Below, in pieces: positions 1-64,000 of a stretch of 64,000 nucleotides of DNA. The notes below the pieces were generated by a model. It had not been told where the DNA came from. It did not search any database and was given only the letters and a program-made list of their open reading frames with translations. This DNA is from Planctomycetaceae bacterium. GTDB lineage: Bacteria > Planctomycetota > Planctomycetia > Pirellulales > UBA1268. The stretch lies in NCBI GenBank assembly GCA_902629495.1, contig CACORA010000009.1:5837-69836 (forward strand), read 5' to 3'. Every line of letters begins with the position of its first letter. Position 1 is the stretch's first letter. The translations under genes were made by a program, and so were the position numbers.

Positions 1-1
1 G

Positions 2-322
2 ATATGGTGCGGAACAATTCAAACGATTCGCTCTTCTGAGGATGTTGGGACGATTCAAAATATTGGCGTAATCCCAAGTCATCGTGGAATTGGTCTCGGG
101 ACATCGCTCATTCAACAGGCAATGGCTGGACTTCAACAGCATTCGATCACGAGAGGCTCGCTGGAAGTCACATCTGACAATTCACGAGCGGTCCAGCTCT
201 ACAAACGTCTTGGCTTTCATCGCTATAAGACTGTGTATAAAACAATAAAGAATCCAAAAGATCTCAAGACCAAGAATACCTCAGTTGAACTGGCTGGGAT
301 GGCCGAGCCGGCTATTTTTTAA
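2..322 (+). CDS. GNAT family N-acetyltransferase, C-terminal part
   Basis: The 5' end is cut by the window edge; the frame is open from base 2 to the TAA at 320-322. The translation holds the acetyl-CoA binding signature of GNAT enzymes (VIPSHRGIGLGTSL, the R/Q-x-x-G-x-G/A loop of motif A) followed by motif B (SDNSRAVQLYKRLGF, where an Asn-x-x-A-x-x-x-Y-x-x-x-G-F pattern packs on the cofactor). Such proteins transfer an acetyl group from acetyl-CoA to an amine; the substrate cannot be told from this fragment. It stops 44 bases before the M16 peptidase pair on the same strand. Family assignment is firm; function beyond it is open. Confidence 0.85.
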   Translation: MWCGTIQTIRSSEDVGTIQNIGVIPSHRGIGLGTSLIQQAMAGLQQHSITRGSLEVTSDNSRAVQLYKRLGFHRYKTVYKTIKNPKDLKTKNTSVELAGMAEPAIF

Positions 323-366
323 ACCGTCTCACCATTATATTTGAATGAAAAAGAACATTCAGCCCA

Positions 367-1617
367 ATGTCAAAACAGACAGTTCACCACGCAACCCTTA
401 ATAATGGCATCATACTTCTTGCTGAGTGTCTGCCCGGCCTCGAGTCTGTCGCTGTTGCTTTTCATACTCCAGCTGGTGCAGTACACGACCCCAGTGGGTG
501 CTCTGGTTTAGCAACACTCACTGGAGAAATGATGCTTCGAGGAGCTGGTGATCGGAATGGTCGCCGCATTGTGGACGACCTCGAGGGAGCCGGCGTCCAG
601 TGGTCTCAGGGTGTCACAACAAGCCACGCCAGTTTCTCCGGAGGGATGGTCGCAAAACAGCTCGCAACAGCTCTCCCTATTTACGCTGACATTTTGCAAC
701 ACCCTCTTCTAGACCCAAAAGAACTCGAAAAAGCACGGCAGGTTGTCCTTCAAACCCTTGCCGGCATGGAAGACGATCCTTCTCATCGTGTGATTTCAGC
801 TTTGCGAAAACTGATGTTTCCCGCACCATGGGGACAGTCTCCGGAAGGCATGTCGGCAGATGTCGAAAACTTGTCTATTGCAGACGTACGATCCTTTGTG
901 AATCAACACGTCTGTCCTTCTGGAACAATTATCGCAGCAGCCGGCTGCATTGAGTGGGAAAAGCTTATTCAACAAATTGAGGATCTGTTTGGTCATTGGT
1001 CTACCAAACAGCAAGCGACTATAGATACCCAAGAACGTGGAACTCGAATTCAACATATTCCACACGACTCTCAGCAGACACACATTGCACTTGCTTGGTC
1101 GGTTCCACCGTATCGCAATGATGCGTCATATGAAATCACGGCCGCTCTTGCAATTCTTGGCGGAGGGTCAAGCTCTCGGCTTTTTACTGAAGTTCGTGAG
1201 CGACGAGGTCTCTGTTATAGCGTATCAGCCGGATATCAAACGCATCGAGACTTTGCTTCGGCTATCTGCTATGCCGGCACGACAGCTGCTCGAGCCCAAG
1301 AAACACTTGATGTTATGCTTGAGGAAATTGCACGGCTACCAGGTTCGATCGAAAAGTCTGAGTTGGATCGCGTCAAGTCTCGAGTCAAAAGTGGTCTTGT
1401 CATGCAGCAGGAATCAAGTGCTGCTCGTGCTGGAGGGAATGCACGACAGTGGTATCACCTTGGCCATCTCCGAACACTCGAAGAGGAATTAAGACGGCTT
1501 GACGACCTGTCGATTGAATCAATTGAAAGGCACCTGGCGACACATCCGATGACAGATTTGACTGTTGTTTCATTGGGAAATACACCACTGGAGGTACCCG
1601 ATGCAATTTCACCGTGA
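367..1617 (+). CDS. M16 family zinc peptidase, non-catalytic (R/Y) subunit
   Basis: The 416-residue protein has the two-domain M16B fold pattern (pitrilysin and mitochondrial processing peptidase family). The zinc motif HxxEH expected near residues 50-60 is absent; the equivalent stretch reads LATLTGEMMLRGA. The C-terminal half keeps the Arg...Tyr pair that binds substrate carbonyls in this family (SRLFTEVRERRGLCYSV, R271 and Y284). The next gene has the reverse pattern, with HxxEH present and the R/Y pair missing, so the two most likely form a heterodimer with one shared active site, as known for some bacterial M16B pairs. Its stop codon overlaps the start of the catalytic subunit by 17 bases, which implies translational coupling. 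The natural substrate is unknown. Confidence 0.9.
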   Translation: MSKQTVHHATLNNGIILLAECLPGLESVAVAFHTPAGAVHDPSGCSGLATLTGEMMLRGAGDRNGRRIVDDLEGAGVQWSQGVTTSHASFSGGMVAKQLATALPIYADILQHPLLDPKELEKARQVVLQTLAGMEDDPSHRVISALRKLMFPAPWGQSPEGMSADVENLSIADVRSFVNQHVCPSGTIIAAAGCIEWEKLIQQIEDLFGHWSTKQQATIDTQERGTRIQHIPHDSQQTHIALAWSVPPYRNDASYEITAALAILGGGSSSRLFTEVRERRGLCYSVSAGYQTHRDFASAICYAGTTAARAQETLDVMLEEIARLPGSIEKSELDRVKSRVKSGLVMQQESSAARAGGNARQWYHLGHLRTLEEELRRLDDLSIESIERHLATHPMTDLTVVSLGNTPLEVPDAISP

Positions 1618-2860
1618 AACACTCGACAATGGACTCGAGGTCATCGCAGAAACCTCGGATGCTGCCGTTTCTACCAGTATTGGTTTTTTTGTTGGTGCCG
1701 GTGCCAGAGATGAATCCGACGACCTCGCCGGGGTAAGCCATTTCCTCGAACACATGACGTTCAAAGGCACAAAAGACCTCTCAGCAGATGATATCAATCG
1801 TCAGTTTGACTGGATGGGTGCAAGTGCAAATGCCTTCACGAGTGAAGAAGACACGGTGTACTACGCAGCCGTGCTTCCTGATCAACAACAGCAAGCAGTA
1901 AGTTTATTAGGCAAAATGATGCGCCCCGCGCTTCGGAAAGAAGACTTCGACACAGAAAAACTCGTCATCCTTGAAGAAATTCGCATGTATGATGACCAAC
2001 CTCCTTTTGGAGCTGATGATCGATGTCGTGCCTCATTCTTTGGGAACCATCCTCTAGCTCGGAGTGTGTTGGGAAGTGTTGACACCATTGAGGCACTGCC
2101 TGTTGAACGCATGCGGGAATATCATCGCATGCGCTACACACCGGAAAATATTGTCTTAGCAGCAAGTGGTGTTGTTGATTTCCCAAATCTTGTCGAGTCT
2201 GCAAAACAACTATGTGGAACATGGGAACGAGTCTCGTTGCCCGAACGCCGCCAATCGCCACCCGCAGTAACGCATTCTTCAACCGAAGCGATCGTGCGTG
2301 ATTCAGCCTCACTTGAATATGTTATTCGCATGACCGCAGGACCATCTGCTGCTGATGAAGAACGCTGGGCGGCGAAGATGCTATCACTTGTGCTCGGAGA
2401 TGATTCTGGCAGCCGTTTGTATTGGGATCTTGTTGATTCTGGCTTTGCAGAACATGCTTCTCTTCAGCATTATGATTTTCTTGATGCTGGTGTGTTTGCT
2501 ACTCAAATTTCATGTGCGGCCGATGCTACTGAAAAGATTCTCCTGCGCATCCTTGAACTTTATCGGGAGGCAGCCACTCATGGCATTCGTGAGGACGAGT
2601 GGGAACGGGCGAGAAATAAATTATCGAGTCGAGTTGTGCTTGCAGGTGAACGGCCGCGGCGTAGGCTTTTTGCAATCGGGCTTGAATGGGCACATGAACA
2701 GATTTATCGATCAATTGCTGATGATCTTAGCATTGTCGAATCGGTTTCTCTGGAGGGAATCCACGACGTCTTGCGACGCTGGCCCCTCGATGGTCACGCG
2801 AGCACTGTCCTTGCCGGACCAGAGACCGCTTCCATTTTGTCCTCAATGAAGCCAGAATAG
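1601..2860 (+). CDS. M16 family zinc peptidase, catalytic subunit
   Basis: The HxxEH zinc site is at residues 47-51 (GVSHFLEHMTFKGT) and the third ligand Glu is at 125/126 (VILEEIRMYDD), the 74-residue spacing typical of M16. The R/Y substrate-binding pair of the C-terminal domain is not evident (SRLYWDLVDSGFAEHAS), complementing the preceding subunit. The ATG at 1601 was chosen because GGAGG lies 6 bases upstream and the homologous sequence begins there; a longer frame from 1565 would only extend into the previous gene. No signal peptide is visible, so the pair is probably cytosolic. It likely degrades or processes small peptides; this is inference from the family. Confidence 0.92.
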   Translation: MQFHRETLDNGLEVIAETSDAAVSTSIGFFVGAGARDESDDLAGVSHFLEHMTFKGTKDLSADDINRQFDWMGASANAFTSEEDTVYYAAVLPDQQQQAVSLLGKMMRPALRKEDFDTEKLVILEEIRMYDDQPPFGADDRCRASFFGNHPLARSVLGSVDTIEALPVERMREYHRMRYTPENIVLAASGVVDFPNLVESAKQLCGTWERVSLPERRQSPPAVTHSSTEAIVRDSASLEYVIRMTAGPSAADEERWAAKMLSLVLGDDSGSRLYWDLVDSGFAEHASLQHYDFLDAGVFATQISCAADATEKILLRILELYREAATHGIREDEWERARNKLSSRVVLAGERPRRRLFAIGLEWAHEQIYRSIADDLSIVESVSLEGIHDVLRRWPLDGHASTVLAGPETASILSSMKPE

Positions 2861-2873
2861 GATATATGGGTGT

Positions 2874-4400
2874 TTGATTCTCTTTTATAGGAATGTTGTT
2901 GTGCTGCCAATTTCTCCAATCTTTGCCAATCGTTGGCTTACGGCCCTTCCGTCACTTTGGCTTCTTGGTGCTGGTGCATGTGTTGCAATCGTGAGCATGA
3001 TTGTCATTTGGGGTATTATGCGAGCATGCAATCCAAGACTTGCACTTGAAGCGAAGAGCAGCCTTCAAGACGGTTTCCTCGGCCCCTACGTCTGGCTCCT
3101 CGTAGCGCTCTCAGCAGTTGCCATCGCGTTTACTCCTCTCGTTCCGTTACCATCTATGTCTCGTTCATTAGTTCGTTTGGTAACGGGAGGTGAAGTATCC
3201 AAGACCATCACAATACAACCAAACGCAAAACTTCAATCCATTCCACTTGACCTGCGCCCACAGGAACTTCAATCGCTCACGCTGGAAAGTTCTGATTCAC
3301 TTGTTGTTCGCACGCAACAAGCCATTGAAGGATTTGCTTTAACGAAGGCACCAGATATTGATTTAGTGGCTGACACGCCGTGGACCTGGGAACGTTCCTC
3401 GGGCGAAACAAATCCATTCCTCGGCCAACGTGCCCAACTTGAGGCAACCAATCAATCGGATGCGGCAGTCCCACTCACCGTCCTATGGAGCGTTGCGCCT
3501 GAACACACTCAAGTTGCATTATTCCCAATCTCTGCAATTGTATTTCTTGCCATTGCCATTGTGTACATGTTGTTCCGGTTGATTCCTCGCAGGGTCGCTG
3601 CGATCGCTTCAGCCACCGCAAAAGAGGCGCTCGGTCAGCCAATTTTCTCTGTCGCCCTTATTGCAGGCGCAGTGTTACTCGTGGCCTTTATCGTCATCCC
3701 ATACAACACATTTGGTGAAGACGTAAAGATGCTGAAAGACAGTGGCCTGACACTCATCAAGGTCCTCTCCTTGCTAGTGGTCGTTTGGACAGCAAGTGTT
3801 GCTGTCTCTGAGGAGATTGAAGGACGAACCGCCATGACTGTTTTGTCAAAACCAGTCAAGCGTTGGCAATTTGTCATCGGCAAATATGCTGGACTTGTCA
3901 TGGTCGCATCACTTGTTTTTCTCATTCTTGGGAGTGTTCTTCTTTCCACGACCAGCCTTAAAGTTATCTATGATGCTCGTGAGAGTTCGAAGACCGATCC
4001 CATATGGATCGATTGTGCCAATGAAATGATAACCGTCGTTCCAGGTTTGGTGCTTTCTTTTCTTGAGACCATTCTTCTGGCTGCCGTAAGCCTTGCCGTC
4101 TCCACGCGTCTGAGCATGGTTCCGAACCTGATCATCTGTTTCATGATTTATGCTTTGGGACACTTGGTGCCTCTGATCGTCCAATCAAGCGTTGGAAAAT
4201 TTGCAATCGTCCGATTTGTTGGCCAATTGTTTGCAACACTTTTGCCCGTGCTTGAGCATTTCACGATTGAAGCAGCAGTTGTTGGGGGTGTTGCTGTTCC
4301 CTGGGATTATCTTGGATGGGCTTCCCTCTATGCTGGGCTCTACGTAACAGTTGCACTTCTCATCGCGCTGGTGTTATTTCAGGACAGAGACCTGGCATAA
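2874..4400 (+). CDS. ABC-2 type transporter permease
   Basis: This is a multi-pass membrane protein with an N-terminal pair of helices (about residues 20-55 and 65-90), a soluble domain of about 100 residues, and a C-terminal bundle of about six helices. The cytosolic segment ASVAVSEEIEGRTAMTVL, followed by SKPVKRWQFVIGKY, is characteristic of ABC-2 permeases (EExxG and xxPVxRxxxxxGK), where it couples to the ATPase. No ATP-binding subunit is nearby, so the partner must be encoded elsewhere. The start is uncertain: the frame opens at a TTG (2874), and a GTG at 2901 is an alternative. The first gene end is only 13 bases upstream, suggesting co-transcription with the M16 pair. The substrate is unknown. 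Confidence 0.75.
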   Translation: MILFYRNVVVLPISPIFANRWLTALPSLWLLGAGACVAIVSMIVIWGIMRACNPRLALEAKSSLQDGFLGPYVWLLVALSAVAIAFTPLVPLPSMSRSLVRLVTGGEVSKTITIQPNAKLQSIPLDLRPQELQSLTLESSDSLVVRTQQAIEGFALTKAPDIDLVADTPWTWERSSGETNPFLGQRAQLEATNQSDAAVPLTVLWSVAPEHTQVALFPISAIVFLAIAIVYMLFRLIPRRVAAIASATAKEALGQPIFSVALIAGAVLLVAFIVIPYNTFGEDVKMLKDSGLTLIKVLSLLVVVWTASVAVSEEIEGRTAMTVLSKPVKRWQFVIGKYAGLVMVASLVFLILGSVLLSTTSLKVIYDARESSKTDPIWIDCANEMITVVPGLVLSFLETILLAAVSLAVSTRLSMVPNLIICFMIYALGHLVPLIVQSSVGKFAIVRFVGQLFATLLPVLEHFTIEAAVVGGVAVPWDYLGWASLYAGLYVTVALLIALVLFQDRDLA

Positions 4401-4531
4401 CCTTTTGAATCTAATCTGCTAGCAGGAACACCTGGGCGAACTCAAACCAGGATTATGATGGTCCAAAAGACGGATCATTCACGCGGATAAACCGTTGAAC
4501 AAACCCATGTATTACTTTTTCCGAAGGCCGG

Positions 4532-5179
4532 CTAGCGTCTGATTCCAGTCCGTGCTGTTACACCAACCATTGTGTCCCGTGTGTTCCCTCCCGGGAGCGA
4601 CCAAATACCTGTTTCAGCAGACTGCTTCGCTTGCGCTTCTGCTTTACCATCGAAAAAGAGTATGGCTCCACGACGCAAACGACGCTCAATACGAGGTCCA
4701 ACCTGAATGCGAACAACATCTTTGACATCTGTACTGAGCAGGAACGTACGAAATTCGATCACTTCACGACCATCAACGTGCTCAGATTCAAACCGCAGCC
4801 CTCCAACCCATCTGGTAAGTCCATCCTGAATAACATCGGGAGTCGTTATAACGCCGGCACTGACGTCGAGATCACGAATTCGACTATGTAATTCAGTTGT
4901 AAGTGGTTGCGTAGAACCGGATTTGCCAGAAGGTCCTCGGACCTTCACATCAAACGGTATTGCTTCCGGCGGTTTTGCAGACATTGAGCGACGCATAAGA
5001 CCAGCAATGGAGCCTGATCCGCTGAAGCCTTCAAGACCAAAGCCTTCGAACACCACCGGAGGAACTTCACTTCGACGCGGAGCGCTTGCATCAGCAACAC
5101 CGCCCAAGAGAAGGAGCGAAAGGCTCACACTTATGACTGCACGATACACCATGCTGAAAACACTCCGCCTTGTTTCCAT
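4532..5179 (-). CDS. Small exported protein of unknown function
   Basis: The 215-residue protein has a clear N-terminal signal peptide: an Arg-rich start, a hydrophobic stretch (AVISVSLSLLLLGG) and an ADASA cleavage region. The mature part has no motif I recognise. It is rich in beta-forming stretches and charged Arg/Asp residues, and ends with a Gly/Thr-rich segment (TRDTMVGVTARTG) that could be a beta-strand. The ATG at 5179 has AAGG five bases upstream; an internal ATG at 5152 would leave the signal peptide intact. It lies 69 bases after the lipid A-linked oxidoreductase gene, in the same direction, and may be the last gene of that envelope operon. An envelope or periplasmic location is the only supportable inference. 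Confidence 0.65.
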   Translation of the reverse strand: METRRSVFSMVYRAVISVSLSLLLLGGVADASAPRRSEVPPVVFEGFGLEGFSGSGSIAGLMRRSMSAKPPEAIPFDVKVRGPSGKSGSTQPLTTELHSRIRDLDVSAGVITTPDVIQDGLTRWVGGLRFESEHVDGREVIEFRTFLLSTDVKDVVRIQVGPRIERRLRRGAILFFDGKAEAQAKQSAETGIWSLPGGNTRDTMVGVTARTGIRR

Positions 5180-5248
5180 CCTACCTTACTTTATCGGCAC
5201 ACTGGATGGCCGGATTGAAGTTAAGTTAGCCTGACTCAATGCAGATAA

Positions 5249-6331
5249 TCAACCGGTTTTACGGTGCTTTAAGAATGAATGAACCACCGATTCACTGGCG
5301 ATTGGCACGACCGCCGGCCCCTGCGAAGCACCAAACTGCGATTTAGCTAGAGCATCGAGCACTCGTCCAGCAATTTCAATGGCTGCAGCCCCACCAGATG
5401 CTGGCACCACTGGAGCCTGACCGGTTTGAATACTCTCAAGGAAATTCTCATGCTCACAGGCAATTGCATTTGCCTCTACCGCCGTTTCAGTGCGGGTCGG
5501 AAGAATCTCAGAAAAAAAAGAGTCTTTCATCGCCTGACGCTGTTCCACCGGAATGTCACTTGCCACAAAACTCCCATCCCGAACGCAGGATGAGGGAGTC
5601 ATTGTTGTCACTGTTTTTTCATTGAAGTCGACATCAACAATGCTGCCTGTCGAAACGAGTGAAAGAGAACGACGGACTGCGGGATGTATCCGTGAGGCAA
5701 ATAAATCTGCAATGATTCCTGACGAGAACGACAACCGAGCCCGAACCAAATCCTCATGTCCCCCTGTTGCCACGAACCCTTGCGCCTCAACACTCTCCAA
5801 TCGCCCCGGCTCAAGAGAAAGAACAAGATCAATGTCATGAATCATCAGGTCGAGCACGACACCCACATCCATCGAACGAAAGGTGAACGGTGCTTGACGG
5901 TGCGCCTGAATAGCAACCAGCTTTCCAACGTGATCCATCGCTAACTTCCATGCGGGGTTAAATCGCTCCACATGACCTACCGCAACCGTCCGACCATACC
6001 GTCGAGCAGCGATAACAATTGCTCGAGCATCTTCAACCGTCGATGCCAAAGGCTTTTCAACGAGCAAATCGACACCACTTTCCAACAATGGAATTGAAAT
6101 CGGTGCATGCAACCCTGTTGGTGCTGCTACGACCGCAGCGTCAACCTTTCCGATGAGATCTTCTGGACTCGCAAAACCTTCACAACAAAGCGATTTGGCA
6201 ACTGCACCTCTCGGGCCTTCGCAAGGATCAACAACACCCACGAGCTCAACATCAGACCGCGACGAAAGCAATCGTGCATGTATTGCACCCAAATGACCAC
6301 ACCCAACTACTCCAATTCGAATACGACTCAT
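5249..6331 (-). CDS. Gfo/Idh/MocA family NAD(P)-dependent sugar oxidoreductase
   Basis: The N-terminal Rossmann fold has GVVGCGHLGAIH (residues 7-18), then the family EKP motif (VEKPLAS) and the substrate-domain motifs GHVERFNPA and DLMIHDIDLVL. This combination resembles the MviM-type oxidoreductase found inside lipid A clusters of other bacteria (lpxA-lpxI-mviM-lpxB in delta-proteobacteria), as far as I recall. The start codon overlaps the stop of the LpxA-like gene by 4 bases (ATGA), so it is translated from the lipid A operon. A role in modifying a UDP-sugar for lipid A, like GnnA that makes the 3-amino sugar, is possible but not shown by sequence. Length (360 residues) is normal. Confidence 0.88.
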   Translation of the reverse strand: MSRIRIGVVGCGHLGAIHARLLSSRSDVELVGVVDPCEGPRGAVAKSLCCEGFASPEDLIGKVDAAVVAAPTGLHAPISIPLLESGVDLLVEKPLASTVEDARAIVIAARRYGRTVAVGHVERFNPAWKLAMDHVGKLVAIQAHRQAPFTFRSMDVGVVLDLMIHDIDLVLSLEPGRLESVEAQGFVATGGHEDLVRARLSFSSGIIADLFASRIHPAVRRSLSLVSTGSIVDVDFNEKTVTTMTPSSCVRDGSFVASDIPVEQRQAMKDSFFSEILPTRTETAVEANAIACEHENFLESIQTGQAPVVPASGGAAAIEIAGRVLDALAKSQFGASQGPAVVPIASESVVHSFLKHRKTG

Positions 6332-6636
6332 GCTGCCCTCCGTTGCTCACGACTTCTCACATGCCACCCACTCTGCTGACGGCTCACAAACCCAAGAAGA
6401 CGCCCAACATCTGGCATGAGCATTTCCCGAGAAGCAAGAACCTCTCTCACCGAATCAACACCAACTTTTGCGCGAAAAAGCAAGCGACAGGATTCACTCA
6501 TTGCGCCGATTACCACCTGCAAAAATCTGCCCCGCTGCACCCCAACACTCTTGATACACCGATGCCGATCTGGCATGCCCTCAGACAGACATACACCTTC
6601 TTGAACCACGACTGCGGGATGAATCGTTACTGACAT
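6328..6636 (-). CDS. Internally deleted LpxA (UDP-GlcNAc acyltransferase) remnant
   Basis: This 102-residue frame sits exactly where lpxA is expected. Its ATG overlaps the lpxC stop by 10 bases (ATGTCAGTAA) and its TGA overlaps the next start by 4 (ATGA). Residues 1-20 look like the first turn of LpxA (MSVTIHPAVVV, compare IHPTAVV). Residues from about 21 on look like the LpxA C-terminal helical domain: MPDRHRCIKSVGVQRGRF matches the NPARxRGxNxxGLKRRGF region, and LLFRAKVGVDS...MPDVGRLLGFV matches the final helices. The hexapeptide beta-helix between them, roughly 150-170 residues with the catalytic His, is missing without loss of frame. It cannot act as an acyltransferase as read. The alternatives are a real deletion, an assembly artefact, or a short protein reusing the trimer-forming ends. 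Confidence 0.7.
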   Translation of the reverse strand: MSVTIHPAVVVQEGVCLSEGMPDRHRCIKSVGVQRGRFLQVVIGAMSESCRLLFRAKVGVDSVREVLASREMLMPDVGRLLGFVSRQQSGWHVRSREQRRAA

Positions 6637-7526
6637 TGCCCAGCACCCCCAACCCCCGAGACGTTGATACCACCATATTCCTCGGCAATTAAGCGTGCCA
6701 CCATTTCCGCATTTAATTTGTGGCCACTACGACAGGCTCGTACTGATGCATAGACAGGCCGCCCAACAAGCGACAGATCACCAACAACATCAAGCACCTT
6801 ATGACGCACACATTCATCATCCCACCGCAACGTATTACCAATTGGACCAGACGGGCCAAAAACAAGCAGATCTCGATGCCCCACCGACAAACCACGACCG
6901 CTAGCCTGCAGACGATCCGCCTCCTCAACGGGAAGAAATGTACGGGCCGACGACAACTGATCTCGGTACGCATCAGGCGTGACATCAACACGCATGCTTT
7001 GCCTGCCAATCGCTACGTGACCATAGTCAAGTTCATATTCAACCGAGAGACCCGGGAATTGCGGCGGCCCAACCTCTATCCAACTTATATCATCACCAAG
7101 ACGAATGACCCGTGACACAACAAGCGGCACAACAGGGGCCCCTAGCTCCTCAAGCCCCACTTCGTCAATCGCATCAACAAATGCACGAGATGATCCGTCA
7201 AGCCCCGGCAATTCTTCAGCCGTTACATGCACTTCACAACAATCAACATTCAGACCAGAAAGAGCACTCAACACATGCTCCACCATCTGAACACCAACCC
7301 CTGCAACAGACAGATTCGTCCGAGTAGCTGCATCGACTCGGTACTCCACCGAGGCTGGAATCCGAACGGGAACCGGCAAATCATCCCGAACAAACACAAC
7401 ACCCGAACCAATGGACGACGGACGCAACTCAACCCGATTGGGGCGACCACTCCAATAGCCAACCCCAGAAACTTCTGCCGTTTGGCGAAGCGTATGCTGA
7501 GGTCGTACAACTAAAGTTTCTGGCAT
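6627..7526 (-). CDS. lpxC: UDP-3-O-acyl-N-acetylglucosamine deacetylase
   Basis: LpxC removes the N-acetyl group from UDP-3-O-acyl-GlcNAc, the committed step of lipid A synthesis, in the cytosol. All zinc ligands are visible: H84 (MVEHVLSAL), H242 and D246 (RHKVLD), plus the catalytic H269 (SGHKLN). The substrate motif PGLDGSSRAFVDAI is also intact. The ATG at 7526 was chosen because family homology begins at MPETLVVRPQHTLRQT; a start at 7574 would add 16 unmatched residues. The protein is about 299 residues, the size of stand-alone LpxC, with no fused FabZ domain. It is followed by the deleted lpxA with a 10-base overlap and preceded by the OmpH gene about 100 bases upstream, so these form one operon. 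Confidence 0.95.
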   Translation of the reverse strand: MPETLVVRPQHTLRQTAEVSGVGYWSGRPNRVELRPSSIGSGVVFVRDDLPVPVRIPASVEYRVDAATRTNLSVAGVGVQMVEHVLSALSGLNVDCCEVHVTAEELPGLDGSSRAFVDAIDEVGLEELGAPVVPLVVSRVIRLGDDISWIEVGPPQFPGLSVEYELDYGHVAIGRQSMRVDVTPDAYRDQLSSARTFLPVEEADRLQASGRGLSVGHRDLLVFGPSGPIGNTLRWDDECVRHKVLDVVGDLSLVGRPVYASVRACRSGHKLNAEMVARLIAEEYGGINVSGVGGAGQCQ

Positions 7527-7630
7527 TGTGCAAAGCTCGCCGCCGACAGAACAAACAATTTGAATCCGGCACACATCCGGCTACGGCGACCAAAACAGTG
7601 CGATCTGGCCACCCACAAACCCATTCATTC

Positions 7631-8248
7631 CTATCTCACCGGAGGCTGCTGCGCGGCTCCTGCCACAGGCGTTCCGTTGAGCATTTTGAGGATGTCTGGA
7701 GTGATATCGATACCTGGCTCATAGTACACAATAGGCTTCGTGATGCCCCGCATGATCTGGTTTCGATCAGCTGAATCAACAGGCTCTCCATCAAAACGAT
7801 GGACTACAGCAATACGATGCTCTTTGGCAAATTGAGCCACAGCCTTTTCGACTTCGTCGTACACCTGCTTGTACACTCGCGCCTCTCGCTCCATGAAATC
7901 CTTTTTCTGCAACTGAGCGTTCACATTAAAGTCACCCTGAGCCTTCGCAATTTCAGCCTCAAGTCGCTTATATTCTGCCGTACCGACATTGAATCCCTTT
8001 AGCTGCTCCATCAAACCGTTGATTCGATCTCGCTCAGCCTTCAGGCCGTTTTCAGCCGTCATGACTTCATCTTTCATCTGATCCATAGCAGACTTAAATC
8101 GTGCATGGTTCTTAAATATGTACCCAATATCGACCACAGCCACATGCGTGGCAGGACCAGCAGGCTGGACAGGAGCCTGAGCGAACACGGGAACCGATAT
8201 GGCTACCCCAATGACAAAACACATGATGCCAAAAAACTGCCTTTTCAC
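7631..8248 (-). CDS. OmpH/Skp family periplasmic chaperone
   Basis: The protein starts with a signal peptide (KRQFFGIMCFVIGVAISVPVFAQA), followed by a short beta segment (VAVVDIGYIFKNH) and a long helical stretch rich in Glu/Lys/Gln (about residues 60-140). This is the Skp layout: a trimer body with coiled-coil arms that hold unfolded outer membrane proteins. A second beta segment (IAVVHRFDG) closes the body. The GTG at 8248 was chosen over ATGs at 8266 and 8296 because AAGGAG lies 8 bases upstream and the signal peptide then begins directly. Skp genes next to lpx genes are common in diderm bacteria, and the next gene downstream is lpxC. The C-terminal tail after residue 185 is low complexity. 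Confidence 0.88.
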   Translation of the reverse strand: MKRQFFGIMCFVIGVAISVPVFAQAPVQPAGPATHVAVVDIGYIFKNHARFKSAMDQMKDEVMTAENGLKAERDRINGLMEQLKGFNVGTAEYKRLEAEIAKAQGDFNVNAQLQKKDFMEREARVYKQVYDEVEKAVAQFAKEHRIAVVHRFDGEPVDSADRNQIMRGITKPIVYYEPGIDITPDILKMLNGTPVAGAAQQPPVR

Positions 8249-8497
8249 GAGAAGCACTCCTTGCATGGCGTATGGACGACCATTGAGCACCATCACTCCA
8301 ACAGTGACCGAGGCTCAATTCGACGGGGATCATTGCAATCTTGCCACGCTAGCTCAATGCCAAAAAAAGACTGATTTCAGCAAGAAAACGAAAATTCTGA
8401 TCGTATTTTACTGATTTGCCTCACCGCTGGCTGGAACGAAGGAAAAGCAAGCAGGCCACACCAACGCTTCACGCTCTCGTACGATGCCACACTACGA

Positions 8498-10420
8498 CTA
8501 CTTTGGTTTTCCGAGTGTTACACGAAGACGCACTTCTTGACCTCCTCGCTGAACAACCACGTCAACCAACTCATCTGCCTTATGCTTACGGAGAGCACTA
8601 TCGAAATCTTCAAGCCCTGTGATGGCACTGTCACCGAGACGAACAATGACATCTCCACCTTTCAGACCGCCCTTTGCTGCCGGAGAATCTTTTGCGACAC
8701 CGGTAATAGCATACCCGCCACCGGGCTTTCCAAAATCGGGGATACTCCCGAAGTATGGACGATCTCCTCCACCACCCGCGAACTGCCGTGATGCAACCTC
8801 AATGTAGGACGGCCTTGGTGACACCTCGGCAAGTTCCGCCACTGCCTCGGCCACAAGGCCAGCAATGCGAGCCATACCCTCATATTCGATCTTTTCAGGC
8901 GTATCTGTGGGACGATGGTAATCAGTATGAGACCCTGTAAACATATGTAATACCGGTATCTTCTTTGCGTAAAAACTCGAGTGATCACTCGGACCAAAAC
9001 CTCCCGGCTCTTTTGCAACATCAAAACCATGGGCTTCCACCAACCGATCAACTAATGCGTCAAACCCGTTTCCTGTCCCAGTGCCATGGATAATAAGTTT
9101 GTTCTCATTGAGGCGCCCAACCATGTCGAGATTCACCATCGCAACGGTATCAACAAGTGGCACCGCCGCATTTGCCGTGTAGTGCGCACTCCCAAGAAGG
9201 CCACGTTCTTCACCCGAAAAGGCTATGAAAACGATACTACGCGGAAATGGACTTTGACGCTTGAGGATACTAGCAACCTCGATCAACATCGCTGTCCCAC
9301 TTGCATTATCGTCAGCTCCGTGATGAATTGCTTTTTCACCAGGGGCAGCAGAGTTTTTGCCTCCATACCCGAGGTGATCAAAATGCGCTCCCAGAATAAT
9401 TGTTTCACGAGGATTAATTTTGGGGAAATCACCCGATGCCGGCCTTCCGACCCCGGGTAACATAGCAAGCACATTCTCCGACTGAGTCTCCGTCCGTTCA
9501 ATACTCGTGGAGCCTTGAATTCGCCAACCCCGTAGAACCTCACTTTGGGGTAAAAATGTTTCATCGATGGTCTTTTCAATAGCGTTAAGATTACGACCAA
9601 GCGATTCTTTAATCACACGATTGATGATCTCACGGCGAATGTGCAGAATTGGGATAGTGCGTTTCGCAGACCCATCCCCAGCTCTCGTAAATTTCATCAA
9701 CGTGTCTTCCGAACCGGTGTCGTTACAAAAAATGACTCCCCCGGCTTCATGCTCTGAAGCATTTGCAACCTTCCGAACAAGAGCAGCGTACCGTGAGGCC
9801 TGATTTCCTTCGAATACACTGTGTGGATTATCTTTTTGAGGCTCTTGCCGGACAACAATCACAGCAGCCCCTTTTGCAAGACTTGCATGAGGAGGATGTG
9901 ACGCAAGAGGTGCGTAGTCATCATACTTCTCTGCACGAGCAGTGATACCAAATCCTGCGAATACTAATGGAAGATCGAAGTCTCCTGACCCACCGACAGC
10001 CAGTGGGGTAAAATCCTTACCAAACTCAAGCTCAATAGTTGTTCTTGTACCATCATCACGCTGGGGACCAAGAATGCTGACCTGATTCTTTTGTGCATCA
10101 CCCAACTTCGCCTCAAGAGTCATCATAAAGGGCTGAAAGCTATCGACTTTTCCAATCTTTGACTCAAGGCCAAGCCTTTGGAATTGCTCTGCAATCCATT
10201 CAGAGGTCTGCCTGATTCCATCTGTGCCAGGCCCGCGTCCTTCACGTTCAGGAGCTGCAAGCCATCCAACAGACTCACGAAATCGCTGAATTCGCCCTTC
10301 CTGATCCGAAGCAACGCTTGGAGCTTTCCCATACACCACACTCAAACAGAAGAGCATTGATGCGGTAATCCATATCACGGAACGAAAAACCGGAAGACGG
10401 ACGGCAGCGGAGCAAAACAT
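8498..10420 (-). CDS. Exported M28 family metallopeptidase with PA and PDZ domains
   Basis: A signal peptide (FRSVIWITASMLFCLSVVYGKA) leads into a roughly 640-residue protein. The M28 co-catalytic di-zinc site is complete: GAHFDHLG (His), HHGADDNASGT (bridging Asp), SGEERGLLG (catalytic and ligand Glu), VNLDMVGR (Asp) and GSHTDYHRPTDTP (last His). A protease-associated-like region lies before it, around residues 130-260. The last 80 residues are a PDZ domain (GYAITGVAKDSPAAKGGL, then GGDVIVRLGD). It is probably a periplasmic or secreted aminopeptidase. The ATG at 10420 is preferred to an in-frame TTG at 10447; AAAGGA lies upstream but at a long spacing. It points the same way as ompH-lpxC but is separated from them by 250 bases that hold nothing I recognise. 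Confidence 0.92.
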   Translation of the reverse strand: MFCSAAVRLPVFRSVIWITASMLFCLSVVYGKAPSVASDQEGRIQRFRESVGWLAAPEREGRGPGTDGIRQTSEWIAEQFQRLGLESKIGKVDSFQPFMMTLEAKLGDAQKNQVSILGPQRDDGTRTTIELEFGKDFTPLAVGGSGDFDLPLVFAGFGITARAEKYDDYAPLASHPPHASLAKGAAVIVVRQEPQKDNPHSVFEGNQASRYAALVRKVANASEHEAGGVIFCNDTGSEDTLMKFTRAGDGSAKRTIPILHIRREIINRVIKESLGRNLNAIEKTIDETFLPQSEVLRGWRIQGSTSIERTETQSENVLAMLPGVGRPASGDFPKINPRETIILGAHFDHLGYGGKNSAAPGEKAIHHGADDNASGTAMLIEVASILKRQSPFPRSIVFIAFSGEERGLLGSAHYTANAAVPLVDTVAMVNLDMVGRLNENKLIIHGTGTGNGFDALVDRLVEAHGFDVAKEPGGFGPSDHSSFYAKKIPVLHMFTGSHTDYHRPTDTPEKIEYEGMARIAGLVAEAVAELAEVSPRPSYIEVASRQFAGGGGDRPYFGSIPDFGKPGGGYAITGVAKDSPAAKGGLKGGDVIVRLGDSAITGLEDFDSALRKHKADELVDVVVQRGGQEVRLRVTLGKPK

Positions 10421-10565
10421 ATCTATGAATATTCCTTTGGGCTTCAAACAAAAATTATTCTACACAACACGCTCCAAAGAGAAGCCTCTTTTCGGTCGAG
10501 GTCATCAAAGACAGAATACACAGGTGTAAGAAGTACAGCCCTAGAGTGTTTTCCGGAGATATTGA

Positions 10566-12260
10566 GTGCCGTCACTGCTTGTCATTAAAGGCCATGATTC
10601 TGGCGATCGCTATGACCTCAACTCACTCAAAGAGCCTTTGAGCATCGGACGCGAATCGGGGAACCTTGTTCAACTCAACGACAGTGAAGTATCAAGACGA
10701 CACGCTGAGATACGACGTGTTGACGACATATTGGTCATCACTGATCTAAAAAGTTCGAACGGAACATTTGTCAATAACAGCCGTATTGAACGAGCAGAAC
10801 TTGCGACTGGTGATCGAGTTCAGGTTGGCAGCACAGTGCTCGCGTATGTCATCGATGGCTCTGATGAGTCATCACTTCGCATGGTGAGTGTCGTAGCGCA
10901 TCAAGGCACATCTGACAATTCACGCATTGTACGTTCAATGGGTAACGCTGAAATAGATGCCGACTTCACACCCATGAGTGCTCATCATGACTGGCTGGCT
11001 CGAGCCCGTAGTAATGTTCAGGTTATGTATCGAACAGCTCTGGCCGCAAGTCACACCCTGGATATCGATGAGCTACTCGGCCGCATTCTTGAACTTGTCT
11101 TTGAGTGGGTAACTGCTGATCGTGGGTGTGTCATGCTCTTTGACACAGAGACCCGAGAACTCAAAACAAAAGCCCACCGTGATCGTAAAGGGAATGCCAC
11201 AACATCGATGGCAATTAGCAGAACAATACTTGACTATGTTTTAGAAAAACGTGAAGGGGTTCTGACAAGTGATGCGCAAGACGATGACCGTTTTGCCTCT
11301 GGCCATAGTATCGTCCGCACAGGAGTGCGTGAGGCAATTTGCGTACCCCTTCAGGGACGGTATGACACTGTTGGAGTCATTTATGTCGATACCATGGTTC
11401 CACTTGCAGAGGCGATGGAATCACGCAAGCGTCGATTCAGCGATGAGCACCTCAAACTCATGATCGCCATAGGACACCAGGCTGCTATGGCTGTTGAAGA
11501 TACGACATACTATTCCGCAATGGTACAATCTGAAAGACTGGCTGCCATTGGACAGACGATCGCGACGCTCTCACACCATATCAAGAATATTTTGCAGGGC
11601 ATACGGGGAGGAAGTTACCTTGTTGAAATGGGCCTTGAAAATGAAGACGTCCCGGTGCTTCATAAAGGATGGGATATTGTTCGTCGCAATCAGAATAAAA
11701 TCTCATCACTTGTCATGGACATGCTCTCCTTCAGCAAAGAGCGTGAACCTGATCCCGTTCCGACAAATTTTGTGTCGTTGATTGATGACATTCTTGAGAC
11801 TGTTCAGCAACGAATTGAAGAAGGATGTGTAACCGTACAGTGGGAGAAACCCGAGGATCTCCCACAACTCATTTTTGACCCCGAGGCAATGTCACGGGCG
11901 GTACTCAATGTCGTCTCAAATGCTCTCGATGCGGTTGAGGATTGCAGCGATCCATCCATTTCCCTAACGCTGCAATGCGATGAATCAGCAAAGAAGGTGC
12001 GACTTAGTATATCTGACAATGGCTCGGGAATGGATGCTGAAACCCTTGCCAATATTTTTGACCTCTTTGTTTCCACAAAGGGTGCGAAGGGCACTGGCCT
12101 CGGGCTTACGGTCAGCCGTAAAATTCTTCGGGAACACGGAGGTGACATCACAGCTGAAAGCATGCCGGGAAAGGGAAGTTCCTTTGTTCTCGAGTTTCCA
12201 CTGATCCAAGAAGACACCGAGGATGATCCTGGAACATTTACAGGCCCCGCAACGCCTTAA
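10566..12260 (+). CDS. Cytosolic FHA-GAF sensor histidine kinase
   Basis: Three domains are visible. An FHA domain (about residues 20-95; SIGRESGN, SRRHAE, SSNGTFVNN) should bind phosphothreonine. A GAF domain (about 160-310; DRGCVMLFD, REAICVPLQG, VGVIYVD) follows, then a histidine kinase core with the H box SHHIKNIL (likely phosphoacceptor H337), N box NVVSNALDA, G1 SDNGSGM and G2 GTGLGLTVS. There is no membrane segment, so it senses an internal signal or partner. No response regulator gene is adjacent. The GTG start has GGAG seven bases upstream. The last 23 bases overlap the convergent pseudouridine synthase gene. Kinases of this FHA-GAF-HK type occur in Planctomycetes and Myxococcota; the stimulus is unknown. 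Confidence 0.92.
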   Translation: MPSLLVIKGHDSGDRYDLNSLKEPLSIGRESGNLVQLNDSEVSRRHAEIRRVDDILVITDLKSSNGTFVNNSRIERAELATGDRVQVGSTVLAYVIDGSDESSLRMVSVVAHQGTSDNSRIVRSMGNAEIDADFTPMSAHHDWLARARSNVQVMYRTALAASHTLDIDELLGRILELVFEWVTADRGCVMLFDTETRELKTKAHRDRKGNATTSMAISRTILDYVLEKREGVLTSDAQDDDRFASGHSIVRTGVREAICVPLQGRYDTVGVIYVDTMVPLAEAMESRKRRFSDEHLKLMIAIGHQAAMAVEDTTYYSAMVQSERLAAIGQTIATLSHHIKNILQGIRGGSYLVEMGLENEDVPVLHKGWDIVRRNQNKISSLVMDMLSFSKEREPDPVPTNFVSLIDDILETVQQRIEEGCVTVQWEKPEDLPQLIFDPEAMSRAVLNVVSNALDAVEDCSDPSISLTLQCDESAKKVRLSISDNGSGMDAETLANIFDLFVSTKGAKGTGLGLTVSRKILREHGGDITAESMPGKGSSFVLEFPLIQEDTEDDPGTFTGPATP

Positions 12261-13224
12261 GCACTCGATCCATATCGGCAGGCATGGGGGCATTGAAGGC
12301 GACGGATTCCTGTGTGTGTGGGTGTATGATCTCAAGGGCAGAGGCATGAAGTGCCTGACGGCTGAGTAGGGGCGTTGCTTCCCCCTTTGAGTTTGGGGAC
12401 AAGCCCAAAAAAGAAGGTTCAAGAACCGTGCGACCTGAGTACAAACTATCACACAGTACTGGACAACCAATTGCTGCCATATGAACCCGAATCTGATGTG
12501 TTCGACCAGTACGTGGCGTCACCTTAACAATCGCTGCACCAGAAAAACGTTCAAGAACCTCAAAACGAGTTACTGCTTCACGACTGGTTGAGTGATCTCG
12601 ACGCACAGCCATTTTTTCTCGTTGATACGGATGAATTCCAATTGGCAAATTAATTTCATCACGATCGAGCTGTGGACATCCTTGAGTAATCGCCAAATAT
12701 GTTTTTTTGGTCGTCCTTTGCTCAAATTGTTTGGCAATCGCATGATGTGCTTCTTCATTTCTTGCAACGACAATCACACCACTTGTATCCCGATCTAATC
12801 GGTGAACGATACCTGGCCGAGTAGCACCTCCAGTCGTTGATAAACCAACTGTTGCTGAGCCAACATCTCTTTCAAGATGCCATTTCAGGGCACTGGCAAG
12901 AGTACCTTTCCAATTCCCTTTCGCAGGATGCACGACCATTCCCGCTGGCTTATTGACGACCGCTAGCCAGTCATCCTTGAACAGAAATTCGAGCGGGATG
13001 TCTTCGGCCTCAGGCCCTGCTCGGGGGGGTTCTGGCACGGTAAAACGAATCGTCGATCCATGCTTTAGTTTGGTTGAAGCACGGGCCTGAACACCATCAA
13101 TGCGAACTCCACCTTTATCGATAGCACGGGAAAGATATGAGCGACTTCTGTTGGAGAAACGTGTTGCAAGAAATTTATCTAAACGAATGCCCACGTCTTG
13201 TGAATCAACCACAAACGTCACCAC
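12238..13224 (-). CDS. RluA/RluD family 23S rRNA pseudouridine synthase
   Basis: An N-terminal S4 RNA-binding domain (RLDKFLATRFSNRSRSYLSRAI, here cited to I only as the start of the S4 helix) precedes a catalytic domain with the RluA-family motif GIVHRLDRDTSG. The Asp of RLD is the nucleophile that attacks uridine C1'. RTGRTHQIRVHMA is the conserved motif III. Of this family RluD-type enzymes modify helix 69 of 23S rRNA, but the exact target cannot be fixed from sequence. I chose a GTG at 13224 (EVVTFVVDSQD) because the longer frame from 13356 would run through the tail repeats of the upstream gene in another frame. That upstream gene stops 20 bases before, so the two are co-transcribed. Confidence 0.88.
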   Translation of the reverse strand: MVTFVVDSQDVGIRLDKFLATRFSNRSRSYLSRAIDKGGVRIDGVQARASTKLKHGSTIRFTVPEPPRAGPEAEDIPLEFLFKDDWLAVVNKPAGMVVHPAKGNWKGTLASALKWHLERDVGSATVGLSTTGGATRPGIVHRLDRDTSGVIVVARNEEAHHAIAKQFEQRTTKKTYLAITQGCPQLDRDEINLPIGIHPYQREKMAVRRDHSTSREAVTRFEVLERFSGAAIVKVTPRTGRTHQIRVHMAAIGCPVLCDSLYSGRTVLEPSFLGLSPNSKGEATPLLSRQALHASALEIIHPHTQESVAFNAPMPADMDRVLKALRGL

Positions 13225-13243
13225 TTCGCCAGTAGCCCACTCA

Positions 13244-14029
13244 TCAGGGTTCGCGTGATTTGGCACTGGCTTCGGCAGCCCCTTCGTCCTTGGCAGCCCC
13301 TTCGTCCTTGGCAGCCCCTTCGTCCTTGGCAGCTCCTTCGTCCTTGACCGAAACACCGGTTTGCGGATTATCTAAAGCGGCGTCTTCAGAGTTTTCAGCT
13401 CCCTCAACAGACGTCACAAATGACTGAGCTGAAAACCAATCGTACCACTGCTGCGTTCCCTTCAGGGTAAGGTCAGTCGCTCGAGTCTTTGCCAACCGAG
13501 AAAAGCCACTGTTTGTACTTTCAGTGGATACCACCTCATACCCTCGACGAGCATCCTCGAACTGACCAAGACTTTCTCTCGCTTTTGCCAGACCAAACGT
13601 GGCTCGTGTTGCCAAAAGACCTTGAGGACGCGAAGCCAACACCGATGAATATCCATCCACAGCTGACTGCAATCGCGCGCGGCCTTCCTCCTTATTTGAA
13701 AAAAGAAGATCTGTTCCTTCGTTCACAGCAAAATCAGCTAAAATCACCTCTGACCACTGAGATGCTGACGTTCCAGGATACCGAAAAATAACATCGTTGA
13801 GCGAATCAACAAGAAGAGGCTGACTGTCACTCGCGATAGCATCGAGAAATGCGTCCCAGCTCTGTGACCGCCCTGCTGATGTCTGGTTTGAAATAAGCAT
13901 CCAGGCAACAAGCAGAACCGCTACTCCGCCCACTCCCAGCAAAATAGCATTTGCATGAGGACGTAATCGATCCATGAAATCAAGTAGTTTTTCAACAAGC
14001 GCATTGTCCGGATCAATCTTTGGATCCAT
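13244..14029 (-). CDS. Membrane-anchored TPR-like protein with a KDEGAA-repeat tail
   Basis: An N-terminal cytosolic stretch (DPKIDPDNALVEKLLDFM) is followed by one transmembrane helix (AILLGVGGVAVLLVAWMLI) and a helical domain of about 150 residues with TPR-like spacing (ATRATFGLAKARESLGQFED). The layout resembles YfgM-like ancillary translocon or envelope proteins, a tentative comparison. The C-terminus has four exact or near-exact KDEGAA units encoded by an 18-base tandem repeat. The ATG at 14029 has AAGGAG 11 bases upstream and is preferred to 14173, which would add an unlikely Cys-rich N-terminus. It directly precedes the pseudouridine synthase gene. Function is unknown. Confidence 0.65.
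   Translation of the reverse strand: MDPKIDPDNALVEKLLDFMDRLRPHANAILLGVGGVAVLLVAWMLISNQTSAGRSQSWDAFLDAIASDSQPLLVDSLNDVIFRYPGTSASQWSEVILADFAVNEGTDLLFSNKEEGRARLQSAVDGYSSVLASRPQGLLATRATFGLAKARESLGQFEDARRGYEVVSTESTNSGFSRLAKTRATDLTLKGTQQWYDWFSAQSFVTSVEGAENSEDAALDNPQTGVSVKDEGAAKDEGAAKDEGAAKDEGAAEASAKSREP
13274..13345 (-). repeat. Four tandem 18-base units coding for KDEGAA
   Basis: Four back-to-back 18-base units (plus-strand unit GGCAGCCCCTTCGTCCTT) run from 13274 to 13345; three are identical and the fourth differs by one base (CCC to CTC). They encode the acidic/alanine tail of the membrane-anchored protein. Such a repeat can change copy number by slippage without breaking the frame, because the unit is a multiple of three. 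Confidence 0.95.
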
Positions 14030-14134
14030 CGGGTATGTATCTCCTTCGTGAAAAGCCAGACTGGAATAGAATCGTTCTTCCACCGCAAAGTCAACCCGGT
14101 TGTGCCGTGTGCTACATTTGGTCACAAATAAAGC

Positions 14135-16204
14135 ATGAACAAGAACGTTTCCCCAAACCTGAACGCAGCCCAATTAAAAGCTGTTTCTGCGCCAACAGGG
14201 CCCCTTTTAGTGCTGGCGGGAGCAGGAACGGGAAAAACCCGTGTGGTTATTTCCCGAATCGCACAGCTCGTGCAACGAGGGACCTGCCCCACTCGAATTC
14301 TTGCGGTCACCTTCACCAACCGCGCCGCGCGGGAAATGCTCAGCCGAGCCAATCAACTGTTGAAACGCAAGAAAGATGGACCAAAACCAGAAATCTCTAC
14401 GATTCACTCACTGTGCGTTCGCATCCTTCGTCGACATGCTTCGCGTTTAGGATATCCGGAGCGATTTATTATTATTGACAGGGGTGATCAGGAAGGTACT
14501 GCCCGAAAGGTACTCAAGGACCTGAGAGTGCCAGACGCGTCTCTGCGACCAGCTGATCTTCTGCAACGCGTCAGTCGTTGGAAAAGTGTTGGTGTTCGTC
14601 CAGCTGATGCTTCCTCGAATCTTTCAGCAGATGCGGATGAATCATGGGAACTGGCAGCTGCTGGATACCGTCGTTATCAGGAAGCACTCCGAGCTGTCGG
14701 AGCCATGGACTTTGATGACCTTCTTATCGCTGCTGATGAATTATTTACAACGCACGAGGACATCCGCCAGACGGAATCAAGTCGATTTGACCACATCCTT
14801 GTTGATGAATACCAAGATACGAGTGGCATACAAGAACGTATCTTAATGGCTTTAGCGCGTGATCATCAAAGTCTTTGTGTCGTTGGAGATGATGACCAAT
14901 CCATTTACGCATGGCGGGGAGCTCAGATCCATCACATTCTTGACTTTGCGCATCGTTGGCCAGATGCCACTGTTGTACGCCTTGAGGAAAACTACCGCTC
15001 AACACCAGAAATCATCAAGGCAGCCAATGCACTTATTACTCACAACTCCAAACGCCATGGCAAAACACTCGTGGCGAAGTCTCCAGCAGGAGTTCCTCCT
15101 ACAATCAATCAAGCACAAGACGAAGTAAACGAAGCGCAAGATGTTGTCAGTGAGGTTGAAAGTTTGCTGCGCGAAGGGGCAACGATCCCTGCTGAGACAG
15201 CAATCCTTGTGAGAACTGGCGAGCAAACACGAGTCTTCGAACAAGAACTGAGGCGGCGAGATATCCCTTACGAGTTAATCGGGAGCCGTTCATTTTTTGA
15301 TAGACGTGAGGTCAAGGACACCCTTGCCTTTTTGAGACTTATTATCGACCCTGATGATGACATGGCCTTATCCCGAATTGCCAATGTACCACCACGTGGA
15401 CTGAGTAGTCACACGATTGAAAAATGTCGAACTGCTGCTTCGATTGGCGGGCGGAGCCTTTGGCAGGAATTAAAGCACGCAAGCCAAAATAATGAACTGA
15501 CTCGTGCAGCAATGGGAGGAGCACATTCGCTTGAACAACTTGTGGCCCTTCGAGATCGCGCTGCAACAGTTGGTGCAGCCGAGACGCTGCGAATCGCCTT
15601 AGCTCAAACAGGTTACCAAAAATATCTTGAACGAATCTATGAAGATGACCTAAATGAAGCGGAGGCCCGTTGGCTTTGCGTAGAAGAGGTCGTGAATGCA
15701 TTAGCTCAGCATGAAAAAACACATCGTATTGCCAAGAACTGCAATGACTTTGTTCAACTTGCCAGACAATTTTTAGATGACCTTATTCTCGAAATCACGG
15801 AGGCAGAACGGCTCGAGAGTGATCAGGACAAGGGAAAAGGAAACAAACTCCGACTCATGACACTCCATGCCGCAAAAGGACTTGAATTTGACTGCGTCTG
15901 GATGGTGGGCATGGAAGAGGGACTCCTGCCACATGCCCGTTCCTTGAATGAAGGAATTCAAGCTGTTGATGAGGAACGCCGGTTGTGTTACGTCGGTGTC
16001 ACCCGAGCTAGAAAACGACTCTCGTTATCGCTGTGCCTTACGAGAATGAAGTGGGGAAAGACAAAGATGTGTCGTCCGAGTCGATTCCTCTATGAGTTGA
16101 CTGATCAAGCTGAAAAATTTGAGCCTTGTGACGATGACTCGGTGCATTCGTCATCGAAGTCGAAAGAAAAAGTGACGAGAAAGCGTGCTGTTCGACGACG
16201 CTAG
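14135..16204 (+). CDS. UvrD/PcrA/Rep family superfamily 1 DNA helicase
   Basis: The motifs of SF1A helicases occur in order: the Q motif region (NLNAAQLKAV), Walker A (AGAGTGKT), motif Ia (VTFTNRAAREM), Walker B (LVDEYQDT), motif III (VGDDDQSIYAWRGA), motif IV (EENYRST), motif V (MTLHAAKGLEFDCVW) and motif VI (CYVGVTRARKRL). It unwinds DNA 3' to 5' in repair or replication restart. At 689 residues it is slightly shorter than typical PcrA/UvrD; the tail after motif VI is a short basic stretch (KEKVTRKRAVRRR) and no Tudor-like extension is obvious. PcrA, UvrD and Rep cannot be separated from motifs alone. The gene is divergent from the TPR-like protein gene, about 105 bases away. Confidence 0.95.
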   Translation: MNKNVSPNLNAAQLKAVSAPTGPLLVLAGAGTGKTRVVISRIAQLVQRGTCPTRILAVTFTNRAAREMLSRANQLLKRKKDGPKPEISTIHSLCVRILRRHASRLGYPERFIIIDRGDQEGTARKVLKDLRVPDASLRPADLLQRVSRWKSVGVRPADASSNLSADADESWELAAAGYRRYQEALRAVGAMDFDDLLIAADELFTTHEDIRQTESSRFDHILVDEYQDTSGIQERILMALARDHQSLCVVGDDDQSIYAWRGAQIHHILDFAHRWPDATVVRLEENYRSTPEIIKAANALITHNSKRHGKTLVAKSPAGVPPTINQAQDEVNEAQDVVSEVESLLREGATIPAETAILVRTGEQTRVFEQELRRRDIPYELIGSRSFFDRREVKDTLAFLRLIIDPDDDMALSRIANVPPRGLSSHTIEKCRTAASIGGRSLWQELKHASQNNELTRAAMGGAHSLEQLVALRDRAATVGAAETLRIALAQTGYQKYLERIYEDDLNEAEARWLCVEEVVNALAQHEKTHRIAKNCNDFVQLARQFLDDLILEITEAERLESDQDKGKGNKLRLMTLHAAKGLEFDCVWMVGMEEGLLPHARSLNEGIQAVDEERRLCYVGVTRARKRLSLSLCLTRMKWGKTKMCRPSRFLYELTDQAEKFEPCDDDSVHSSSKSKEKVTRKRAVRRR

Positions 16205-16232
16205 AACGTATGAACTGCACTGCGGCACACCG

Positions 16233-17918
16233 TCACCCACGCAGGACAGACGGCATCATGCGGAGAAGGGGCATCACACCACTGCGATTTTTTCCAACAG
16301 CAGCATACAGATCAACCATGCGATGGAAGATAAAATTGCTTCGAGTGTGCCACGGAAACCAAGGAGGTCGTATTCTGGAAACAAGTGGCCCACGGACGAT
16401 TGAGTTATGGATGAGCGGAAACAGAAATGGATCATGGACAAAACCAATGCCGCTCTTGGGTTCCGATCGCGTTCCCCCAGAATGGCCTCCCCATGGCACA
16501 GCACCCATTGAATACGCAATCGCGGACCAGCAGTTTTGTGCGACCACACCAAACGGTAAGTGCTCAAGAAGCAAATTCGCTCGAGCAGCGTCCCAAGAAG
16601 AAAGAAACTGTGGAACGGTAACACTTGCAGCCAATGATCCCGGAAGCCTTCGAGCAAGGGCCATCGATTTCAAACAAAAATCTTCCGTGCTCGTGGCATC
16701 CAACGTCACCTCATCAGCCACCGGAACAAACCATTCACGAGCATTCCAGGAACCATCGTTCTCTCCTGTGACACATTTTCGAAAGACGCACGGCAGAAGT
16801 CCATCGTGAGGAAGAACCTGACCCGAGGCCTGCTCCCATGTTTCAGCAGATCCAGGAAACCACGCTGGACGTCGCGGAAGATTTTGCAAACGAAATGAGA
16901 TTCGATCAAGAAAAGCATTCCGCTGTTCCCATTGACGGCATGTCACTACCAACTTCGTAGCAATGCAATTGAACGATGTATTATTTGCAATAGAGGCAGC
17001 AATGAGATCTGCCTGAAAATACAGTTGTTTTGTTGTGTACCTGCCTGGCAATACGAACCAGGGCGTCACATTGCCAAGCTCACATGTGAGAGGTTTTGTT
17101 GTTTTTGCTGCTACTGATTCGAATGCCTGATGACCACCGGTCAAGTGCACATGTGTGATATCCTCTGCGCGGAGGAGTTGCTCAGCCAAATCTTTGCCAC
17201 CGACAACAAACGAGATGAGCCCGGCATCAACCAATGGTGCAACTGCCTGCTGCAAAACATCAGCCAACGGTTCATGCATCGGATGAAGTTTTACGAGCGC
17301 TGATCGACCATATTCGAATACTTGACAGAGTGCATCAGCAACAGAGAGCCCTGTCACATTGCCTGCACCGAGCACAAGTGTGACTCCTCCACGTTGCGGC
17401 CTGGTCATACACTCCTGCCTCCAGTTTTCCATGAATGCAGAATGTCCTCCAGGATTTGTACAACGAACGGTTGCGCTATGACCATGGTAGATAAAAGGGT
17501 CAAATAAGCCCCGTGCAGGAACAACATCAATCTCCACAAGACTTGTTGCATCATTGCCACTGTTTTGATGGGCAATTCTCACCCCCTCTCGTAGACGAGG
17601 TACTCCATGCACTGAAATATCATTAAGAGAATGTGCCGAGAGCAAAAGAAGTCGCAATGTCGTCAACGGTCCTGTCGCCAATTCTTCAGCACCTGCAACG
17701 TCCTCATGCGATGCACCATGAGCCTGCTTCATCTGCACAGCAGCATTCACCCAGTCCGGTGCAGCGGACGCAACGCTCTGCACAGTCTCCAAAGCCAGCC
17801 GTGCCCACTCTGACAGAGATGTCGAAACGTGACGTCTGCTATTTTTGGCCAGATTATCAATGCGTTGAACAACCGATGATTGCATATTCATAAGACCAGA
17901 TGAACTCGTATGTTTCAT
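16233..17918 (-). CDS. Divergent aldehyde dehydrogenase superfamily protein
   Basis: The 561-residue protein carries the ALDH fold landmarks in altered form. GAGNVTGLSVADAL stands in the cofactor domain, LTGG in the position of the FTGS motif, CELGNVTPWFVLPG in place of the ELGGK motif, and NNTSFNCIATKLVV in place of the GQxC motif. The catalytic Cys and general-base Glu are thus both kept, so activity is plausible. The C-terminal 150 residues (for example WGGHSGGT, then PFLFPLIHNSIVRG) are unlike classical ALDHs but recall a group of long actinobacterial and planctomycete ALDH-like proteins. It begins 3 bases after mnmE ends and is the last gene of a yidC-mnmE operon, an unusual neighbour. 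The substrate is unknown. Confidence 0.8.
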   Translation of the reverse strand: MKHTSSSGLMNMQSSVVQRIDNLAKNSRRHVSTSLSEWARLALETVQSVASAAPDWVNAAVQMKQAHGASHEDVAGAEELATGPLTTLRLLLLSAHSLNDISVHGVPRLREGVRIAHQNSGNDATSLVEIDVVPARGLFDPFIYHGHSATVRCTNPGGHSAFMENWRQECMTRPQRGGVTLVLGAGNVTGLSVADALCQVFEYGRSALVKLHPMHEPLADVLQQAVAPLVDAGLISFVVGGKDLAEQLLRAEDITHVHLTGGHQAFESVAAKTTKPLTCELGNVTPWFVLPGRYTTKQLYFQADLIAASIANNTSFNCIATKLVVTCRQWEQRNAFLDRISFRLQNLPRRPAWFPGSAETWEQASGQVLPHDGLLPCVFRKCVTGENDGSWNAREWFVPVADEVTLDATSTEDFCLKSMALARRLPGSLAASVTVPQFLSSWDAARANLLLEHLPFGVVAQNCWSAIAYSMGAVPWGGHSGGTRSEPKSGIGFVHDPFLFPLIHNSIVRGPLVSRIRPPWFPWHTRSNFIFHRMVDLYAAVGKNRSGVMPLLRMMPSVLRG

Positions 17919-17921
17919 ATA

Positions 17922-19337
17922 TTATTTACCAATACAGTGACGAGAAAAAATGCGATCAAGAAGATCAGTTTCAATCATATGTCCCGTGACGGCATTAATT
18001 CCATCGACAGACTCATGCAACAACCCTGCCAGAACAGCCTCGTCAATGATTCCCTCCTTTTTGCGTCCCATTTCGATTGTCTGTCGTACTGCATGAATGG
18101 CCTTTTGTGCCTCCTTAATCCCGACAGACATGCGAAGTGTCGCTGGGGAGCGATCAAACGCCACACTGGCGACAACAGCAGTGATTTTGCTCCTTAATTC
18201 GTCAACACCTGTGCCATCGTGACTGCTTGTTACAACAACATCATCTGGCACATGCGTATTCGACATGAGATCGGCACGTGTCAGAACCTGAATGCATGGT
18301 TGATGAGGCTCGTGAAAAGGCATCTTGTCACATGTGCTCGTGCGTACACATTGACCATCGTAACAAGCAACAACCACATCAGCACGAGCCAATTCTTGCC
18401 GAGCATAAGCATCTGCAAGGGATGCAGGTGTTCCTGAGGGAAACTCACTCTTCATACCGATTCCTGCAAGATCGACCAAGGTACATACGACACCTGTTTG
18501 AGAATCTTCGAGCTGACACGTAAGCCAATCTCGAGTTGTTCCAGCCTCATCTGCAACAAGGGCAGCTGACTTTTGCACCAGACAATTGAAGAGGCTGCTC
18601 TTACCAATATTTGGTTCTCCAACAAGTACAACCTGAGGGACATCGACAGATCCTGCGTTTCGAGAAGCAAGCGTCTTAGAGATCCTGTCGAGAGACTCAC
18701 CAACGTCTGCAACATGGCTATCGAGATGACTCCACACATCAGCATTTGGAACTGCATCGGGAGTCGCTTCATCGGCAAAATCGATAGCTGCTTCAACATC
18801 TGCAAGCAGATCAAGTAATCGCTGCCTGACGCCCTCCAAGGAGCGGCCGATACCTCCAGCCATTCGATCGAGAGCTCTTGAAAGCTCATCCGGTGTTCGA
18901 GCATCGACGACCGCCAGCACCGCCTCCGCTTGCAAAAGGTCCAAACGACCAGCAAGAAATGATCTCAGTGAAAATTCTCCGCCTCGTGCTAATCGACCAC
19001 CAAGCCGACAGACTTCAGACACCACTGCATCAACAAGTGGAGGTGATCCTGGAAGTTGTAGTTCTGCCAGAGGAGCCCCCATCGGTCCACTGGGACCGGG
19101 CCAAAAAAGGACATCCAGTGGCACACGACCCCAGGTTCGTCCCAGTCCTTGAGCATGCAATCGAGCAGGAATGACTCTGGGCTGCCCTCCATCCTGGTGA
19201 AATCCGTCATGATCAGCCTCAAGAAGATGATCAAGTACGTCTTGGAGACAGTCACCAGTCATACGAACAATGGACCGTGCTCCCCCGGCTGGCACCGTGG
19301 CAGCAGCGACAATCACATCTGTTAGTCCGTTGCTCAC
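17922..19337 (-). CDS. mnmE: tRNA modification GTPase MnmE
   Basis: MnmE works with MnmG to modify the wobble uridine (cmnm5U) of several tRNAs. An N-terminal folate-binding domain (TDVIVAAATVPAGGARSIVR, then GGEFSLRSFLAGRLDLLQAEAV) is followed by a helical region holding the G domain. P-loop GEPNIGKSS and the GTTRD loop are present. The C-terminal hallmark is RHCIGK, a match to FCIGK with the Cys needed for modification. Two departures are seen: G3 reads DLAGI rather than DTAGI, and G4 reads TRADL rather than NKxDL. The start GTG overlaps the yidC stop by 4 bases; the yidC-mnmE order is an old bacterial arrangement. Identity is firm although the sequence is divergent. Confidence 0.93.
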   Translation of the reverse strand: MSNGLTDVIVAAATVPAGGARSIVRMTGDCLQDVLDHLLEADHDGFHQDGGQPRVIPARLHAQGLGRTWGRVPLDVLFWPGPSGPMGAPLAELQLPGSPPLVDAVVSEVCRLGGRLARGGEFSLRSFLAGRLDLLQAEAVLAVVDARTPDELSRALDRMAGGIGRSLEGVRQRLLDLLADVEAAIDFADEATPDAVPNADVWSHLDSHVADVGESLDRISKTLASRNAGSVDVPQVVLVGEPNIGKSSLFNCLVQKSAALVADEAGTTRDWLTCQLEDSQTGVVCTLVDLAGIGMKSEFPSGTPASLADAYARQELARADVVVACYDGQCVRTSTCDKMPFHEPHQPCIQVLTRADLMSNTHVPDDVVVTSSHDGTGVDELRSKITAVVASVAFDRSPATLRMSVGIKEAQKAIHAVRQTIEMGRKKEGIIDEAVLAGLLHESVDGINAVTGHMIETDLLDRIFSRHCIGK

Positions 19338-21652
19338 CGTTTTTTACGAGAAAGCCGCTTCTGTCTTGCTGCGTCAGCAACTCCTACTGACTCTTTGTTT
19401 TTTGATGCAGGACTGAAAATCGCATCAATTGTTTTTCTTGGGCCGGAAGAGCTTGCCACCGATGCTGTCACCGGCTTCGCCTGCGGAAGCAACAATCGCT
19501 CACAAATGCCCCAGAGACTTGAGGCAACAAAATAGAGACACAATCCACACGGAACCTTGAAAAACATCAGCGCCATAAACCACATCATATATTTCATGAT
19601 CTGTTGTTGCATCTGTGCCTGCTCATCCATAGCTGGTGGCATAAAGAGTTTCTGCTGCCAGAGAAAAAGTCCAATGGTGACCAACGGAAACAGGTTCAGA
19701 TAGGGACCAAGCCAACCCTCAGGAGCCGTCAGAAAACCTGGAAGAAAGTTTGTCCAATCGAGAAACATGTCTGGCGCAGCAAGATTGGAACACCAACGAA
19801 TCATTGAACTGAATAGTGGCGCTTGCCGAAGTTCGACGTCAGTCGCCAATGATCGATACAGGCCCATAAATATTGGGATCTGAATAAAAACAAGTAAGCA
19901 GCCCCCCATTGGATTGTAGTCATGCTTGCGCCAGAGTTCTTGAGTGGCACGCGTTCGTTTTTGGGGATCATTTTTATACTTCTCTGCCAACGCCTTCATC
20001 TCTGGTTGTAGCACCTGCATTTTTTGTGAAGACAATGCCTGCTTACGACTAATCGGAAACATTGCCCCACGAACAACCACTGTGAGCAAGAGAATCGCAA
20101 TGCCATAGTTCCCAACAATGGCATGAATAATATGGAGCACTGCAATGAGAGGACGGGCTACCCACCCGAACCAACCATAATAGACAAGGTCATCCATAGA
20201 TGCGCCGGGAACCCCAAAGCCTCTGAGGAGTTCGGGCCGCTTAGGACCAGCAAAAATGGCATACCGATGCTCAACCGGCTTATCGATTTCAACCTGGATG
20301 GGCTGAGACACAAGCCGACACGTGACATCCACCAACTTTCGACGGGATGACTCAGGAATGGCACCAGCGACAATTGGTCGCACCTCATCCAATCTGGGAG
20401 AAAAATCACCGGCTCCCTCTGGAATGAGTGCTGACGCAAAATAAAGTGAATCCACACCTGCGAAAGAAAGTGGCTTTCCTGCAAGAACGGCAGTCGCCGG
20501 GTGTTCGAGAGAACCATCTGCCAATTTCAAACTGTTAACAAGCGTAGATTGCTCTCCTGTGAATCGCATGGCTACATCGCGAACGGCAAGCCCCCCCCAT
20601 CCACGTGAGACACGAGCCGCATACCACCAGCCTTCGGTTGGAAGACCGGTCGGACCATCCAATGCATAGACAACACTGCTGGACTGACCTGTTGTCGAAA
20701 ATCCGACTGTAAGCGAGAGTCGATACCGTCCAGCACCAACCGCGTCTTGGGCCGACATTACTGAGTACTCTTTCGTCACTGTCAGACCACCTGAGAGTTT
20801 ACGAACAAAACGCACATGAGAACCATCACTATCAGGGATCATCTCCCAGTCTGTTTCCTGAAGGTCCTGTTCAGGAATCTCTTCAAACGTATCTGCTCGC
20901 TTGACACCATCCCTTGACTCGAGAGACAAACGAAAAGAAAACGGGTCACAAGGTTCCCCTCGTGGATCCGCAACAGGCTGCGTTTCAAATTCAGGCCGTA
21001 CGACCTCTAGTGGACGTCGCGTCAACTTGGCTTCCACATTAAGCGAACGTCCGTCACGAATCAGGCCAATAGAAATAGCCTGTCTCGGTCGAGTTCTGGC
21101 AAGCGTCTCATGGAAAATGCGTGGATCAAGCATCTCGAGGCTATCAATGGATACAATGACATCTCCAGCCCGAATGCCGGCTGCATCGGCTGGTGTACCT
21201 GGCCCAACAACACCAACACGACATCCATTTCCATCCGCAATGACAGCCAGATGGCCGAGATACCCCGAACGATCATCCTGATCGTGAAACTGCTCTCCTG
21301 CCAGTTCAATTCGTTGCACTGATGCCCCTCGGCTTGTGAATGTGACAAGCATGCCAAGAGGATCCTCTGGATCGAGTGATCCCAGCGTGTGATAGGTTCG
21401 TTCAGCTGGAGGGGCAGTTTCGACTGGAGATGACAGACTGTCTTCTTTTTGTCCTTCTTTTTCTTGACTACTGACCTCAGTATCGGTTGGAAGATCCGGC
21501 GTGGATGCAGCAATGTCGTCAACAGGTGAATGTTTCTCTTGCTCAGCATTCTCCATTTCAGGCGGTGGAGGAAACAAATAAACCTGCAAGAGTTGGCTGC
21601 CAAGCACAATGGCAAGTGATATTGCAATAAAAAGCGCGTAACGTCGTTCCAC
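19334..21652 (-). CDS. yidC: Membrane protein insertase YidC with a periplasmic PDZ domain
   Basis: YidC inserts and folds inner membrane proteins. The N-terminal helix (RRYALFIAISLAIVLGSQLL) leads into a long periplasmic domain, and the C-terminal five-helix core carries the conserved DLVYYGWFG, YGIAILLLTVVVRGAMFPIS and MGGCLLVFIQIPIFMGLYRS regions. The positively charged groove residue is the Arg of VVVRGAMFPIS. Unusually, a PDZ domain (about residues 135-230; GVVGPGTPADAAGIRAGDVIVSID, quoted only up to the D that ends the binding loop) is embedded in the periplasmic part. The tail ends with LSRKKR, a ribosome-contact type basic end. The start is GTG with GGAG five bases upstream. It heads the yidC-mnmE-ALDH operon; no rpmH or rnpA lies upstream. 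Confidence 0.95.
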   Translation of the reverse strand: MERRYALFIAISLAIVLGSQLLQVYLFPPPPEMENAEQEKHSPVDDIAASTPDLPTDTEVSSQEKEGQKEDSLSSPVETAPPAERTYHTLGSLDPEDPLGMLVTFTSRGASVQRIELAGEQFHDQDDRSGYLGHLAVIADGNGCRVGVVGPGTPADAAGIRAGDVIVSIDSLEMLDPRIFHETLARTRPRQAISIGLIRDGRSLNVEAKLTRRPLEVVRPEFETQPVADPRGEPCDPFSFRLSLESRDGVKRADTFEEIPEQDLQETDWEMIPDSDGSHVRFVRKLSGGLTVTKEYSVMSAQDAVGAGRYRLSLTVGFSTTGQSSSVVYALDGPTGLPTEGWWYAARVSRGWGGLAVRDVAMRFTGEQSTLVNSLKLADGSLEHPATAVLAGKPLSFAGVDSLYFASALIPEGAGDFSPRLDEVRPIVAGAIPESSRRKLVDVTCRLVSQPIQVEIDKPVEHRYAIFAGPKRPELLRGFGVPGASMDDLVYYGWFGWVARPLIAVLHIIHAIVGNYGIAILLLTVVVRGAMFPISRKQALSSQKMQVLQPEMKALAEKYKNDPQKRTRATQELWRKHDYNPMGGCLLVFIQIPIFMGLYRSLATDVELRQAPLFSSMIRWCSNLAAPDMFLDWTNFLPGFLTAPEGWLGPYLNLFPLVTIGLFLWQQKLFMPPAMDEQAQMQQQIMKYMMWFMALMFFKVPCGLCLYFVASSLWGICERLLLPQAKPVTASVASSSGPRKTIDAIFSPASKNKESVGVADAARQKRLSRKKR

Positions 21653-21801
21653 TGGTACTCCAAAATGAGAAGCTTATGTATATCGAGTCAATTTTTCATG
21701 TGTTCCATCAACGTGCTATTTGCTACCTGGCAGAAAGCTCATCTGATACATGTACGACAGACCAACCAAAACAATTCCCATCCATGCATCACAATGCTGT
21801 A

Positions 21802-22569
21802 TCACCTGCCCTGCCCAAGTCGGTCACCGAGAAAGTCATCCAAGTCATCAATAGCATGGATTTTCTTTTGAGTCTCCGCAAATGGATAAGAAATCCTTCG
21901 ATAGCGAACAATAGTATCCTCAAGAATGATGTAACATGCTCGAGGGTCACTATCACGAGGCTGGCCAACCGACCCAACATTCACCATCGCCTTGCCATTG
22001 GGTAAAGGAATCTGACACTCCATTTCATCAGCTCTGATCATTGGAACCGTGAAATCTGGTTCCTGGGTGAACACACCAGGAATATGAGTATGCCCCTGAA
22101 AGCAGTATCGATCAACCAACTCAAATAGGTGTTCCATCTTTGATGGGTTGTAAATGTCTTCCGGAAACACATACTCATCAATCGGACGTCTGGGCGACCC
22201 GTGTACAAACAGCAAGTTTTCCTCTTTTTGAGTACGTGGCAATTCTCCAAGAAAATCGGTAAGCCGATCCTTCGAATACTTTGGCTGCCTATCACACCGT
22301 TCCAATTGTTCGCGTGTCCAACGAATCGCTCGCTCAGCACCCACATTAAAACCATCAGGATCAAATAATGCACCTTGATCATGATTTCCCAGTAGCACCA
22401 ACTGACACCGTTCGCGAACGGTTGCAAGGCATTCACATGGATTTGGACCATAGCCAACAATGTCACCGAGACAATAAATGGACTCTACATGGTGCTCGTC
22501 AATATCAGCAAGCACTGCCTGCAGAGCTTCAAAATTCCCATGGATGTCACTAATGATTGCCCGTTTCAC
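21802..22569 (-). CDS. Calcineurin-like metallophosphoesterase
   Basis: All five metal-binding motifs of the family are present: [26 protein letters not shown] and GHTH. The protein is about 255 residues and belongs to the YfcE/MJ0936-like group of small phosphodiesterases; the natural substrate is unknown. The GTG at 22569 ([12 protein letters not shown]) was chosen because GAGGA lies 11 bases upstream and homologues begin there, whereas the ATG at 22602 would add 11 residues. It follows the yidC operon on the same strand, with 149 bases between holding no recognisable feature, and is divergent from tsaB. Confidence 0.9.
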
Positions 22570-22695
22570 TCGACAATAATTCCTCAAACATAGAACGGAC
22601 ACCCGAAGGGGCCACTAAAAGAATACCTGAGGGTACGATTGGACTAGGGCTACGGTCAAGCATGGTCGACCGTTCCCGCCACCGAGAAAGTCAGC

Positions 22696-23403
22696 ATGAA
22701 TATTCTTGCCATCAACACAAGCCTTTCCACTGGCTCAGTAGCCGCGATGTCGTATTCGAAAAATGAAGAACAAATAGTTGAAAAGCCGCTTGGGGAGGCC
22801 CGTGGCCATGCTCGTCGCCTTGTGAATACACTGACCTCAGTTGCAAACGACGCCGGCTTTCATGTGCGTGATGCGGACATCATTGCTGTCATCAAGGGTC
22901 CGGGCTCATTCACTGGCCTCCGGGTCGGGGTAACAACGGCAAAAGCACTGTGCTGGGCTTCCAAAGCAACGCTCATCGGCATCTCTGGTTTTGATGTTGT
23001 TGCACGCCGTACGTCGAAAATATGTTCCGGTCATACAACGATCAACATTGCATTTGATGCAGGGAGAGATGAGGTGTATGCAACTGAGGCATGTGCCGAT
23101 CAAGACGTTGGTGCAGGATGGCATATGACTGATGGAAAACTACTTTCACGCCAGCATTGGCTTGAGTCACTCCCTCCAGGTCGATGTATTTCTGGACCAG
23201 CCATTGAACTGTGTGGTGTTGAAGCCAGAGCGCTGGGCCTGACAGTTGCACCCTCTGAGGCATGGCATCCGAATGCCAGTGAAGCTGCCATTCTTGGTAG
23301 CATTTTGAACACCATGAAGATCAGTGACGCGCCTTCTGATCTGCTGCCAGAATATAGCCGACCAAGCTATGCAGAGGAAAAACATCCCCGCTCATCCGAG
23401 TGA
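22696..23403 (+). CDS. tsaB: tRNA N6-threonylcarbamoyladenosine synthesis protein TsaB
   Basis: TsaB is the pseudo-kinase partner of TsaD in making t6A37 on ANN-decoding tRNAs, in the cytosol. Visible signs are the N-terminal ASKHA strand (MNILAINTSLSTGSVA), the HARRL motif after GEARGH, and the core signature GPGSFTGLRVGVTTAKAL. The length of 235 residues fits the family. It lacks a C-terminal RimI fusion. It stands alone between a divergent phosphoesterase and pyruvate carboxylase, with neither tsaD nor tsaE nearby. Confidence 0.93.
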   Translation: MNILAINTSLSTGSVAAMSYSKNEEQIVEKPLGEARGHARRLVNTLTSVANDAGFHVRDADIIAVIKGPGSFTGLRVGVTTAKALCWASKATLIGISGFDVVARRTSKICSGHTTINIAFDAGRDEVYATEACADQDVGAGWHMTDGKLLSRQHWLESLPPGRCISGPAIELCGVEARALGLTVAPSEAWHPNASEAAILGSILNTMKISDAPSDLLPEYSRPSYAEEKHPRSSE

Positions 23404-23509
23404 TGCACGCAGCCCTCTACAATCATTACAACAGAAGATAGGATTCTGCTGTTTCAAACCCTATGTTTTGCTCTTTGTCTTTCGGTTCGAAAGTCACGGG
23501 GATACTTGA

Positions 23510-26500
23510 ATGCAACCAATAAAAAAAATACTTATTGCTAACAGAAGTGAGATTGCAACACGTGTGTTTCGTTCAGCACACGAACTCGGCATTCGAACCG
23601 TTGCCATCTATGCTCACGAAGATCGATTTGCACTGCATCGCTTTAAGGCGGATGAAGCTTATCTCATCGGGAAGCCTGGTGAGCCGATTCGATCATATCT
23701 TGATATTCCCGGCATTGTCGCATTAGCAAAAGAACACAATGTTGATGCGATTCATCCTGGATATGGATTTCTGTCAGAAAATCCTGATTTTGCTGAGGAA
23801 TGTGCAAAGGCTGATATTACATTTGTCGGACCACGAGTTGAACTCCTCAGAATGTTAGGTGACAAGACAACGGCACGTGAACTGGCCGACAAGGCAGGTG
23901 TCCCCATTTTGGCTGGCAGCTCGAAGCCAGTAACAAGCGTTGAAGATGCTCTCACAATTGCAAATTCCCTTGGATGGCCAATCATTCTCAAGGCTGCTCA
24001 CGGAGGCGGAGGCCGGGGCATGCGTGTGGTACATCATGAGGATGAACTTGCTGCAGCCTTGGAGACTGCACAGCGTGAAAGTCAGACTGCCTTTGGTTCG
24101 AGTTCTGTTTTTATCGAAAAGTTTATTGAGCGTGCTCGGCACATCGAAGTTCAACTTCTTGGGGACATGCATGGAAATCTTGTGCATCTTTTTGAGAGGG
24201 ACTGTTCCGTTCAACGACGGCATCAAAAAGTTGTTGAAGTGGCACCAGCTCCAAACCTGCCTTCAAAACTCCGTGATGAAATTTGTGAGGCTGCTCTTGC
24301 GATTGGACAAACCGCTCGATATGAAAACGCGGGCACCGTTGAATTCCTTGTCGATGCGGACACTGAAAAATTTTACTTTATTGAAGTGAATCCTCGGATT
24401 CAGGTTGAGCACACCGTAACTGAGGAAATTACTGGCGTTGACATTGTCCGACGACAAATACTGATCGCAGAAGGATGGAAGCTCTCTGCCCCACAGATCA
24501 ACCTTCCAGATCAATCTGCTATTCGTTCCATGGGAACTGCTATTCAATGCCGAGTCACAACAGAAGATCCAGAAAATCGTTTTCTTCCTGATTATGGCCG
24601 GATGACCGCCTACCGTTCGGGAGGTGGTCTTGGCATTCGCCTTGATGCAGGAAATGCGTTTTCTGGTGCCGTTGTTACCCCCTACTTTGACTCACTTCTG
24701 GTCAAAGTCACTGCCCGCGGACTAACGCTTGACGAATCGGCTGGCCATGTCGAACGTTGTCTTCAAGAGTTTCGTGTTCGCGGCGTCAAAACAAATATTC
24801 CTTTCCTCATCAATCTGGTTACGCATCCTGATTTTCTTGCAGGAAAGTGCACGACAAGATTCATTGATGAAACTCCATCTCTTTTTGAGTTGCCAGTTCG
24901 ACGAGACAGAGCAACGAAGCTACTTGAATATTTGGGAGATGTCATCGTCAACGGAAATCCACTTGTGAAAGGACGACCGGCAGCTGTTCGTCGGGAACCG
25001 GCTCTGCTCCCAACCTTTGATCAAGCTGCCCCACCACCAACTGGCACACGCACAAAGCTCCAGGAACTTGGACCAGAGAAATTTGCTGCATGGGTACGAG
25101 GTCAAGACCAACTCATGCTTACAGACACGACAATGCGAGATGCTCATCAATCGCTACTTGCTACACGAATGCGAACCTATGACATGCTGGCAGTTGCTGA
25201 TGCCTATGCTCGACTGGCTGGGGGCCTCTTTTCATTGGAAATGTGGGGAGGGGCAACCTTCGACACATCAATGCGGTTTCTTAAGGAGTGCCCCTGGGAT
25301 CGACTGAGTCAACTACGCGAAAAAATACCGGGCGTTCTTTTTCAGATGCTTCTTCGAGCCAGTAATGCTGTGGGCTACACAAATTATCCTGACAATATCG
25401 TGCAGGCATTTGTCAAGGAATCCGCCGACGCAGGCATTGATGTCTTTCGCGTGTTTGACCCACTCAATTGGGTGCCAAACATGACTGTTGCGATGGACGC
25501 TATTATTGAGAGCAATGCCATCTGTGAAGCAACAATTTGCTACACGGGAGACGTCCTCGACCCTCGTCGAACAAAGTATTCACTCAAATACTATGTCGAT
25601 CTTGCCAAAGACCTTGAAAAACGTGGCGCACACATGTTGGCCATTAAGGACATGGCGGGTCTGTGCAAACCATTCGCCGCGGCAACACTCGTGAAGGCTT
25701 TACACGATGAGATTGGAATTCCAATCCACTTTCACACGCATGATACATCCGGAGCCTCACTCGCAAGTGCACTTCAGGCTGGACAAAATGGTGCAAGTGT
25801 CGTCGATGCAGCTATGGCCCCATTTGCTGGCCTGACAAGCCAACCCAATCTGAATGCTCTGGTCGAGGCTGTTCGTCACACTCCCCTCGATACAGGACTT
25901 GATCCAGAACCGCTCAGACAGTTGACACATTATTGGTCAGCAGTTCGAGACCACTATACGGCTTTTGAATGTAGCATGAAGGCTCCTGATGCAGACCTTT
26001 ACCTTCATGAGATGCCAGGTGGTCAATTCACAAATCTTTTGGAACAGGCAAAAGCGCTTGGTCTTGGTGATCAATGGGACGACGTCTGTCGTGCTTATGC
26101 AGATGTGAATACGCTTGTGGGTGATATTGTGAAGGTAACTCCGACAAGTAAAGCTGTTGGTGACCTTGCACTCCTCCTCGTAACAAATGGGATGCAGGCT
26201 TCTGACCTTTTGTCCGACTCACGTGAGTTATCATTCCCCGAGTCTGTCATCGATCTCCTTGCTGGTCGCATGGGCCAACCTCCTGGCGGATTTCCTTCAA
26301 AAGTAATCGAACGAGTTGTACGATCTGGTGATGTACTTACAACCCGCCCTGGTGAGTCGATGCCTCCCGCCGATTTTTCATCTGCTGAAAAGAAAGTAAG
26401 CGACATCCTCGGGCGATCCGCCAATCAAAAAGAGATTCTTTCATGGTTACTCTACCCTCGCGTCTTTCAGGACTATGCTTCGTTCGTATCGAAGCATGGT

Positions 26501-26953
26501 GATGTAAGTGTTCTTCCCACACCAGCTTTTCTTGAAGGCCCCAAGCCAGGCGAAGAATTAGCAATCAGCATCGAAACTGGCAAAACATTACTTGTCAGAC
26601 TGCTTACCGTCGGAGAGCCCCACTCCGATGGAACACGAACAGTATTTTTTGAACTCAATGGGCAACCACGGAGTGTTACGATTACGGATCGAACACTTGA
26701 AGCCCAAGTCCAGCGTCGGCCAAAAGCGGATTCCGGTGATCCTCAGCAAGTTGGAGCCCCGATGCCAGGCCTCGTGGTCACCGTGGCTATTCATCCAGGT
26801 GACAAGGTAACCAAAGGGCAAAAGCTCCTGAGCCTTGAGGCCATGAAAATGGAAACCACTGTCTATGCTGAGCAAGATGGCACGATTGCAGACGTGCTCG
26901 TTGCACCGGGGACTCCAGTTGAGGCTCAAGAACTGCTTCTTTGTTATGAGTGA
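23510..26953 (+). CDS. pyc: Pyruvate carboxylase
   Basis: This 1147-residue single-chain enzyme adds carbonate to pyruvate to make oxaloacetate, refilling the TCA cycle. The biotin carboxylase part (residues 1-450) has the ATP-grasp loop HGGGGRGMR, the catalytic region HPGYGFLSEN and VNPRIQVEH. The carboxyltransferase domain (about 535-830) starts at DTTMRDAHQSLLATR and holds the Lys region AIKDMAGL and the metal-binding HFHTHD. The C-terminal biotin carrier domain has EAMKMET with the biotinylated Lys at 1113. All three parts are complete. It ends 1 base before the convergent msrA. No repressor or biotin ligase gene is next to it. Confidence 0.97.
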   Translation: MQPIKKILIANRSEIATRVFRSAHELGIRTVAIYAHEDRFALHRFKADEAYLIGKPGEPIRSYLDIPGIVALAKEHNVDAIHPGYGFLSENPDFAEECAKADITFVGPRVELLRMLGDKTTARELADKAGVPILAGSSKPVTSVEDALTIANSLGWPIILKAAHGGGGRGMRVVHHEDELAAALETAQRESQTAFGSSSVFIEKFIERARHIEVQLLGDMHGNLVHLFERDCSVQRRHQKVVEVAPAPNLPSKLRDEICEAALAIGQTARYENAGTVEFLVDADTEKFYFIEVNPRIQVEHTVTEEITGVDIVRRQILIAEGWKLSAPQINLPDQSAIRSMGTAIQCRVTTEDPENRFLPDYGRMTAYRSGGGLGIRLDAGNAFSGAVVTPYFDSLLVKVTARGLTLDESAGHVERCLQEFRVRGVKTNIPFLINLVTHPDFLAGKCTTRFIDETPSLFELPVRRDRATKLLEYLGDVIVNGNPLVKGRPAAVRREPALLPTFDQAAPPPTGTRTKLQELGPEKFAAWVRGQDQLMLTDTTMRDAHQSLLATRMRTYDMLAVADAYARLAGGLFSLEMWGGATFDTSMRFLKECPWDRLSQLREKIPGVLFQMLLRASNAVGYTNYPDNIVQAFVKESADAGIDVFRVFDPLNWVPNMTVAMDAIIESNAICEATICYTGDVLDPRRTKYSLKYYVDLAKDLEKRGAHMLAIKDMAGLCKPFAAATLVKALHDEIGIPIHFHTHDTSGASLASALQAGQNGASVVDAAMAPFAGLTSQPNLNALVEAVRHTPLDTGLDPEPLRQLTHYWSAVRDHYTAFECSMKAPDADLYLHEMPGGQFTNLLEQAKALGLGDQWDDVCRAYADVNTLVGDIVKVTPTSKAVGDLALLLVTNGMQASDLLSDSRELSFPESVIDLLAGRMGQPPGGFPSKVIERVVRSGDVLTTRPGESMPPADFSSAEKKVSDILGRSANQKEILSWLLYPRVFQDYASFVSKHGDVSVLPTPAFLEGPKPGEELAISIETGKTLLVRLLTVGEPHSDGTRTVFFELNGQPRSVTITDRTLEAQVQRRPKADSGDPQQVGAPMPGLVVTVAIHPGDKVTKGQKLLSLEAMKMETTVYAEQDGTIADVLVAPGTPVEAQELLLCYE

Positions 26954-26954
26954 A

Positions 26955-27587
26955 TTATTTCACCAGTTCCTTGAACACCTTCTTCACCTTTTGCACCTTT
27001 GGAGCCGCATAGGCTTGGCAATACGGCTGAGACGGATTGTTTGAGAAATAATCCTGATGGTAATCTTCGGCAGGGTAGAACGTACTTGCTTGAGTCACCT
27101 CTGTGACAATACGACTTGGAAAAACTTTTGCTGCATTAAGCTTGATAATTACTTTTTGAGCTATCTCTTTTTGCTCATCATTGTGATAGAAGATGCCTGA
27201 ACGATACTGGGTACCAAAGTCTGGCCCCTGCCTATTGAGTGTTGTTGGATCATGTGTGGCAAAAAAGACCTCCAACAGCTTTTCAAATGGCACTATCTCT
27301 GGATCGTATTCTATTTCGACTGCTTCAGCATGACCGGTAAGGCCTGTACACACAGCTTTATAGGTTGGATTTGGATCCGAACCTCCAATATAACCACTCG
27401 TGACACGTCCTACTCCTGCTATCTCTTGATAGACAGCTTCCGTGCACCAGAAACAACCACCTGCAAATGTTGCCTTCATCATTTTACCTGATTCACTTTT
27501 CTTTTCTGAGTCAGCAGCGCGTCCACTTCCAAACAAAACAAAACCGACAAGACAATACCCAATACATGAACAGATTAGATACTTCAT
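26955..27587 (-). CDS. msrA: Exported peptide methionine-S-sulfoxide reductase MsrA
   Basis: MsrA reduces the S-epimer of methionine sulfoxide in proteins. The catalytic GCFWC motif (C45 and C48) and the following TEAVYQ, GYIGG and HAEAVEIEYDP stretches are typical. A signal peptide stands before it (YLICSCIGYCLVGFVLFG, then SGRAADS), so the enzyme probably acts in the periplasm rather than the cytosol. The ATG at 27587 has GAGGAGG seven bases upstream; a longer frame from 27677 would hide the signal peptide. The electron donor for an exported MsrA is unclear, and no MsrB or thioredoxin-like gene is adjacent. Confidence 0.93.
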   Translation of the reverse strand: MKYLICSCIGYCLVGFVLFGSGRAADSEKKSESGKMMKATFAGGCFWCTEAVYQEIAGVGRVTSGYIGGSDPNPTYKAVCTGLTGHAEAVEIEYDPEIVPFEKLLEVFFATHDPTTLNRQGPDFGTQYRSGIFYHNDEQKEIAQKVIIKLNAAKVFPSRIVTEVTQASTFYPAEDYHQDYFSNNPSQPYCQAYAAPKVQKVKKVFKELVK

Positions 27588-27604
27588 CTCATTTCCTCCT
27601 CTAT

Positions 27605-28168
27605 TTATCTTTTCGTCTTCATTAGTATAGGAATATTTTCTGGACGTATCACAAATCGAAGCGGCTTTTTGGCCCATTCCCGAGCATAACTAACTCCTAT
27701 TCTGGGAGTTCGTTGCACATGCCTTCGTGGAATAACAATGTTGTTTGTCTCAATCCAAAGATGACTTTTTTTTCCAACGGTTTTTCCGTTGAGTCCTTTC
27801 TTGATTCGAAGTGCCTTCGTCAGCCTCCCGGGTCCCTCATGTTCTCCTGCACCGCGAATTAATACGGCCGCAGGAACTCCTTTGCTACCTGTCACAACAT
27901 TCAGCATCCAATGCATGCCATAGCAGAGGTAGACATACCAACATCCTGCCGGACCAAACATGACAGCATTTCGTTTTGTCATACCTTTCGAGCCATGGCA
28001 GGCGAGGTCATGAGCTCCAAGATACGCCTCCGTTTCAAAAATAACATGTCGTGTTTCTCGTCCTTGACTACTACACACAACGAGCGATGCACCCAGTAGA
28101 TCATGTGCCACTTCATCTGCAGCACGACAGAAAAAACTTTTTTTCAAACAAGACTTTTTTTGCATCAT
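27605..28168 (-). CDS. 3-methyladenine DNA glycosylase (AAG/MPG family)
   Basis: The protein removes alkylated purines from DNA by base excision. It has the AAG landmarks: DLLGASLV, the catalytic Glu in FETEAYLG (E47 from the chosen start), the HGSKGMTKRNAVMFGPAG loop, the YLCYGMHWMLNVV core and a GPGRLTKAL motif in the DNA-binding pocket. Size (187 residues) fits bacterial members. A TTG at 28186 is also in frame; ATGs at 28168 and 28165 are preferred although no clear ribosome site is seen. It precedes msrA by 17 bases, so the two damage-repair genes are likely co-transcribed. Confidence 0.93.
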   Translation of the reverse strand: MMQKKSCLKKSFFCRAADEVAHDLLGASLVVCSSQGRETRHVIFETEAYLGAHDLACHGSKGMTKRNAVMFGPAGCWYVYLCYGMHWMLNVVTGSKGVPAAVLIRGAGEHEGPGRLTKALRIKKGLNGKTVGKKSHLWIETNNIVIPRRHVQRTPRIGVSYAREWAKKPLRFVIRPENIPILMKTKR

Positions 28169-28391
28169 CGAATGAAAGATAGTCAACCTGTTTTATCGCA
28201 TACTCCACGCAACGCCATACAACTCACCGCCCCTCACCATGCAACACATTGAAATACATCGAGCACATCGGAATTCCCTCAACCAAAACCAAGTCTTTTG
28301 CCGACATGACACAGTGACTTATGCAAGTTGGGATCTGTCCCGTAAGATGCCGTTCTAGAAGACCACATACACTCTCTCTTTATAGGTTATC

Positions 28392-29483
28392 ATGGAAGCA
28401 GGCATTGTTGGACTCCCAAACGTTGGAAAAAGCACACTCTTCAACGCACTCACTCAATCGAAGGCAGCCCAGAGTGAGAATTACCCCTTTTGCACCATTG
28501 AGCCTAATGAAGGCATGGTAAGCGTTCCAGATACACGTCTCGACCAAATTACCCAATACATTTCAACACAAAAAGTAATTCCAGCCGCCCTTAAGCTTGT
28601 TGATATTGCAGGCATTGTGAAGGGCGCAAGCGAGGGCCAAGGGCTCGGCAATAAATTCCTTTCTCACATCCGAGAAGTGGATGCCATCGTACAGGTCATT
28701 CGTTGCTTTGAAGACCCTGATGTCATCCATGTCTCTGGTACGGTTGACCCTCTTGCAGATATGGAAACCATTGAACTCGAACTCATACTTGCGGATCTCC
28801 AACACCTCGAAAATCTTCTCCCAAAGGCCGAACGAGCAGCCAAAAGTACAGATAAAGAGGCAAAGGCAAAAGTTGCCCTCATGCACACATGCCTCCAACA
28901 CCTCGAAAAAGAAAACCCCCTTCGAACACTTTCTCTTAATCCTGTCGAGCAGCAGAGCGCAAAAGAATTTGGCCTCCTTTCATCAAAACCAATCTTATAC
29001 GTTGCAAACGTTGACGAGACTGACCTTAGCGGGGCTGGGAAGCTTGTTGAAGACGTCAAGCATTTAGCCAAGGACGGTGGTGCGGAGGTTGTACCAGTGT
29101 GCGCGAAACTTGAGGCTGAGATTGCTGAACTCGATGAACCAGATCGACAAGAAATGCTTTCCGACGTGGGTCTTAAGGAACCGGCCCTGGCCGTACTGGC
29201 TCGCGCAGCCTACAAAACGCTTGGGCTTCAAAGTTACTTCACAGCCGGTGAGAAAGAGGTACGGGCTTGGACAATTCCCCTTGGCAGCATGGCTCCAGAA
29301 GCAGCGGGTGTCATCCATACTGATTTTGAGAAAGGATTCATTCGTGCTGAAATATATTCACTCGAAGACCTCAAAGAATTTCATAGTGAAAAAGATATTC
29401 GTGCTCATGGAAAAATGCGTGTTGAAGGCAAAGACTATGTCATCCAGGATGGTGACATCTGCCACTTTCTCATCAATCGTTAG
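28392..29483 (+). CDS. ychF: YchF/OLA1 family ribosome-associated ATPase
   Basis: The P-loop [15 protein letters not shown], the switch region [13 protein letters not shown] and the G3 [16 protein letters not shown] are those of the Obg-related YchF group. The G4 motif is NVDE instead of NKxD, the change that gives YchF its ATP preference. A coiled coil (about 130-160) and a C-terminal TGS domain ending [13 protein letters not shown] are present. It binds ribosomes and links translation to stress responses. Length (363 residues) is exact for the family. The 5' gap of 223 bases to the divergent AAG gene shows no clear promoter that I would defend. Confidence 0.96.
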
Positions 29484-29499
29484 CCCACAACAATTGGTA

Positions 29500-32400
29500 T
29501 CACGATGCTGATGTAGTCTCAGGAAGACCATGAGACAACCATTCTCCTTGCTCCTCGTCAACAGTATTGGAACGCATCGCTTGAGCAAATTCTTCGACTT
29601 CTTCATGGCGTGCACTGGTACCGAAGAATGAGTACATCACCGGGACAAGAATAAGGACAATAACAGTTGTCGCCCCCAAGCCAAACGCAAGCGACGTTGC
29701 CATTGGAACAAGAAACTGTGCCTGAAAACTCGTTTCAAAAAGGAGCGGAAGCAGGCCGCCAATTGTTGTAATACTGGTGAGAAGTACGGGGCGAAAACGC
29801 AAGCACCCTGACTCACGCAGTGCCTTCCGGAGAGGCTGTCCGGCACGTATGCGGTGATTAATAAAATCAATCAGCACGATTGAATCATTCACAACAACAC
29901 CGGCTAGCGCGACAAGACCAAACATACTAAAGATAGTGAGTGGCATTCCCAGGATGGCATGGCCGAACACAGCTCCTGCACAACCAAAGGGAATAATGGC
30001 AATGATGAGCAATGGCTGCAGGTATGATTTGAACTCCATCGTGAGCAAAACAAACATTGCGAAAAGAGCGACAATAAAACCGGTCCCCAGACTTCGAAGT
30101 GATTCAAACGTCTGTTCCTGTTCACCTTCCCATCGGACACGAACTGCCGGGAAGTCTTTGAGAAGATCTGGCATGAGCCGTCTCTCCATATCCCCGGTCA
30201 CCTGAGAACTTGTCAGCGAACTCCTGGTAACATCAATATCAGCCATGACCGTAATCGATCGCTTCTGACTCAGACGGTTGATCTCAGAATACCCACGTTG
30301 AACAGATATTTCAGCCAACTCTGTCACTGGGCGCTTAATGCCATCAGGTCCCTCTACACGAACATCATCGAGCGTAGCGAAGTTTCGTCTTTCCTCTCGT
30401 GGGTAGCGGACCATCAGTTTGACCTCATGTCGACCACGCTGAAGACGCATCACTTCCTCACCGTAATAACTTGCTCGAATCGTCGAAGCCAAATCAGCAA
30501 GAGACACTCCCATGGCCTCGGCTCGTGGCTTGACTCGAATTCGGTACTCCCACTTTCCGGGGCGAGAGTCATCATCAATATCAATCACTCCAGGGTATTG
30601 CGCAAGCCACTCCTTGCACCGTTCAACAGCCGCTTCCAATTGCTGAACAGAATCAGGATCAGATGGAGCAAGCAGCTTAAACTCTACTGCTTTCCCGCCT
30701 GGCCCAATGTTTTCCGTTCCAAACAAAAGGCTCTCTGTGCCAGGAAATTTCCCAGCCAATTCTCTCCACATACTGATGAATTCTTCACTTGTTACGTCCC
30801 GCTGCTCTCCGTCCACCAACTCCAAACTCAGAGCGCCGACATGACTACCACTTGCCCTGGCATCTGGCCCAAACTCATCAGAAGCAGTTATTTGCCCCAC
30901 TGCCCGATGGACAATCTCCACAAGAGGTTTGTCCGACGAGGAAAGTCTTCGTGCTGTCTCATAAGCAGCTTCCTCAAGTCGAAGTGTGGCTTCTTCTGTG
31001 ACGCTTGCTGGTGTTCCGTCTGGATACAGAATCTTTGCCTTGAGCCGATTCGCATCAATTTTTGGAAAGAGTGAAAAGGGCGTGATCCCACTTCGAACAA
31101 TACCAACGGAAATCAATAACACACCGACCGCTGTCGCCAGGGTACTCCAACGATAATCAATCGCTCGATCAAGCAAGGGAGTGTAGATCGTGCGAACAAA
31201 CCACTTCAGCGACCGATCACACCCTTCCTGAACTCCTCGGAGAAGTCCTAACAGAAAGCGAAAAGGCCAAAGCACAAATCCCAAAATATCAAAAATAAGA
31301 TTCTTTTCGTGAGCAAGATGGCCAGGAAGAATAAGTAGTGATTCTCCCAATGACATCAAAAGTGCGGTGATAAATGCAAATGGCATCACAGCAATAAATT
31401 TCCCCATGACACCTGACACAAAACACAATGGCAGGAATGTGATAACCGTTGTCAGCACACTTGAAATCACACTGGGGACGACTTCCACTGTGCCATCAAT
31501 TGCAGCTGCAACAAGACTCTTTCCTAGTCTTCTGTGTCTCTCGATATTATCGCTTACAACAACAGCATCATCGACCACGATGCCAATCGCCATGAGAAAA
31601 GCAAACATCGAAAGCATGTTCAATGTCTGGTCCGTAAGGTACATCATGGCTCCAGAACCAAGCATGCAAAAAGGAATTCCCAGGGCAACCCAAAAAGCAA
31701 TTTTCAGATTGAGAAAAACAGACAAAATCACAAATACAATCGCCAATCCTGTAAGGCCGTTTCCAACGAGCATCTCGAGTCGATCTTGAACATCAACTGA
31801 TTGATCGGCCCATGTCACTAACTCATAGCCATCTGGAAGCTGTGTCGCTGCAACATACTCACGCACAGCCTTGGCCATCGCAAGTAGATCTTCCCCAGAA
31901 CTACGATCGATCGAAATGACCATTCCGTCTCGACCATTGATTTGATTCGTAGCAGCAATATCAGCAAAACCATCTCGCACCGTGCCAAGATCGCCTACGG
32001 TAAGAACAAGACCGTCCGGCAACGTCACAAGTGGCAATTGAGCAATCTCTTCACCCACATATCGTTTATTCTTTCCACGAAGCAGTATTTCACCGCTCTC
32101 ACTGCGTATCGTGCCACCCGGCAATTCAAGATTCTCACGCCGAACAATGGCTGCGACTTTCTGCAACGAAAGATCATATTTTCTTAGCGTTTCCTCGGAG
32201 ATTTCGATATCGATCTCATATTCTTTCGCCCCAAGAAGGTTCGCTGCCGAAACTGCAGGCAACGAGAGGAGTTCGTCTCGCACTCGTTCAGCAACATCTC
32301 GCAACTCACTCTCTGGCGTTGGATTGTTCTGGGGGGTAAGAACCCCAACTTTGATTGCTGGCTGACGAAGTGTAACTTGCTCGACCTTCGGATCCTCACT

Positions 32401-32769
32401 TAGTTCCGGCATACTCGGAATTCGATCAACTTCTGAGCGGATTTCACCAAGTGTTTTCTGGACATCTTCTACATCCTCCTGAAGCTCAATAACACAAAAA
32501 CCGTTTCCCTCTTGAGCAACACTCGTGAGTTTTTTGATGCCTGCCACACTTCTGCATGCTTCTTCAATCTTTTGACAGATTCCCTCCTCGACCTCTTCAG
32601 GAGATGCGCCCGGATACGGTACCGATACGAGGACTATTTCAAGATCAAAATCCGGAAACACTTCTCGCCGCATAGACGCAAAGCTCATCACACCCACTGC
32701 AAGGATAGCGACAAGCAGCGTGTTCATCGCCGGCATATTACGTACAGTCCAGCCGATGATCTTTTTCAT
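29500..32769 (-). CDS. RND efflux pump inner membrane permease (AcrB/HAE1-like)
   Basis: The 1089-residue permease has the RND plan of two repeats of six helices with two large periplasmic loops. The N-terminus (IIGWTVRNMPAMNTLL) and early loop (FPDFDLEIVLVSVPYPGASPEEVE) are typical of the family. The proton-relay Asp pair is in helix 4 (IGIVVDDAVVVSDNIE), and the second-half counterpart reads VVVNDSIVLIDFIN. It uses the proton gradient to expel drugs or other amphipathic compounds through a trimeric complex. It follows its membrane fusion protein by 27 bases. No outer membrane TolC-like gene is adjacent. Substrate is unknown. Confidence 0.95.
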   Translation of the reverse strand: MKKIIGWTVRNMPAMNTLLVAILAVGVMSFASMRREVFPDFDLEIVLVSVPYPGASPEEVEEGICQKIEEACRSVAGIKKLTSVAQEGNGFCVIELQEDVEDVQKTLGEIRSEVDRIPSMPELSEDPKVEQVTLRQPAIKVGVLTPQNNPTPESELRDVAERVRDELLSLPAVSAANLLGAKEYEIDIEISEETLRKYDLSLQKVAAIVRRENLELPGGTIRSESGEILLRGKNKRYVGEEIAQLPLVTLPDGLVLTVGDLGTVRDGFADIAATNQINGRDGMVISIDRSSGEDLLAMAKAVREYVAATQLPDGYELVTWADQSVDVQDRLEMLVGNGLTGLAIVFVILSVFLNLKIAFWVALGIPFCMLGSGAMMYLTDQTLNMLSMFAFLMAIGIVVDDAVVVSDNIERHRRLGKSLVAAAIDGTVEVVPSVISSVLTTVITFLPLCFVSGVMGKFIAVMPFAFITALLMSLGESLLILPGHLAHEKNLIFDILGFVLWPFRFLLGLLRGVQEGCDRSLKWFVRTIYTPLLDRAIDYRWSTLATAVGVLLISVGIVRSGITPFSLFPKIDANRLKAKILYPDGTPASVTEEATLRLEEAAYETARRLSSSDKPLVEIVHRAVGQITASDEFGPDARASGSHVGALSLELVDGEQRDVTSEEFISMWRELAGKFPGTESLLFGTENIGPGGKAVEFKLLAPSDPDSVQQLEAAVERCKEWLAQYPGVIDIDDDSRPGKWEYRIRVKPRAEAMGVSLADLASTIRASYYGEEVMRLQRGRHEVKLMVRYPREERRNFATLDDVRVEGPDGIKRPVTELAEISVQRGYSEINRLSQKRSITVMADIDVTRSSLTSSQVTGDMERRLMPDLLKDFPAVRVRWEGEQEQTFESLRSLGTGFIVALFAMFVLLTMEFKSYLQPLLIIAIIPFGCAGAVFGHAILGMPLTIFSMFGLVALAGVVVNDSIVLIDFINHRIRAGQPLRKALRESGCLRFRPVLLTSITTIGGLLPLLFETSFQAQFLVPMATSLAFGLGATTVIVLILVPVMYSFFGTSARHEEVEEFAQAMRSNTVDEEQGEWLSHGLPETTSAS

Positions 32770-32796
32770 GACATCAACCTGCCAGCGATCTTCAGA

Positions 32797-34203
32797 TCAG
32801 GATGCATCCCGAGGCCCACCTAAGCTAGTGGGCCGAGTCGCCTCACGATCTGGACGAGGCGTCTCAACAATCGCCATGCCATCCCGAACATTTATGAGCT
32901 GACTGGTCACCACACGATCACCAGGCAGAAGCCCTGATACCAAGCCATCAAAAATCACACGACCACCCGTGACCGCCAAAGGGCGTGGTTTCACAACAAC
33001 AAGTTTTCCGTTTCGCATAACCCACACTTCACCAGTGGGCCGCTGAGCTTCTTCCGGAATGGACACAAGGCCACTGGCGCTGTCTACATGCACTCGGATT
33101 TCAACAAACATTCCTCTCATGAGCGTTCGTGGGGCTCCTGCAGGCAACTGAGGCATCATCGCACCATAACGATCGATAGCCTTGACTCCGGCAGGGTCAT
33201 TCACAAGGACTCGGCACGGAAGGGTACGTGTTTTTTCATCAAGCCCTCGCCCTTCCTGTCGCGTTAGAACACCTTGCCACTGATATTCTTGATCGTTCAG
33301 TTTGTATATGACAGTCACGCGTGTAGGGGGAAGGTCAAATGGACCGGAGTCTGGTGCCTCTACCGCCTTCCGCCCACTCCACAAGCGAGACACCTCATGC
33401 ATTCTGAGACTCAGCTTTACCTCTGCCGCACTGGTATCCTCAACCGTGACCAAAGGCATGCCCTTTGAAACAAAAGAATCTTCTTCAGCTAACTCATCAA
33501 CGACCATTCCAGTCAGTGGTGTTGTCACTTTTGTTCGAGACAGATCGAGTTCGGCTCGTTTCAAGTTCGTTTCAGCAAGACGTTCAGCCTCAACAAAGCG
33601 ATTGCGACGTTTTGCCAGAACCCGTTGCTTTCCTTGGAGAGCATTGAGCGTATTGCTTGCAGTCAGTTCATCGCGAACAGCCAGGTCATATGTTGATTTT
33701 GTCACAATGCCTTCAGCTGTAAGCCCATCAAGACGCGTCACTTCACGGTGTGCAAGCTCCACTTGTTTTTGGGCCAATTTTAGTGAACTCTCATTCTGCT
33801 TCACTTCTTCATCAACTTCCTCAATCGCAAGGGACGCTTGCTTCAGTTCACGCTGCAATCGTTCCACATCGAGTTCATAGTCTCGGGGGTCTATCTGCAG
33901 CAAAAGCGTGCCTTCCTTCACATACTCTCCAGACTCACACGACGGCGACTTCATAATGATTTTTCCACCAACTTCTGCTGCGAGCGTGACTTCTCGGATT
34001 GGCACAACAACACCATCAGTCACAATATCAATACCCTTTTCCTCGAGGCGCACTGCAGCCGTCTCAACCGGAACCGCTTCCACGGCAGCCACCGTTGCAC
34101 GAGGGGGTGACTCCTGCTTTCCCAAGGCCAGAAAGACGCCAATCCCTGCACCGAGAATAAGAAACGGTGATGCCCAACGTAAAAGTGTTTGAAAGATTGT
34201 CAT
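32797..34203 (-). CDS. RND efflux membrane fusion protein (HlyD/AcrA family)
   Basis: This is the periplasmic adaptor of the downstream RND pump. It has an N-terminal anchor helix (ASPFLILGAGIGVFLALG), then barrel-sandwich half motifs (GGKIIMKSPSCESGEYVKEG and, after the hairpin, SRTKVTTPLTGMVVDELA). Between them lies a long coiled-coil hairpin (about residues 115-215) rich in Glu, Lys and Leu. A beta-barrel and membrane-proximal domain follow (GLVSGLLPGDRVVTSQL). At 468 residues it is somewhat long. Its start codon overlaps the TetR gene stop by 4 bases, placing it in a regulator-adaptor-pump operon. Confidence 0.93.
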   Translation of the reverse strand: MTIFQTLLRWASPFLILGAGIGVFLALGKQESPPRATVAAVEAVPVETAAVRLEEKGIDIVTDGVVVPIREVTLAAEVGGKIIMKSPSCESGEYVKEGTLLLQIDPRDYELDVERLQRELKQASLAIEEVDEEVKQNESSLKLAQKQVELAHREVTRLDGLTAEGIVTKSTYDLAVRDELTASNTLNALQGKQRVLAKRRNRFVEAERLAETNLKRAELDLSRTKVTTPLTGMVVDELAEEDSFVSKGMPLVTVEDTSAAEVKLSLRMHEVSRLWSGRKAVEAPDSGPFDLPPTRVTVIYKLNDQEYQWQGVLTRQEGRGLDEKTRTLPCRVLVNDPAGVKAIDRYGAMMPQLPAGAPRTLMRGMFVEIRVHVDSASGLVSIPEEAQRPTGEVWVMRNGKLVVVKPRPLAVTGGRVIFDGLVSGLLPGDRVVTSQLINVRDGMAIVETPRPDREATRPTSLGGPRDAS

Positions 34204-34895
34204 CTAGGAATCCGAGAAGATGATTCAAAGGGAGCACGTGATGAAGAGGATGCTAACGCTGCACATGTAAAACGGGCAATGTGATCGGCTAGTTGTGAAG
34301 GCGTATGAAATGATGTTATTTCCTCAGGAGGCACGAGCATACCAACACACTCCCCTGCTGCTCGATAAAGAAAACACTGACCAAAAATACCGATCGCTAT
34401 CCGACGCAAGTCCGCTTCAGAGCGTTCGCTCCGACAGAGATCGTCAAGAATAGAGACAAGCAGGTCAAAATGAGGACGGATATAATCCTCAACAAGTTCT
34501 CGACACGCGTCCGTCGGCTGAAGCATTTCCCGAAGCATTAGTTTGGCCTGCCAGCGAGGTCGACCAAGGCCAAGCATTCGTTCAAGAAAGTTATCAATAA
34601 AATCATGAAGGCGGTCCGTCGGTGGTCGACCCGGTGGTGATTCTGGCAGAGGTACCTGCTTCACCCGGGACTCATGGGCATGTTTGACACTCTCGATGTA
34701 CAACCGTTCCTTGTCTCCAAAGTAGTAATTGACCGCGGCCACATTGACGCCGGCCGCAAGGCAAATATCGCGAACGGTCGCGGACTCAAAACCATGTTCC
34801 GCAAACTCCTTCCCCGCCGCAGCAAGCAACCGCTCGCGCGGATCCTCCCCACTGGAAGAGGGATCTTTTTCAGGCACGGTTCTCACAAAGGACAT
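34200..34895 (-). CDS. TetR/AcrR family transcriptional regulator (CerR-like)
   Basis: The N-terminal helix-turn-helix (RLLAAAGKEFAEHGFESATV, then RDICLAAGVNVAAVNYYFGD and KERLY) is a classic TetR DNA-binding domain. The C-terminal ligand-binding domain resembles the CerR/DUF1956 group (KLMLREMLQPTDA). It is the first gene of the efflux operon and overlaps the adaptor gene by 4 bases, so it probably represses its own operon and is released by a pump substrate. The start is uncertain: ATG 34895 was chosen over TTG 34931; neither has a strong ribosome site. The operator was not identified. Confidence 0.9.
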   Translation of the reverse strand: MSFVRTVPEKDPSSSGEDPRERLLAAAGKEFAEHGFESATVRDICLAAGVNVAAVNYYFGDKERLYIESVKHAHESRVKQVPLPESPPGRPPTDRLHDFIDNFLERMLGLGRPRWQAKLMLREMLQPTDACRELVEDYIRPHFDLLVSILDDLCRSERSEADLRRIAIGIFGQCFLYRAAGECVGMLVPPEEITSFHTPSQLADHIARFTCAALASSSSRAPFESSSRIPR

Positions 34896-35012
34896 TTTTG
34901 GCCAATCGCTGGTTTCAAACAACTGTTTCAATCACCTGTATACAACCATAACCGAAAAGAAGCCCATGTGCTAACCCATAAAAATATCGGTTTTCGTGCA
35001 CCGCATAGCGAC

Positions 35013-36287
35013 TTAGTCACCGGCAAGAATCTGCTGTGCACATAATCGCCCGCTTTTGAGTGCACCATTTATGGACGCTGAACGACAGTGATCACCACAT
35101 ACAAAAAGCCCATCTACCAGCTTCGGCGACTCAGGTCTCTTCAAGCGGGCGGCTGGCGACTCATCCGGCAACGCATGGCGGACATCGACTGTTGTCAAAT
35201 GTCTCCATGACAATGGCTGAGGACCAAACCAAACACATGCCTCTTTTCGAACACGTTCAACAAGATCTTGTTCATGTAGGTCACAGTCGTGACGAATAGA
35301 AATGGTTATCAACGTCTGCCCCTGCGGGGCGTATCCGGCCACAACATCTGATGGAACAGAGAGATTATCGATGACACCTTCTTTTTCAGCCGACACAAGA
35401 AGGACAGGACGATTCAGAGGCGATTGCTGGGCTGCAAAAGCAATCAATCGCGTTGACTTGTCTTGTCGCATGGCCATTGTATTTCCAAATGGTGGTGGCA
35501 GAAGATGACTTGCCGCAATTCCTCCTGCTGCGATCACAACACATCGAGCTTTTTTCTCCTCACCACTATGTAACCTCACCCATCCAGGTCCTGCTTTCGA
35601 AACACAAGAATTGAATTTGACCGTATCCTGAGGCAAATGATTTACCATCTGATGTGGAAGAGCACTCATGCCCCCTCGAGGCAGACATGCCCGTCCCAAT
35701 GCAAACATTGCGAAGTTAAAGAGAAATACGGGAGACGCCGTTTCAAGGCGACGTTCTAAGAACACCCCGCCAAAAAATGGAATGAAGAACGTCTGTATAA
35801 AAGACTCTGTGAAACCACGTTCTACCAATTCATCCATTGTGCTCTTTTCAAATTCCTGCGTCACAACGTCTGGATCGAGTGCCCCACTTCGAAATAAATG
35901 AATCGCTTCCGATCGCAATCTCGCTGTTCGCAAACCATCCAAGAGGCCAATGGATCCATCACAGACGGAACGCAGAGCGGCAAAGGGCTGCCGCCACGGA
36001 TCGCATAGAGAACGCAGCCGACCTTGTTGGGAAAGGAGTGCCCCCGGTTCGAAATACCCACATGAAAGAGCATGATGATCAAACTGACGATGACCTTCAG
36101 GATAGGCATCGTTGTAGACCTGAAAGCCACGATCAATACGAAATCCATCCACCTCCTCTGTGGCAACCCGACCTCCCACGCACGCAGATGACTCAAGCAC
36201 AAGCACCTGACGTCCTTCGCGAGAAAGCTCACGAGCGCATGACAATCCAGCCAGTCCAGCACCAACGATAATTACATCTGGCTGCAT
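35013..36287 (-). CDS. FAD-dependent oxidoreductase, amine oxidase/phytoene desaturase-like
   Basis: The N-terminal dinucleotide-binding motif is complete (DVIIVGAGLAGLSCARELSR, then VLVLESSACVGGRVATE), followed by a typical flavin amine oxidase motif (GFRIDRGFQVYNDAYPE). The C-terminal FAD motif is LFVCGDHCRSASINGALKSG. This matches a family of 400-430 residue amine oxidase-fold proteins found next to carotenoid or redox genes, but the substrate is not known. It lies 85 bases after a betaine-type aldehyde dehydrogenase on the same strand. No signal peptide is seen. Confidence 0.88.
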   Translation of the reverse strand: MQPDVIIVGAGLAGLSCARELSREGRQVLVLESSACVGGRVATEEVDGFRIDRGFQVYNDAYPEGHRQFDHHALSCGYFEPGALLSQQGRLRSLCDPWRQPFAALRSVCDGSIGLLDGLRTARLRSEAIHLFRSGALDPDVVTQEFEKSTMDELVERGFTESFIQTFFIPFFGGVFLERRLETASPVFLFNFAMFALGRACLPRGGMSALPHQMVNHLPQDTVKFNSCVSKAGPGWVRLHSGEEKKARCVVIAAGGIAASHLLPPPFGNTMAMRQDKSTRLIAFAAQQSPLNRPVLLVSAEKEGVIDNLSVPSDVVAGYAPQGQTLITISIRHDCDLHEQDLVERVRKEACVWFGPQPLSWRHLTTVDVRHALPDESPAARLKRPESPKLVDGLFVCGDHCRSASINGALKSGRLCAQQILAGD

Positions 36288-36372
36288 ACAACCTCATGTA
36301 CAACATAGTGATTCCAAACGGAGGCGTCATCACTCACCAGCTTCCTCCTGAGATGCCTCATACTCTTCATGC

Positions 36373-37866
36373 TCATAATGGGCGGACAACAGATTGGCTA
36401 CGCCAGTAATCGAAGAGCGTCTCAACTGAATTGACTCCGCCTCCCATCCCGCTCTTATTCACTCCACCATACGGCACGCCATGAGGAAACACGTTGTGGG
36501 CGTTGATCCAACTATTTCCCGCTACCATCGACTCTGCAACGCGTGCCGCACGGCCGGGATCACTTGTCCAGACACTGTTGGCTAAACCATAGTCTGTATC
36601 ATTCGCCATGGTGACGGCTTGATCTTCATCATCAAAGGTCGTGATATATGCAACAGGACCAAAAATCTCCTCTTGGGCCGCGACGTTATCGAGTGATCCA
36701 GACAGAAGTGCTGGTTTGACATAGAACCCTTTTTTGCCTTCCACATCCACAGTTCCCCCAGGCAGTATGACTTCTGCCCCCTGCTTTTGTCCCTTTTCCA
36801 AATAGGAAAGCACTCGCGTCCGTTGCTTTGCATTCACGACAGGCCCCATCATCGAAGCCTCTGAAAGTTGATGACCAACCTGCACGTTCTTCAAGCGAGT
36901 GCAACATGCATCAATGAACTGTGGGGCAATACGTTTATGAATGAGCCAACGGGTTGCATCGCAACACACCTGACCAGTATGGAATGTAATCGCTCCAACA
37001 AGCTTCTCAGATGTTGCCTCAATATCCACATCATCAAAAACGACAGCTGCTCCTTTGCCACCAAGTTCCAATTTTACTGGGGTGAGATTTCGACCACATG
37101 CTTCACCAACCAAACGGCCTACTTCCGGTGATCCGGTAAAACTCATTCGCTTGATGTCAGGATGCGCCGCAATCGCTGCCCCAGCAACAGCTCCTGTCCC
37201 AAGCACAATATTAATGACTCCATCTGGGATACCGACCTCTCGGGCCAACCGACCGAAGTAAATAGCCGAGAGTGGCGTATCTTCAGCAGGTTTGACCACG
37301 GTCGTATTCCCCGCTGCCAACGCAGGTGAAATACCCCAACCGATGAGGAGTAACGGGAAGTTCCACGGGAAAATAAAACCACACGCACCCCATGGATGCC
37401 GCATGGTCCAGGCCTCATGGTTTGCAACAGCCAACACATTTCGTCTCTGTATATGGCAAGCCATATCTGTGAAATAACGAATCGTGTCAATACAATTCTG
37501 AACGTCTCCTTCGGCCTGCCAGAGAATCTTCCCGGCATCCAGTGCTTCAATCTGACCAAGGATTGCCTTATGTTTTTCCACCGCGTCAGCAAGACGATGG
37601 AGATGCATTCCTCTTTCGTTGGGGGACAGAGCGGCCCAACCACTTGAACGAAAAGACTCGTTGGCTGCCTTCACCGCTGTATTGATGTCATCTGCAGACA
37701 ATGTGTGGAACTCAGCAATCTCCTCACCGCTCCCTGGATCGAGGGTTTTCATACCACCACCAGACCCTCGAACATCTTTGCCTCCGACGATACTGGTCAA
37801 AGGAGAACCAGACAGAAAGGATTCTACTTCGGGCAACAAACCGGTCGGGGGAGAGATCGTAGCCAT
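36373..37866 (-). CDS. NAD(P)-dependent aldehyde dehydrogenase (betaine aldehyde DH-like)
   Basis: All catalytic elements are intact: PWNFPLLLIGWGISPALAAG, FTGSPEVG, the general base Glu in LELGGKGAAVV, the nucleophile Cys in HTGQVCCDATRW (the GQxC motif) and EEIFGPV. At 497 residues it has the normal length. It oxidises an aldehyde to an acid with NAD(P)+; resemblance to betaine/aminobutyraldehyde dehydrogenases is general and does not fix the substrate. It precedes the FAD amine oxidase-like gene on the same strand, so an amine oxidase plus aldehyde dehydrogenase pathway (amine to aldehyde to acid) is a reasonable inference. Confidence 0.94.
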   Translation of the reverse strand: MATISPPTGLLPEVESFLSGSPLTSIVGGKDVRGSGGGMKTLDPGSGEEIAEFHTLSADDINTAVKAANESFRSSGWAALSPNERGMHLHRLADAVEKHKAILGQIEALDAGKILWQAEGDVQNCIDTIRYFTDMACHIQRRNVLAVANHEAWTMRHPWGACGFIFPWNFPLLLIGWGISPALAAGNTTVVKPAEDTPLSAIYFGRLAREVGIPDGVINIVLGTGAVAGAAIAAHPDIKRMSFTGSPEVGRLVGEACGRNLTPVKLELGGKGAAVVFDDVDIEATSEKLVGAITFHTGQVCCDATRWLIHKRIAPQFIDACCTRLKNVQVGHQLSEASMMGPVVNAKQRTRVLSYLEKGQKQGAEVILPGGTVDVEGKKGFYVKPALLSGSLDNVAAQEEIFGPVAYITTFDDEDQAVTMANDTDYGLANSVWTSDPGRAARVAESMVAGNSWINAHNVFPHGVPYGGVNKSGMGGGVNSVETLFDYWRSQSVVRPL

Positions 37867-37990
37867 TGCGCAAACTCCGTTGCAGGGGATGAACGAGTCC
37901 TATTCTCAAAACAGTAGTTTCGACTTGCGTTACCCTTTTCCGCAAGCATGATTCGTAGACTCGGTGGAAAGGTAAAGACTTTTACCTTGC

Positions 37991-39052
37991 CTACTCCGCC
38001 TGCACACGTGCTATCCAACGGGCACCTGCCAAACCACTCGATGCTGCCCCCTCGACCTTTTGGCTTCCAAACGCATCACCACAACACACAATTGGTGGCT
38101 GCCTTGCTACAGACACCAAAGGCTCCGAAACAGTCTTTTTTGGTTGGGCGTACTTCCAACGCTGGACCGATCGATCTGTTACAACGTCTGCAGGCGATCC
38201 ATCCAACCAAGGACTGGCTGCTTCCACCAGGAGATCAGCAACATCCTCCAAGGGATCATCGAAATGACGCTGACTGAAAGAAGCTGATGCATGAATCGTC
38301 AGTGAAGGCACCTGAGAAATACCTTTCATCTGATTATCTGCAAGCCAGGCAAGGGGGCCATTCGCTGGTCCTTCAGCTTCAAATTGAATGCCACCAGGTG
38401 ACGGGACGCGACTCGGCCGATCGAGCTGAAGCATGAGAGCAAAACAGGGGTCGTACACAATGCCTGAGAGTGTCTGAAGAACTGGTGGTGCAATCTCATC
38501 TGGCACAAGCTGGCCGAGTTTCATGAGGTCAAGCGATTGCGGGACGGGAGCGGTTAACATAGCTGCGGATGCTCGAAGTAGATCCCCATCCTCCAGGACG
38601 ATCCTGACAATCCCGTCTTCGATTCCAACAGACTGAACCTTGACACCAGTGCGAATAGAGCAACGAGCTCCGTCAATCTGAGAGGCGATGTATTTTGGCA
38701 GACTCGTCATCCCATGTGTTCCACGCCATCGAGGGTGACCACCACCTGGAGGCAACATGCCACTTCCATTGGCAGTTGCCCGACTGAATCCATCACACCA
38801 TTGAGTCACCGTTCCCTTCTCATGAGCTTCATACACCAGAGAGCCAAAAGCTCGTCCGCGCACCGTAAAAAACTGTGCTCCATGATCACACACGGCCGAG
38901 CCGAGCCGCCTTGTCGCCATACGACCTCCCACTCCACGGGACTTTTCGAGTATGACCACTCGCAGTCCAACGGACACAAGCTCACGAGCTGCCACAAGAC
39001 CGGCTATTCCTGCTCCGACGATCACCACGTCTACATCGGCTTGTTTCCTCAC
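37991..39052 (-). CDS. Renalase-like FAD/NAD(P)-dependent oxidoreductase
   Basis: The N-terminal FAD motif (DVVIVGAGIAGLVAARELVS) is followed by VVILEKSRGVGGRMATRRL and DHGAQFFTVRGRAF, the signature of the COG3380/renalase group. A C-terminal segment (IVCCGDAFGSQKVEGAASSG) closes the FAD site. Bacterial renalases oxidise isomeric forms of beta-NAD(P)H back to the useful form, but many relatives are uncharacterised. The GTG start overlaps the SDR stop by 4 bases, so it is third in an ADH-SDR-renalase-like operon. Length (353 residues) is normal. Confidence 0.85.
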   Translation of the reverse strand: MRKQADVDVVIVGAGIAGLVAARELVSVGLRVVILEKSRGVGGRMATRRLGSAVCDHGAQFFTVRGRAFGSLVYEAHEKGTVTQWCDGFSRATANGSGMLPPGGGHPRWRGTHGMTSLPKYIASQIDGARCSIRTGVKVQSVGIEDGIVRIVLEDGDLLRASAAMLTAPVPQSLDLMKLGQLVPDEIAPPVLQTLSGIVYDPCFALMLQLDRPSRVPSPGGIQFEAEGPANGPLAWLADNQMKGISQVPSLTIHASASFSQRHFDDPLEDVADLLVEAASPWLDGSPADVVTDRSVQRWKYAQPKKTVSEPLVSVARQPPIVCCGDAFGSQKVEGAASSGLAGARWIARVQAE

Positions 39053-39849
39053 CGTGCTGCTCCACTCCCCGGTAACGCACGGGTTGCTCCCGTTGAGATT
39101 CCACCATCGACAAGCAATGTCTGTCCAGTCACGTAGTCACTGGCGTCCGATGCCAAAAAGACAACCGTTCCATCAAGGTCTTCGGCCTTTCCTGGTCTCC
39201 TCAAGGGAATGCGATCAACGAGATAGGCGAGCCATTCCTCATCTCGATACAGTACATCGTTTTGTGCCGTCCGGAACCACCCCGGTGCTAAGCAGTTCAC
39301 TGTAATACCATGCGGCCCAAACTCATCGGCTAAGCTCATCGTAAGCTGCTTGACACCTCCACGACTTGCGCAGTACGGAGCAAGTCCCGCATACCCAAAG
39401 ACACTCGTCACGCTGCCAATATTAATAATGCGACCACGTTTTTGAGGCAGCATCGTTTTGACAACGCCCTGCGTCATAAAAAACATGCCGCGTAAATTGG
39501 TGTCGAGAATGGTGTTCCAATCATCCCAACGAACCTCAAGGGCTGGCTTTCGAATATTGCATCCGGCATTGTTCACAAGAATATCCAGTGCCCCTGCGGA
39601 CGTTGCCTGAGCAATGGCCGACTGAATACTATCTTCATGCCGAAGATCCAGAGGCAGGGGCTCGATCCTTCGCCCAAACGCCTCTAATTCTTGACAGGCA
39701 TCTGAGAGGGATGACACATCGCGCGCAGTAATAACAAGATCCGCACCAGCTCGAGCAAGTGCTCGTGCCATCTGCAACCCCAGACCGCGACTTGCTCCTG
39801 TGACCATTGCACGACGACCAGACAGACTGAATAGTGATGACTCTGACAC
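39049..39849 (-). CDS. Short-chain dehydrogenase/reductase with Arg at the catalytic Lys position
   Basis: The SDR hallmarks are present: cofactor motif TGASRGLG (residues 17-24), NNAG (93-96) and the catalytic Ser in NIGSVTS. Overall it resembles gluconate 5-dehydrogenase-like SDRs (NAGCNIRKPALEV; HGITVNCLAPGWF). The catalytic YxxxK motif reads Y159-C-A-S-R163, so the Lys is an Arg. This may lower or change activity; it is a single-codon difference, CGT, and the rest of the helix is normal. The start is a GTG with AGGGGGA five bases upstream. It follows the zinc alcohol dehydrogenase by 9 bases and is coupled to the renalase-like gene. Confidence 0.92.
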   Translation of the reverse strand: MSESSLFSLSGRRAMVTGASRGLGLQMARALARAGADLVITARDVSSLSDACQELEAFGRRIEPLPLDLRHEDSIQSAIAQATSAGALDILVNNAGCNIRKPALEVRWDDWNTILDTNLRGMFFMTQGVVKTMLPQKRGRIINIGSVTSVFGYAGLAPYCASRGGVKQLTMSLADEFGPHGITVNCLAPGWFRTAQNDVLYRDEEWLAYLVDRIPLRRPGKAEDLDGTVVFLASDASDYVTGQTLLVDGGISTGATRALPGSGAAR

Positions 39850-39858
39850 AAATTCCCC

Positions 39859-40902
39859 CTACGGTTCGAGTACAACCTTTACCAGTCCTGGCTCACGGTC
39901 GTGAAGACGGTTGAACCACTCTGGTCCCTCATCCAGTGAAGCAACACGACTAACGAATCCCGACAGGTCGACATCACCGGAAGCCACCAGACGAATAGCT
40001 TCTGGATAACACCCTGCAGCAGCACACGAACCCTGCAATCGAATCTGTCGTGTCACAACATGCTGGAGAGGGATATCAATGGATGGAGAAACATTGCCAA
40101 CAAGTACAACGGTGCCCCCACGTGTCACCGAGCCAATGGCTGTGTGCACAGATTCGGTTGCTCCGACAGCTTCAATCACAAGATCCGCACCATCCGTATC
40201 GACAGATGCAGTACCCCACACGGCAGCCTTCTTTGCCACATCTTTCTCTGCAAGAAACACCTGATCTGCACCAAGACGACAAGCTTCTTCGAGCCGTGCC
40301 GCATCGAGATCAATGGCTGCAATCTTTTTCACGCCCCTCGCTCGGAGTGATGCCACTACGGCCAAACCGATTGTTCCCGCACCGACAACAACAGCCGATC
40401 GTGTCTGTGCTCCAGCCTGTCCAAGATTCACAGCGTGCAATGCGATGGTCAAAGGCTCAAGAAGAGCAGCTGAAATGAAATCCACTTCATCGGGAAGTTC
40501 ATACACACACCGCCTTGGGACGACAACATATTCTGCGAAGCATCCATCACGTCGATACACGCCACATGAAACCCCAAGGACTTGACGATGAGTACAGAGA
40601 TTCTCACTCCCGGTCACACAGAACTCACACTGACCACAGAAAATTGTGGAATCCAAGGCGACTCGAGTTCCAGGAGCCATATCAGACACTCCCGAACCTA
40701 CGGCATCCACGATACCAGCAGCCTCATGCCCCATCACGATGGGTGGTATACGCCGGCCTGTGGCACCAGTAAAACCATGAACGTCGCTCCCACAAATACC
40801 ACAGGCAGCTATCCGCACACGGACATCTCCTGCGTCTGGAACGGGCGTTTCGACTTCACGAATCGCGAGGGCACCTGGAGTTGAGAGCATAAGTGCTTTC
40901 AT
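39859..40902 (-). CDS. Zinc-dependent medium-chain alcohol dehydrogenase
   Basis: The MDR enzyme has the catalytic zinc ligands (CGICGSDVHGF and GHEAAG) and the four-Cys structural zinc loop (CGQCEFCVTGSENLC). The Rossmann motif GAGTIGLAV binds NAD(P). It resembles sorbitol, threonine and galactitol-phosphate dehydrogenases, and the sugar or polyol substrate is not defined. An ATG at 40902 (MKALMLSTPGALAIRE) is preferred to 40914, as the family usually begins MKAL. First gene of the ADH-SDR-renalase operon, it is divergent from the GntP gene across about 195 bases that hold no site I can name. Confidence 0.93.
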   Translation of the reverse strand: MKALMLSTPGALAIREVETPVPDAGDVRVRIAACGICGSDVHGFTGATGRRIPPIVMGHEAAGIVDAVGSGVSDMAPGTRVALDSTIFCGQCEFCVTGSENLCTHRQVLGVSCGVYRRDGCFAEYVVVPRRCVYELPDEVDFISAALLEPLTIALHAVNLGQAGAQTRSAVVVGAGTIGLAVVASLRARGVKKIAAIDLDAARLEEACRLGADQVFLAEKDVAKKAAVWGTASVDTDGADLVIEAVGATESVHTAIGSVTRGGTVVLVGNVSPSIDIPLQHVVTRQIRLQGSCAAAGCYPEAIRLVASGDVDLSGFVSRVASLDEGPEWFNRLHDREPGLVKVVLEP

Positions 40903-41097
40903 AATTGAAAGCATGGTACGCTTCAGGAGTACGTGACGGGAGGGATCATCCTATTCCAGCCGAAAAACTGCTCATGGCATGACGGTTTTGAAAAAGAATG
41001 CCGAGGTCGCAGTCGTTTTGGTTACACCGGAACTTTATCATAATGATCGTCGGTTCTTTGAATCTCCACCTTCAACCAATCCTTCAATACCATTCTC

Positions 41098-42627
41098 ATG
41101 TTTGATCTCTGCACCCCAATGAATCGATGCTTTATTCTGCTTGGTCAGCAGGGCATCCTGTTTGGTGACACGGCTGCCAAGGATTCGCTTTCACTAACGT
41201 ATCTTTTGTGTTTGATGATTGCGGCTGTCGCACTCCTTCTCTTTTTAATCTTGCGTCTCCGGGTCCAGGCATTTCTGGCACTGATGCTTGCAAGTTTGTT
41301 TGTTGCGATCGGCTCATCACAAGAATTGACAGGCGGTGCCGGTGATCTCGAACTGACAAACATTGGCATGGAGATCCAGCGTGGAATGGGATCCAGCCTT
41401 GGATTTATTGCAACGATCATTGGCCTCGGGGCAATCTTTGGATCGTTATTGGAACATTCTGGAGGGGCTCAAAGTTTAGCTCGATCACTGTTGAAATTGT
41501 TTGGTGAAAAACGAGCATCCTGGGCAATGGTTGTCACTGGATTCATTATTTCAATCCCAGTATTCCTTGATGTGGCGTTGGTTATTTTGGCACCGATTCT
41601 CTATGCACTGTCTAAAAAGACAGGTAAATCGGTCTTAGCATTTGGCCTGCCGTTGCTGGCAGGATTAATGGTAACCCATGCGTTTGTTCCCCCTACTCCT
41701 GGGCCTGTTTGGGTCGCATATGAGCTTGGCGTTGGTCTTGGGTGGGTTATTCTGTTTGGCTGTATCGTCGGCTTGCCGACAGCGATCATTTGTGGCATCT
41801 GGCTCCCCAAGAAGATGTCTGAAAAACTCTATATTGCACCACCGGCTGAATTTGATGCGGGCCCCGACGAACACCAAGAAAACCTTCCCAGATTTGCGAC
41901 CGTTCTTGCAATGATCGGATTTCCAATCCTGTTGATACTGATCGGCACGATCGTGAAGGAGTATCTCGTTCTTGGTATCGATACTGGCCTGACGCGTGAT
42001 GAATATGCCGCGTCCGTGTCTCACGCTGTCGCCGGAGCATCTTTCCCACTGAAACTCTTGTACTTCTTCGGACATCCGATCATTGCGCTTTTGATTGCAA
42101 CTGTCTTAGCCCTCATCTTTTTTGGCTATTGCCGCGGCTACGATAAAAACGAACTCATGGACGTGACAACAAAGGCCCTTGGTCCGGCAGGGATTATCAT
42201 ATTAATTACTGGAGCAGGAGGGGTCTTCAAGGGGGTTATGGGTGCAAGTGGTGTCAGCGATGCACTCCGGGAGGTTTGTCAGGGGTGGGGCATTCCTGTC
42301 CTCCTCTTAGCCTATTTGTTTGCCCTGTTTGTACGCGCTGCTCAAGGATCGGCTACGGTTGCCATGGTGACTGCAGCAGGTCTCATGACAGCAATGGTTG
42401 AAGGACTCTCGCAAGCTCAACTTGCACTGATTGTGGTAGCCATTGCTGCCGGGGCTTCGGCTGTTTCCCATGTGAACGACAGCGGTTTTTGGCTTGTGAG
42501 TCGCTATATGCTGATGACCGAAAAACAAACGTTTCAGACATGGACTGTGATCTCGACTGCCGTCTCAATCCTTGGTTTCACTCTTGCTGCATTGTTGTGG
42601 ATCATGCTACCAATCGTGTCACTCTAA
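41098..42627 (+). CDS. GntP family sugar-acid permease
   Basis: The protein of 509 residues is almost wholly hydrophobic, with roughly 12-14 predicted membrane helices. The gluconate permease signature is seen in GLMVTHAFVPPTPGPVWVAY, and GVFKGVMGASGVSDAL and ATVAMVTAAGLMTAMVEG are also family regions. GntP carriers bring in gluconate-like sugar acids with protons. The neighbouring genes are a sulfatase (downstream, same strand) and sugar/polyol dehydrogenases (divergent), which together suggest uptake and oxidation of sugar-derived acids. The exact start is uncertain; an ATG at 41119 also falls in frame. Confidence 0.93.
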   Translation: MFDLCTPMNRCFILLGQQGILFGDTAAKDSLSLTYLLCLMIAAVALLLFLILRLRVQAFLALMLASLFVAIGSSQELTGGAGDLELTNIGMEIQRGMGSSLGFIATIIGLGAIFGSLLEHSGGAQSLARSLLKLFGEKRASWAMVVTGFIISIPVFLDVALVILAPILYALSKKTGKSVLAFGLPLLAGLMVTHAFVPPTPGPVWVAYELGVGLGWVILFGCIVGLPTAIICGIWLPKKMSEKLYIAPPAEFDAGPDEHQENLPRFATVLAMIGFPILLILIGTIVKEYLVLGIDTGLTRDEYAASVSHAVAGASFPLKLLYFFGHPIIALLIATVLALIFFGYCRGYDKNELMDVTTKALGPAGIIILITGAGGVFKGVMGASGVSDALREVCQGWGIPVLLLAYLFALFVRAAQGSATVAMVTAAGLMTAMVEGLSQAQLALIVVAIAAGASAVSHVNDSGFWLVSRYMLMTEKQTFQTWTVISTAVSILGFTLAALLWIMLPIVSL

Positions 42628-42892
42628 TACTCGTTTCAAGCAGTCTCCAACGGTTTTCCCCACGCGTTCGCTGATCGGCGTTTACGCTCATACTGTCTTC
42701 GCCTCCATGACAGAGCCTTGACCGCACCATGGCATGCTTCCTTGATCTATTCTGTATCCACGCCTCTTGCTCGAACGATACAGAGACCATGAGGGATCTG
42801 CCACTCACACACACCGTTTAGGCACCTTCATTGGCATCTCAGGACTAGTATTGGTTATCATGACGGTCACCCTTTTTGTTTGGAGACCTCGT

Positions 42893-44389
42893 ATGTTTCG
42901 GCCCTTTGTCCTCTTTCTTTCTGTCTTTCTAGGAGTCTGCCTCAATTTTTGTTTTGCAGGAGACACATCGAAACGACCCAATGTGCTTTTCATCGTCTCC
43001 GATGACCTGAATACCCTTCTGGGGTGTTATGGCGATCCGTTGGCTCAAACACCCAATATCGATCGCCTTGCGGCGCGAGGAGTACGGTTTGAACGAGCCT
43101 ATTGCACCTTTCCATTATGCGGTCCAAGCCGGAATTCATTTCTTACCGGTCTCTATCCAAACGCAACAGGCATCCTTGCCAATGCGCAGATATTCAGACA
43201 ATCCATTCCACAACAGGTGAGTATGCCGCAGGCCTTCCGCCAAGCGGGGTACTTCGTGACACGCATCGGCAAGCTTTTTCATTACCATGTGCCAAAGTCT
43301 GTTGGGACAGACGGGCATGATGATGCCGCTTCGTGGGAAGTTGAGCTCAACCCCGTGGGAGTTGACAGACTCGAAGAGGAACCACACATTTTTTCCATCC
43401 GTCCCGGTCAATTTGGTGGCACGCTTTCGTGGTATGCCTCACCACGACCAGATGCTGAACACACCGATGGCATGTTGGCACGCGATGCTGCATGGGTTTT
43501 GGAACGCTGCGGGAACGATCGCAGCCGACCCTTTTTTCTGGCCGTTGGTTTTTTTCGCCCTCACACACCATATGTTGCCCCAAAAGACCCTTACTTCAAT
43601 TGGTATCCAACGTCTTCAATGCGAGTTGTTGAGAATGTTCAACAGGATCAGGCTGACCTCCCGGCACCTGCTCTTGGCAGCTACAAGAAAGAACAAGACA
43701 AACTGACAGATGCCCTAAGACGAGAAGCCCTTCAGGCCTATTACGCAAGCATTAGCTTCATGGACGCACAGGTTGGTCACGTCCTTGATGCACTGGAAAA
43801 AAACAGGCTCGCTGACAACACAATCATTGTCTTTACCAGTGACCATGGCTACCACACAGGAGAGCATGGGCTGTGGCAGAAACAAAGTCTCTTTGAGGAA
43901 AGCGCACGTGTGCCGCTGCTTATTGTAGCACCTACCATTTCAACACCTGGTACCGTTTCAACGACACCGGTCTCTCAGATTGATCTCTTTCCAACCCTCG
44001 CGAACTTATGTGACGTAAAGACTCCAGAAAATATTCAAGGACAAAACCTCACCCCTATTCTGGCAGACACGAGCAAGTCAGGGCGTGGTTGGGCGCTTAC
44101 TCAAGTGGTGAGACGCCAAGGAAAAGACCAGCAAACTTTTTTTGGATACTCATTAAGAACCCCACGCTGGCGATTCACTGAATGGGATGAAGGCCAACGC
44201 GGCCGAGAACTGTACGACCATGAGTCAGACCCACACGAACTCATAAATCTGGCGGCATCAAACAAACATGCTGAAACGGTTGCAAAACTTTCAACCATGC
44301 TTCGTAATGCGGCACAGTCAACCATGCCGGCATCCGGAAAAATACCAGCCGTCAATGGTTCGAAATGGATTCCGCTTCTGGTTCCGTGA
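42893..44389 (+). CDS. Exported sulfatase, iduronate-2-sulfatase-like
   Basis: A signal peptide (RPFVLFLSVFLGVCLNFCFAG) is followed by the sulfatase fold. The N-terminal metal motif is FIVSDDLN, and the formylglycine motif is C76-G-P-S-R80 (CGPSRNSFLTG), where Cys is converted by the modifying enzyme. Other family motifs are TPNIDRLAARGVRF, GFFRPHTPYVAP, FTSDHGYHTGEHGLW and EESARVPLL. It should release sulfate from sulfated polysaccharides outside the cytosol. The ATG at 42893 has GGAG seven bases upstream. A longer in-frame reading from 42767 would add a second hydrophobic helix, but lacks support. It ends adjacent to a convergent PIG-L gene. Confidence 0.94.
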   Translation: MFRPFVLFLSVFLGVCLNFCFAGDTSKRPNVLFIVSDDLNTLLGCYGDPLAQTPNIDRLAARGVRFERAYCTFPLCGPSRNSFLTGLYPNATGILANAQIFRQSIPQQVSMPQAFRQAGYFVTRIGKLFHYHVPKSVGTDGHDDAASWEVELNPVGVDRLEEEPHIFSIRPGQFGGTLSWYASPRPDAEHTDGMLARDAAWVLERCGNDRSRPFFLAVGFFRPHTPYVAPKDPYFNWYPTSSMRVVENVQQDQADLPAPALGSYKKEQDKLTDALRREALQAYYASISFMDAQVGHVLDALEKNRLADNTIIVFTSDHGYHTGEHGLWQKQSLFEESARVPLLIVAPTISTPGTVSTTPVSQIDLFPTLANLCDVKTPENIQGQNLTPILADTSKSGRGWALTQVVRRQGKDQQTFFGYSLRTPRWRFTEWDEGQRGRELYDHESDPHELINLAASNKHAETVAKLSTMLRNAAQSTMPASGKIPAVNGSKWIPLLVP

Positions 44390-45133
44390 TTATGTTGGCG
44401 TCGGAAAGAGAACCTGCATGGGATCCGTCAGGCATGGCATACGGTTACTGGCAAGAATCTCTCCAGCAGAACAACCACTCATGATGCCTACTGTTTCTGC
44501 CATGGCACGAACACGAGGAAACACATGTTCTTTTTCTGGAGGAAACTGTGATGGGTAGCATCGAATGGCCTCCAACTTCACATCAAGAAAATCATTAATG
44601 CCTATCACCAACGGCCAATGACCGTGCGGGACATCAGACAGACCAGCGAAAAGAAAATAGGTCAGGAACTGAGGCACGGTATACACCGGCAATCGGTCGA
44701 ATATATCATCCCATTTTGTCAGGCGAGAATAGAAAACCGCTGCCTCAGTAATCGCCACTGCCTGCGCATGATCAGGCGAGGCCAGCGGCGTTTTTGCACC
44801 CAGTCCAAGCACAAGCCTTGGACGATACCGGCGAAATACTTTTGCAAGGGCGACCCGAACGTCAAATGAGTCAAAAAGCCTTCTGTTATCAAAGCCAAGG
44901 TTCTCACGATGAACAACACCCAAGACCTTGGCCGCTTGTTCTGCCTCAGCCAGCCTTTCCTCAGGACCACTTGATCGTGGAGTTGGCTCACCATCCGTGA
45001 TATCGACAATACCCACTCGGTACCCTTGCGATGCAATCATGGCCAATGTTCCACCACACCCAATCTCAACATCGTCAGGATGGGCACCCACAGCAAGAAC
45101 GTCCAACGCATCTGGAAGAAGAGGTTCTGTCAT
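44390..45133 (-). CDS. PIG-L family deacetylase (BshB1-like)
   Basis: The zinc motif AHPDDVEIGCGGT, the SPDHAQA segment and the final GCSAGEIL region are those of the PIG-L/LmbE family, and ENLGFDNRRLFDS resembles the BshB1 group, which deacetylates GlcNAc-malate for bacillithiol. Whether this organism makes bacillithiol cannot be told from one gene; bshA and bshC are not nearby. The ATG at 45133 is one choice; a GTG at 45148 overlaps the cbiET stop by 4 bases and would give a slightly longer protein. Coupling to the cobalamin gene suggests a shared transcript only. Its last base is adjacent to the convergent sulfatase stop. Confidence 0.87.
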   Translation of the reverse strand: MTEPLLPDALDVLAVGAHPDDVEIGCGGTLAMIASQGYRVGIVDITDGEPTPRSSGPEERLAEAEQAAKVLGVVHRENLGFDNRRLFDSFDVRVALAKVFRRYRPRLVLGLGAKTPLASPDHAQAVAITEAAVFYSRLTKWDDIFDRLPVYTVPQFLTYFLFAGLSDVPHGHWPLVIGINDFLDVKLEAIRCYPSQFPPEKEHVFPRVRAMAETVGIMSGCSAGEILASNRMPCLTDPMQVLFPTPT

Positions 45134-45144
45134 GATCGTTGTTA

Positions 45145-46386
45145 TCACAGAGGCTTTGTGGCCGCCATCAAAAAGACCGGATTGATAGCTTCAAATCGGA
45201 TTCGGTCCATCTGCTCAATCCCTCGGGCAATATTTACCATCCAGTATGCAGCATCATTTGATTGCGTACGAAGGAAAGCATAAACCGCTGAAAGATTTTC
45301 AATACTATTACATGATGTAACAAGCCGACCACCGGGCTTGAGCCGCTTCCACCCTTCTTCGACAAGCATTGCAACATGACGACCGCTTCCTCCAACATAG
45401 ATTGCATCAGGATCAGGTAAATCCACCCATGCTTCAGGGGCCTGACCAAGTACAGCACGGAGATTGTGGACCTGAAAGCGTTCTGCATTCTCCGTAATGA
45501 GCTGGTGATCATCTGGATCCATTTCAATGGCAAATGTCTCTCCGGAGTGGGCGACACGAGCGGCTTCAAGGCTGACAGATCCACTCCCCGCCCCAACGTC
45601 CCAAACAATGCTCGCTGGCTGAAGGGCGAGTTCGGCAAGTACCAAGGAACGGATCTCTGAAGGAGTAAGCAGGCCCCGCTTTGGACGTGATTGCAGAAAA
45701 CTTTCGTCTCGATTGCCAAAGAGTCGACTTGCATTCTGCCCAGCGGCATCCGTGATACGAGACTTTCGCACAAGAATCATAACATTCAGTGGACCAAATG
45801 AATCGTGCGCAATGTCACGCAAACCGCCTTGTGTGACCCGCTCATCAGGCGACCCCAAATTCTCACACACGTACGCTTGAAAGGAATCAATGCCACTGTC
45901 TAACAAGGCCTCGGCAACGCGTGTTGGTGGCCAGTCTTCACTGGTAAAGAGGCCTACCGTATCGCTTGAGCGCACCTTCTCAATCACACGTTCAATGGGC
46001 TGACCTGAGACATTTGCCAGGTACGCTTCCTCCCACGACTCCTTCACGCGTGCAAATGCCAACTGCATACTACTGACGTGAGGAACAACTTCGAATCGAT
46101 CCTTCCCGAGCTTACCGCAGACATATCGGGCAGTCCCATAAAAGAGTGGATCACCCGACGCTAATACGACAAGACGTTTCCTTCCAGCCACTTCAATTCT
46201 GGCACAAAGATCATCAAGCGTGGCCGCGACGTCGAGCCGCCCAGCAAGCTCTTTTGTAAGCAAGGAACGACAAATCTCCGGACCAATCAGCACCTCTGCT
46301 GATTCAAGTACTTTGAGGGCTTGCGCAGTCATACCCTCAAGACCGTCATCTCCGATACCGACAATATGCACCTTATCCGAAGCCAC
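45145..46386 (-). CDS. cobL: Precorrin-6Y C5,15-methyltransferase, fused CbiE and CbiT
   Basis: The N-terminal part has the tetrapyrrole methylase features VHIVGIGDDGLEGMT and VVLASGDPLFYGTAR (CbiE, C5 methylation). The C-terminal part is a class I SAM-dependent domain with LTPSEIRSLVLAELAL and VWDVGAGSGSVSLEAAR (CbiT, C15 methylation and decarboxylation). They are fused as in CobL/CbiET proteins of corrin synthesis. I chose GTG at 46386 because AGGAGG lies 4 bases upstream; a GTG at 46413 is also open. No other cob/cbi gene is in the window, so this may be an isolated member or part of a scattered pathway. The PIG-L gene follows, in a coupled or near-coupled way. Confidence 0.94.
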   Translation of the reverse strand: MASDKVHIVGIGDDGLEGMTAQALKVLESAEVLIGPEICRSLLTKELAGRLDVAATLDDLCARIEVAGRKRLVVLASGDPLFYGTARYVCGKLGKDRFEVVPHVSSMQLAFARVKESWEEAYLANVSGQPIERVIEKVRSSDTVGLFTSEDWPPTRVAEALLDSGIDSFQAYVCENLGSPDERVTQGGLRDIAHDSFGPLNVMILVRKSRITDAAGQNASRLFGNRDESFLQSRPKRGLLTPSEIRSLVLAELALQPASIVWDVGAGSGSVSLEAARVAHSGETFAIEMDPDDHQLITENAERFQVHNLRAVLGQAPEAWVDLPDPDAIYVGGSGRHVAMLVEEGWKRLKPGGRLVTSCNSIENLSAVYAFLRTQSNDAAYWMVNIARGIEQMDRIRFEAINPVFLMAATKPL

Positions 46387-46437
46387 AGACCCTCCTGTTG
46401 TGGAGATACTCACCGCTGCAAAGAGCGATACGACGGA

Positions 46438-46767
46438 TCAGGCCTGGAAAGAACTTCCACAGCCACAACTTTTTGTAGCGTTTGGATTATTGAAGGTGAA
46501 ACCTCGCTTATCAATACCTTCATGAAAGTCCAATGTCGTTCCATCAAGGAAAAGATCGCTCTTCTTGTCAACCACAACCGATATACCATGTTGGTCCGAC
46601 TTTGAATCGACCTTCGGGTCAAAGGCTGTATCAAAACCGAGTGAATACTGAAATCCACTACACCCGCCACCTGCCACACCAACTCGAAGAACTGTTTCGG
46701 GAGGCAGTTTCTGATCGGCAATGATTTTTTTTACCTCACCAGCTGCTTTTTCGCTAAGGGTGATTGA
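46438..46767 (-). CDS. HesB/IscA/ErpA family iron-sulfur carrier
   Basis: The A-type carrier has its three Cys: GVAGGGCSGFQYSLGF and the C-terminal CGCGSSF. It receives or transfers Fe-S clusters during maturation of target proteins. The ATG at 46767 (MSITLSEKAAGEVKKII) has GGAG 11 bases upstream, and this start gives the normal 109-residue size. The cysteine desulfurase gene lies 117 bases upstream in the same direction, so the two form an Fe-S assembly pair. An IscU scaffold gene is not visible in the window. Confidence 0.94.
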   Translation of the reverse strand, partial: SITLSEKAAGEVKKIIADQKLPPETVLRVGVAGGGCSGFQYSLGFDTAFDPKVDSKSDQHGISVVVDKKSDLFLDGTTLDFHEGIDKRGFTFNNPNATKSCGCGSSFQA

Positions 46768-46884
46768 CATCTTAAGGGCTTCTCCTGCGTGTTCATCCCA
46801 CAAGGAATGTATATCAAGAACTAAACATCTCTTTTCAGTGTACTCCCTGCACCCCCTTAGGCCAAGTGCAAGCCATGAGGAGAG

Positions 46885-48081
46885 CTACAGTCCACGTAGT
46901 TTTTCTACACCAGCGACTACCAATGCAGCAGCCCTTTGAATTTCTTGGTCGGTCGTAAACCTCGATAATCCAAACCGTAGGCTGGCTCGTGCGGCATCTT
47001 CCGAAAGGCCAATGGCCTGAAGCACATGGCTTGGCCTTGGATTCTCAGACGAACATGCACTTCCTGCGCTGACAGCAAGTCCTTCATGGGCAAGGGTTGT
47101 CAGAAGTGTTTGTCCATCCACGCCAGGAACATGCACATTGAGATTGTTTGGAAGCCGCACCGCCTCATGGATCAACCTTGGACCATTAATGGCGATCCCA
47201 GGAATATCTTTTTCAAGAATTTCCCATAACTGATTCCGCTGCTTTCGAATTGTGATTGACTCTGATTCCCCATGTTCTTGAGCCAATCGTGCCGCCTCCG
47301 CCATGCCAACAATCGAAGGCACATTCAGCGTTCCACTCCGCATACCCCGCTCCTGCCCACCACCATACACCAGCGGGTCTATTCGCACAGGGCGACCTCG
47401 ACGTCGAACATACAGCGCTCCCACACCCTTCGGACCATGAAATTTATGTGCTGAGAAGCTCGCAAGATCAATGCCAAGAGCATCCATGTCCAAAGGAAGT
47501 CGTCCAACTACCTGTGCACAGTCAGCGTGAAGAACAGCGCCACAGGCATGAACACGTTCAGCGATAGCTGGAAGATTCTGTATCGTTCCGATCTCATTGT
47601 TTGCAAGCGAAATTGATACGAGAAATGTCTCCGGTCGGAGTACGGTCTCGAGCATGGCAGGATCTACCAGACCCGTCGTGTGCTCAACAGACAGTCGGGT
47701 AACGGCATACCCCTTCCTCTTGAGATGATCACATGGATCAAGAACAGCAGGGTGCTCGGTTTCAACCGTCACAAGGTGTCCGTTACCTGCCTGCCGAACT
47801 GCCGTTCCGAGAATGGCCAGGTTATTGCTTTCTGTTGCACCACTGGTAAAAACGATCTCACGTGCTGATGCACCAATCACTGATGCGACGGACTCTCTCG
47901 ATGAGTCAACTACTTCACGAGCGTCGCGCCCCATCTCATGCGTCGTACTTCCTGCATTTCCATACTGCTCCGTGAGCCATGGCATCATGGCCTTCAGGAC
48001 ACGTGGATCAAGTCGCGTTGTCGAATGGTTATCAAGAAAAATGCTCACAATACCAGCATACGCTCCACCGACATGAAACAT
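46885..48081 (-). CDS. Cysteine desulfurase (NifS/IscS family)
   Basis: It is a pyridoxal-phosphate enzyme that takes sulfur from cysteine for Fe-S clusters and thio-modified tRNAs. The internal aldimine Lys is in SFSAHKFHGPKGVGALYVRR, and the mobile loop Cys in SAGSACSSENPRPSHVL. Cofactor-binding segments TSGATESNNLAI and HADCAQVVGRLPLD are also present. The reading starts at ATG 48081, but the homologous part begins with IFLDNHSTTRLDPRV, so a GTG at 48048 is a serious alternative. It lies only 26 bases after the stop of the giant gene on the same strand. Confidence 0.95.
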   Translation of the reverse strand: MFHVGGAYAGIVSIFLDNHSTTRLDPRVLKAMMPWLTEQYGNAGSTTHEMGRDAREVVDSSRESVASVIGASAREIVFTSGATESNNLAILGTAVRQAGNGHLVTVETEHPAVLDPCDHLKRKGYAVTRLSVEHTTGLVDPAMLETVLRPETFLVSISLANNEIGTIQNLPAIAERVHACGAVLHADCAQVVGRLPLDMDALGIDLASFSAHKFHGPKGVGALYVRRRGRPVRIDPLVYGGGQERGMRSGTLNVPSIVGMAEAARLAQEHGESESITIRKQRNQLWEILEKDIPGIAINGPRLIHEAVRLPNNLNVHVPGVDGQTLLTTLAHEGLAVSAGSACSSENPRPSHVLQAIGLSEDAARASLRFGLSRFTTDQEIQRAAALVVAGVEKLRGL

Positions 48082-48107
48082 ATCCTGCTATAGAAATCAG
48101 CCTTGAA

Positions 48108-51100
48108 TTAGGTGCTGAGTCCAGCATCTGGAAGATCAATGGTCGAGTCATCTGGATCCAAACTGTTGTCTGGATCTGAGATGCTTCGAATGTACTCCGC
48201 CGTCAACATGATCTGGTAGGAACCCGACTGGGTTCGGAATCGGCTTGGTAACGTCAGCATGTATCTTGCACCATCGACATTTGTCAGCGTCGAGCCACGC
48301 AGGGAGACCGTTCTCCCATTGTGAACAAAACGGACAACGTCCATCACAACACCGCTGACGGCCTGATTGAAGTCAAGATAGATGGAGCTACCATTTGGCA
48401 ATCGAGGCCCCCACGACCCCACAACTGAAACAGGAGAGGATCCTGTGGCTTGTAGAACGTGAATACTCAGCGGATCACTTTGTAGTCCATTCACCTCTGC
48501 GGTGAAATGGTGCGTACGGTAACCAAGCCCAGTGACTGACAATGACCAGGTTCCATCTGATTCAGACGTGACAAGTCCCAAGATGGTCGTTCCATTCCGA
48601 ACAGTAACAGCGCTATTTGGCTCTGACGCTCCACCCAGCACAAGGCTTGAAGAATTCGTATTTCCATTATGGGAGATCGTTTGAGCTGTCTCTGGGTGGA
48701 CGGCCTGAATCGTAGGCGCTGTTACAGGGCCCTCAGGATCACCAGGATCACCAGGATCACCAGGATCACCAGGACCACCAGGATCACCAGGGCCACCAGG
48801 GCCTGGGGCATCTCCTTCGAAGACAACTTGATAGGCCTGGCCTAATGGGCTGGAGTTACCGGCGATGTCTGTCGCAATCGCACGGAACGCATGAGCCCCC
48901 AACGAACTCAAACTCACTGATGGGGTCCATGACCATGCTCCGGTCTCACTGGCTCGAGCATCAGCAGGATTCAACGGATCCAGCAGCACCATTTGTTTAT
49001 TTGGAAGGAAGGCAACAACATTGACCGTACTTCCGGCCTCTGCAGTTCCTGAAAGGGTCGGCGAGAAGTCATCTGTAGAGCCACCGTCGGCAATACTCGT
49101 ATCGTCACCTGGATCAGTTGTGTTGTTATCGTCCGTTGCATTCGTAATGATTGGTGCACTTGGTGCTGCTAAATCAACAATAACACGGAATTCTCCAGAA
49201 CGTCCAACTCGTCCGAGAGTATCTGTGACCATCGCTTCCACATCCACGGGAACAGAATCGCCAGATGCAATATTCAGTTTATTTGCATTCAGAATCCAAT
49301 TCCCGACCGAATTAGCAACCGCTGAACCTAATACTTGCTCCTGATTGTTGAATCTGGCAACAACACGAATGACTGCATTCGGGCTCGCCGTTCCCTGCAT
49401 GACAAGAGTCAGGTCATTGGTTCCCGCGCCGTAGCTCACTTGCCCTATGACGGGCAACGCATTATCACGAATCTCATCAATGGTCACAGACGGGGCAACC
49501 GAATCAACCTCGATGTCAAACGGCACTTCACTACTTGTGTTACCGGCCCTGTCAATTGACTTAAAGGCAAGTGAACGAACACCATCTGCTAGACCAGGCA
49601 TCTGGAACGACCATCTACCATCCTCCTGAACCTGCTCCACGACTTCGTAAGGGAAGACATCCCAGCCCACCCAGATAAAGCTCCCGGGTTCTGCCACGCC
49701 ACTGACAAGAGGCGTGGCATCATCGGTGACTTCACCATTTCTAAGAATTCTCCGAATGATTCCTTCATCATCAAATACGGTGAACCCTGAGAGCTCTGGC
49801 GGAGCCGTTATGTCAACCACCCACACATCAACGTTTTGACGATATGAACTTGTTGCAGTACTGGTACTACCGTCACTCGGATCTAGACGATCAAGATGTT
49901 GACGCACCTGAATCGCACCTACCTGATATGATCCTTCCGCGAGGTCAAAGTGACGCGTTTGCCGCACCTCTCCATCGCTCCCAAGACTCACAATGCCGCC
50001 ATTCGAATCGTTCAGTTCCCAACTTGCAGAATCGACTGGTGACGTCGGCAATGCTGGAGATGTTTCCGCAAAAACAAGCGTTCCATCTTCCAACACTTCA
50101 AGAATATCGTGGGCTTGACCGTTGATGGTGATTTGCCACACCGCGTCGGTTGAGTTGCCATCATCCACATCCTTCTGCGAGACAATGCCATAGGCATTGA
50201 AATCAGTATCAGAGGCTGTCGAAAAACGCAAATCTGGCGTGCCCCACGATCCACCAGCATTGAGAGAATACTCCCACCTGATCGTTTCATTGACATCCGG
50301 AGAGAGAATATCTGACACAATGACACGGGGATTCTTGGTCAGATTATCAGAGAACGTTGTGAGATCCCAAAGAATCCCTGTGTCCTGCTGCAAGGCGAGG
50401 CCAGGCACTTTCAATGGGGTCAGTGGTCCCACTTCAGTCCAATCGCTCGCTCCCATCACATTGATCGCTCGCACACGGAACCGGTATGCATCACCTGAAG
50501 ACAGACCAAGCTCAACGTGCGTTGTATCAAGTGGATTTGAAAGCAGATCAGAACTCCAAACACCGTCTTCACGTTTTGACTCAAGTTGATATTGCGTAAT
50601 CGGTGATCCATTGGCAAATGCTTGCCATTCAAGACTGACCTGACCTTCGTCAGCCAATGCTGTGGTAAACACGGGTGCATTCGGCGCTGCGACAAGTGAC
50701 ACATCAAAAGAGATGGTTCCACCCGTTGCATTTGGCAAGACCGTATTGCCTGCCAGGTCTGTCAGGAATGCTGCCTCCGTAGCACTTCCGTTGCGAGACG
50801 TCACGTTGATTGTGTACGTACCTATCGGAAAGACGACAGCTGAATCAAAGACCACTCGATTTTTTGTCTCAAGGTATCGGAAGAAGTAATGCTCTCCCTC
50901 AACCAATGTCTGTATATTCCCTGAACCAGGAAAATCAGAATACAGAATTTCAAATGCGTCAGCCAAAACGGTCGCTTTGTCAATTCCCGCCCCAATATCA
51001 TCCAATTGCAAAACGAATTTTAGCTGACCTTTTGCATTGGCATTGCTTAATTTGACGACACCCCGACGCCCATCTTCATCATGTGTTGAGTTATCCAACG

Positions 51101-54100
51101 GCACCGCAATCTGAATCGTTGGTTGTGTAAAGTCCATACGATCGATGGCCCCACGGTCCGTGAAGACATTGGAACCAAGTCCTGTGCCGATGGATGCAAC
51201 ATTCGGATCATCTCCTCGCAATTGTCCATAGATATCTCTATCTGGGGCAAGTATTGGAGACTCCGGTATACCAACTTGATTGTTGACAACAACAAACTCA
51301 TTTCTGTCTTGCAAGGCATCGATAGCACTATCGATAGCCCTTGATTGAGGCGCGAGGTAGAAATTACCTCGATCCACATCGACAAATGGATCCGTGCCCA
51401 ACGTAATGGAATTTGTCACAGCGGCTGCTCCGGCTCCACCGCCGCCCATGCCACCGCCTCCACCACCGGCTCCACCACCGGCTCCACCACCGGCTCCACC
51501 ACCGGCTCCAGCGGTAACCTGCGTGATCACATTGTGGAACGCTGAATAGCCGATGACTGTACGACTATTACCAAGTCCATCGACAAGAGACGTCCCATCA
51601 ACAAGAACGCCAGATTCAAGGCTAGCGAGAAGATTATTGAGTAATGTAGGGGCTGCATTGTCTTCGACTTCGATACCAATCCCTCGTGGGTTATCTTGAT
51701 CATCAACGCCACCAAAGATTGTGTTATTGATAATCCGTCCATAAGGAACCGACCCAAGCGGGGCTGTGTTCCCCTCTGAGTTATCATCTCCACTGAAAAG
51801 AATACCGGCTGTTCCGCTTACTGAAATCACATTGTTCGTCACAACCACACCAGGGACAAGACGTCCATCATTCAGAGTTGGAAGGTGACGGGCAACTCCC
51901 GGCTGGAGTGGCACAAAGCCGTTATCGCGGGATGCATCAATACGAATGCCGTAGACAGAAGCATCTGCAATAAAGTTGTTTTCGATGAGGAAACGCCCTT
52001 GGTCTCTGGTAAGATTCTGATCACCAACAAGGCCAACGTTTTGTGCTCGTGGTGCCGCTGTAATGATTGCGTTTCGAAGTGTGATACCACCCCCTTGATC
52101 AGCAGGGCGCGATCCAGACTGAAAGAACCCGATACGCGTATCGTCGGTGAGATGACTGTTTCCAGGCGGCAGTTGGCCCAGTATTCCATTCAGGGCTGCC
52201 ACAAGATCGATGCGAGCCGTTTGGAACGTCTGCCCCGTGAGGATTGAAAAGAGATCAGCCGTGGGATCGACCGCAGTAAATTTATAGATGGAGTTCCATG
52301 TCGTACCACCATCAAGGCTGATCGCGATACCGTCACCTGCAGGCACGTGGTTGTCTTCTACGACGAGCGTGCCAGGATCGTCACCGATCGTAAATTGCGA
52401 TGGCAACGGAACCACGGGCTCGTTCGGAGAAATTTGAGGAAAAGCGAACACATCCCACGTTCCAGCCTGATAGTCAACCTCAAGAAATGCTGATGACTGC
52501 CCCGCAAGCTTCACGGCCCATGTGATCGCATTGAAGTCAGATGTACTTCCGCCATTTCCTTCCATTCGAAGAGCATCTTCAACAAAATCGAAGTCTGTAT
52601 CGACAGCCGTTATCTGACCATTTCCAAGCGTTGTGAGACTGTCCCCAAGGGCTGAGAGGGCATGTCTCCCAAGCACGATATCCGGAGTGGCTGCAGCCTG
52701 AATACGGCGTGCATTCGTATCAAAGACTTGTTCTGGTTGAATCGCAATCGAGTCACGCCTCGGAGTAATGGAGCTCATGATTTCAGCAAACTCCGCACCA
52801 CGCCGAACCTCGAGTTGATACTCACCCTCCAGCACCTGCTCAGGATAACCCGGACTTCCCGTTGGGGTATTGATATTGAAGAAGTTCTGATTCGTCGCAG
52901 CGTTTGTCACCATCTCGCCACGCTCGGCAAAGCCTACAATGATGTCATCAATGTAAAACCCTTCATGATCATTATTAGCACTGGCAACCTGAACGTTTTC
53001 GCCGTCGCCGATTGCTCCCTCAGGCCCAGGAATGTTATGAAGATTGACACCCGTACGATCAGGGAAGAAGGCAACCGCTTCAGCAGCCTTGAATGAGACA
53101 TTCGATGCACTCTGAACCGTCACCGTCACGACACCTGAGTTCGGATCCGTAGCAATGGCGGTCACGACCGCAGTGCCTTCCGGTACCGTGAGAATATTGT
53201 CTGCAGATGTGAGGGGGTCGGCCCCTGGATCAATGACTTGCGGATTGGCTCCATGCCATCGTTGAACCCGCATGCCAACCTGCATACCAGCGGCTGAGTC
53301 CGTTTCAAAGGTGAACTCCAATGGATTTAATGGATTTCCCGTGGCAACCGCGTCACTCATCACACTCCGAATAGCTGCCGGTGTCGCAGTGGCGTTGTGA
53401 TTACTCAAATTCCGCTGAAAATCACCACCCGTGCTAAAGTCAAAACGCAACTGAATATTTGACTCTCCAGCAAATTCACCGATGTCAATTCTCGCCTGTC
53501 GCCATTCCCCGGTATTATCAAAGAGTTCCTGAACCTGCTGATTTGGCAAGGTTCCAATCCGTGCTGACGTCGACAGATGGATGGGCAGCTCAGCATTACG
53601 TTGACTGTTATTGGTTGCCAAGAGTTCCCATGACAGGCCACCGTCTCGAGAGGCAAAGACGCGAGCACTGTCTCGCATCACATCGGCTGCGATCGAACTG
53701 TTTGCACCTTCCGTCTCAAGGAAATAATTGAAATACAATGTTGGCTTGTCACCATAGTCATACCCGGCCAGGCTAAATGGATTGGTGATCATGCTGCCAC
53801 GGGCACCGCCAGGCAGGTTATAGGTGTTGCCAAGGCCACCCGCATTCAGATCCTGTGCCCAGTTGTACTCTCCACCAACTGTACCAACGGTACCAAACTG
53901 CCCTGCAGACGTTCCAAACACTTCATCATTTCCACCCCAGTCATTTAGACCAAAGTACATGCTCACGCCACCTTGTGTCCCAGTCGTACGCGCATGATCT
54001 GCAGTTGGATTGATCCCATGTCCGGGGTCATTGTTTCGCTGTGTCGTTGGGTGCCAGAGATTGATATCCAGCGGGGAAACGGCAAGGCCTCGAACGCCTC

Positions 54101-57100
54101 CCAGACGCTCATTCGAAATCCATGAATCCCCGATGCCATCGCCATCCGTGTCGAACACGTTATCGACAACAGCGGCATTCCCATTCCCGGCCCCGTCAGG
54201 ATCAATGAAGAAGACACCACCACCTTCGGTGATCGCCATGAACATGCCCTGATACCGACCACCTTCAAGATTCACCGGTGCGGTCGCAAGACCCTGTAAC
54301 GATCTTCCATTCAGGAGCGGCGAGAAATCACGGGCATCACTGATTTGGAGGGCATCACGAAAATTCCCCGTAACGTTAAATTCACCAGCCGTTGCCCCAG
54401 CACGCGCTCGCGGGTTCCGCGGAGTAATTCTATAGAACTGGCCACCTTCACTTACTCCATACAGCGCATCGTCATCACGGATTTCATTTCTGAATTGCAG
54501 GCCTGTCGTGAATCCTGTAATCACAACAGGGTTTCCACTGCCATCAACATTGTTGCTGTTGACTCCGGCTGTGTATCCAATAGCTGGAACACTCTGCGAA
54601 AGATCAATGCCTGTTGGAATGAATCCCATCCGGCCAAAGGTATCACTTGGTGCAGTAGTATTAGCAGCAATCGGGGTACTGGCATTGCCTGCGTTATCTC
54701 CGGCATACAACACAGACCGTGATCCAAACGCAAGCACGTGGTTATCGTCTCTCATCGAGTAATAGACAGATGCTTCCTCAGCTTCATTAGCGTCTGCGTT
54801 GTAGACACCCGGTCCAGAACGACCGATGGCAATGGCATCCCTCGGTGCATTGCTGATGTTGACAGCATTCGAATCCGGTGGTGGATTACCACCGGCATCA
54901 GCCACCACCCCGTCCGTCCAACGGGCTGTACGGGCTCCTGTTGCTGGGTCAACATTCCACACCGTCCCAACGCTGCCGGCCCGATCGTAGAGCACCAGGG
55001 TGCCATCAGTCAGCATGTCCAGATCACCCGCAGTAGCACCCCAACCACCATATGCATCCGGCTGATCCGGAGCACCTGTAAAGGGATTGATCGCTCGCAG
55101 GCCTCTGGTCGTTGCCACAAAGACTGTCAGATCATCCAGCGTAAATGGAGCAACATTGGCTTGCAAGGCAATATTGGATGAAAGATCAATGATTGGCCCT
55201 GACACAGGCGTGACGGTTTGCCCACCGCTGACGTACCCAGTTGTTCCAATATGATCTTCAACAATTCTTCGAACAGATGCGACCGGTTCAAGACGAATCG
55301 ATGCATCCGTTGCCGCCGACTGGAGTGTCGCATTGAGCACTGTGGGAAGCTGTTCATTACTGGATACAGCAACATAATAGGTCGTTGTGTCACCGGGAAT
55401 ACCAGCTTCCAGATGGACCGAACCAATGTACGGATCCAACATTCCAATAGAACCGCGCGAGAGATCATCAAAATCATGCGCCTGACCAACCCCCGGCTGA
55501 TCATCTGCAATATTCGAATCCCGACCAACATAGATCAAGGAACCAGTTGCATCAAAAACAGAAAGTGTGAGGTCACCCTTGAATCCATCGGCATAGTCAA
55601 TGTCAAACATTGCCGCCCATGTCTTGGCCTCGTCATTGACATTCTGAATAACTTCGATGTCCGCATAGTCAAGCGTAAATGAGTACCAATCAATATCAGT
55701 CGCATTGTCCATGGTGCCAGCAACGCTGATTGTGTTGCGATCTGTCTGCAACAGGTTGCCCAACGCCTGCGCCTGACCAAACGCGTCATTCGCCGCTGAC
55801 TGCTCACCAGTTTCCCCAACAAGCTGGGAGTGATGCGGCAGGCCAATGACATCAATGCCAATCGTTGGGAAGCGAATATCCGCATACCGAACCGTGGAGC
55901 CTGCTTTTTCGTCTCGCTGTCGTTCTCGGATCCTCAGTTCGTATCGACCGCTGCTGGCTCCGACAGGATTGGCAAGACCCGCTTCATATTGCGCCGGTGT
56001 TGTGGTTGATGAATAGGCTGACTGACTTCGCACTCGAACAAAGTACTGGGTTTCCACACCCGTCTGTCCGGGAAGTGTCACCCGGAATCCAGGATTCCGT
56101 GGATTCGCAGAATACATGTCCACTCCACGATGGTCATCCTTATTTAAGGACATCCCGCCACCTTCACCCGTCAGGGAAAACCCAAGGGTGGTCGCCGAAA
56201 CGTTCCCATACTCATAGGACAACTCGATCCGCGAAGTTCCTGTTGGCACATTATCAAAGGGCAATGTGATCAAGCCTGCTGCATAATCAATCGTTGCCGA
56301 CGCATCAACCGCTCGAGCTGAAGGATTTCCAATCGGCGTAAACGTAAATGCTCCATCTCGGGCAACGGTGAATGTTTGAATGGCTGTTTCATCAACATAC
56401 AGCACACCTGAAAGTGTTCCGGGAAGAATATTGGCATGGGGAATCTGGAAGGTACGGGTTCCAAAATACAGTGTGCTACCATGCTCAACATCAATAGACT
56501 GACTCAACACGATTTCATCAGATACAGGATCCACTGACTGCACCGTCGTCCCAGGCAGCACACCAAGCTCTCCATCAGGACGTGGATTCGCCAACACGGC
56601 TCCATTCAACTCGATATTGTCAGCATCCGAAACAAGAACCGTATCGCTGTTGAAGCCAAACCCAAGGATGTCGCCGTTTTCGACGACAACCGGCTGATTC
56701 CCAACCGCGTCTGGGTCACTATCCAATACAATCGTCGCCCCAACACCAACATCATCCGGTATGACCTCGATGACACGTGTTCCGGCTGGAATGCCGTCTG
56801 CTCCATTCACAAGAATTCCCGTTTTGATCACCTCACCGTTGACATCAAATCGGTCTGGGACATGGATGCGTGTTGTGGCAATCGGTCCTGTGAATGCAGG
56901 ATCTGAAAAGGAAAATCCAATAATATCGTCTTGCTCAAACCCAATGTCATTGCTCAGCGTAACCGTGCGAGAGGCTTGATCAAATCCGGCAACTGTTCGA
57001 GACAACAGAAATCCATTGAGGGTTACCGCAGATCCGATTTCAGGATCAACCGAATCATCAATCCGGATGCGATTCGTGGTAACTGTCTCACCAGGAACAA

Positions 57101-58175
57101 AATCAAAACCAAGGAAATCCCCATCGGCAACATCAAGCGTATCTGAAAATGTCACCAGGCCCTCTGTCATGCCAGAGAGTGCAATCGTATTTACTGTCAG
57201 CGGATTGCCAAGCGGATCAAGCGCCGCAACACCATTGACGGTGACTGTAACGCCATCACCATCAAAAATACCGTTGTACGCATCTGTATCGATGGTGACC
57301 GTCGTTTGATTGAATCCAAATCCAAGCGTGTCACCATTGGAAATGGTCACAGCCTGATCCAACAGAACCGTACCGCCTGTTCCAACGGCATCAGGATCAA
57401 CGCTGACAACACGGGTTCCAGCAGGAACATCTGAGCCGGCAACGCCATTGAAAAGACTCACCAGCACGCCATCAGCAACACCACTCGCATCGCTCACATG
57501 AACACGTGTTGTCGACGTCGGGCCGGTAAAGGAAAATCCAATAATATCGTCGTCGTCAACGGTAATCGTTCCACCAAGCTCAAGGGTCACGGTACGCGAT
57601 GTAGGATCAAAGCCTCCAGCCGCCACGTCGAAGCCACTATCCGCTCCGTTGATAAAGACATCCGCACCATCCGTCGGTGCCACCGAATCATCAATCCGGA
57701 TGCGATTCGTGGTAACTGTCTCACCAGGAACAAAATCAAAACCAAGGAAATCCCCATCGGCAACATCAAGCGTATCTGAAAATGTCACCAGGCCTTCTGT
57801 CATGCCCGAGAGTGCAATCGTATTTACTGTCAGCGGATTGCCAAGCGAATCAAGCGCCGCAACACCATTGACGGTGACTGTAACGCCATCACCATCAAAA
57901 ATACCGTTGTACGCATCTGTATCGATGGTGACCGTCGTTTGATTGAATCCAAACCCAAGCGTGTCACCATTGGAAATGGTCACAGCCTGATCCAACAGAA
58001 CCGTACCGCCTGTTCCAACGGCATCAGGATCAACGCTGACAACACGGGTTCCAGCAGGAACATCTGAGCCGGCAACGCCATTGAAAAGACTCACCAGCAC
58101 GCCATCAGCAACACCACTCGCATCGCTCACATGAACACGGGTTGTCGGTGTCGGGCCAGTAAAGGAAAAACCTAT
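48108..58175 (-). CDS. Giant multidomain secreted protein, C-terminal part (after frameshift)
   Basis: This is the second reading frame of the giant gene, open from about 58175 to the stop at 48108. Going toward the C-terminus it holds: the tandem GVPxGT modules with the 633-base repeat (58175-56400); a jelly-roll/PPC-like segment (55720-55330, DIDWYSFTL); a propeller-like segment (about 55150-53940); a domain like secreted-protease jelly rolls (about 53940-52900, FASRDGGLSWELLATNN); a right-handed beta-helix (52800-51530, NNFIADASVYGIRIDAS); a glycine-rich linker; an FN3 domain (50700-50400); and Bap-like Ig domains (about 49800-48830). A GPGDP-type linker and a last Ig-like domain follow. 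No sorting signal, dockerin or PEP-CTERM motif is at the end. The apparent GTG start at 58130 is internal and not a true start. Confidence 0.85.
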   Translation of the reverse strand: MGFSFTGPTPTTRVHVSDASGVADGVLVSLFNGVAGSDVPAGTRVVSVDPDAVGTGGTVLLDQAVTISNGDTLGFGFNQTTVTIDTDAYNGIFDGDGVTVTVNGVAALDSLGNPLTVNTIALSGMTEGLVTFSDTLDVADGDFLGFDFVPGETVTTNRIRIDDSVAPTDGADVFINGADSGFDVAAGGFDPTSRTVTLELGGTITVDDDDIIGFSFTGPTSTTRVHVSDASGVADGVLVSLFNGVAGSDVPAGTRVVSVDPDAVGTGGTVLLDQAVTISNGDTLGFGFNQTTVTIDTDAYNGIFDGDGVTVTVNGVAALDPLGNPLTVNTIALSGMTEGLVTFSDTLDVADGDFLGFDFVPGETVTTNRIRIDDSVDPEIGSAVTLNGFLLSRTVAGFDQASRTVTLSNDIGFEQDDIIGFSFSDPAFTGPIATTRIHVPDRFDVNGEVIKTGILVNGADGIPAGTRVIEVIPDDVGVGATIVLDSDPDAVGNQPVVVENGDILGFGFNSDTVLVSDADNIELNGAVLANPRPDGELGVLPGTTVQSVDPVSDEIVLSQSIDVEHGSTLYFGTRTFQIPHANILPGTLSGVLYVDETAIQTFTVARDGAFTFTPIGNPSARAVDASATIDYAAGLITLPFDNVPTGTSRIELSYEYGNVSATTLGFSLTGEGGGMSLNKDDHRGVDMYSANPRNPGFRVTLPGQTGVETQYFVRVRSQSAYSSTTTPAQYEAGLANPVGASSGRYELRIRERQRDEKAGSTVRYADIRFPTIGIDVIGLPHHSQLVGETGEQSAANDAFGQAQALGNLLQTDRNTISVAGTMDNATDIDWYSFTLDYADIEVIQNVNDEAKTWAAMFDIDYADGFKGDLTLSVFDATGSLIYVGRDSNIADDQPGVGQAHDFDDLSRGSIGMLDPYIGSVHLEAGIPGDTTTYYVAVSSNEQLPTVLNATLQSAATDASIRLEPVASVRRIVEDHIGTTGYVSGGQTVTPVSGPIIDLSSNIALQANVAPFTLDDLTVFVATTRGLRAINPFTGAPDQPDAYGGWGATAGDLDMLTDGTLVLYDRAGSVGTVWNVDPATGARTARWTDGVVADAGGNPPPDSNAVNISNAPRDAIAIGRSGPGVYNADANEAEEASVYYSMRDDNHVLAFGSRSVLYAGDNAGNASTPIAANTTAPSDTFGRMGFIPTGIDLSQSVPAIGYTAGVNSNNVDGSGNPVVITGFTTGLQFRNEIRDDDALYGVSEGGQFYRITPRNPRARAGATAGEFNVTGNFRDALQISDARDFSPLLNGRSLQGLATAPVNLEGGRYQGMFMAITEGGGVFFIDPDGAGNGNAAVVDNVFDTDGDGIGDSWISNERLGGVRGLAVSPLDINLWHPTTQRNNDPGHGINPTADHARTTGTQGGVSMYFGLNDWGGNDEVFGTSAGQFGTVGTVGGEYNWAQDLNAGGLGNTYNLPGGARGSMITNPFSLAGYDYGDKPTLYFNYFLETEGANSSIAADVMRDSARVFASRDGGLSWELLATNNSQRNAELPIHLSTSARIGTLPNQQVQELFDNTGEWRQARIDIGEFAGESNIQLRFDFSTGGDFQRNLSNHNATATPAAIRSVMSDAVATGNPLNPLEFTFETDSAAGMQVGMRVQRWHGANPQVIDPGADPLTSADNILTVPEGTAVVTAIATDPNSGVVTVTVQSASNVSFKAAEAVAFFPDRTGVNLHNIPGPEGAIGDGENVQVASANNDHEGFYIDDIIVGFAERGEMVTNAATNQNFFNINTPTGSPGYPEQVLEGEYQLEVRRGAEFAEIMSSITPRRDSIAIQPEQVFDTNARRIQAAATPDIVLGRHALSALGDSLTTLGNGQITAVDTDFDFVEDALRMEGNGGSTSDFNAITWAVKLAGQSSAFLEVDYQAGTWDVFAFPQISPNEPVVPLPSQFTIGDDPGTLVVEDNHVPAGDGIAISLDGGTTWNSIYKFTAVDPTADLFSILTGQTFQTARIDLVAALNGILGQLPPGNSHLTDDTRIGFFQSGSRPADQGGGITLRNAIITAAPRAQNVGLVGDQNLTRDQGRFLIENNFIADASVYGIRIDASRDNGFVPLQPGVARHLPTLNDGRLVPGVVVTNNVISVSGTAGILFSGDDNSEGNTAPLGSVPYGRIINNTIFGGVDDQDNPRGIGIEVEDNAAPTLLNNLLASLESGVLVDGTSLVDGLGNSRTVIGYSAFHNVITQVTAGAGGGAGGGAGGGAGGGGGGMGGGGAGAAAVTNSITLGTDPFVDVDRGNFYLAPQSRAIDSAIDALQDRNEFVVVNNQVGIPESPILAPDRDIYGQLRGDDPNVASIGTGLGSNVFTDRGAIDRMDFTQPTIQIAVPLDNSTHDEDGRRGVVKLSNANAKGQLKFVLQLDDIGAGIDKATVLADAFEILYSDFPGSGNIQTLVEGEHYFFRYLETKNRVVFDSAVVFPIGTYTINVTSRNGSATEAAFLTDLAGNTVLPNATGGTISFDVSLVAAPNAPVFTTALADEGQVSLEWQAFANGSPITQYQLESKREDGVWSSDLLSNPLDTTHVELGLSSGDAYRFRVRAINVMGASDWTEVGPLTPLKVPGLALQQDTGILWDLTTFSDNLTKNPRVIVSDILSPDVNETIRWEYSLNAGGSWGTPDLRFSTASDTDFNAYGIVSQKDVDDGNSTDAVWQITINGQAHDILEVLEDGTLVFAETSPALPTSPVDSASWELNDSNGGIVSLGSDGEVRQTRHFDLAEGSYQVGAIQVRQHLDRLDPSDGSTSTATSSYRQNVDVWVVDITAPPELSGFTVFDDEGIIRRILRNGEVTDDATPLVSGVAEPGSFIWVGWDVFPYEVVEQVQEDGRWSFQMPGLADGVRSLAFKSIDRAGNTSSEVPFDIEVDSVAPSVTIDEIRDNALPVIGQVSYGAGTNDLTLVMQGTASPNAVIRVVARFNNQEQVLGSAVANSVGNWILNANKLNIASGDSVPVDVEAMVTDTLGRVGRSGEFRVIVDLAAPSAPIITNATDDNNTTDPGDDTSIADGGSTDDFSPTLSGTAEAGSTVNVVAFLPNKQMVLLDPLNPADARASETGAWSWTPSVSLSSLGAHAFRAIATDIAGNSSPLGQAYQVVFEGDAPGPGGPGDPGGPGDPGDPGDPGDPEGPVTAPTIQAVHPETAQTISHNGNTNSSSLVLGGASEPNSAVTVRNGTTILGLVTSESDGTWSLSVTGLGYRTHHFTAEVNGLQSDPLSIHVLQATGSSPVSVVGSWGPRLPNGSSIYLDFNQAVSGVVMDVVRFVHNGRTVSLRGSTLTNVDGARYMLTLPSRFRTQSGSYQIMLTAEYIRSISDPDNSLDPDDSTIDLPDAGLST
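48729..48807 (-). repeat. Collagen-like Gly-Pro-Asp linker repeats
   Basis: On the plus strand the 9-base unit CAGGATCAC recurs, with variants, across 48731-48795. It encodes a Gly-Asp-Pro/Gly-Pro-Gly linker between the Bap-like Ig domains and the last Ig-like domain of the giant protein. Confidence 0.9.
51425..51513 (-). repeat. Glycine-rich linker with 12-base units
   Basis: The stretch encodes a run of Gly with Ala and one Met in the middle of the giant protein. On the plus strand GGCTCCACCACC recurs in tandem from about 51468 to 51509 (four units). It separates the beta-helix region from the downstream Ig-like part and is probably a flexible spacer that can vary in length. Confidence 0.9.
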
Positions 58176-58402
58176 ACGTCATCGTTGTCGGCTAAAACCT
58201 GCCCACCAAGCTCAAGGGTCACGGTACGCGATGTAGGATCAAAGCCTCCAGCCGCCACGTCGAAGCCACTATCCGCTCCGTTGATAAAGACATCCGCACC
58301 ATCCGTCGGTGCCACCGAATCATCAATCCGGATGCGATTCGTGGAAACCGACTCACCAGGAATAAAATTAAAGCCGAGGAAGTCACCATCGGCAACATCA
58401 AG
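57049..58402 (-). repeat. Tandem duplication, 633-base period, inside the giant gene
   Basis: Bases 57049-57513 recur at 57682-58145 almost without change, and 57575-57770 recur at 58207-58402. The first spacing is 633 bases (211 codons) and the second is 632, so one base is missing between 58146 and 58207. The unit codes for two GVPxGT-type modules that begin with HVSDASG and end with the DDDDIIGFSFTG strand. Near-identity at DNA level points to a recent duplication or to ongoing gene conversion. Confidence 0.95.
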
Positions 58403-61400
58403 ATTGCCACTCAGATTCACTGTGGTGCCAGTAATGCTTGCGACCGTGATCCCGGTTGCGGCTCCATTGTGCAACACAGTTGATCCGACAAGACCTCCGG
58501 CAAATAAACCTGTATCAATCTCGACCGCTGACGCATTCGAACCAAACCCAAGTACATCTCCCGACGAAACTGTCACCGGACTTGAAAACTCAACGATAGC
58601 TTCAGAGCCTGTCGTGGCAATCACATCACTCACACGTGTTCCAGCAGGGACGCCGCCAGGCGCACCACCAGTCACCAAGGCACCGACGGTGATCCCTGAA
58701 CTATCGGCGACCGTGATTCGAGTCGTCGTCTCCGCGCCAGCAAAGGAGAAACTCACCACGTCACCGCCTTCAATAGGAGCCTGAAGATTCCCGCTCAGGG
58801 TGACTGTCAATCCATTATTGGCAGCGACCGTTACACCTTGATCCACACCATTAATGAAGAAACGTTCCCCCGTTTGGGCGACTGCTTCTTCAATGACAAA
58901 CTGCGTACCAATAAAACCAAATGTGAGTTGGTTTCCTTGCTGTGTACCGACGAGGTTGTTCAATTCAATGACGTCTCCACTTCGATTCAGAATACGAGTA
59001 CCCTGAGGGACTCCCGGACCGGTCACGCCAGCACCAGGATTCGCCCATAGCGAATCAACGATAGAAAAGAAGCGGCTTGTGATAGTCTGGTTCGGAACAG
59101 AAAACGTTAGAAATGTACCAGCCTGAAGCGTTACTGCATTATTCAGGGTGACTGTACTCCCAACAATCAGATTGACTGTTGTATTGGCCGGAACGCCAGG
59201 CCCGGTTACGACGGCTCCATTTTGAATTACAGAAGGATCGGCTACATCAAAACTAGCATTTGCGTCGACAGCAAGAGGGACCGACGTCACTGCCCCATTA
59301 ATAACCGACGACTGCCCAACGACACTGGCAGCAACACGATTCACACTTTCTTGCTCTCCATCGACCCGAGCGGATACGCCATCTGAGGCAGCCGCCACCT
59401 GATCCGCAACTTCCTGTTGACCACTGACCCGAGCTGCCACGCCACCTGCGCCTGCTGCCGCCTGATCAATGGCTTTCCGAGCACCAACAGCCTCCGCCAC
59501 AACGCCATTTGTCATCGCAGCAACAGCATCAACTGGTTGCTGCTCTCCCGCAATGGTGGCCTGAGAACCCGAGAGCACTTCCGACACAACACGATTTTGC
59601 TCAACGACAACATCATTGAGTGAATCTGCGGACCGCGCAATCACGCTTCCACTTGCATCAACAAGCTCAAGCATGGCATCCAATGATGGGCCTGTGTTAT
59701 CCACATCAATCCACACTTCGGAACCCGCATAGCCGGTAAATGCATAGACATCGATATCACCTGGATTGTCGTAGGCGATACTTCCGTGTACCTCAAAACC
59801 CTGACGAAGAGACTCATCACCACTTTTTTCCTGAGCAGACTCCCAGGAATTCATGGTCCCCTGATCATTTGTCGTAGCGAAATTGGGCGCAAGCGATCCA
59901 AGGACCTGTGCATCATCAATAAAACGATTTGAGTCAATACCACTGACAACGTCCGCTTCACGTTCAACGAGAATGGAAACATTCCGATCATTCGAAAGCG
60001 GCTCAAACCGGACACTTCTCCAATCACCTGCTTCGGGGGATGTCGATGCCCCATCACCATTGGTATCACGGACAACTTTGCCCAGAGCATCGAGACTTAC
60101 ACCCACCGTATCATCAGCAAGTGATGTAAGCACGACAGGATAGCCCGCCTGCCCAACAAGTTGGACAGTACCTCCAATTCGGTCATCAATGTCGAGAGCC
60201 GTCCCTGTTGCTGTAAAACCGGCCTGCGATCCTTGAAGTTTGACAACAAGACTTCCATCCGAATCACTGAGAAGCCGCAAACCCGTCTTCGTGTGAAAAT
60301 TGTCAACATGGATTTCATTCCGGACCACATGCACAATATCTGTATCATCCCACACACTCTCAACAGTGATTTCTTCACCTCGGACAACCATGCCACTGAT
60401 GCCTGTTGAAACTCGGAGCGCTTCCAGGGCAGCCGCGACATTGAGAGACCCACCAGTTGCAACACGACCAGCTAATGCGGGATTCGGAACAGCACTGCTC
60501 AGAATGGCATCACGAATCTGTTCTGCACTTGCATTTGGATACGCAGATGCCAGAAGACCAACGGCGCCTGCAACATGGGGTGCCGCCATCGACGTTCCAT
60601 TCTTAGTGTCATAACTATTGCCTGGGATTGTGCTGTAGATGCCCTCACCAGGAGCACCGATGTCGACCGTCGTCAACCCCCAATGCGACCCAGAACCGGG
60701 CGTGCCAGGGGGCCTACCGTCCCAGGCAAGTTGCCCACTACTGGTAGTGTTTGCGACAGAAATAATCAAATCGTTGTCGTAGGTACTTGGAAAATCTGGA
60801 ATAATGTCGTTATCTTGCTGATTGTTGCCAGCGGCAGCAACAAAAATGACTCCCGCATCACAATGTGCATCAATGGCATCTCCTACCAACTGGGAGGTGG
60901 GGCCAGGTCCTCCATAGCTATTATTCGAGGCTACAATATTGACTCCTCGTTGCTTCATCATTGTCACATAGTTGATTGCACCAACGATACTGCCGACTGA
61001 CCCATCTATTTTCAGTGCCATAATGCTGGTGTTCCAATTGACACCAGCAACTCCCAGATTGTTATCCCCCACTGCTCCAATAGTGCCTGCAACATGCGTC
61101 CCGTGTGCCAACCAGACGGCATCGTCATCCATTGGATCCTTGTCATCATCACCGAAGTCCCACCCATGGACATCGTCAGTTTTTCCGTTGTTGTCGTTAT
61201 CCTCGCCATCACCAGGTATCTCACCTGGATTTCGCCACATATTGGCAGCAAGATCCTCGTGGTTGTAGTCAACACCGCCATCAATAACAGCAATCACAAC
61301 ATCACGTGAGCCAGTGGTGACATCCCACGCATCCGTTGCATCGATATCGATGCCCGCAATGCCTCCATTCTGTCCTGTGTTTTCGAGCCCCCACAACTCA

Positions 61401-64000
61401 CCAAAATCCGGATCATTTGGGGTCGCATACATGCGAAGGACGGCATTCGGCTCAACATACTCAACTGATTGTTGAGCATGAGACCATCCGAGCACATCTT
61501 GGACAGACCCACCCGGAGCCGTCAGTTCATAAAAGCCAAGCCCCAGAGACTGAACATCCCAGCCTGCATGCATCTGGAACGAGGTATCGCTGGCCCGGAA
61601 GACCCAACTATCTTCGTAGACATCTGCAATCTCACCATTCCATTCCAGTTGTTTCACCGTTTGTTCTGTCGAGCCTGCATTCGAACCTGAATCCAAGACA
61701 GGCTGTGGCGTAACAGGTGCCGTCGTGGGCTCATTGACACCGTATGAAATCCGGTTGCCTTCTATGAGCGGACCAAAGTTGCCGTCAAACTCGGCTTGAC
61801 GATCAATCATTCCTGTCACCCGGCCCGGATCTGAAACCAACTCATCTGTTAATGCATTGGCATTGATGGAAATCATGGCCCCGGCATTATCTCGAACATC
61901 ATTATTGATCACGACAGGCTGAGCACCCCGAACAAAAATCGTTGCTGCATCATTCCCCTGCCGGCCAGTTCGATCAGTCTCTGCTAATCCCTCAGCATTT
62001 TGCTCGATTCTGCTGTTCGCTAACCGCAGGTCACCTTGATGCACCTCGATTACATTAAACCTATCGAACCCACCCTCAATGGTTGTCTCACCGCCACCAA
62101 ATGCAATATACGCATGATCAATGCTTGCCTTCGCACCAGCATTGACCATGATGCCACCCCAATCCCCGGTTGTCGTTGAGAGAGAAAGGTTTCCATCGAT
62201 GTCAATCGGACGACTAAATGGATCAAACTTGTCCGGCTGATTTCCATTGGTGTCAAACGTACCACCGGCACCAAAACGATTGTCCGCAAGACTGGTAAAA
62301 ATCACACGGCTTCCTGCATGACCTTCAGCAATCAGTTGTGATGCCCCCCGCTCAAGTTCAATGCGAGATCGATCCAACTTGACGATCACACCTGGATCAA
62401 TTGTCAGCCGACCACTCTGACGGGCCTGTTCCTGGAAGATGGTGATGGTCGCCTGTGACTGCGATCTCGTGAGCTGAACAGGCGTTGTCAGATCCGATGC
62501 CACCCCTAATGAAATGACATCTCCCGCAGTGTCAACGCCTATGATGGCCGTACCATCTGGAATGCCGGGACCGGTAATCCGCATACCGAGCATTTCATTA
62601 GAAGCAGTAGTTGCTGGGAGCGTAATCTGATCGGCGTTCGCAATCAGATTGACACGTGGTGTTGAGAAAGCAACGTCAACATATCCACCAGCTCCTCCAC
62701 GCACCATGAGATTTTCGGTCAACACGTGCGTGATATCCGTATTTTTGAAACGGGCTGGCACATCGAGACGATCGATGGGATTGCCAGCCTCTGTCTTGAT
62801 GCGAATAAAGAGGCCGTTGATCGAATTAGATCCAAATCCAATCGGAAAGCCTTCCTGCGCATTCACTGCCTGACTGAGCTCAACGGTGACTGAAGAGCCC
62901 CCTGTGTCAGGCGTGACAGCAATCACGCGTGTCCCCGGAGGCACAGCGGGGACACCACTCACAACCCCACCTTCAGTGATTCCGATCGCATCAGCAACTC
63001 GAATATAACGTGATTGAACCTCAGAGGTTCCAACAAACGAGAAACCAACGAGACTCCCATCAGAAAGCGTCTGCGAGAGATTCCCTGAAAGTGTCAGCGT
63101 TCCAAGAGCATCGATGGACACGACGGTAAGCCCTGAATCAACACCGTCAATAAGCAATGACGCCCCAACAACCCCTACCGATTCGTCAAGCTTCAACTGA
63201 TTTTGACCAGCCAACCAACCAAAGGAAAGTGATGCTCCTTCGGTCACCGTCACAGCACTGGAGAAGGTCACAACCGTACCATCAATCGATTGCACAATTG
63301 TTCCGTTTACCACACCAGCACCGGAAACAGGTGCACCAACACGAACCTGGGTCGGATCGTACACAGAAACTTTGTCACTCGAGAATGATTGGCCTGCAAG
63401 GGAGAAGACAAGCTCCGCTGCAGCGTCAACTGTGACTGCCTGCGACAGCGTTACGATACTCCCATTTACTTCCGTCACCGTTGTCCCATCCGGCACACCT
63501 GTCCCAGTCACCAATGCGCCAACCTGAACAACCGACGCATCGCTAAGCTCGATCGCCGTACCCGCTGTCACGGCTGTTGCAACAGTTGCAACAGCTCCAT
63601 CCACCGTCGTACTCGACCCCACAACAGCAGATGCGACACCGGTAACACGCTTGATATTCTCAAGAATGTTTCCACGGATCTCCGGCCCAACTCGCGCACC
63701 ATCATCTTCAAAACTATTTGGATCAGCAGAAATGGCTGCACCAGCGCTATTGGTGATCTCATTGAATACGATTGCTGGACGTGATGTCTCAAGATGAATC
63801 GGTGTGAAGGCCTGCAATTTTGAATTAACGACAACAGAACCACCACCAAATCGAATATCAGCATTTGCAACTGAATTAATGAATGCAGAACCACCCACGT
63901 CGGAATCCTGACGAAAGACCATACCGCCCCATTGGCCGCCTCGTGCTGTGGGCCCAAATCCATCGCTATCTCCACCAACAGTATCGTCATGATAAGAGGT
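58172..64000 (-). CDS. Giant multidomain subtilase, N-terminal part (5' end outside the window)
   Basis: The frame is open from the window edge, so the true start and any signal peptide lie beyond 64000. In order it shows: beta-helix-like repeats (to about 63590); GVPxGT modules (63590-62640); another beta-helix (about 62460-62020); an embedded subtilase prodomain-like stretch (VEYVEPNAVLRMYATPNDPD); and an S8 protease domain (about 61400-60430). The catalytic triad is complete: Asp (VIDGGVDYNHED, codon 61280-61282), His (HGTHVAG, codon 61103-61105) and Ser (GTSMAAPHVAG, codon 60590-60592), with oxyanion Asn in AAAGNN. Then come a beta-helix segment, a PPC domain (about 59830-59590), four 21-residue repeats and further modules. 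The frame stops at TAG 58172-58174 through a one-base loss. Confidence 0.87.
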   Translation of the reverse strand, partial: TSYHDDTVGGDSDGFGPTARGGQWGGMVFRQDSDVGGSAFINSVANADIRFGGGSVVVNSKLQAFTPIHLETSRPAIVFNEITNSAGAAISADPNSFEDDGARVGPEIRGNILENIKRVTGVASAVVGSSTTVDGAVATVATAVTAGTAIELSDASVVQVGALVTGTGVPDGTTVTEVNGSIVTLSQAVTVDAAAELVFSLAGQSFSSDKVSVYDPTQVRVGAPVSGAGVVNGTIVQSIDGTVVTFSSAVTVTEGASLSFGWLAGQNQLKLDESVGVVGASLLIDGVDSGLTVVSIDALGTLTLSGNLSQTLSDGSLVGFSFVGTSEVQSRYIRVADAIGITEGGVVSGVPAVPPGTRVIAVTPDTGGSSVTVELSQAVNAQEGFPIGFGSNSINGLFIRIKTEAGNPIDRLDVPARFKNTDITHVLTENLMVRGGAGGYVDVAFSTPRVNLIANADQITLPATTASNEMLGMRITGPGIPDGTAIIGVDTAGDVISLGVASDLTTPVQLTRSQSQATITIFQEQARQSGRLTIDPGVIVKLDRSRIELERGASQLIAEGHAGSRVIFTSLADNRFGAGGTFDTNGNQPDKFDPFSRPIDIDGNLSLSTTTGDWGGIMVNAGAKASIDHAYIAFGGGETTIEGGFDRFNVIEVHQGDLRLANSRIEQNAEGLAETDRTGRQGNDAATIFVRGAQPVVINNDVRDNAGAMISINANALTDELVSDPGRVTGMIDRQAEFDGNFGPLIEGNRISYGVNEPTTAPVTPQPVLDSGSNAGSTEQTVKQLEWNGEIADVYEDSWVFRASDTSFQMHAGWDVQSLGLGFYELTAPGGSVQDVLGWSHAQQSVEYVEPNAVLRMYATPNDPDFGELWGLENTGQNGGIAGIDIDATDAWDVTTGSRDVVIAVIDGGVDYNHEDLAANMWRNPGEIPGDGEDNDNNGKTDDVHGWDFGDDDKDPMDDDAVWLAHGTHVAGTIGAVGDNNLGVAGVNWNTSIMALKIDGSVGSIVGAINYVTMMKQRGVNIVASNNSYGGPGPTSQLVGDAIDAHCDAGVIFVAAAGNNQQDNDIIPDFPSTYDNDLIISVANTTSSGQLAWDGRPPGTPGSGSHWGLTTVDIGAPGEGIYSTIPGNSYDTKNGTSMAAPHVAGAVGLLASAYPNASAEQIRDAILSSAVPNPALAGRVATGGSLNVAAALEALRVSTGISGMVVRGEEITVESVWDDTDIVHVVRNEIHVDNFHTKTGLRLLSDSDGSLVVKLQGSQAGFTATGTALDIDDRIGGTVQLVGQAGYPVVLTSLADDTVGVSLDALGKVVRDTNGDGASTSPEAGDWRSVRFEPLSNDRNVSILVEREADVVSGIDSNRFIDDAQVLGSLAPNFATTNDQGTMNSWESAQEKSGDESLRQGFEVHGSIAYDNPGDIDVYAFTGYAGSEVWIDVDNTGPSLDAMLELVDASGSVIARSADSLNDVVVEQNRVVSEVLSGSQATIAGEQQPVDAVAAMTNGVVAEAVGARKAIDQAAAGAGGVAARVSGQQEVADQVAAASDGVSARVDGEQESVNRVAASVVGQSSVINGAVTSVPLAVDANASFDVADPSVIQNGAVVTGPGVPANTTVNLIVGSTVTLNNAVTLQAGTFLTFSVPNQTITSRFFSIVDSLWANPGAGVTGPGVPQGTRILNRSGDVIELNNLVGTQQGNQLTFGFIGTQFVIEEAVAQTGERFFINGVDQGVTVAANNGLTVTLSGNLQAPIEGGDVVSFSFAGAETTTRITVADSSGITVGALVTGGAPGGVPAGTRVSDVIATTGSEAIVEFSSPVTVSSGDVLGFGSNASAVEIDTGLFAGGLVGSTVLHNGAATGITVASITGTTVNLSGNLDVADGDFLGFNFIPGESVSTNRIRIDDSVAPTDGADVFINGADSGFDVAAGGFDPTSRTVTLELGGQVLADNDDV
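59318..59595 (-). repeat. Four short repeats, mostly 63 bases, coding for a helical Ala/Val/Gln motif
   Basis: Four units are seen, three with a 21-residue period: VVAEAVGARKAIDQAAAGAG, VAARVSGQQEVADQVAAASD and VSARVDGEQESVNRVAASVV, preceded by a longer first unit starting VVSEVLSGSQATIAGEQQPV. They begin V-x-A/E-x-V and end in a small-residue stretch. The pattern suggests an amphipathic helical or coiled-coil spacer between the PPC domain and the GVPxGT modules. Confidence 0.8.

Follow-up and report, generated by a model that had tools for sequence, protein, structure and literature searches.

The 102-codon frame that lies between lpxC and a Gfo/Idh/MocA oxidoreductase gene in a 64,000-nucleotide stretch of Planctomycetaceae DNA (the window, below) is very likely what remains of an lpxA gene that had a paralogue elsewhere and was caught while being lost, with lipid A synthesis probably continuing through the other. 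An in-frame deletion of 498 bp removed residues 17–182 of the lpxC-linked enzyme (LpxA1), that is, nearly all of its left-handed β-helix together with the catalytic histidine, and the tail left behind is now decaying. Such a loss would be bearable since the family usually carries another lpxA (LpxA2) away from lpxC, the sole LpxA in several genomes. The deletion left the start of the Gfo/Idh gene in its coupled position. The case looks less like a new lipid A chemistry than like a spare gene being lost in the ordinary way. A pathway to lipid A that seemed to lack its first enzyme is no longer a puzzle, as family genomes usually carry two lpxA paralogues.

What is left of LpxA1

The initial annotation had placed a 102-residue frame between lpxC and the Gfo/Idh gene, overlapping its neighbours by 10 and 4 bases, and all of this is found (Table 1): the lpxC stop and the remnant share 6627–6636, and the remnant and the Gfo/Idh start share 6328–6331. 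Across the 64-kb window, no RNA family reached its gathering score.

Table 1. Genes and gene remnants around lpxC in the window
Feature	Position	Strand	Evidence or remark
OmpH/Skp-like gene	7631..8266	(-)	Upstream of lpxC; profile matches
lpxC, intact	6627..7526	(-)	PF03331, E 1.1e-74; start codon taken at 7526, within a mechanical ORF from 7574
Remnant of lpxC-linked lpxA (LpxA1), 102 codons, in-frame	6328..6636	(-)	ORF, alignment, conservation
Remnant of the LpxA N-terminus, residues 1–16	6589..6636	(-)	Weak match by itself
C-terminal 86 residues of LpxA, PF13720 helical domain	6331..6588	(-)	77% identity to intact P0132
Deletion junction	6588..6589	(-)	498 bp (166 codons) gone relative to a 268-aa LpxA; position uncertain by a few bases
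Gfo/Idh/MocA oxidoreductase, intact	5249..6331	(-)	Downstream of the remnant

The product had been described as the start of LpxA joined to its C-terminal helical domain, with about 150–170 central residues absent, and this description holds. Alignment with related LpxAs, the check that had been proposed, pairs residues 17–102 of the remnant without gaps with the last 86 residues of the intact enzymes. Identity over this tail is 77% to P0132, an intact protein of 267 aa that ranks first among the 120 matches listed, out of 7757, to the L001 LpxA (a closer intact relative may be among those not listed), and 60% to the LpxA of L001, the closest lpxC locus in the genome collection (LpxC identity 71–72%); L001 and its near relatives together give 57–60%. 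Residues 1–16 match the start of LpxA weakly. The L001 enzyme has 268 aa with its Met, so the missing part, residues 17–182, measures 166 residues.

At the level of profiles, PF13720 matches residues 16–90 of the 102-aa protein (E 1.8e-4; 22.3 bits, cut-off 24.5), and the NCBIfam LpxA models give weak matches to the same stretch (18.9 of 226 and 16.2 of 231.05 bits). PF00132 hexapeptide repeats find no match in the 102 residues at E up to 1; these β-helix repeats are present in the L001 LpxA1 and in the LpxA2 of locus L089. The region of the catalytic histidine is gone, as had been claimed, the motif H-x-x-H-D being absent from the remnant and present in all 120 LpxA1 proteins examined. In E. 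coli LpxA (1lxa) the aligned positions carry the same H-x-x-H-D, whose second histidine, His125, is the catalytic one. The remnant belongs to a known enzyme family: like LpxA (TIGR01852, NF003657, PF13720), it has over residues 17–102, by alignment with intact relatives though with a PF13720 score just short of the cut-off, that enzyme's C-terminal helical domain, and it occupies the same gene place as in relatives; unlike LpxA, it has neither β-helix nor catalytic histidine and reaches 16–19 bits against cut-offs of 226–231. Devoid of nearly all of the left-handed β-helix and of the catalytic histidine, its product, judged by the known LpxA mechanism, cannot be a working acyltransferase; the deletion itself is shown by the sequence.

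A direct repeat at the deletion ends was considered, since the P0132 protein carries L-A-E-G near residue 16 and L-S-E-G at 182 and thereby suggests a short one, but in the DNA of L001, L010 and L013 the longest strings common to both sites are 6–7 bases and lie off the junction.

The locus in relatives and the decay of the tail

The LpxC of the window is 99% identical to P0002 and 93% identical to P0003, named 'Pirellulales bacterium' in NCBI; protein similarity places the organism within the Pirellulales or close to them. Among the best 80 of 348 lpxC loci, a near-complete lpxA (at least 246 of 267 residues matched) directly follows lpxC in 66; together with the intact P0132, this bears out the view of the initial annotation that a full lpxA was once present and lost its core. 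As for the other 14, L028 is cut by a contig end (32 residues matched), L055 ends too early for the presence of lpxA to be decided, and 12 are without lpxA (L043, L054, L056, L058, L059, L061–L066 and L069). In these 12 there is no trace of lpxA between lpxC and the Gfo/Idh gene; the two genes are direct neighbours, with the start of the second estimated at −7 to 132 bases from the stop of the first. On an unrooted LpxC tree the 12 absences amount to three changes, at least two of them by well-supported branches, and none adjoins the window; the tree being unrooted, some of the absences could be primary. Low G+C is at most a hint of a correlate of the loss: the window has 50.2% and L001 65%, and six of the 12 lpxA-free loci have 50–51% and the other six 52–64%, but those at 50–51% form one clade, and L076 and L077 keep lpxA at 51%. 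In the same tree several loci titled 'Candidatus Kuenenia stuttgartiensis' (L001, L010, L012, L014, L015 and others) fall among Planctomycetaceae/Pirellulales, and from this position their titles look mislabelled.

Both overlaps had been regarded as kept from the full gene, which proves right for one of them. The 4-base overlap between lpxA and Gfo/Idh occurs in 62 of 65 intact loci and is ancestral. The 10-base overlap with lpxC, on the other hand, is unlike the arrangement in L001, where the ATG matching the start in the window lies 17 bases after the lpxC stop and an upstream in-frame GTG would overlap that stop by 4 bases.

The tail that remains has changed far more than intact tails do. 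We compared it, and that of P0001, a second 102-aa protein of the same kind, with 121 intact LpxA1 rows (L001 and the 120 best of 7757 matches to it, a set that favours conserved sequences), across which 48–50 positions of the tail reach a conservation of 90% or more. Of 48 such positions the window stub breaks 12 and P0001 breaks 15, whereas no intact row breaks more than 5 (median 1; P0132, 5 of 49). Relative-rate tests against the one intact relative P0132, made with ten overlapping and non-independent outgroups, give 11–13 changes in the window stub versus 1–2 in P0132 (p 0.002–0.023), and 14–16 versus 1–2 for P0001. The same is seen when tail identity is set against LpxC identity: window and L001 share 60.5% of the tail at an LpxC identity of 71.7%, whereas 181 intact pairs with LpxC identities of 67–77% have a mean tail identity of 76.5% (sd 6.5, minimum 61.6); P0132 against L001, at 72.1%, is ordinary. 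LpxC has evolved fast here as well (on the LpxC tree, 0.21 for the stem of the window clade versus 0.04 for its sister), and P0132 is a control for this only on condition that it shares the window's lineage, as its tail, the one indication, suggests. The two stubs differ from each other within the tail alone, and of the four replaced residues three fall where intact enzymes are at least 96% conserved. Taken at the protein level, rather than as dN/dS, these comparisons show a stub tail that is decaying, under relaxed constraint relative to its intact orthologues.

That the frame stays open and coupled had been presented as a retention in need of explanation, a view that these results do not support: the stub changes rapidly, conserved positions included, and its frame can be expected to be open still. 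Few changes have occurred so far and, of the 918 possible single substitutions, only 27 create a stop, so the open frame is unremarkable and needs no selection to explain it. An in-frame deletion keeps the Gfo/Idh start in its coupled place, which may have favoured its survival, and coupling might also keep the frame of the stub open.

A second LpxA in the family

An LpxA-like protein with 38–43% identity to the L001 LpxA is encoded away from lpxC in 14 of 15 genomes (partial in G011, absent from G013). By best E-values, 66 of the 72 genomes in the family of G001 have this LpxA2, the six without it being G023, G026, G043, G045, G048 and G074. Five of those six have LpxA1, which the stub query matches in 59 of the 72; of the 13 genomes without an LpxA1 match, 12 have LpxA2, and only G074 (1.8 Mb, presumably incomplete) has neither. 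Single absences weigh little, as the family genomes carry no completeness values; LpxA2 is split or cut by contig ends in some of them (G011, G037, G019). No truncated lpxA was found in the 72 genomes of L001's family, the listed matches all lying in open frames of 269 aa or longer.

Two proteins exceed the curated LpxA cut-off in G001 and G019, and one does so in G003, G005, G007, G008, G012 and G013. An LpxA2-type protein is over that cut-off in seven of these eight genomes tested, and in the eighth, G013 (locus L080, Candidatus Laterigemmans baculatus), the single LpxA is of the LpxA1 type; in G005 (locus L062, Blastopirellula marina) the LpxA shares 41% identity with LpxA1 and 54% with LpxA2. 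With G013 having LpxA1 only and other genomes the LpxA2 type only, either type can be the sole LpxA found. H-x-x-H-D is kept in all nine LpxA2-type proteins read, and both LpxA2 proteins that were scored individually are over the LpxA cut-off. LpxB is matched in 65 of the 72 genomes (over its cut-off in 48), so the lipid A pathway as a whole is the rule in the family.

By analogy with these relatives, whose genomes made up the comparison, the window organism would also have LpxA2. The loss of LpxA1 is tolerable because LpxA2 is usual, a statement that is observed for the relatives and presumed for the window organism, where lipid A synthesis probably continues through LpxA2. The initial annotation had left the choice between another lpxA, another acyltransferase and an altered lipid A; the first of these is favoured, by inference from the 66 of 72 genomes. 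Duplication of lpxA is on record, for example in Geobacter sulfurreducens (PMC3087551), and the family genomes here similarly have both types or one. What differs is that one copy is caught here part-way, as an in-frame stub, and that 12 of 80 loci are without trace of it. Among the papers listed by searches of an open-licence library, none had a title about two lpxA copies in Pirellulales. On our preferred reading, the stub records one lpxA loss in progress, and the pattern of LpxA1 and LpxA2 supplies natural pairs for comparing the enzymes.

Alternative readings of the stub and a possible change of chemistry

An assembly artefact, in which about 500 bases of an intact lpxA were collapsed or skipped, might be considered since the source may be a metagenome assembly, but we regard it as extremely improbable. 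P0001, also 102 aa and 96% identical with 4 substitutions, comes from sources ncbi and lgn with one contig listed, and a second protein of this kind makes an assembly error unlikely, even if P0001 stands for a 90% cluster of 16 sequences among which the window's own protein may be included. (The protein search with the 102-aa sequence, in which it was the one relative found, admitted only lengths of 0.55–1.75 times the query, so full LpxAs were not to be expected from a 102-aa query.) Decay of the tail is, furthermore, an effect that a collapse would not cause, and no direct or inverted repeat of at least 14 bases lies in the window between 6100 and 6900. Somewhat less improbable, yet still unlikely, is that the 102-aa protein is kept for a new role, be it as a small helical protein or as a bridge whose translation couples lpxC to Gfo/Idh. 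The two stubs, 4 residues apart, are both open, and the open frame and the Gfo/Idh overlap, itself so common in intact loci, are kept, as such a role would have it; rapid change at conserved tail positions in both stubs argues against it, as do the small share of nonsense among single substitutions, which makes an open frame unsurprising, and the 12 lpxA-free loci, which keep Gfo/Idh close to the lpxC stop without any bridge.

That the organism has no other LpxA, its lipid A being absent or altered, we consider very unlikely. In its favour, the window shows only part of the organism's genes, and six of the 72 family genomes are without LpxA2; five of those six have LpxA1, however, and a genome with neither occurs once (G074), while LpxA2 and matches to LpxB are found in the great majority and the lpxC beside the stub is intact. 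A further comparison is offered by Planctopirus limnophila, a planctomycete outside the family studied here. Almost all of its lipid A genes, lpxABCDKL, are reported to be essential (PMC10632474), and this too speaks against an organism without LpxA. We return to the loss of one paralogue, LpxA1, with LpxA2 probably serving in its place.

Whether this would be a mere loss of a spare gene is a separate matter. The loss of LpxA1 with LpxA2 kept might instead amount to a switch of lipid A chemistry, which we consider improbable. The best solved match of LpxA1 is E. coli LpxA (1lxa) and that of LpxA2 is 3hsq, the Leptospira LpxA, which acylates the 3-amino sugar UDP-GlcNAc3N. The best NCBIfam model for the Gfo/Idh gene beside lpxC is UDP-GlcNAc 3-dehydrogenase (173.6 of 450 bits, below cut-off), from which the gene may be GnnA-like. 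GnnA is described as an enzyme that oxidises the 3-OH of UDP-GlcNAc, after which GnnB transaminates (PMC5644692). If a switch had taken place, LpxA2-only lineages might have lipid A with amide-linked chains, and the stub would capture the change under way. The two solved matches and the 3-dehydrogenase-like neighbour thus raise the question of whether LpxA1 and LpxA2 acylate different sugars, while the ordinary loss of a spare LpxA1 is the reading we prefer.

Downstream of the Gfo/Idh gene, at 4532–5179 on the minus strand, lies a 215-aa secreted-looking protein that neither Pfam nor NCBIfam matches at E up to 1. L001 has a relative of it at the same place (12881–13486; 182 residues aligned at 59% identity), which makes it a conserved unknown in the lpxC–Gfo/Idh neighbourhood. 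Elsewhere in the window, two very long open frames on the minus strand, 48108–58130 (3340 aa) and 58172–64000 (1942 aa, running off the window end), perhaps encode giant surface proteins.
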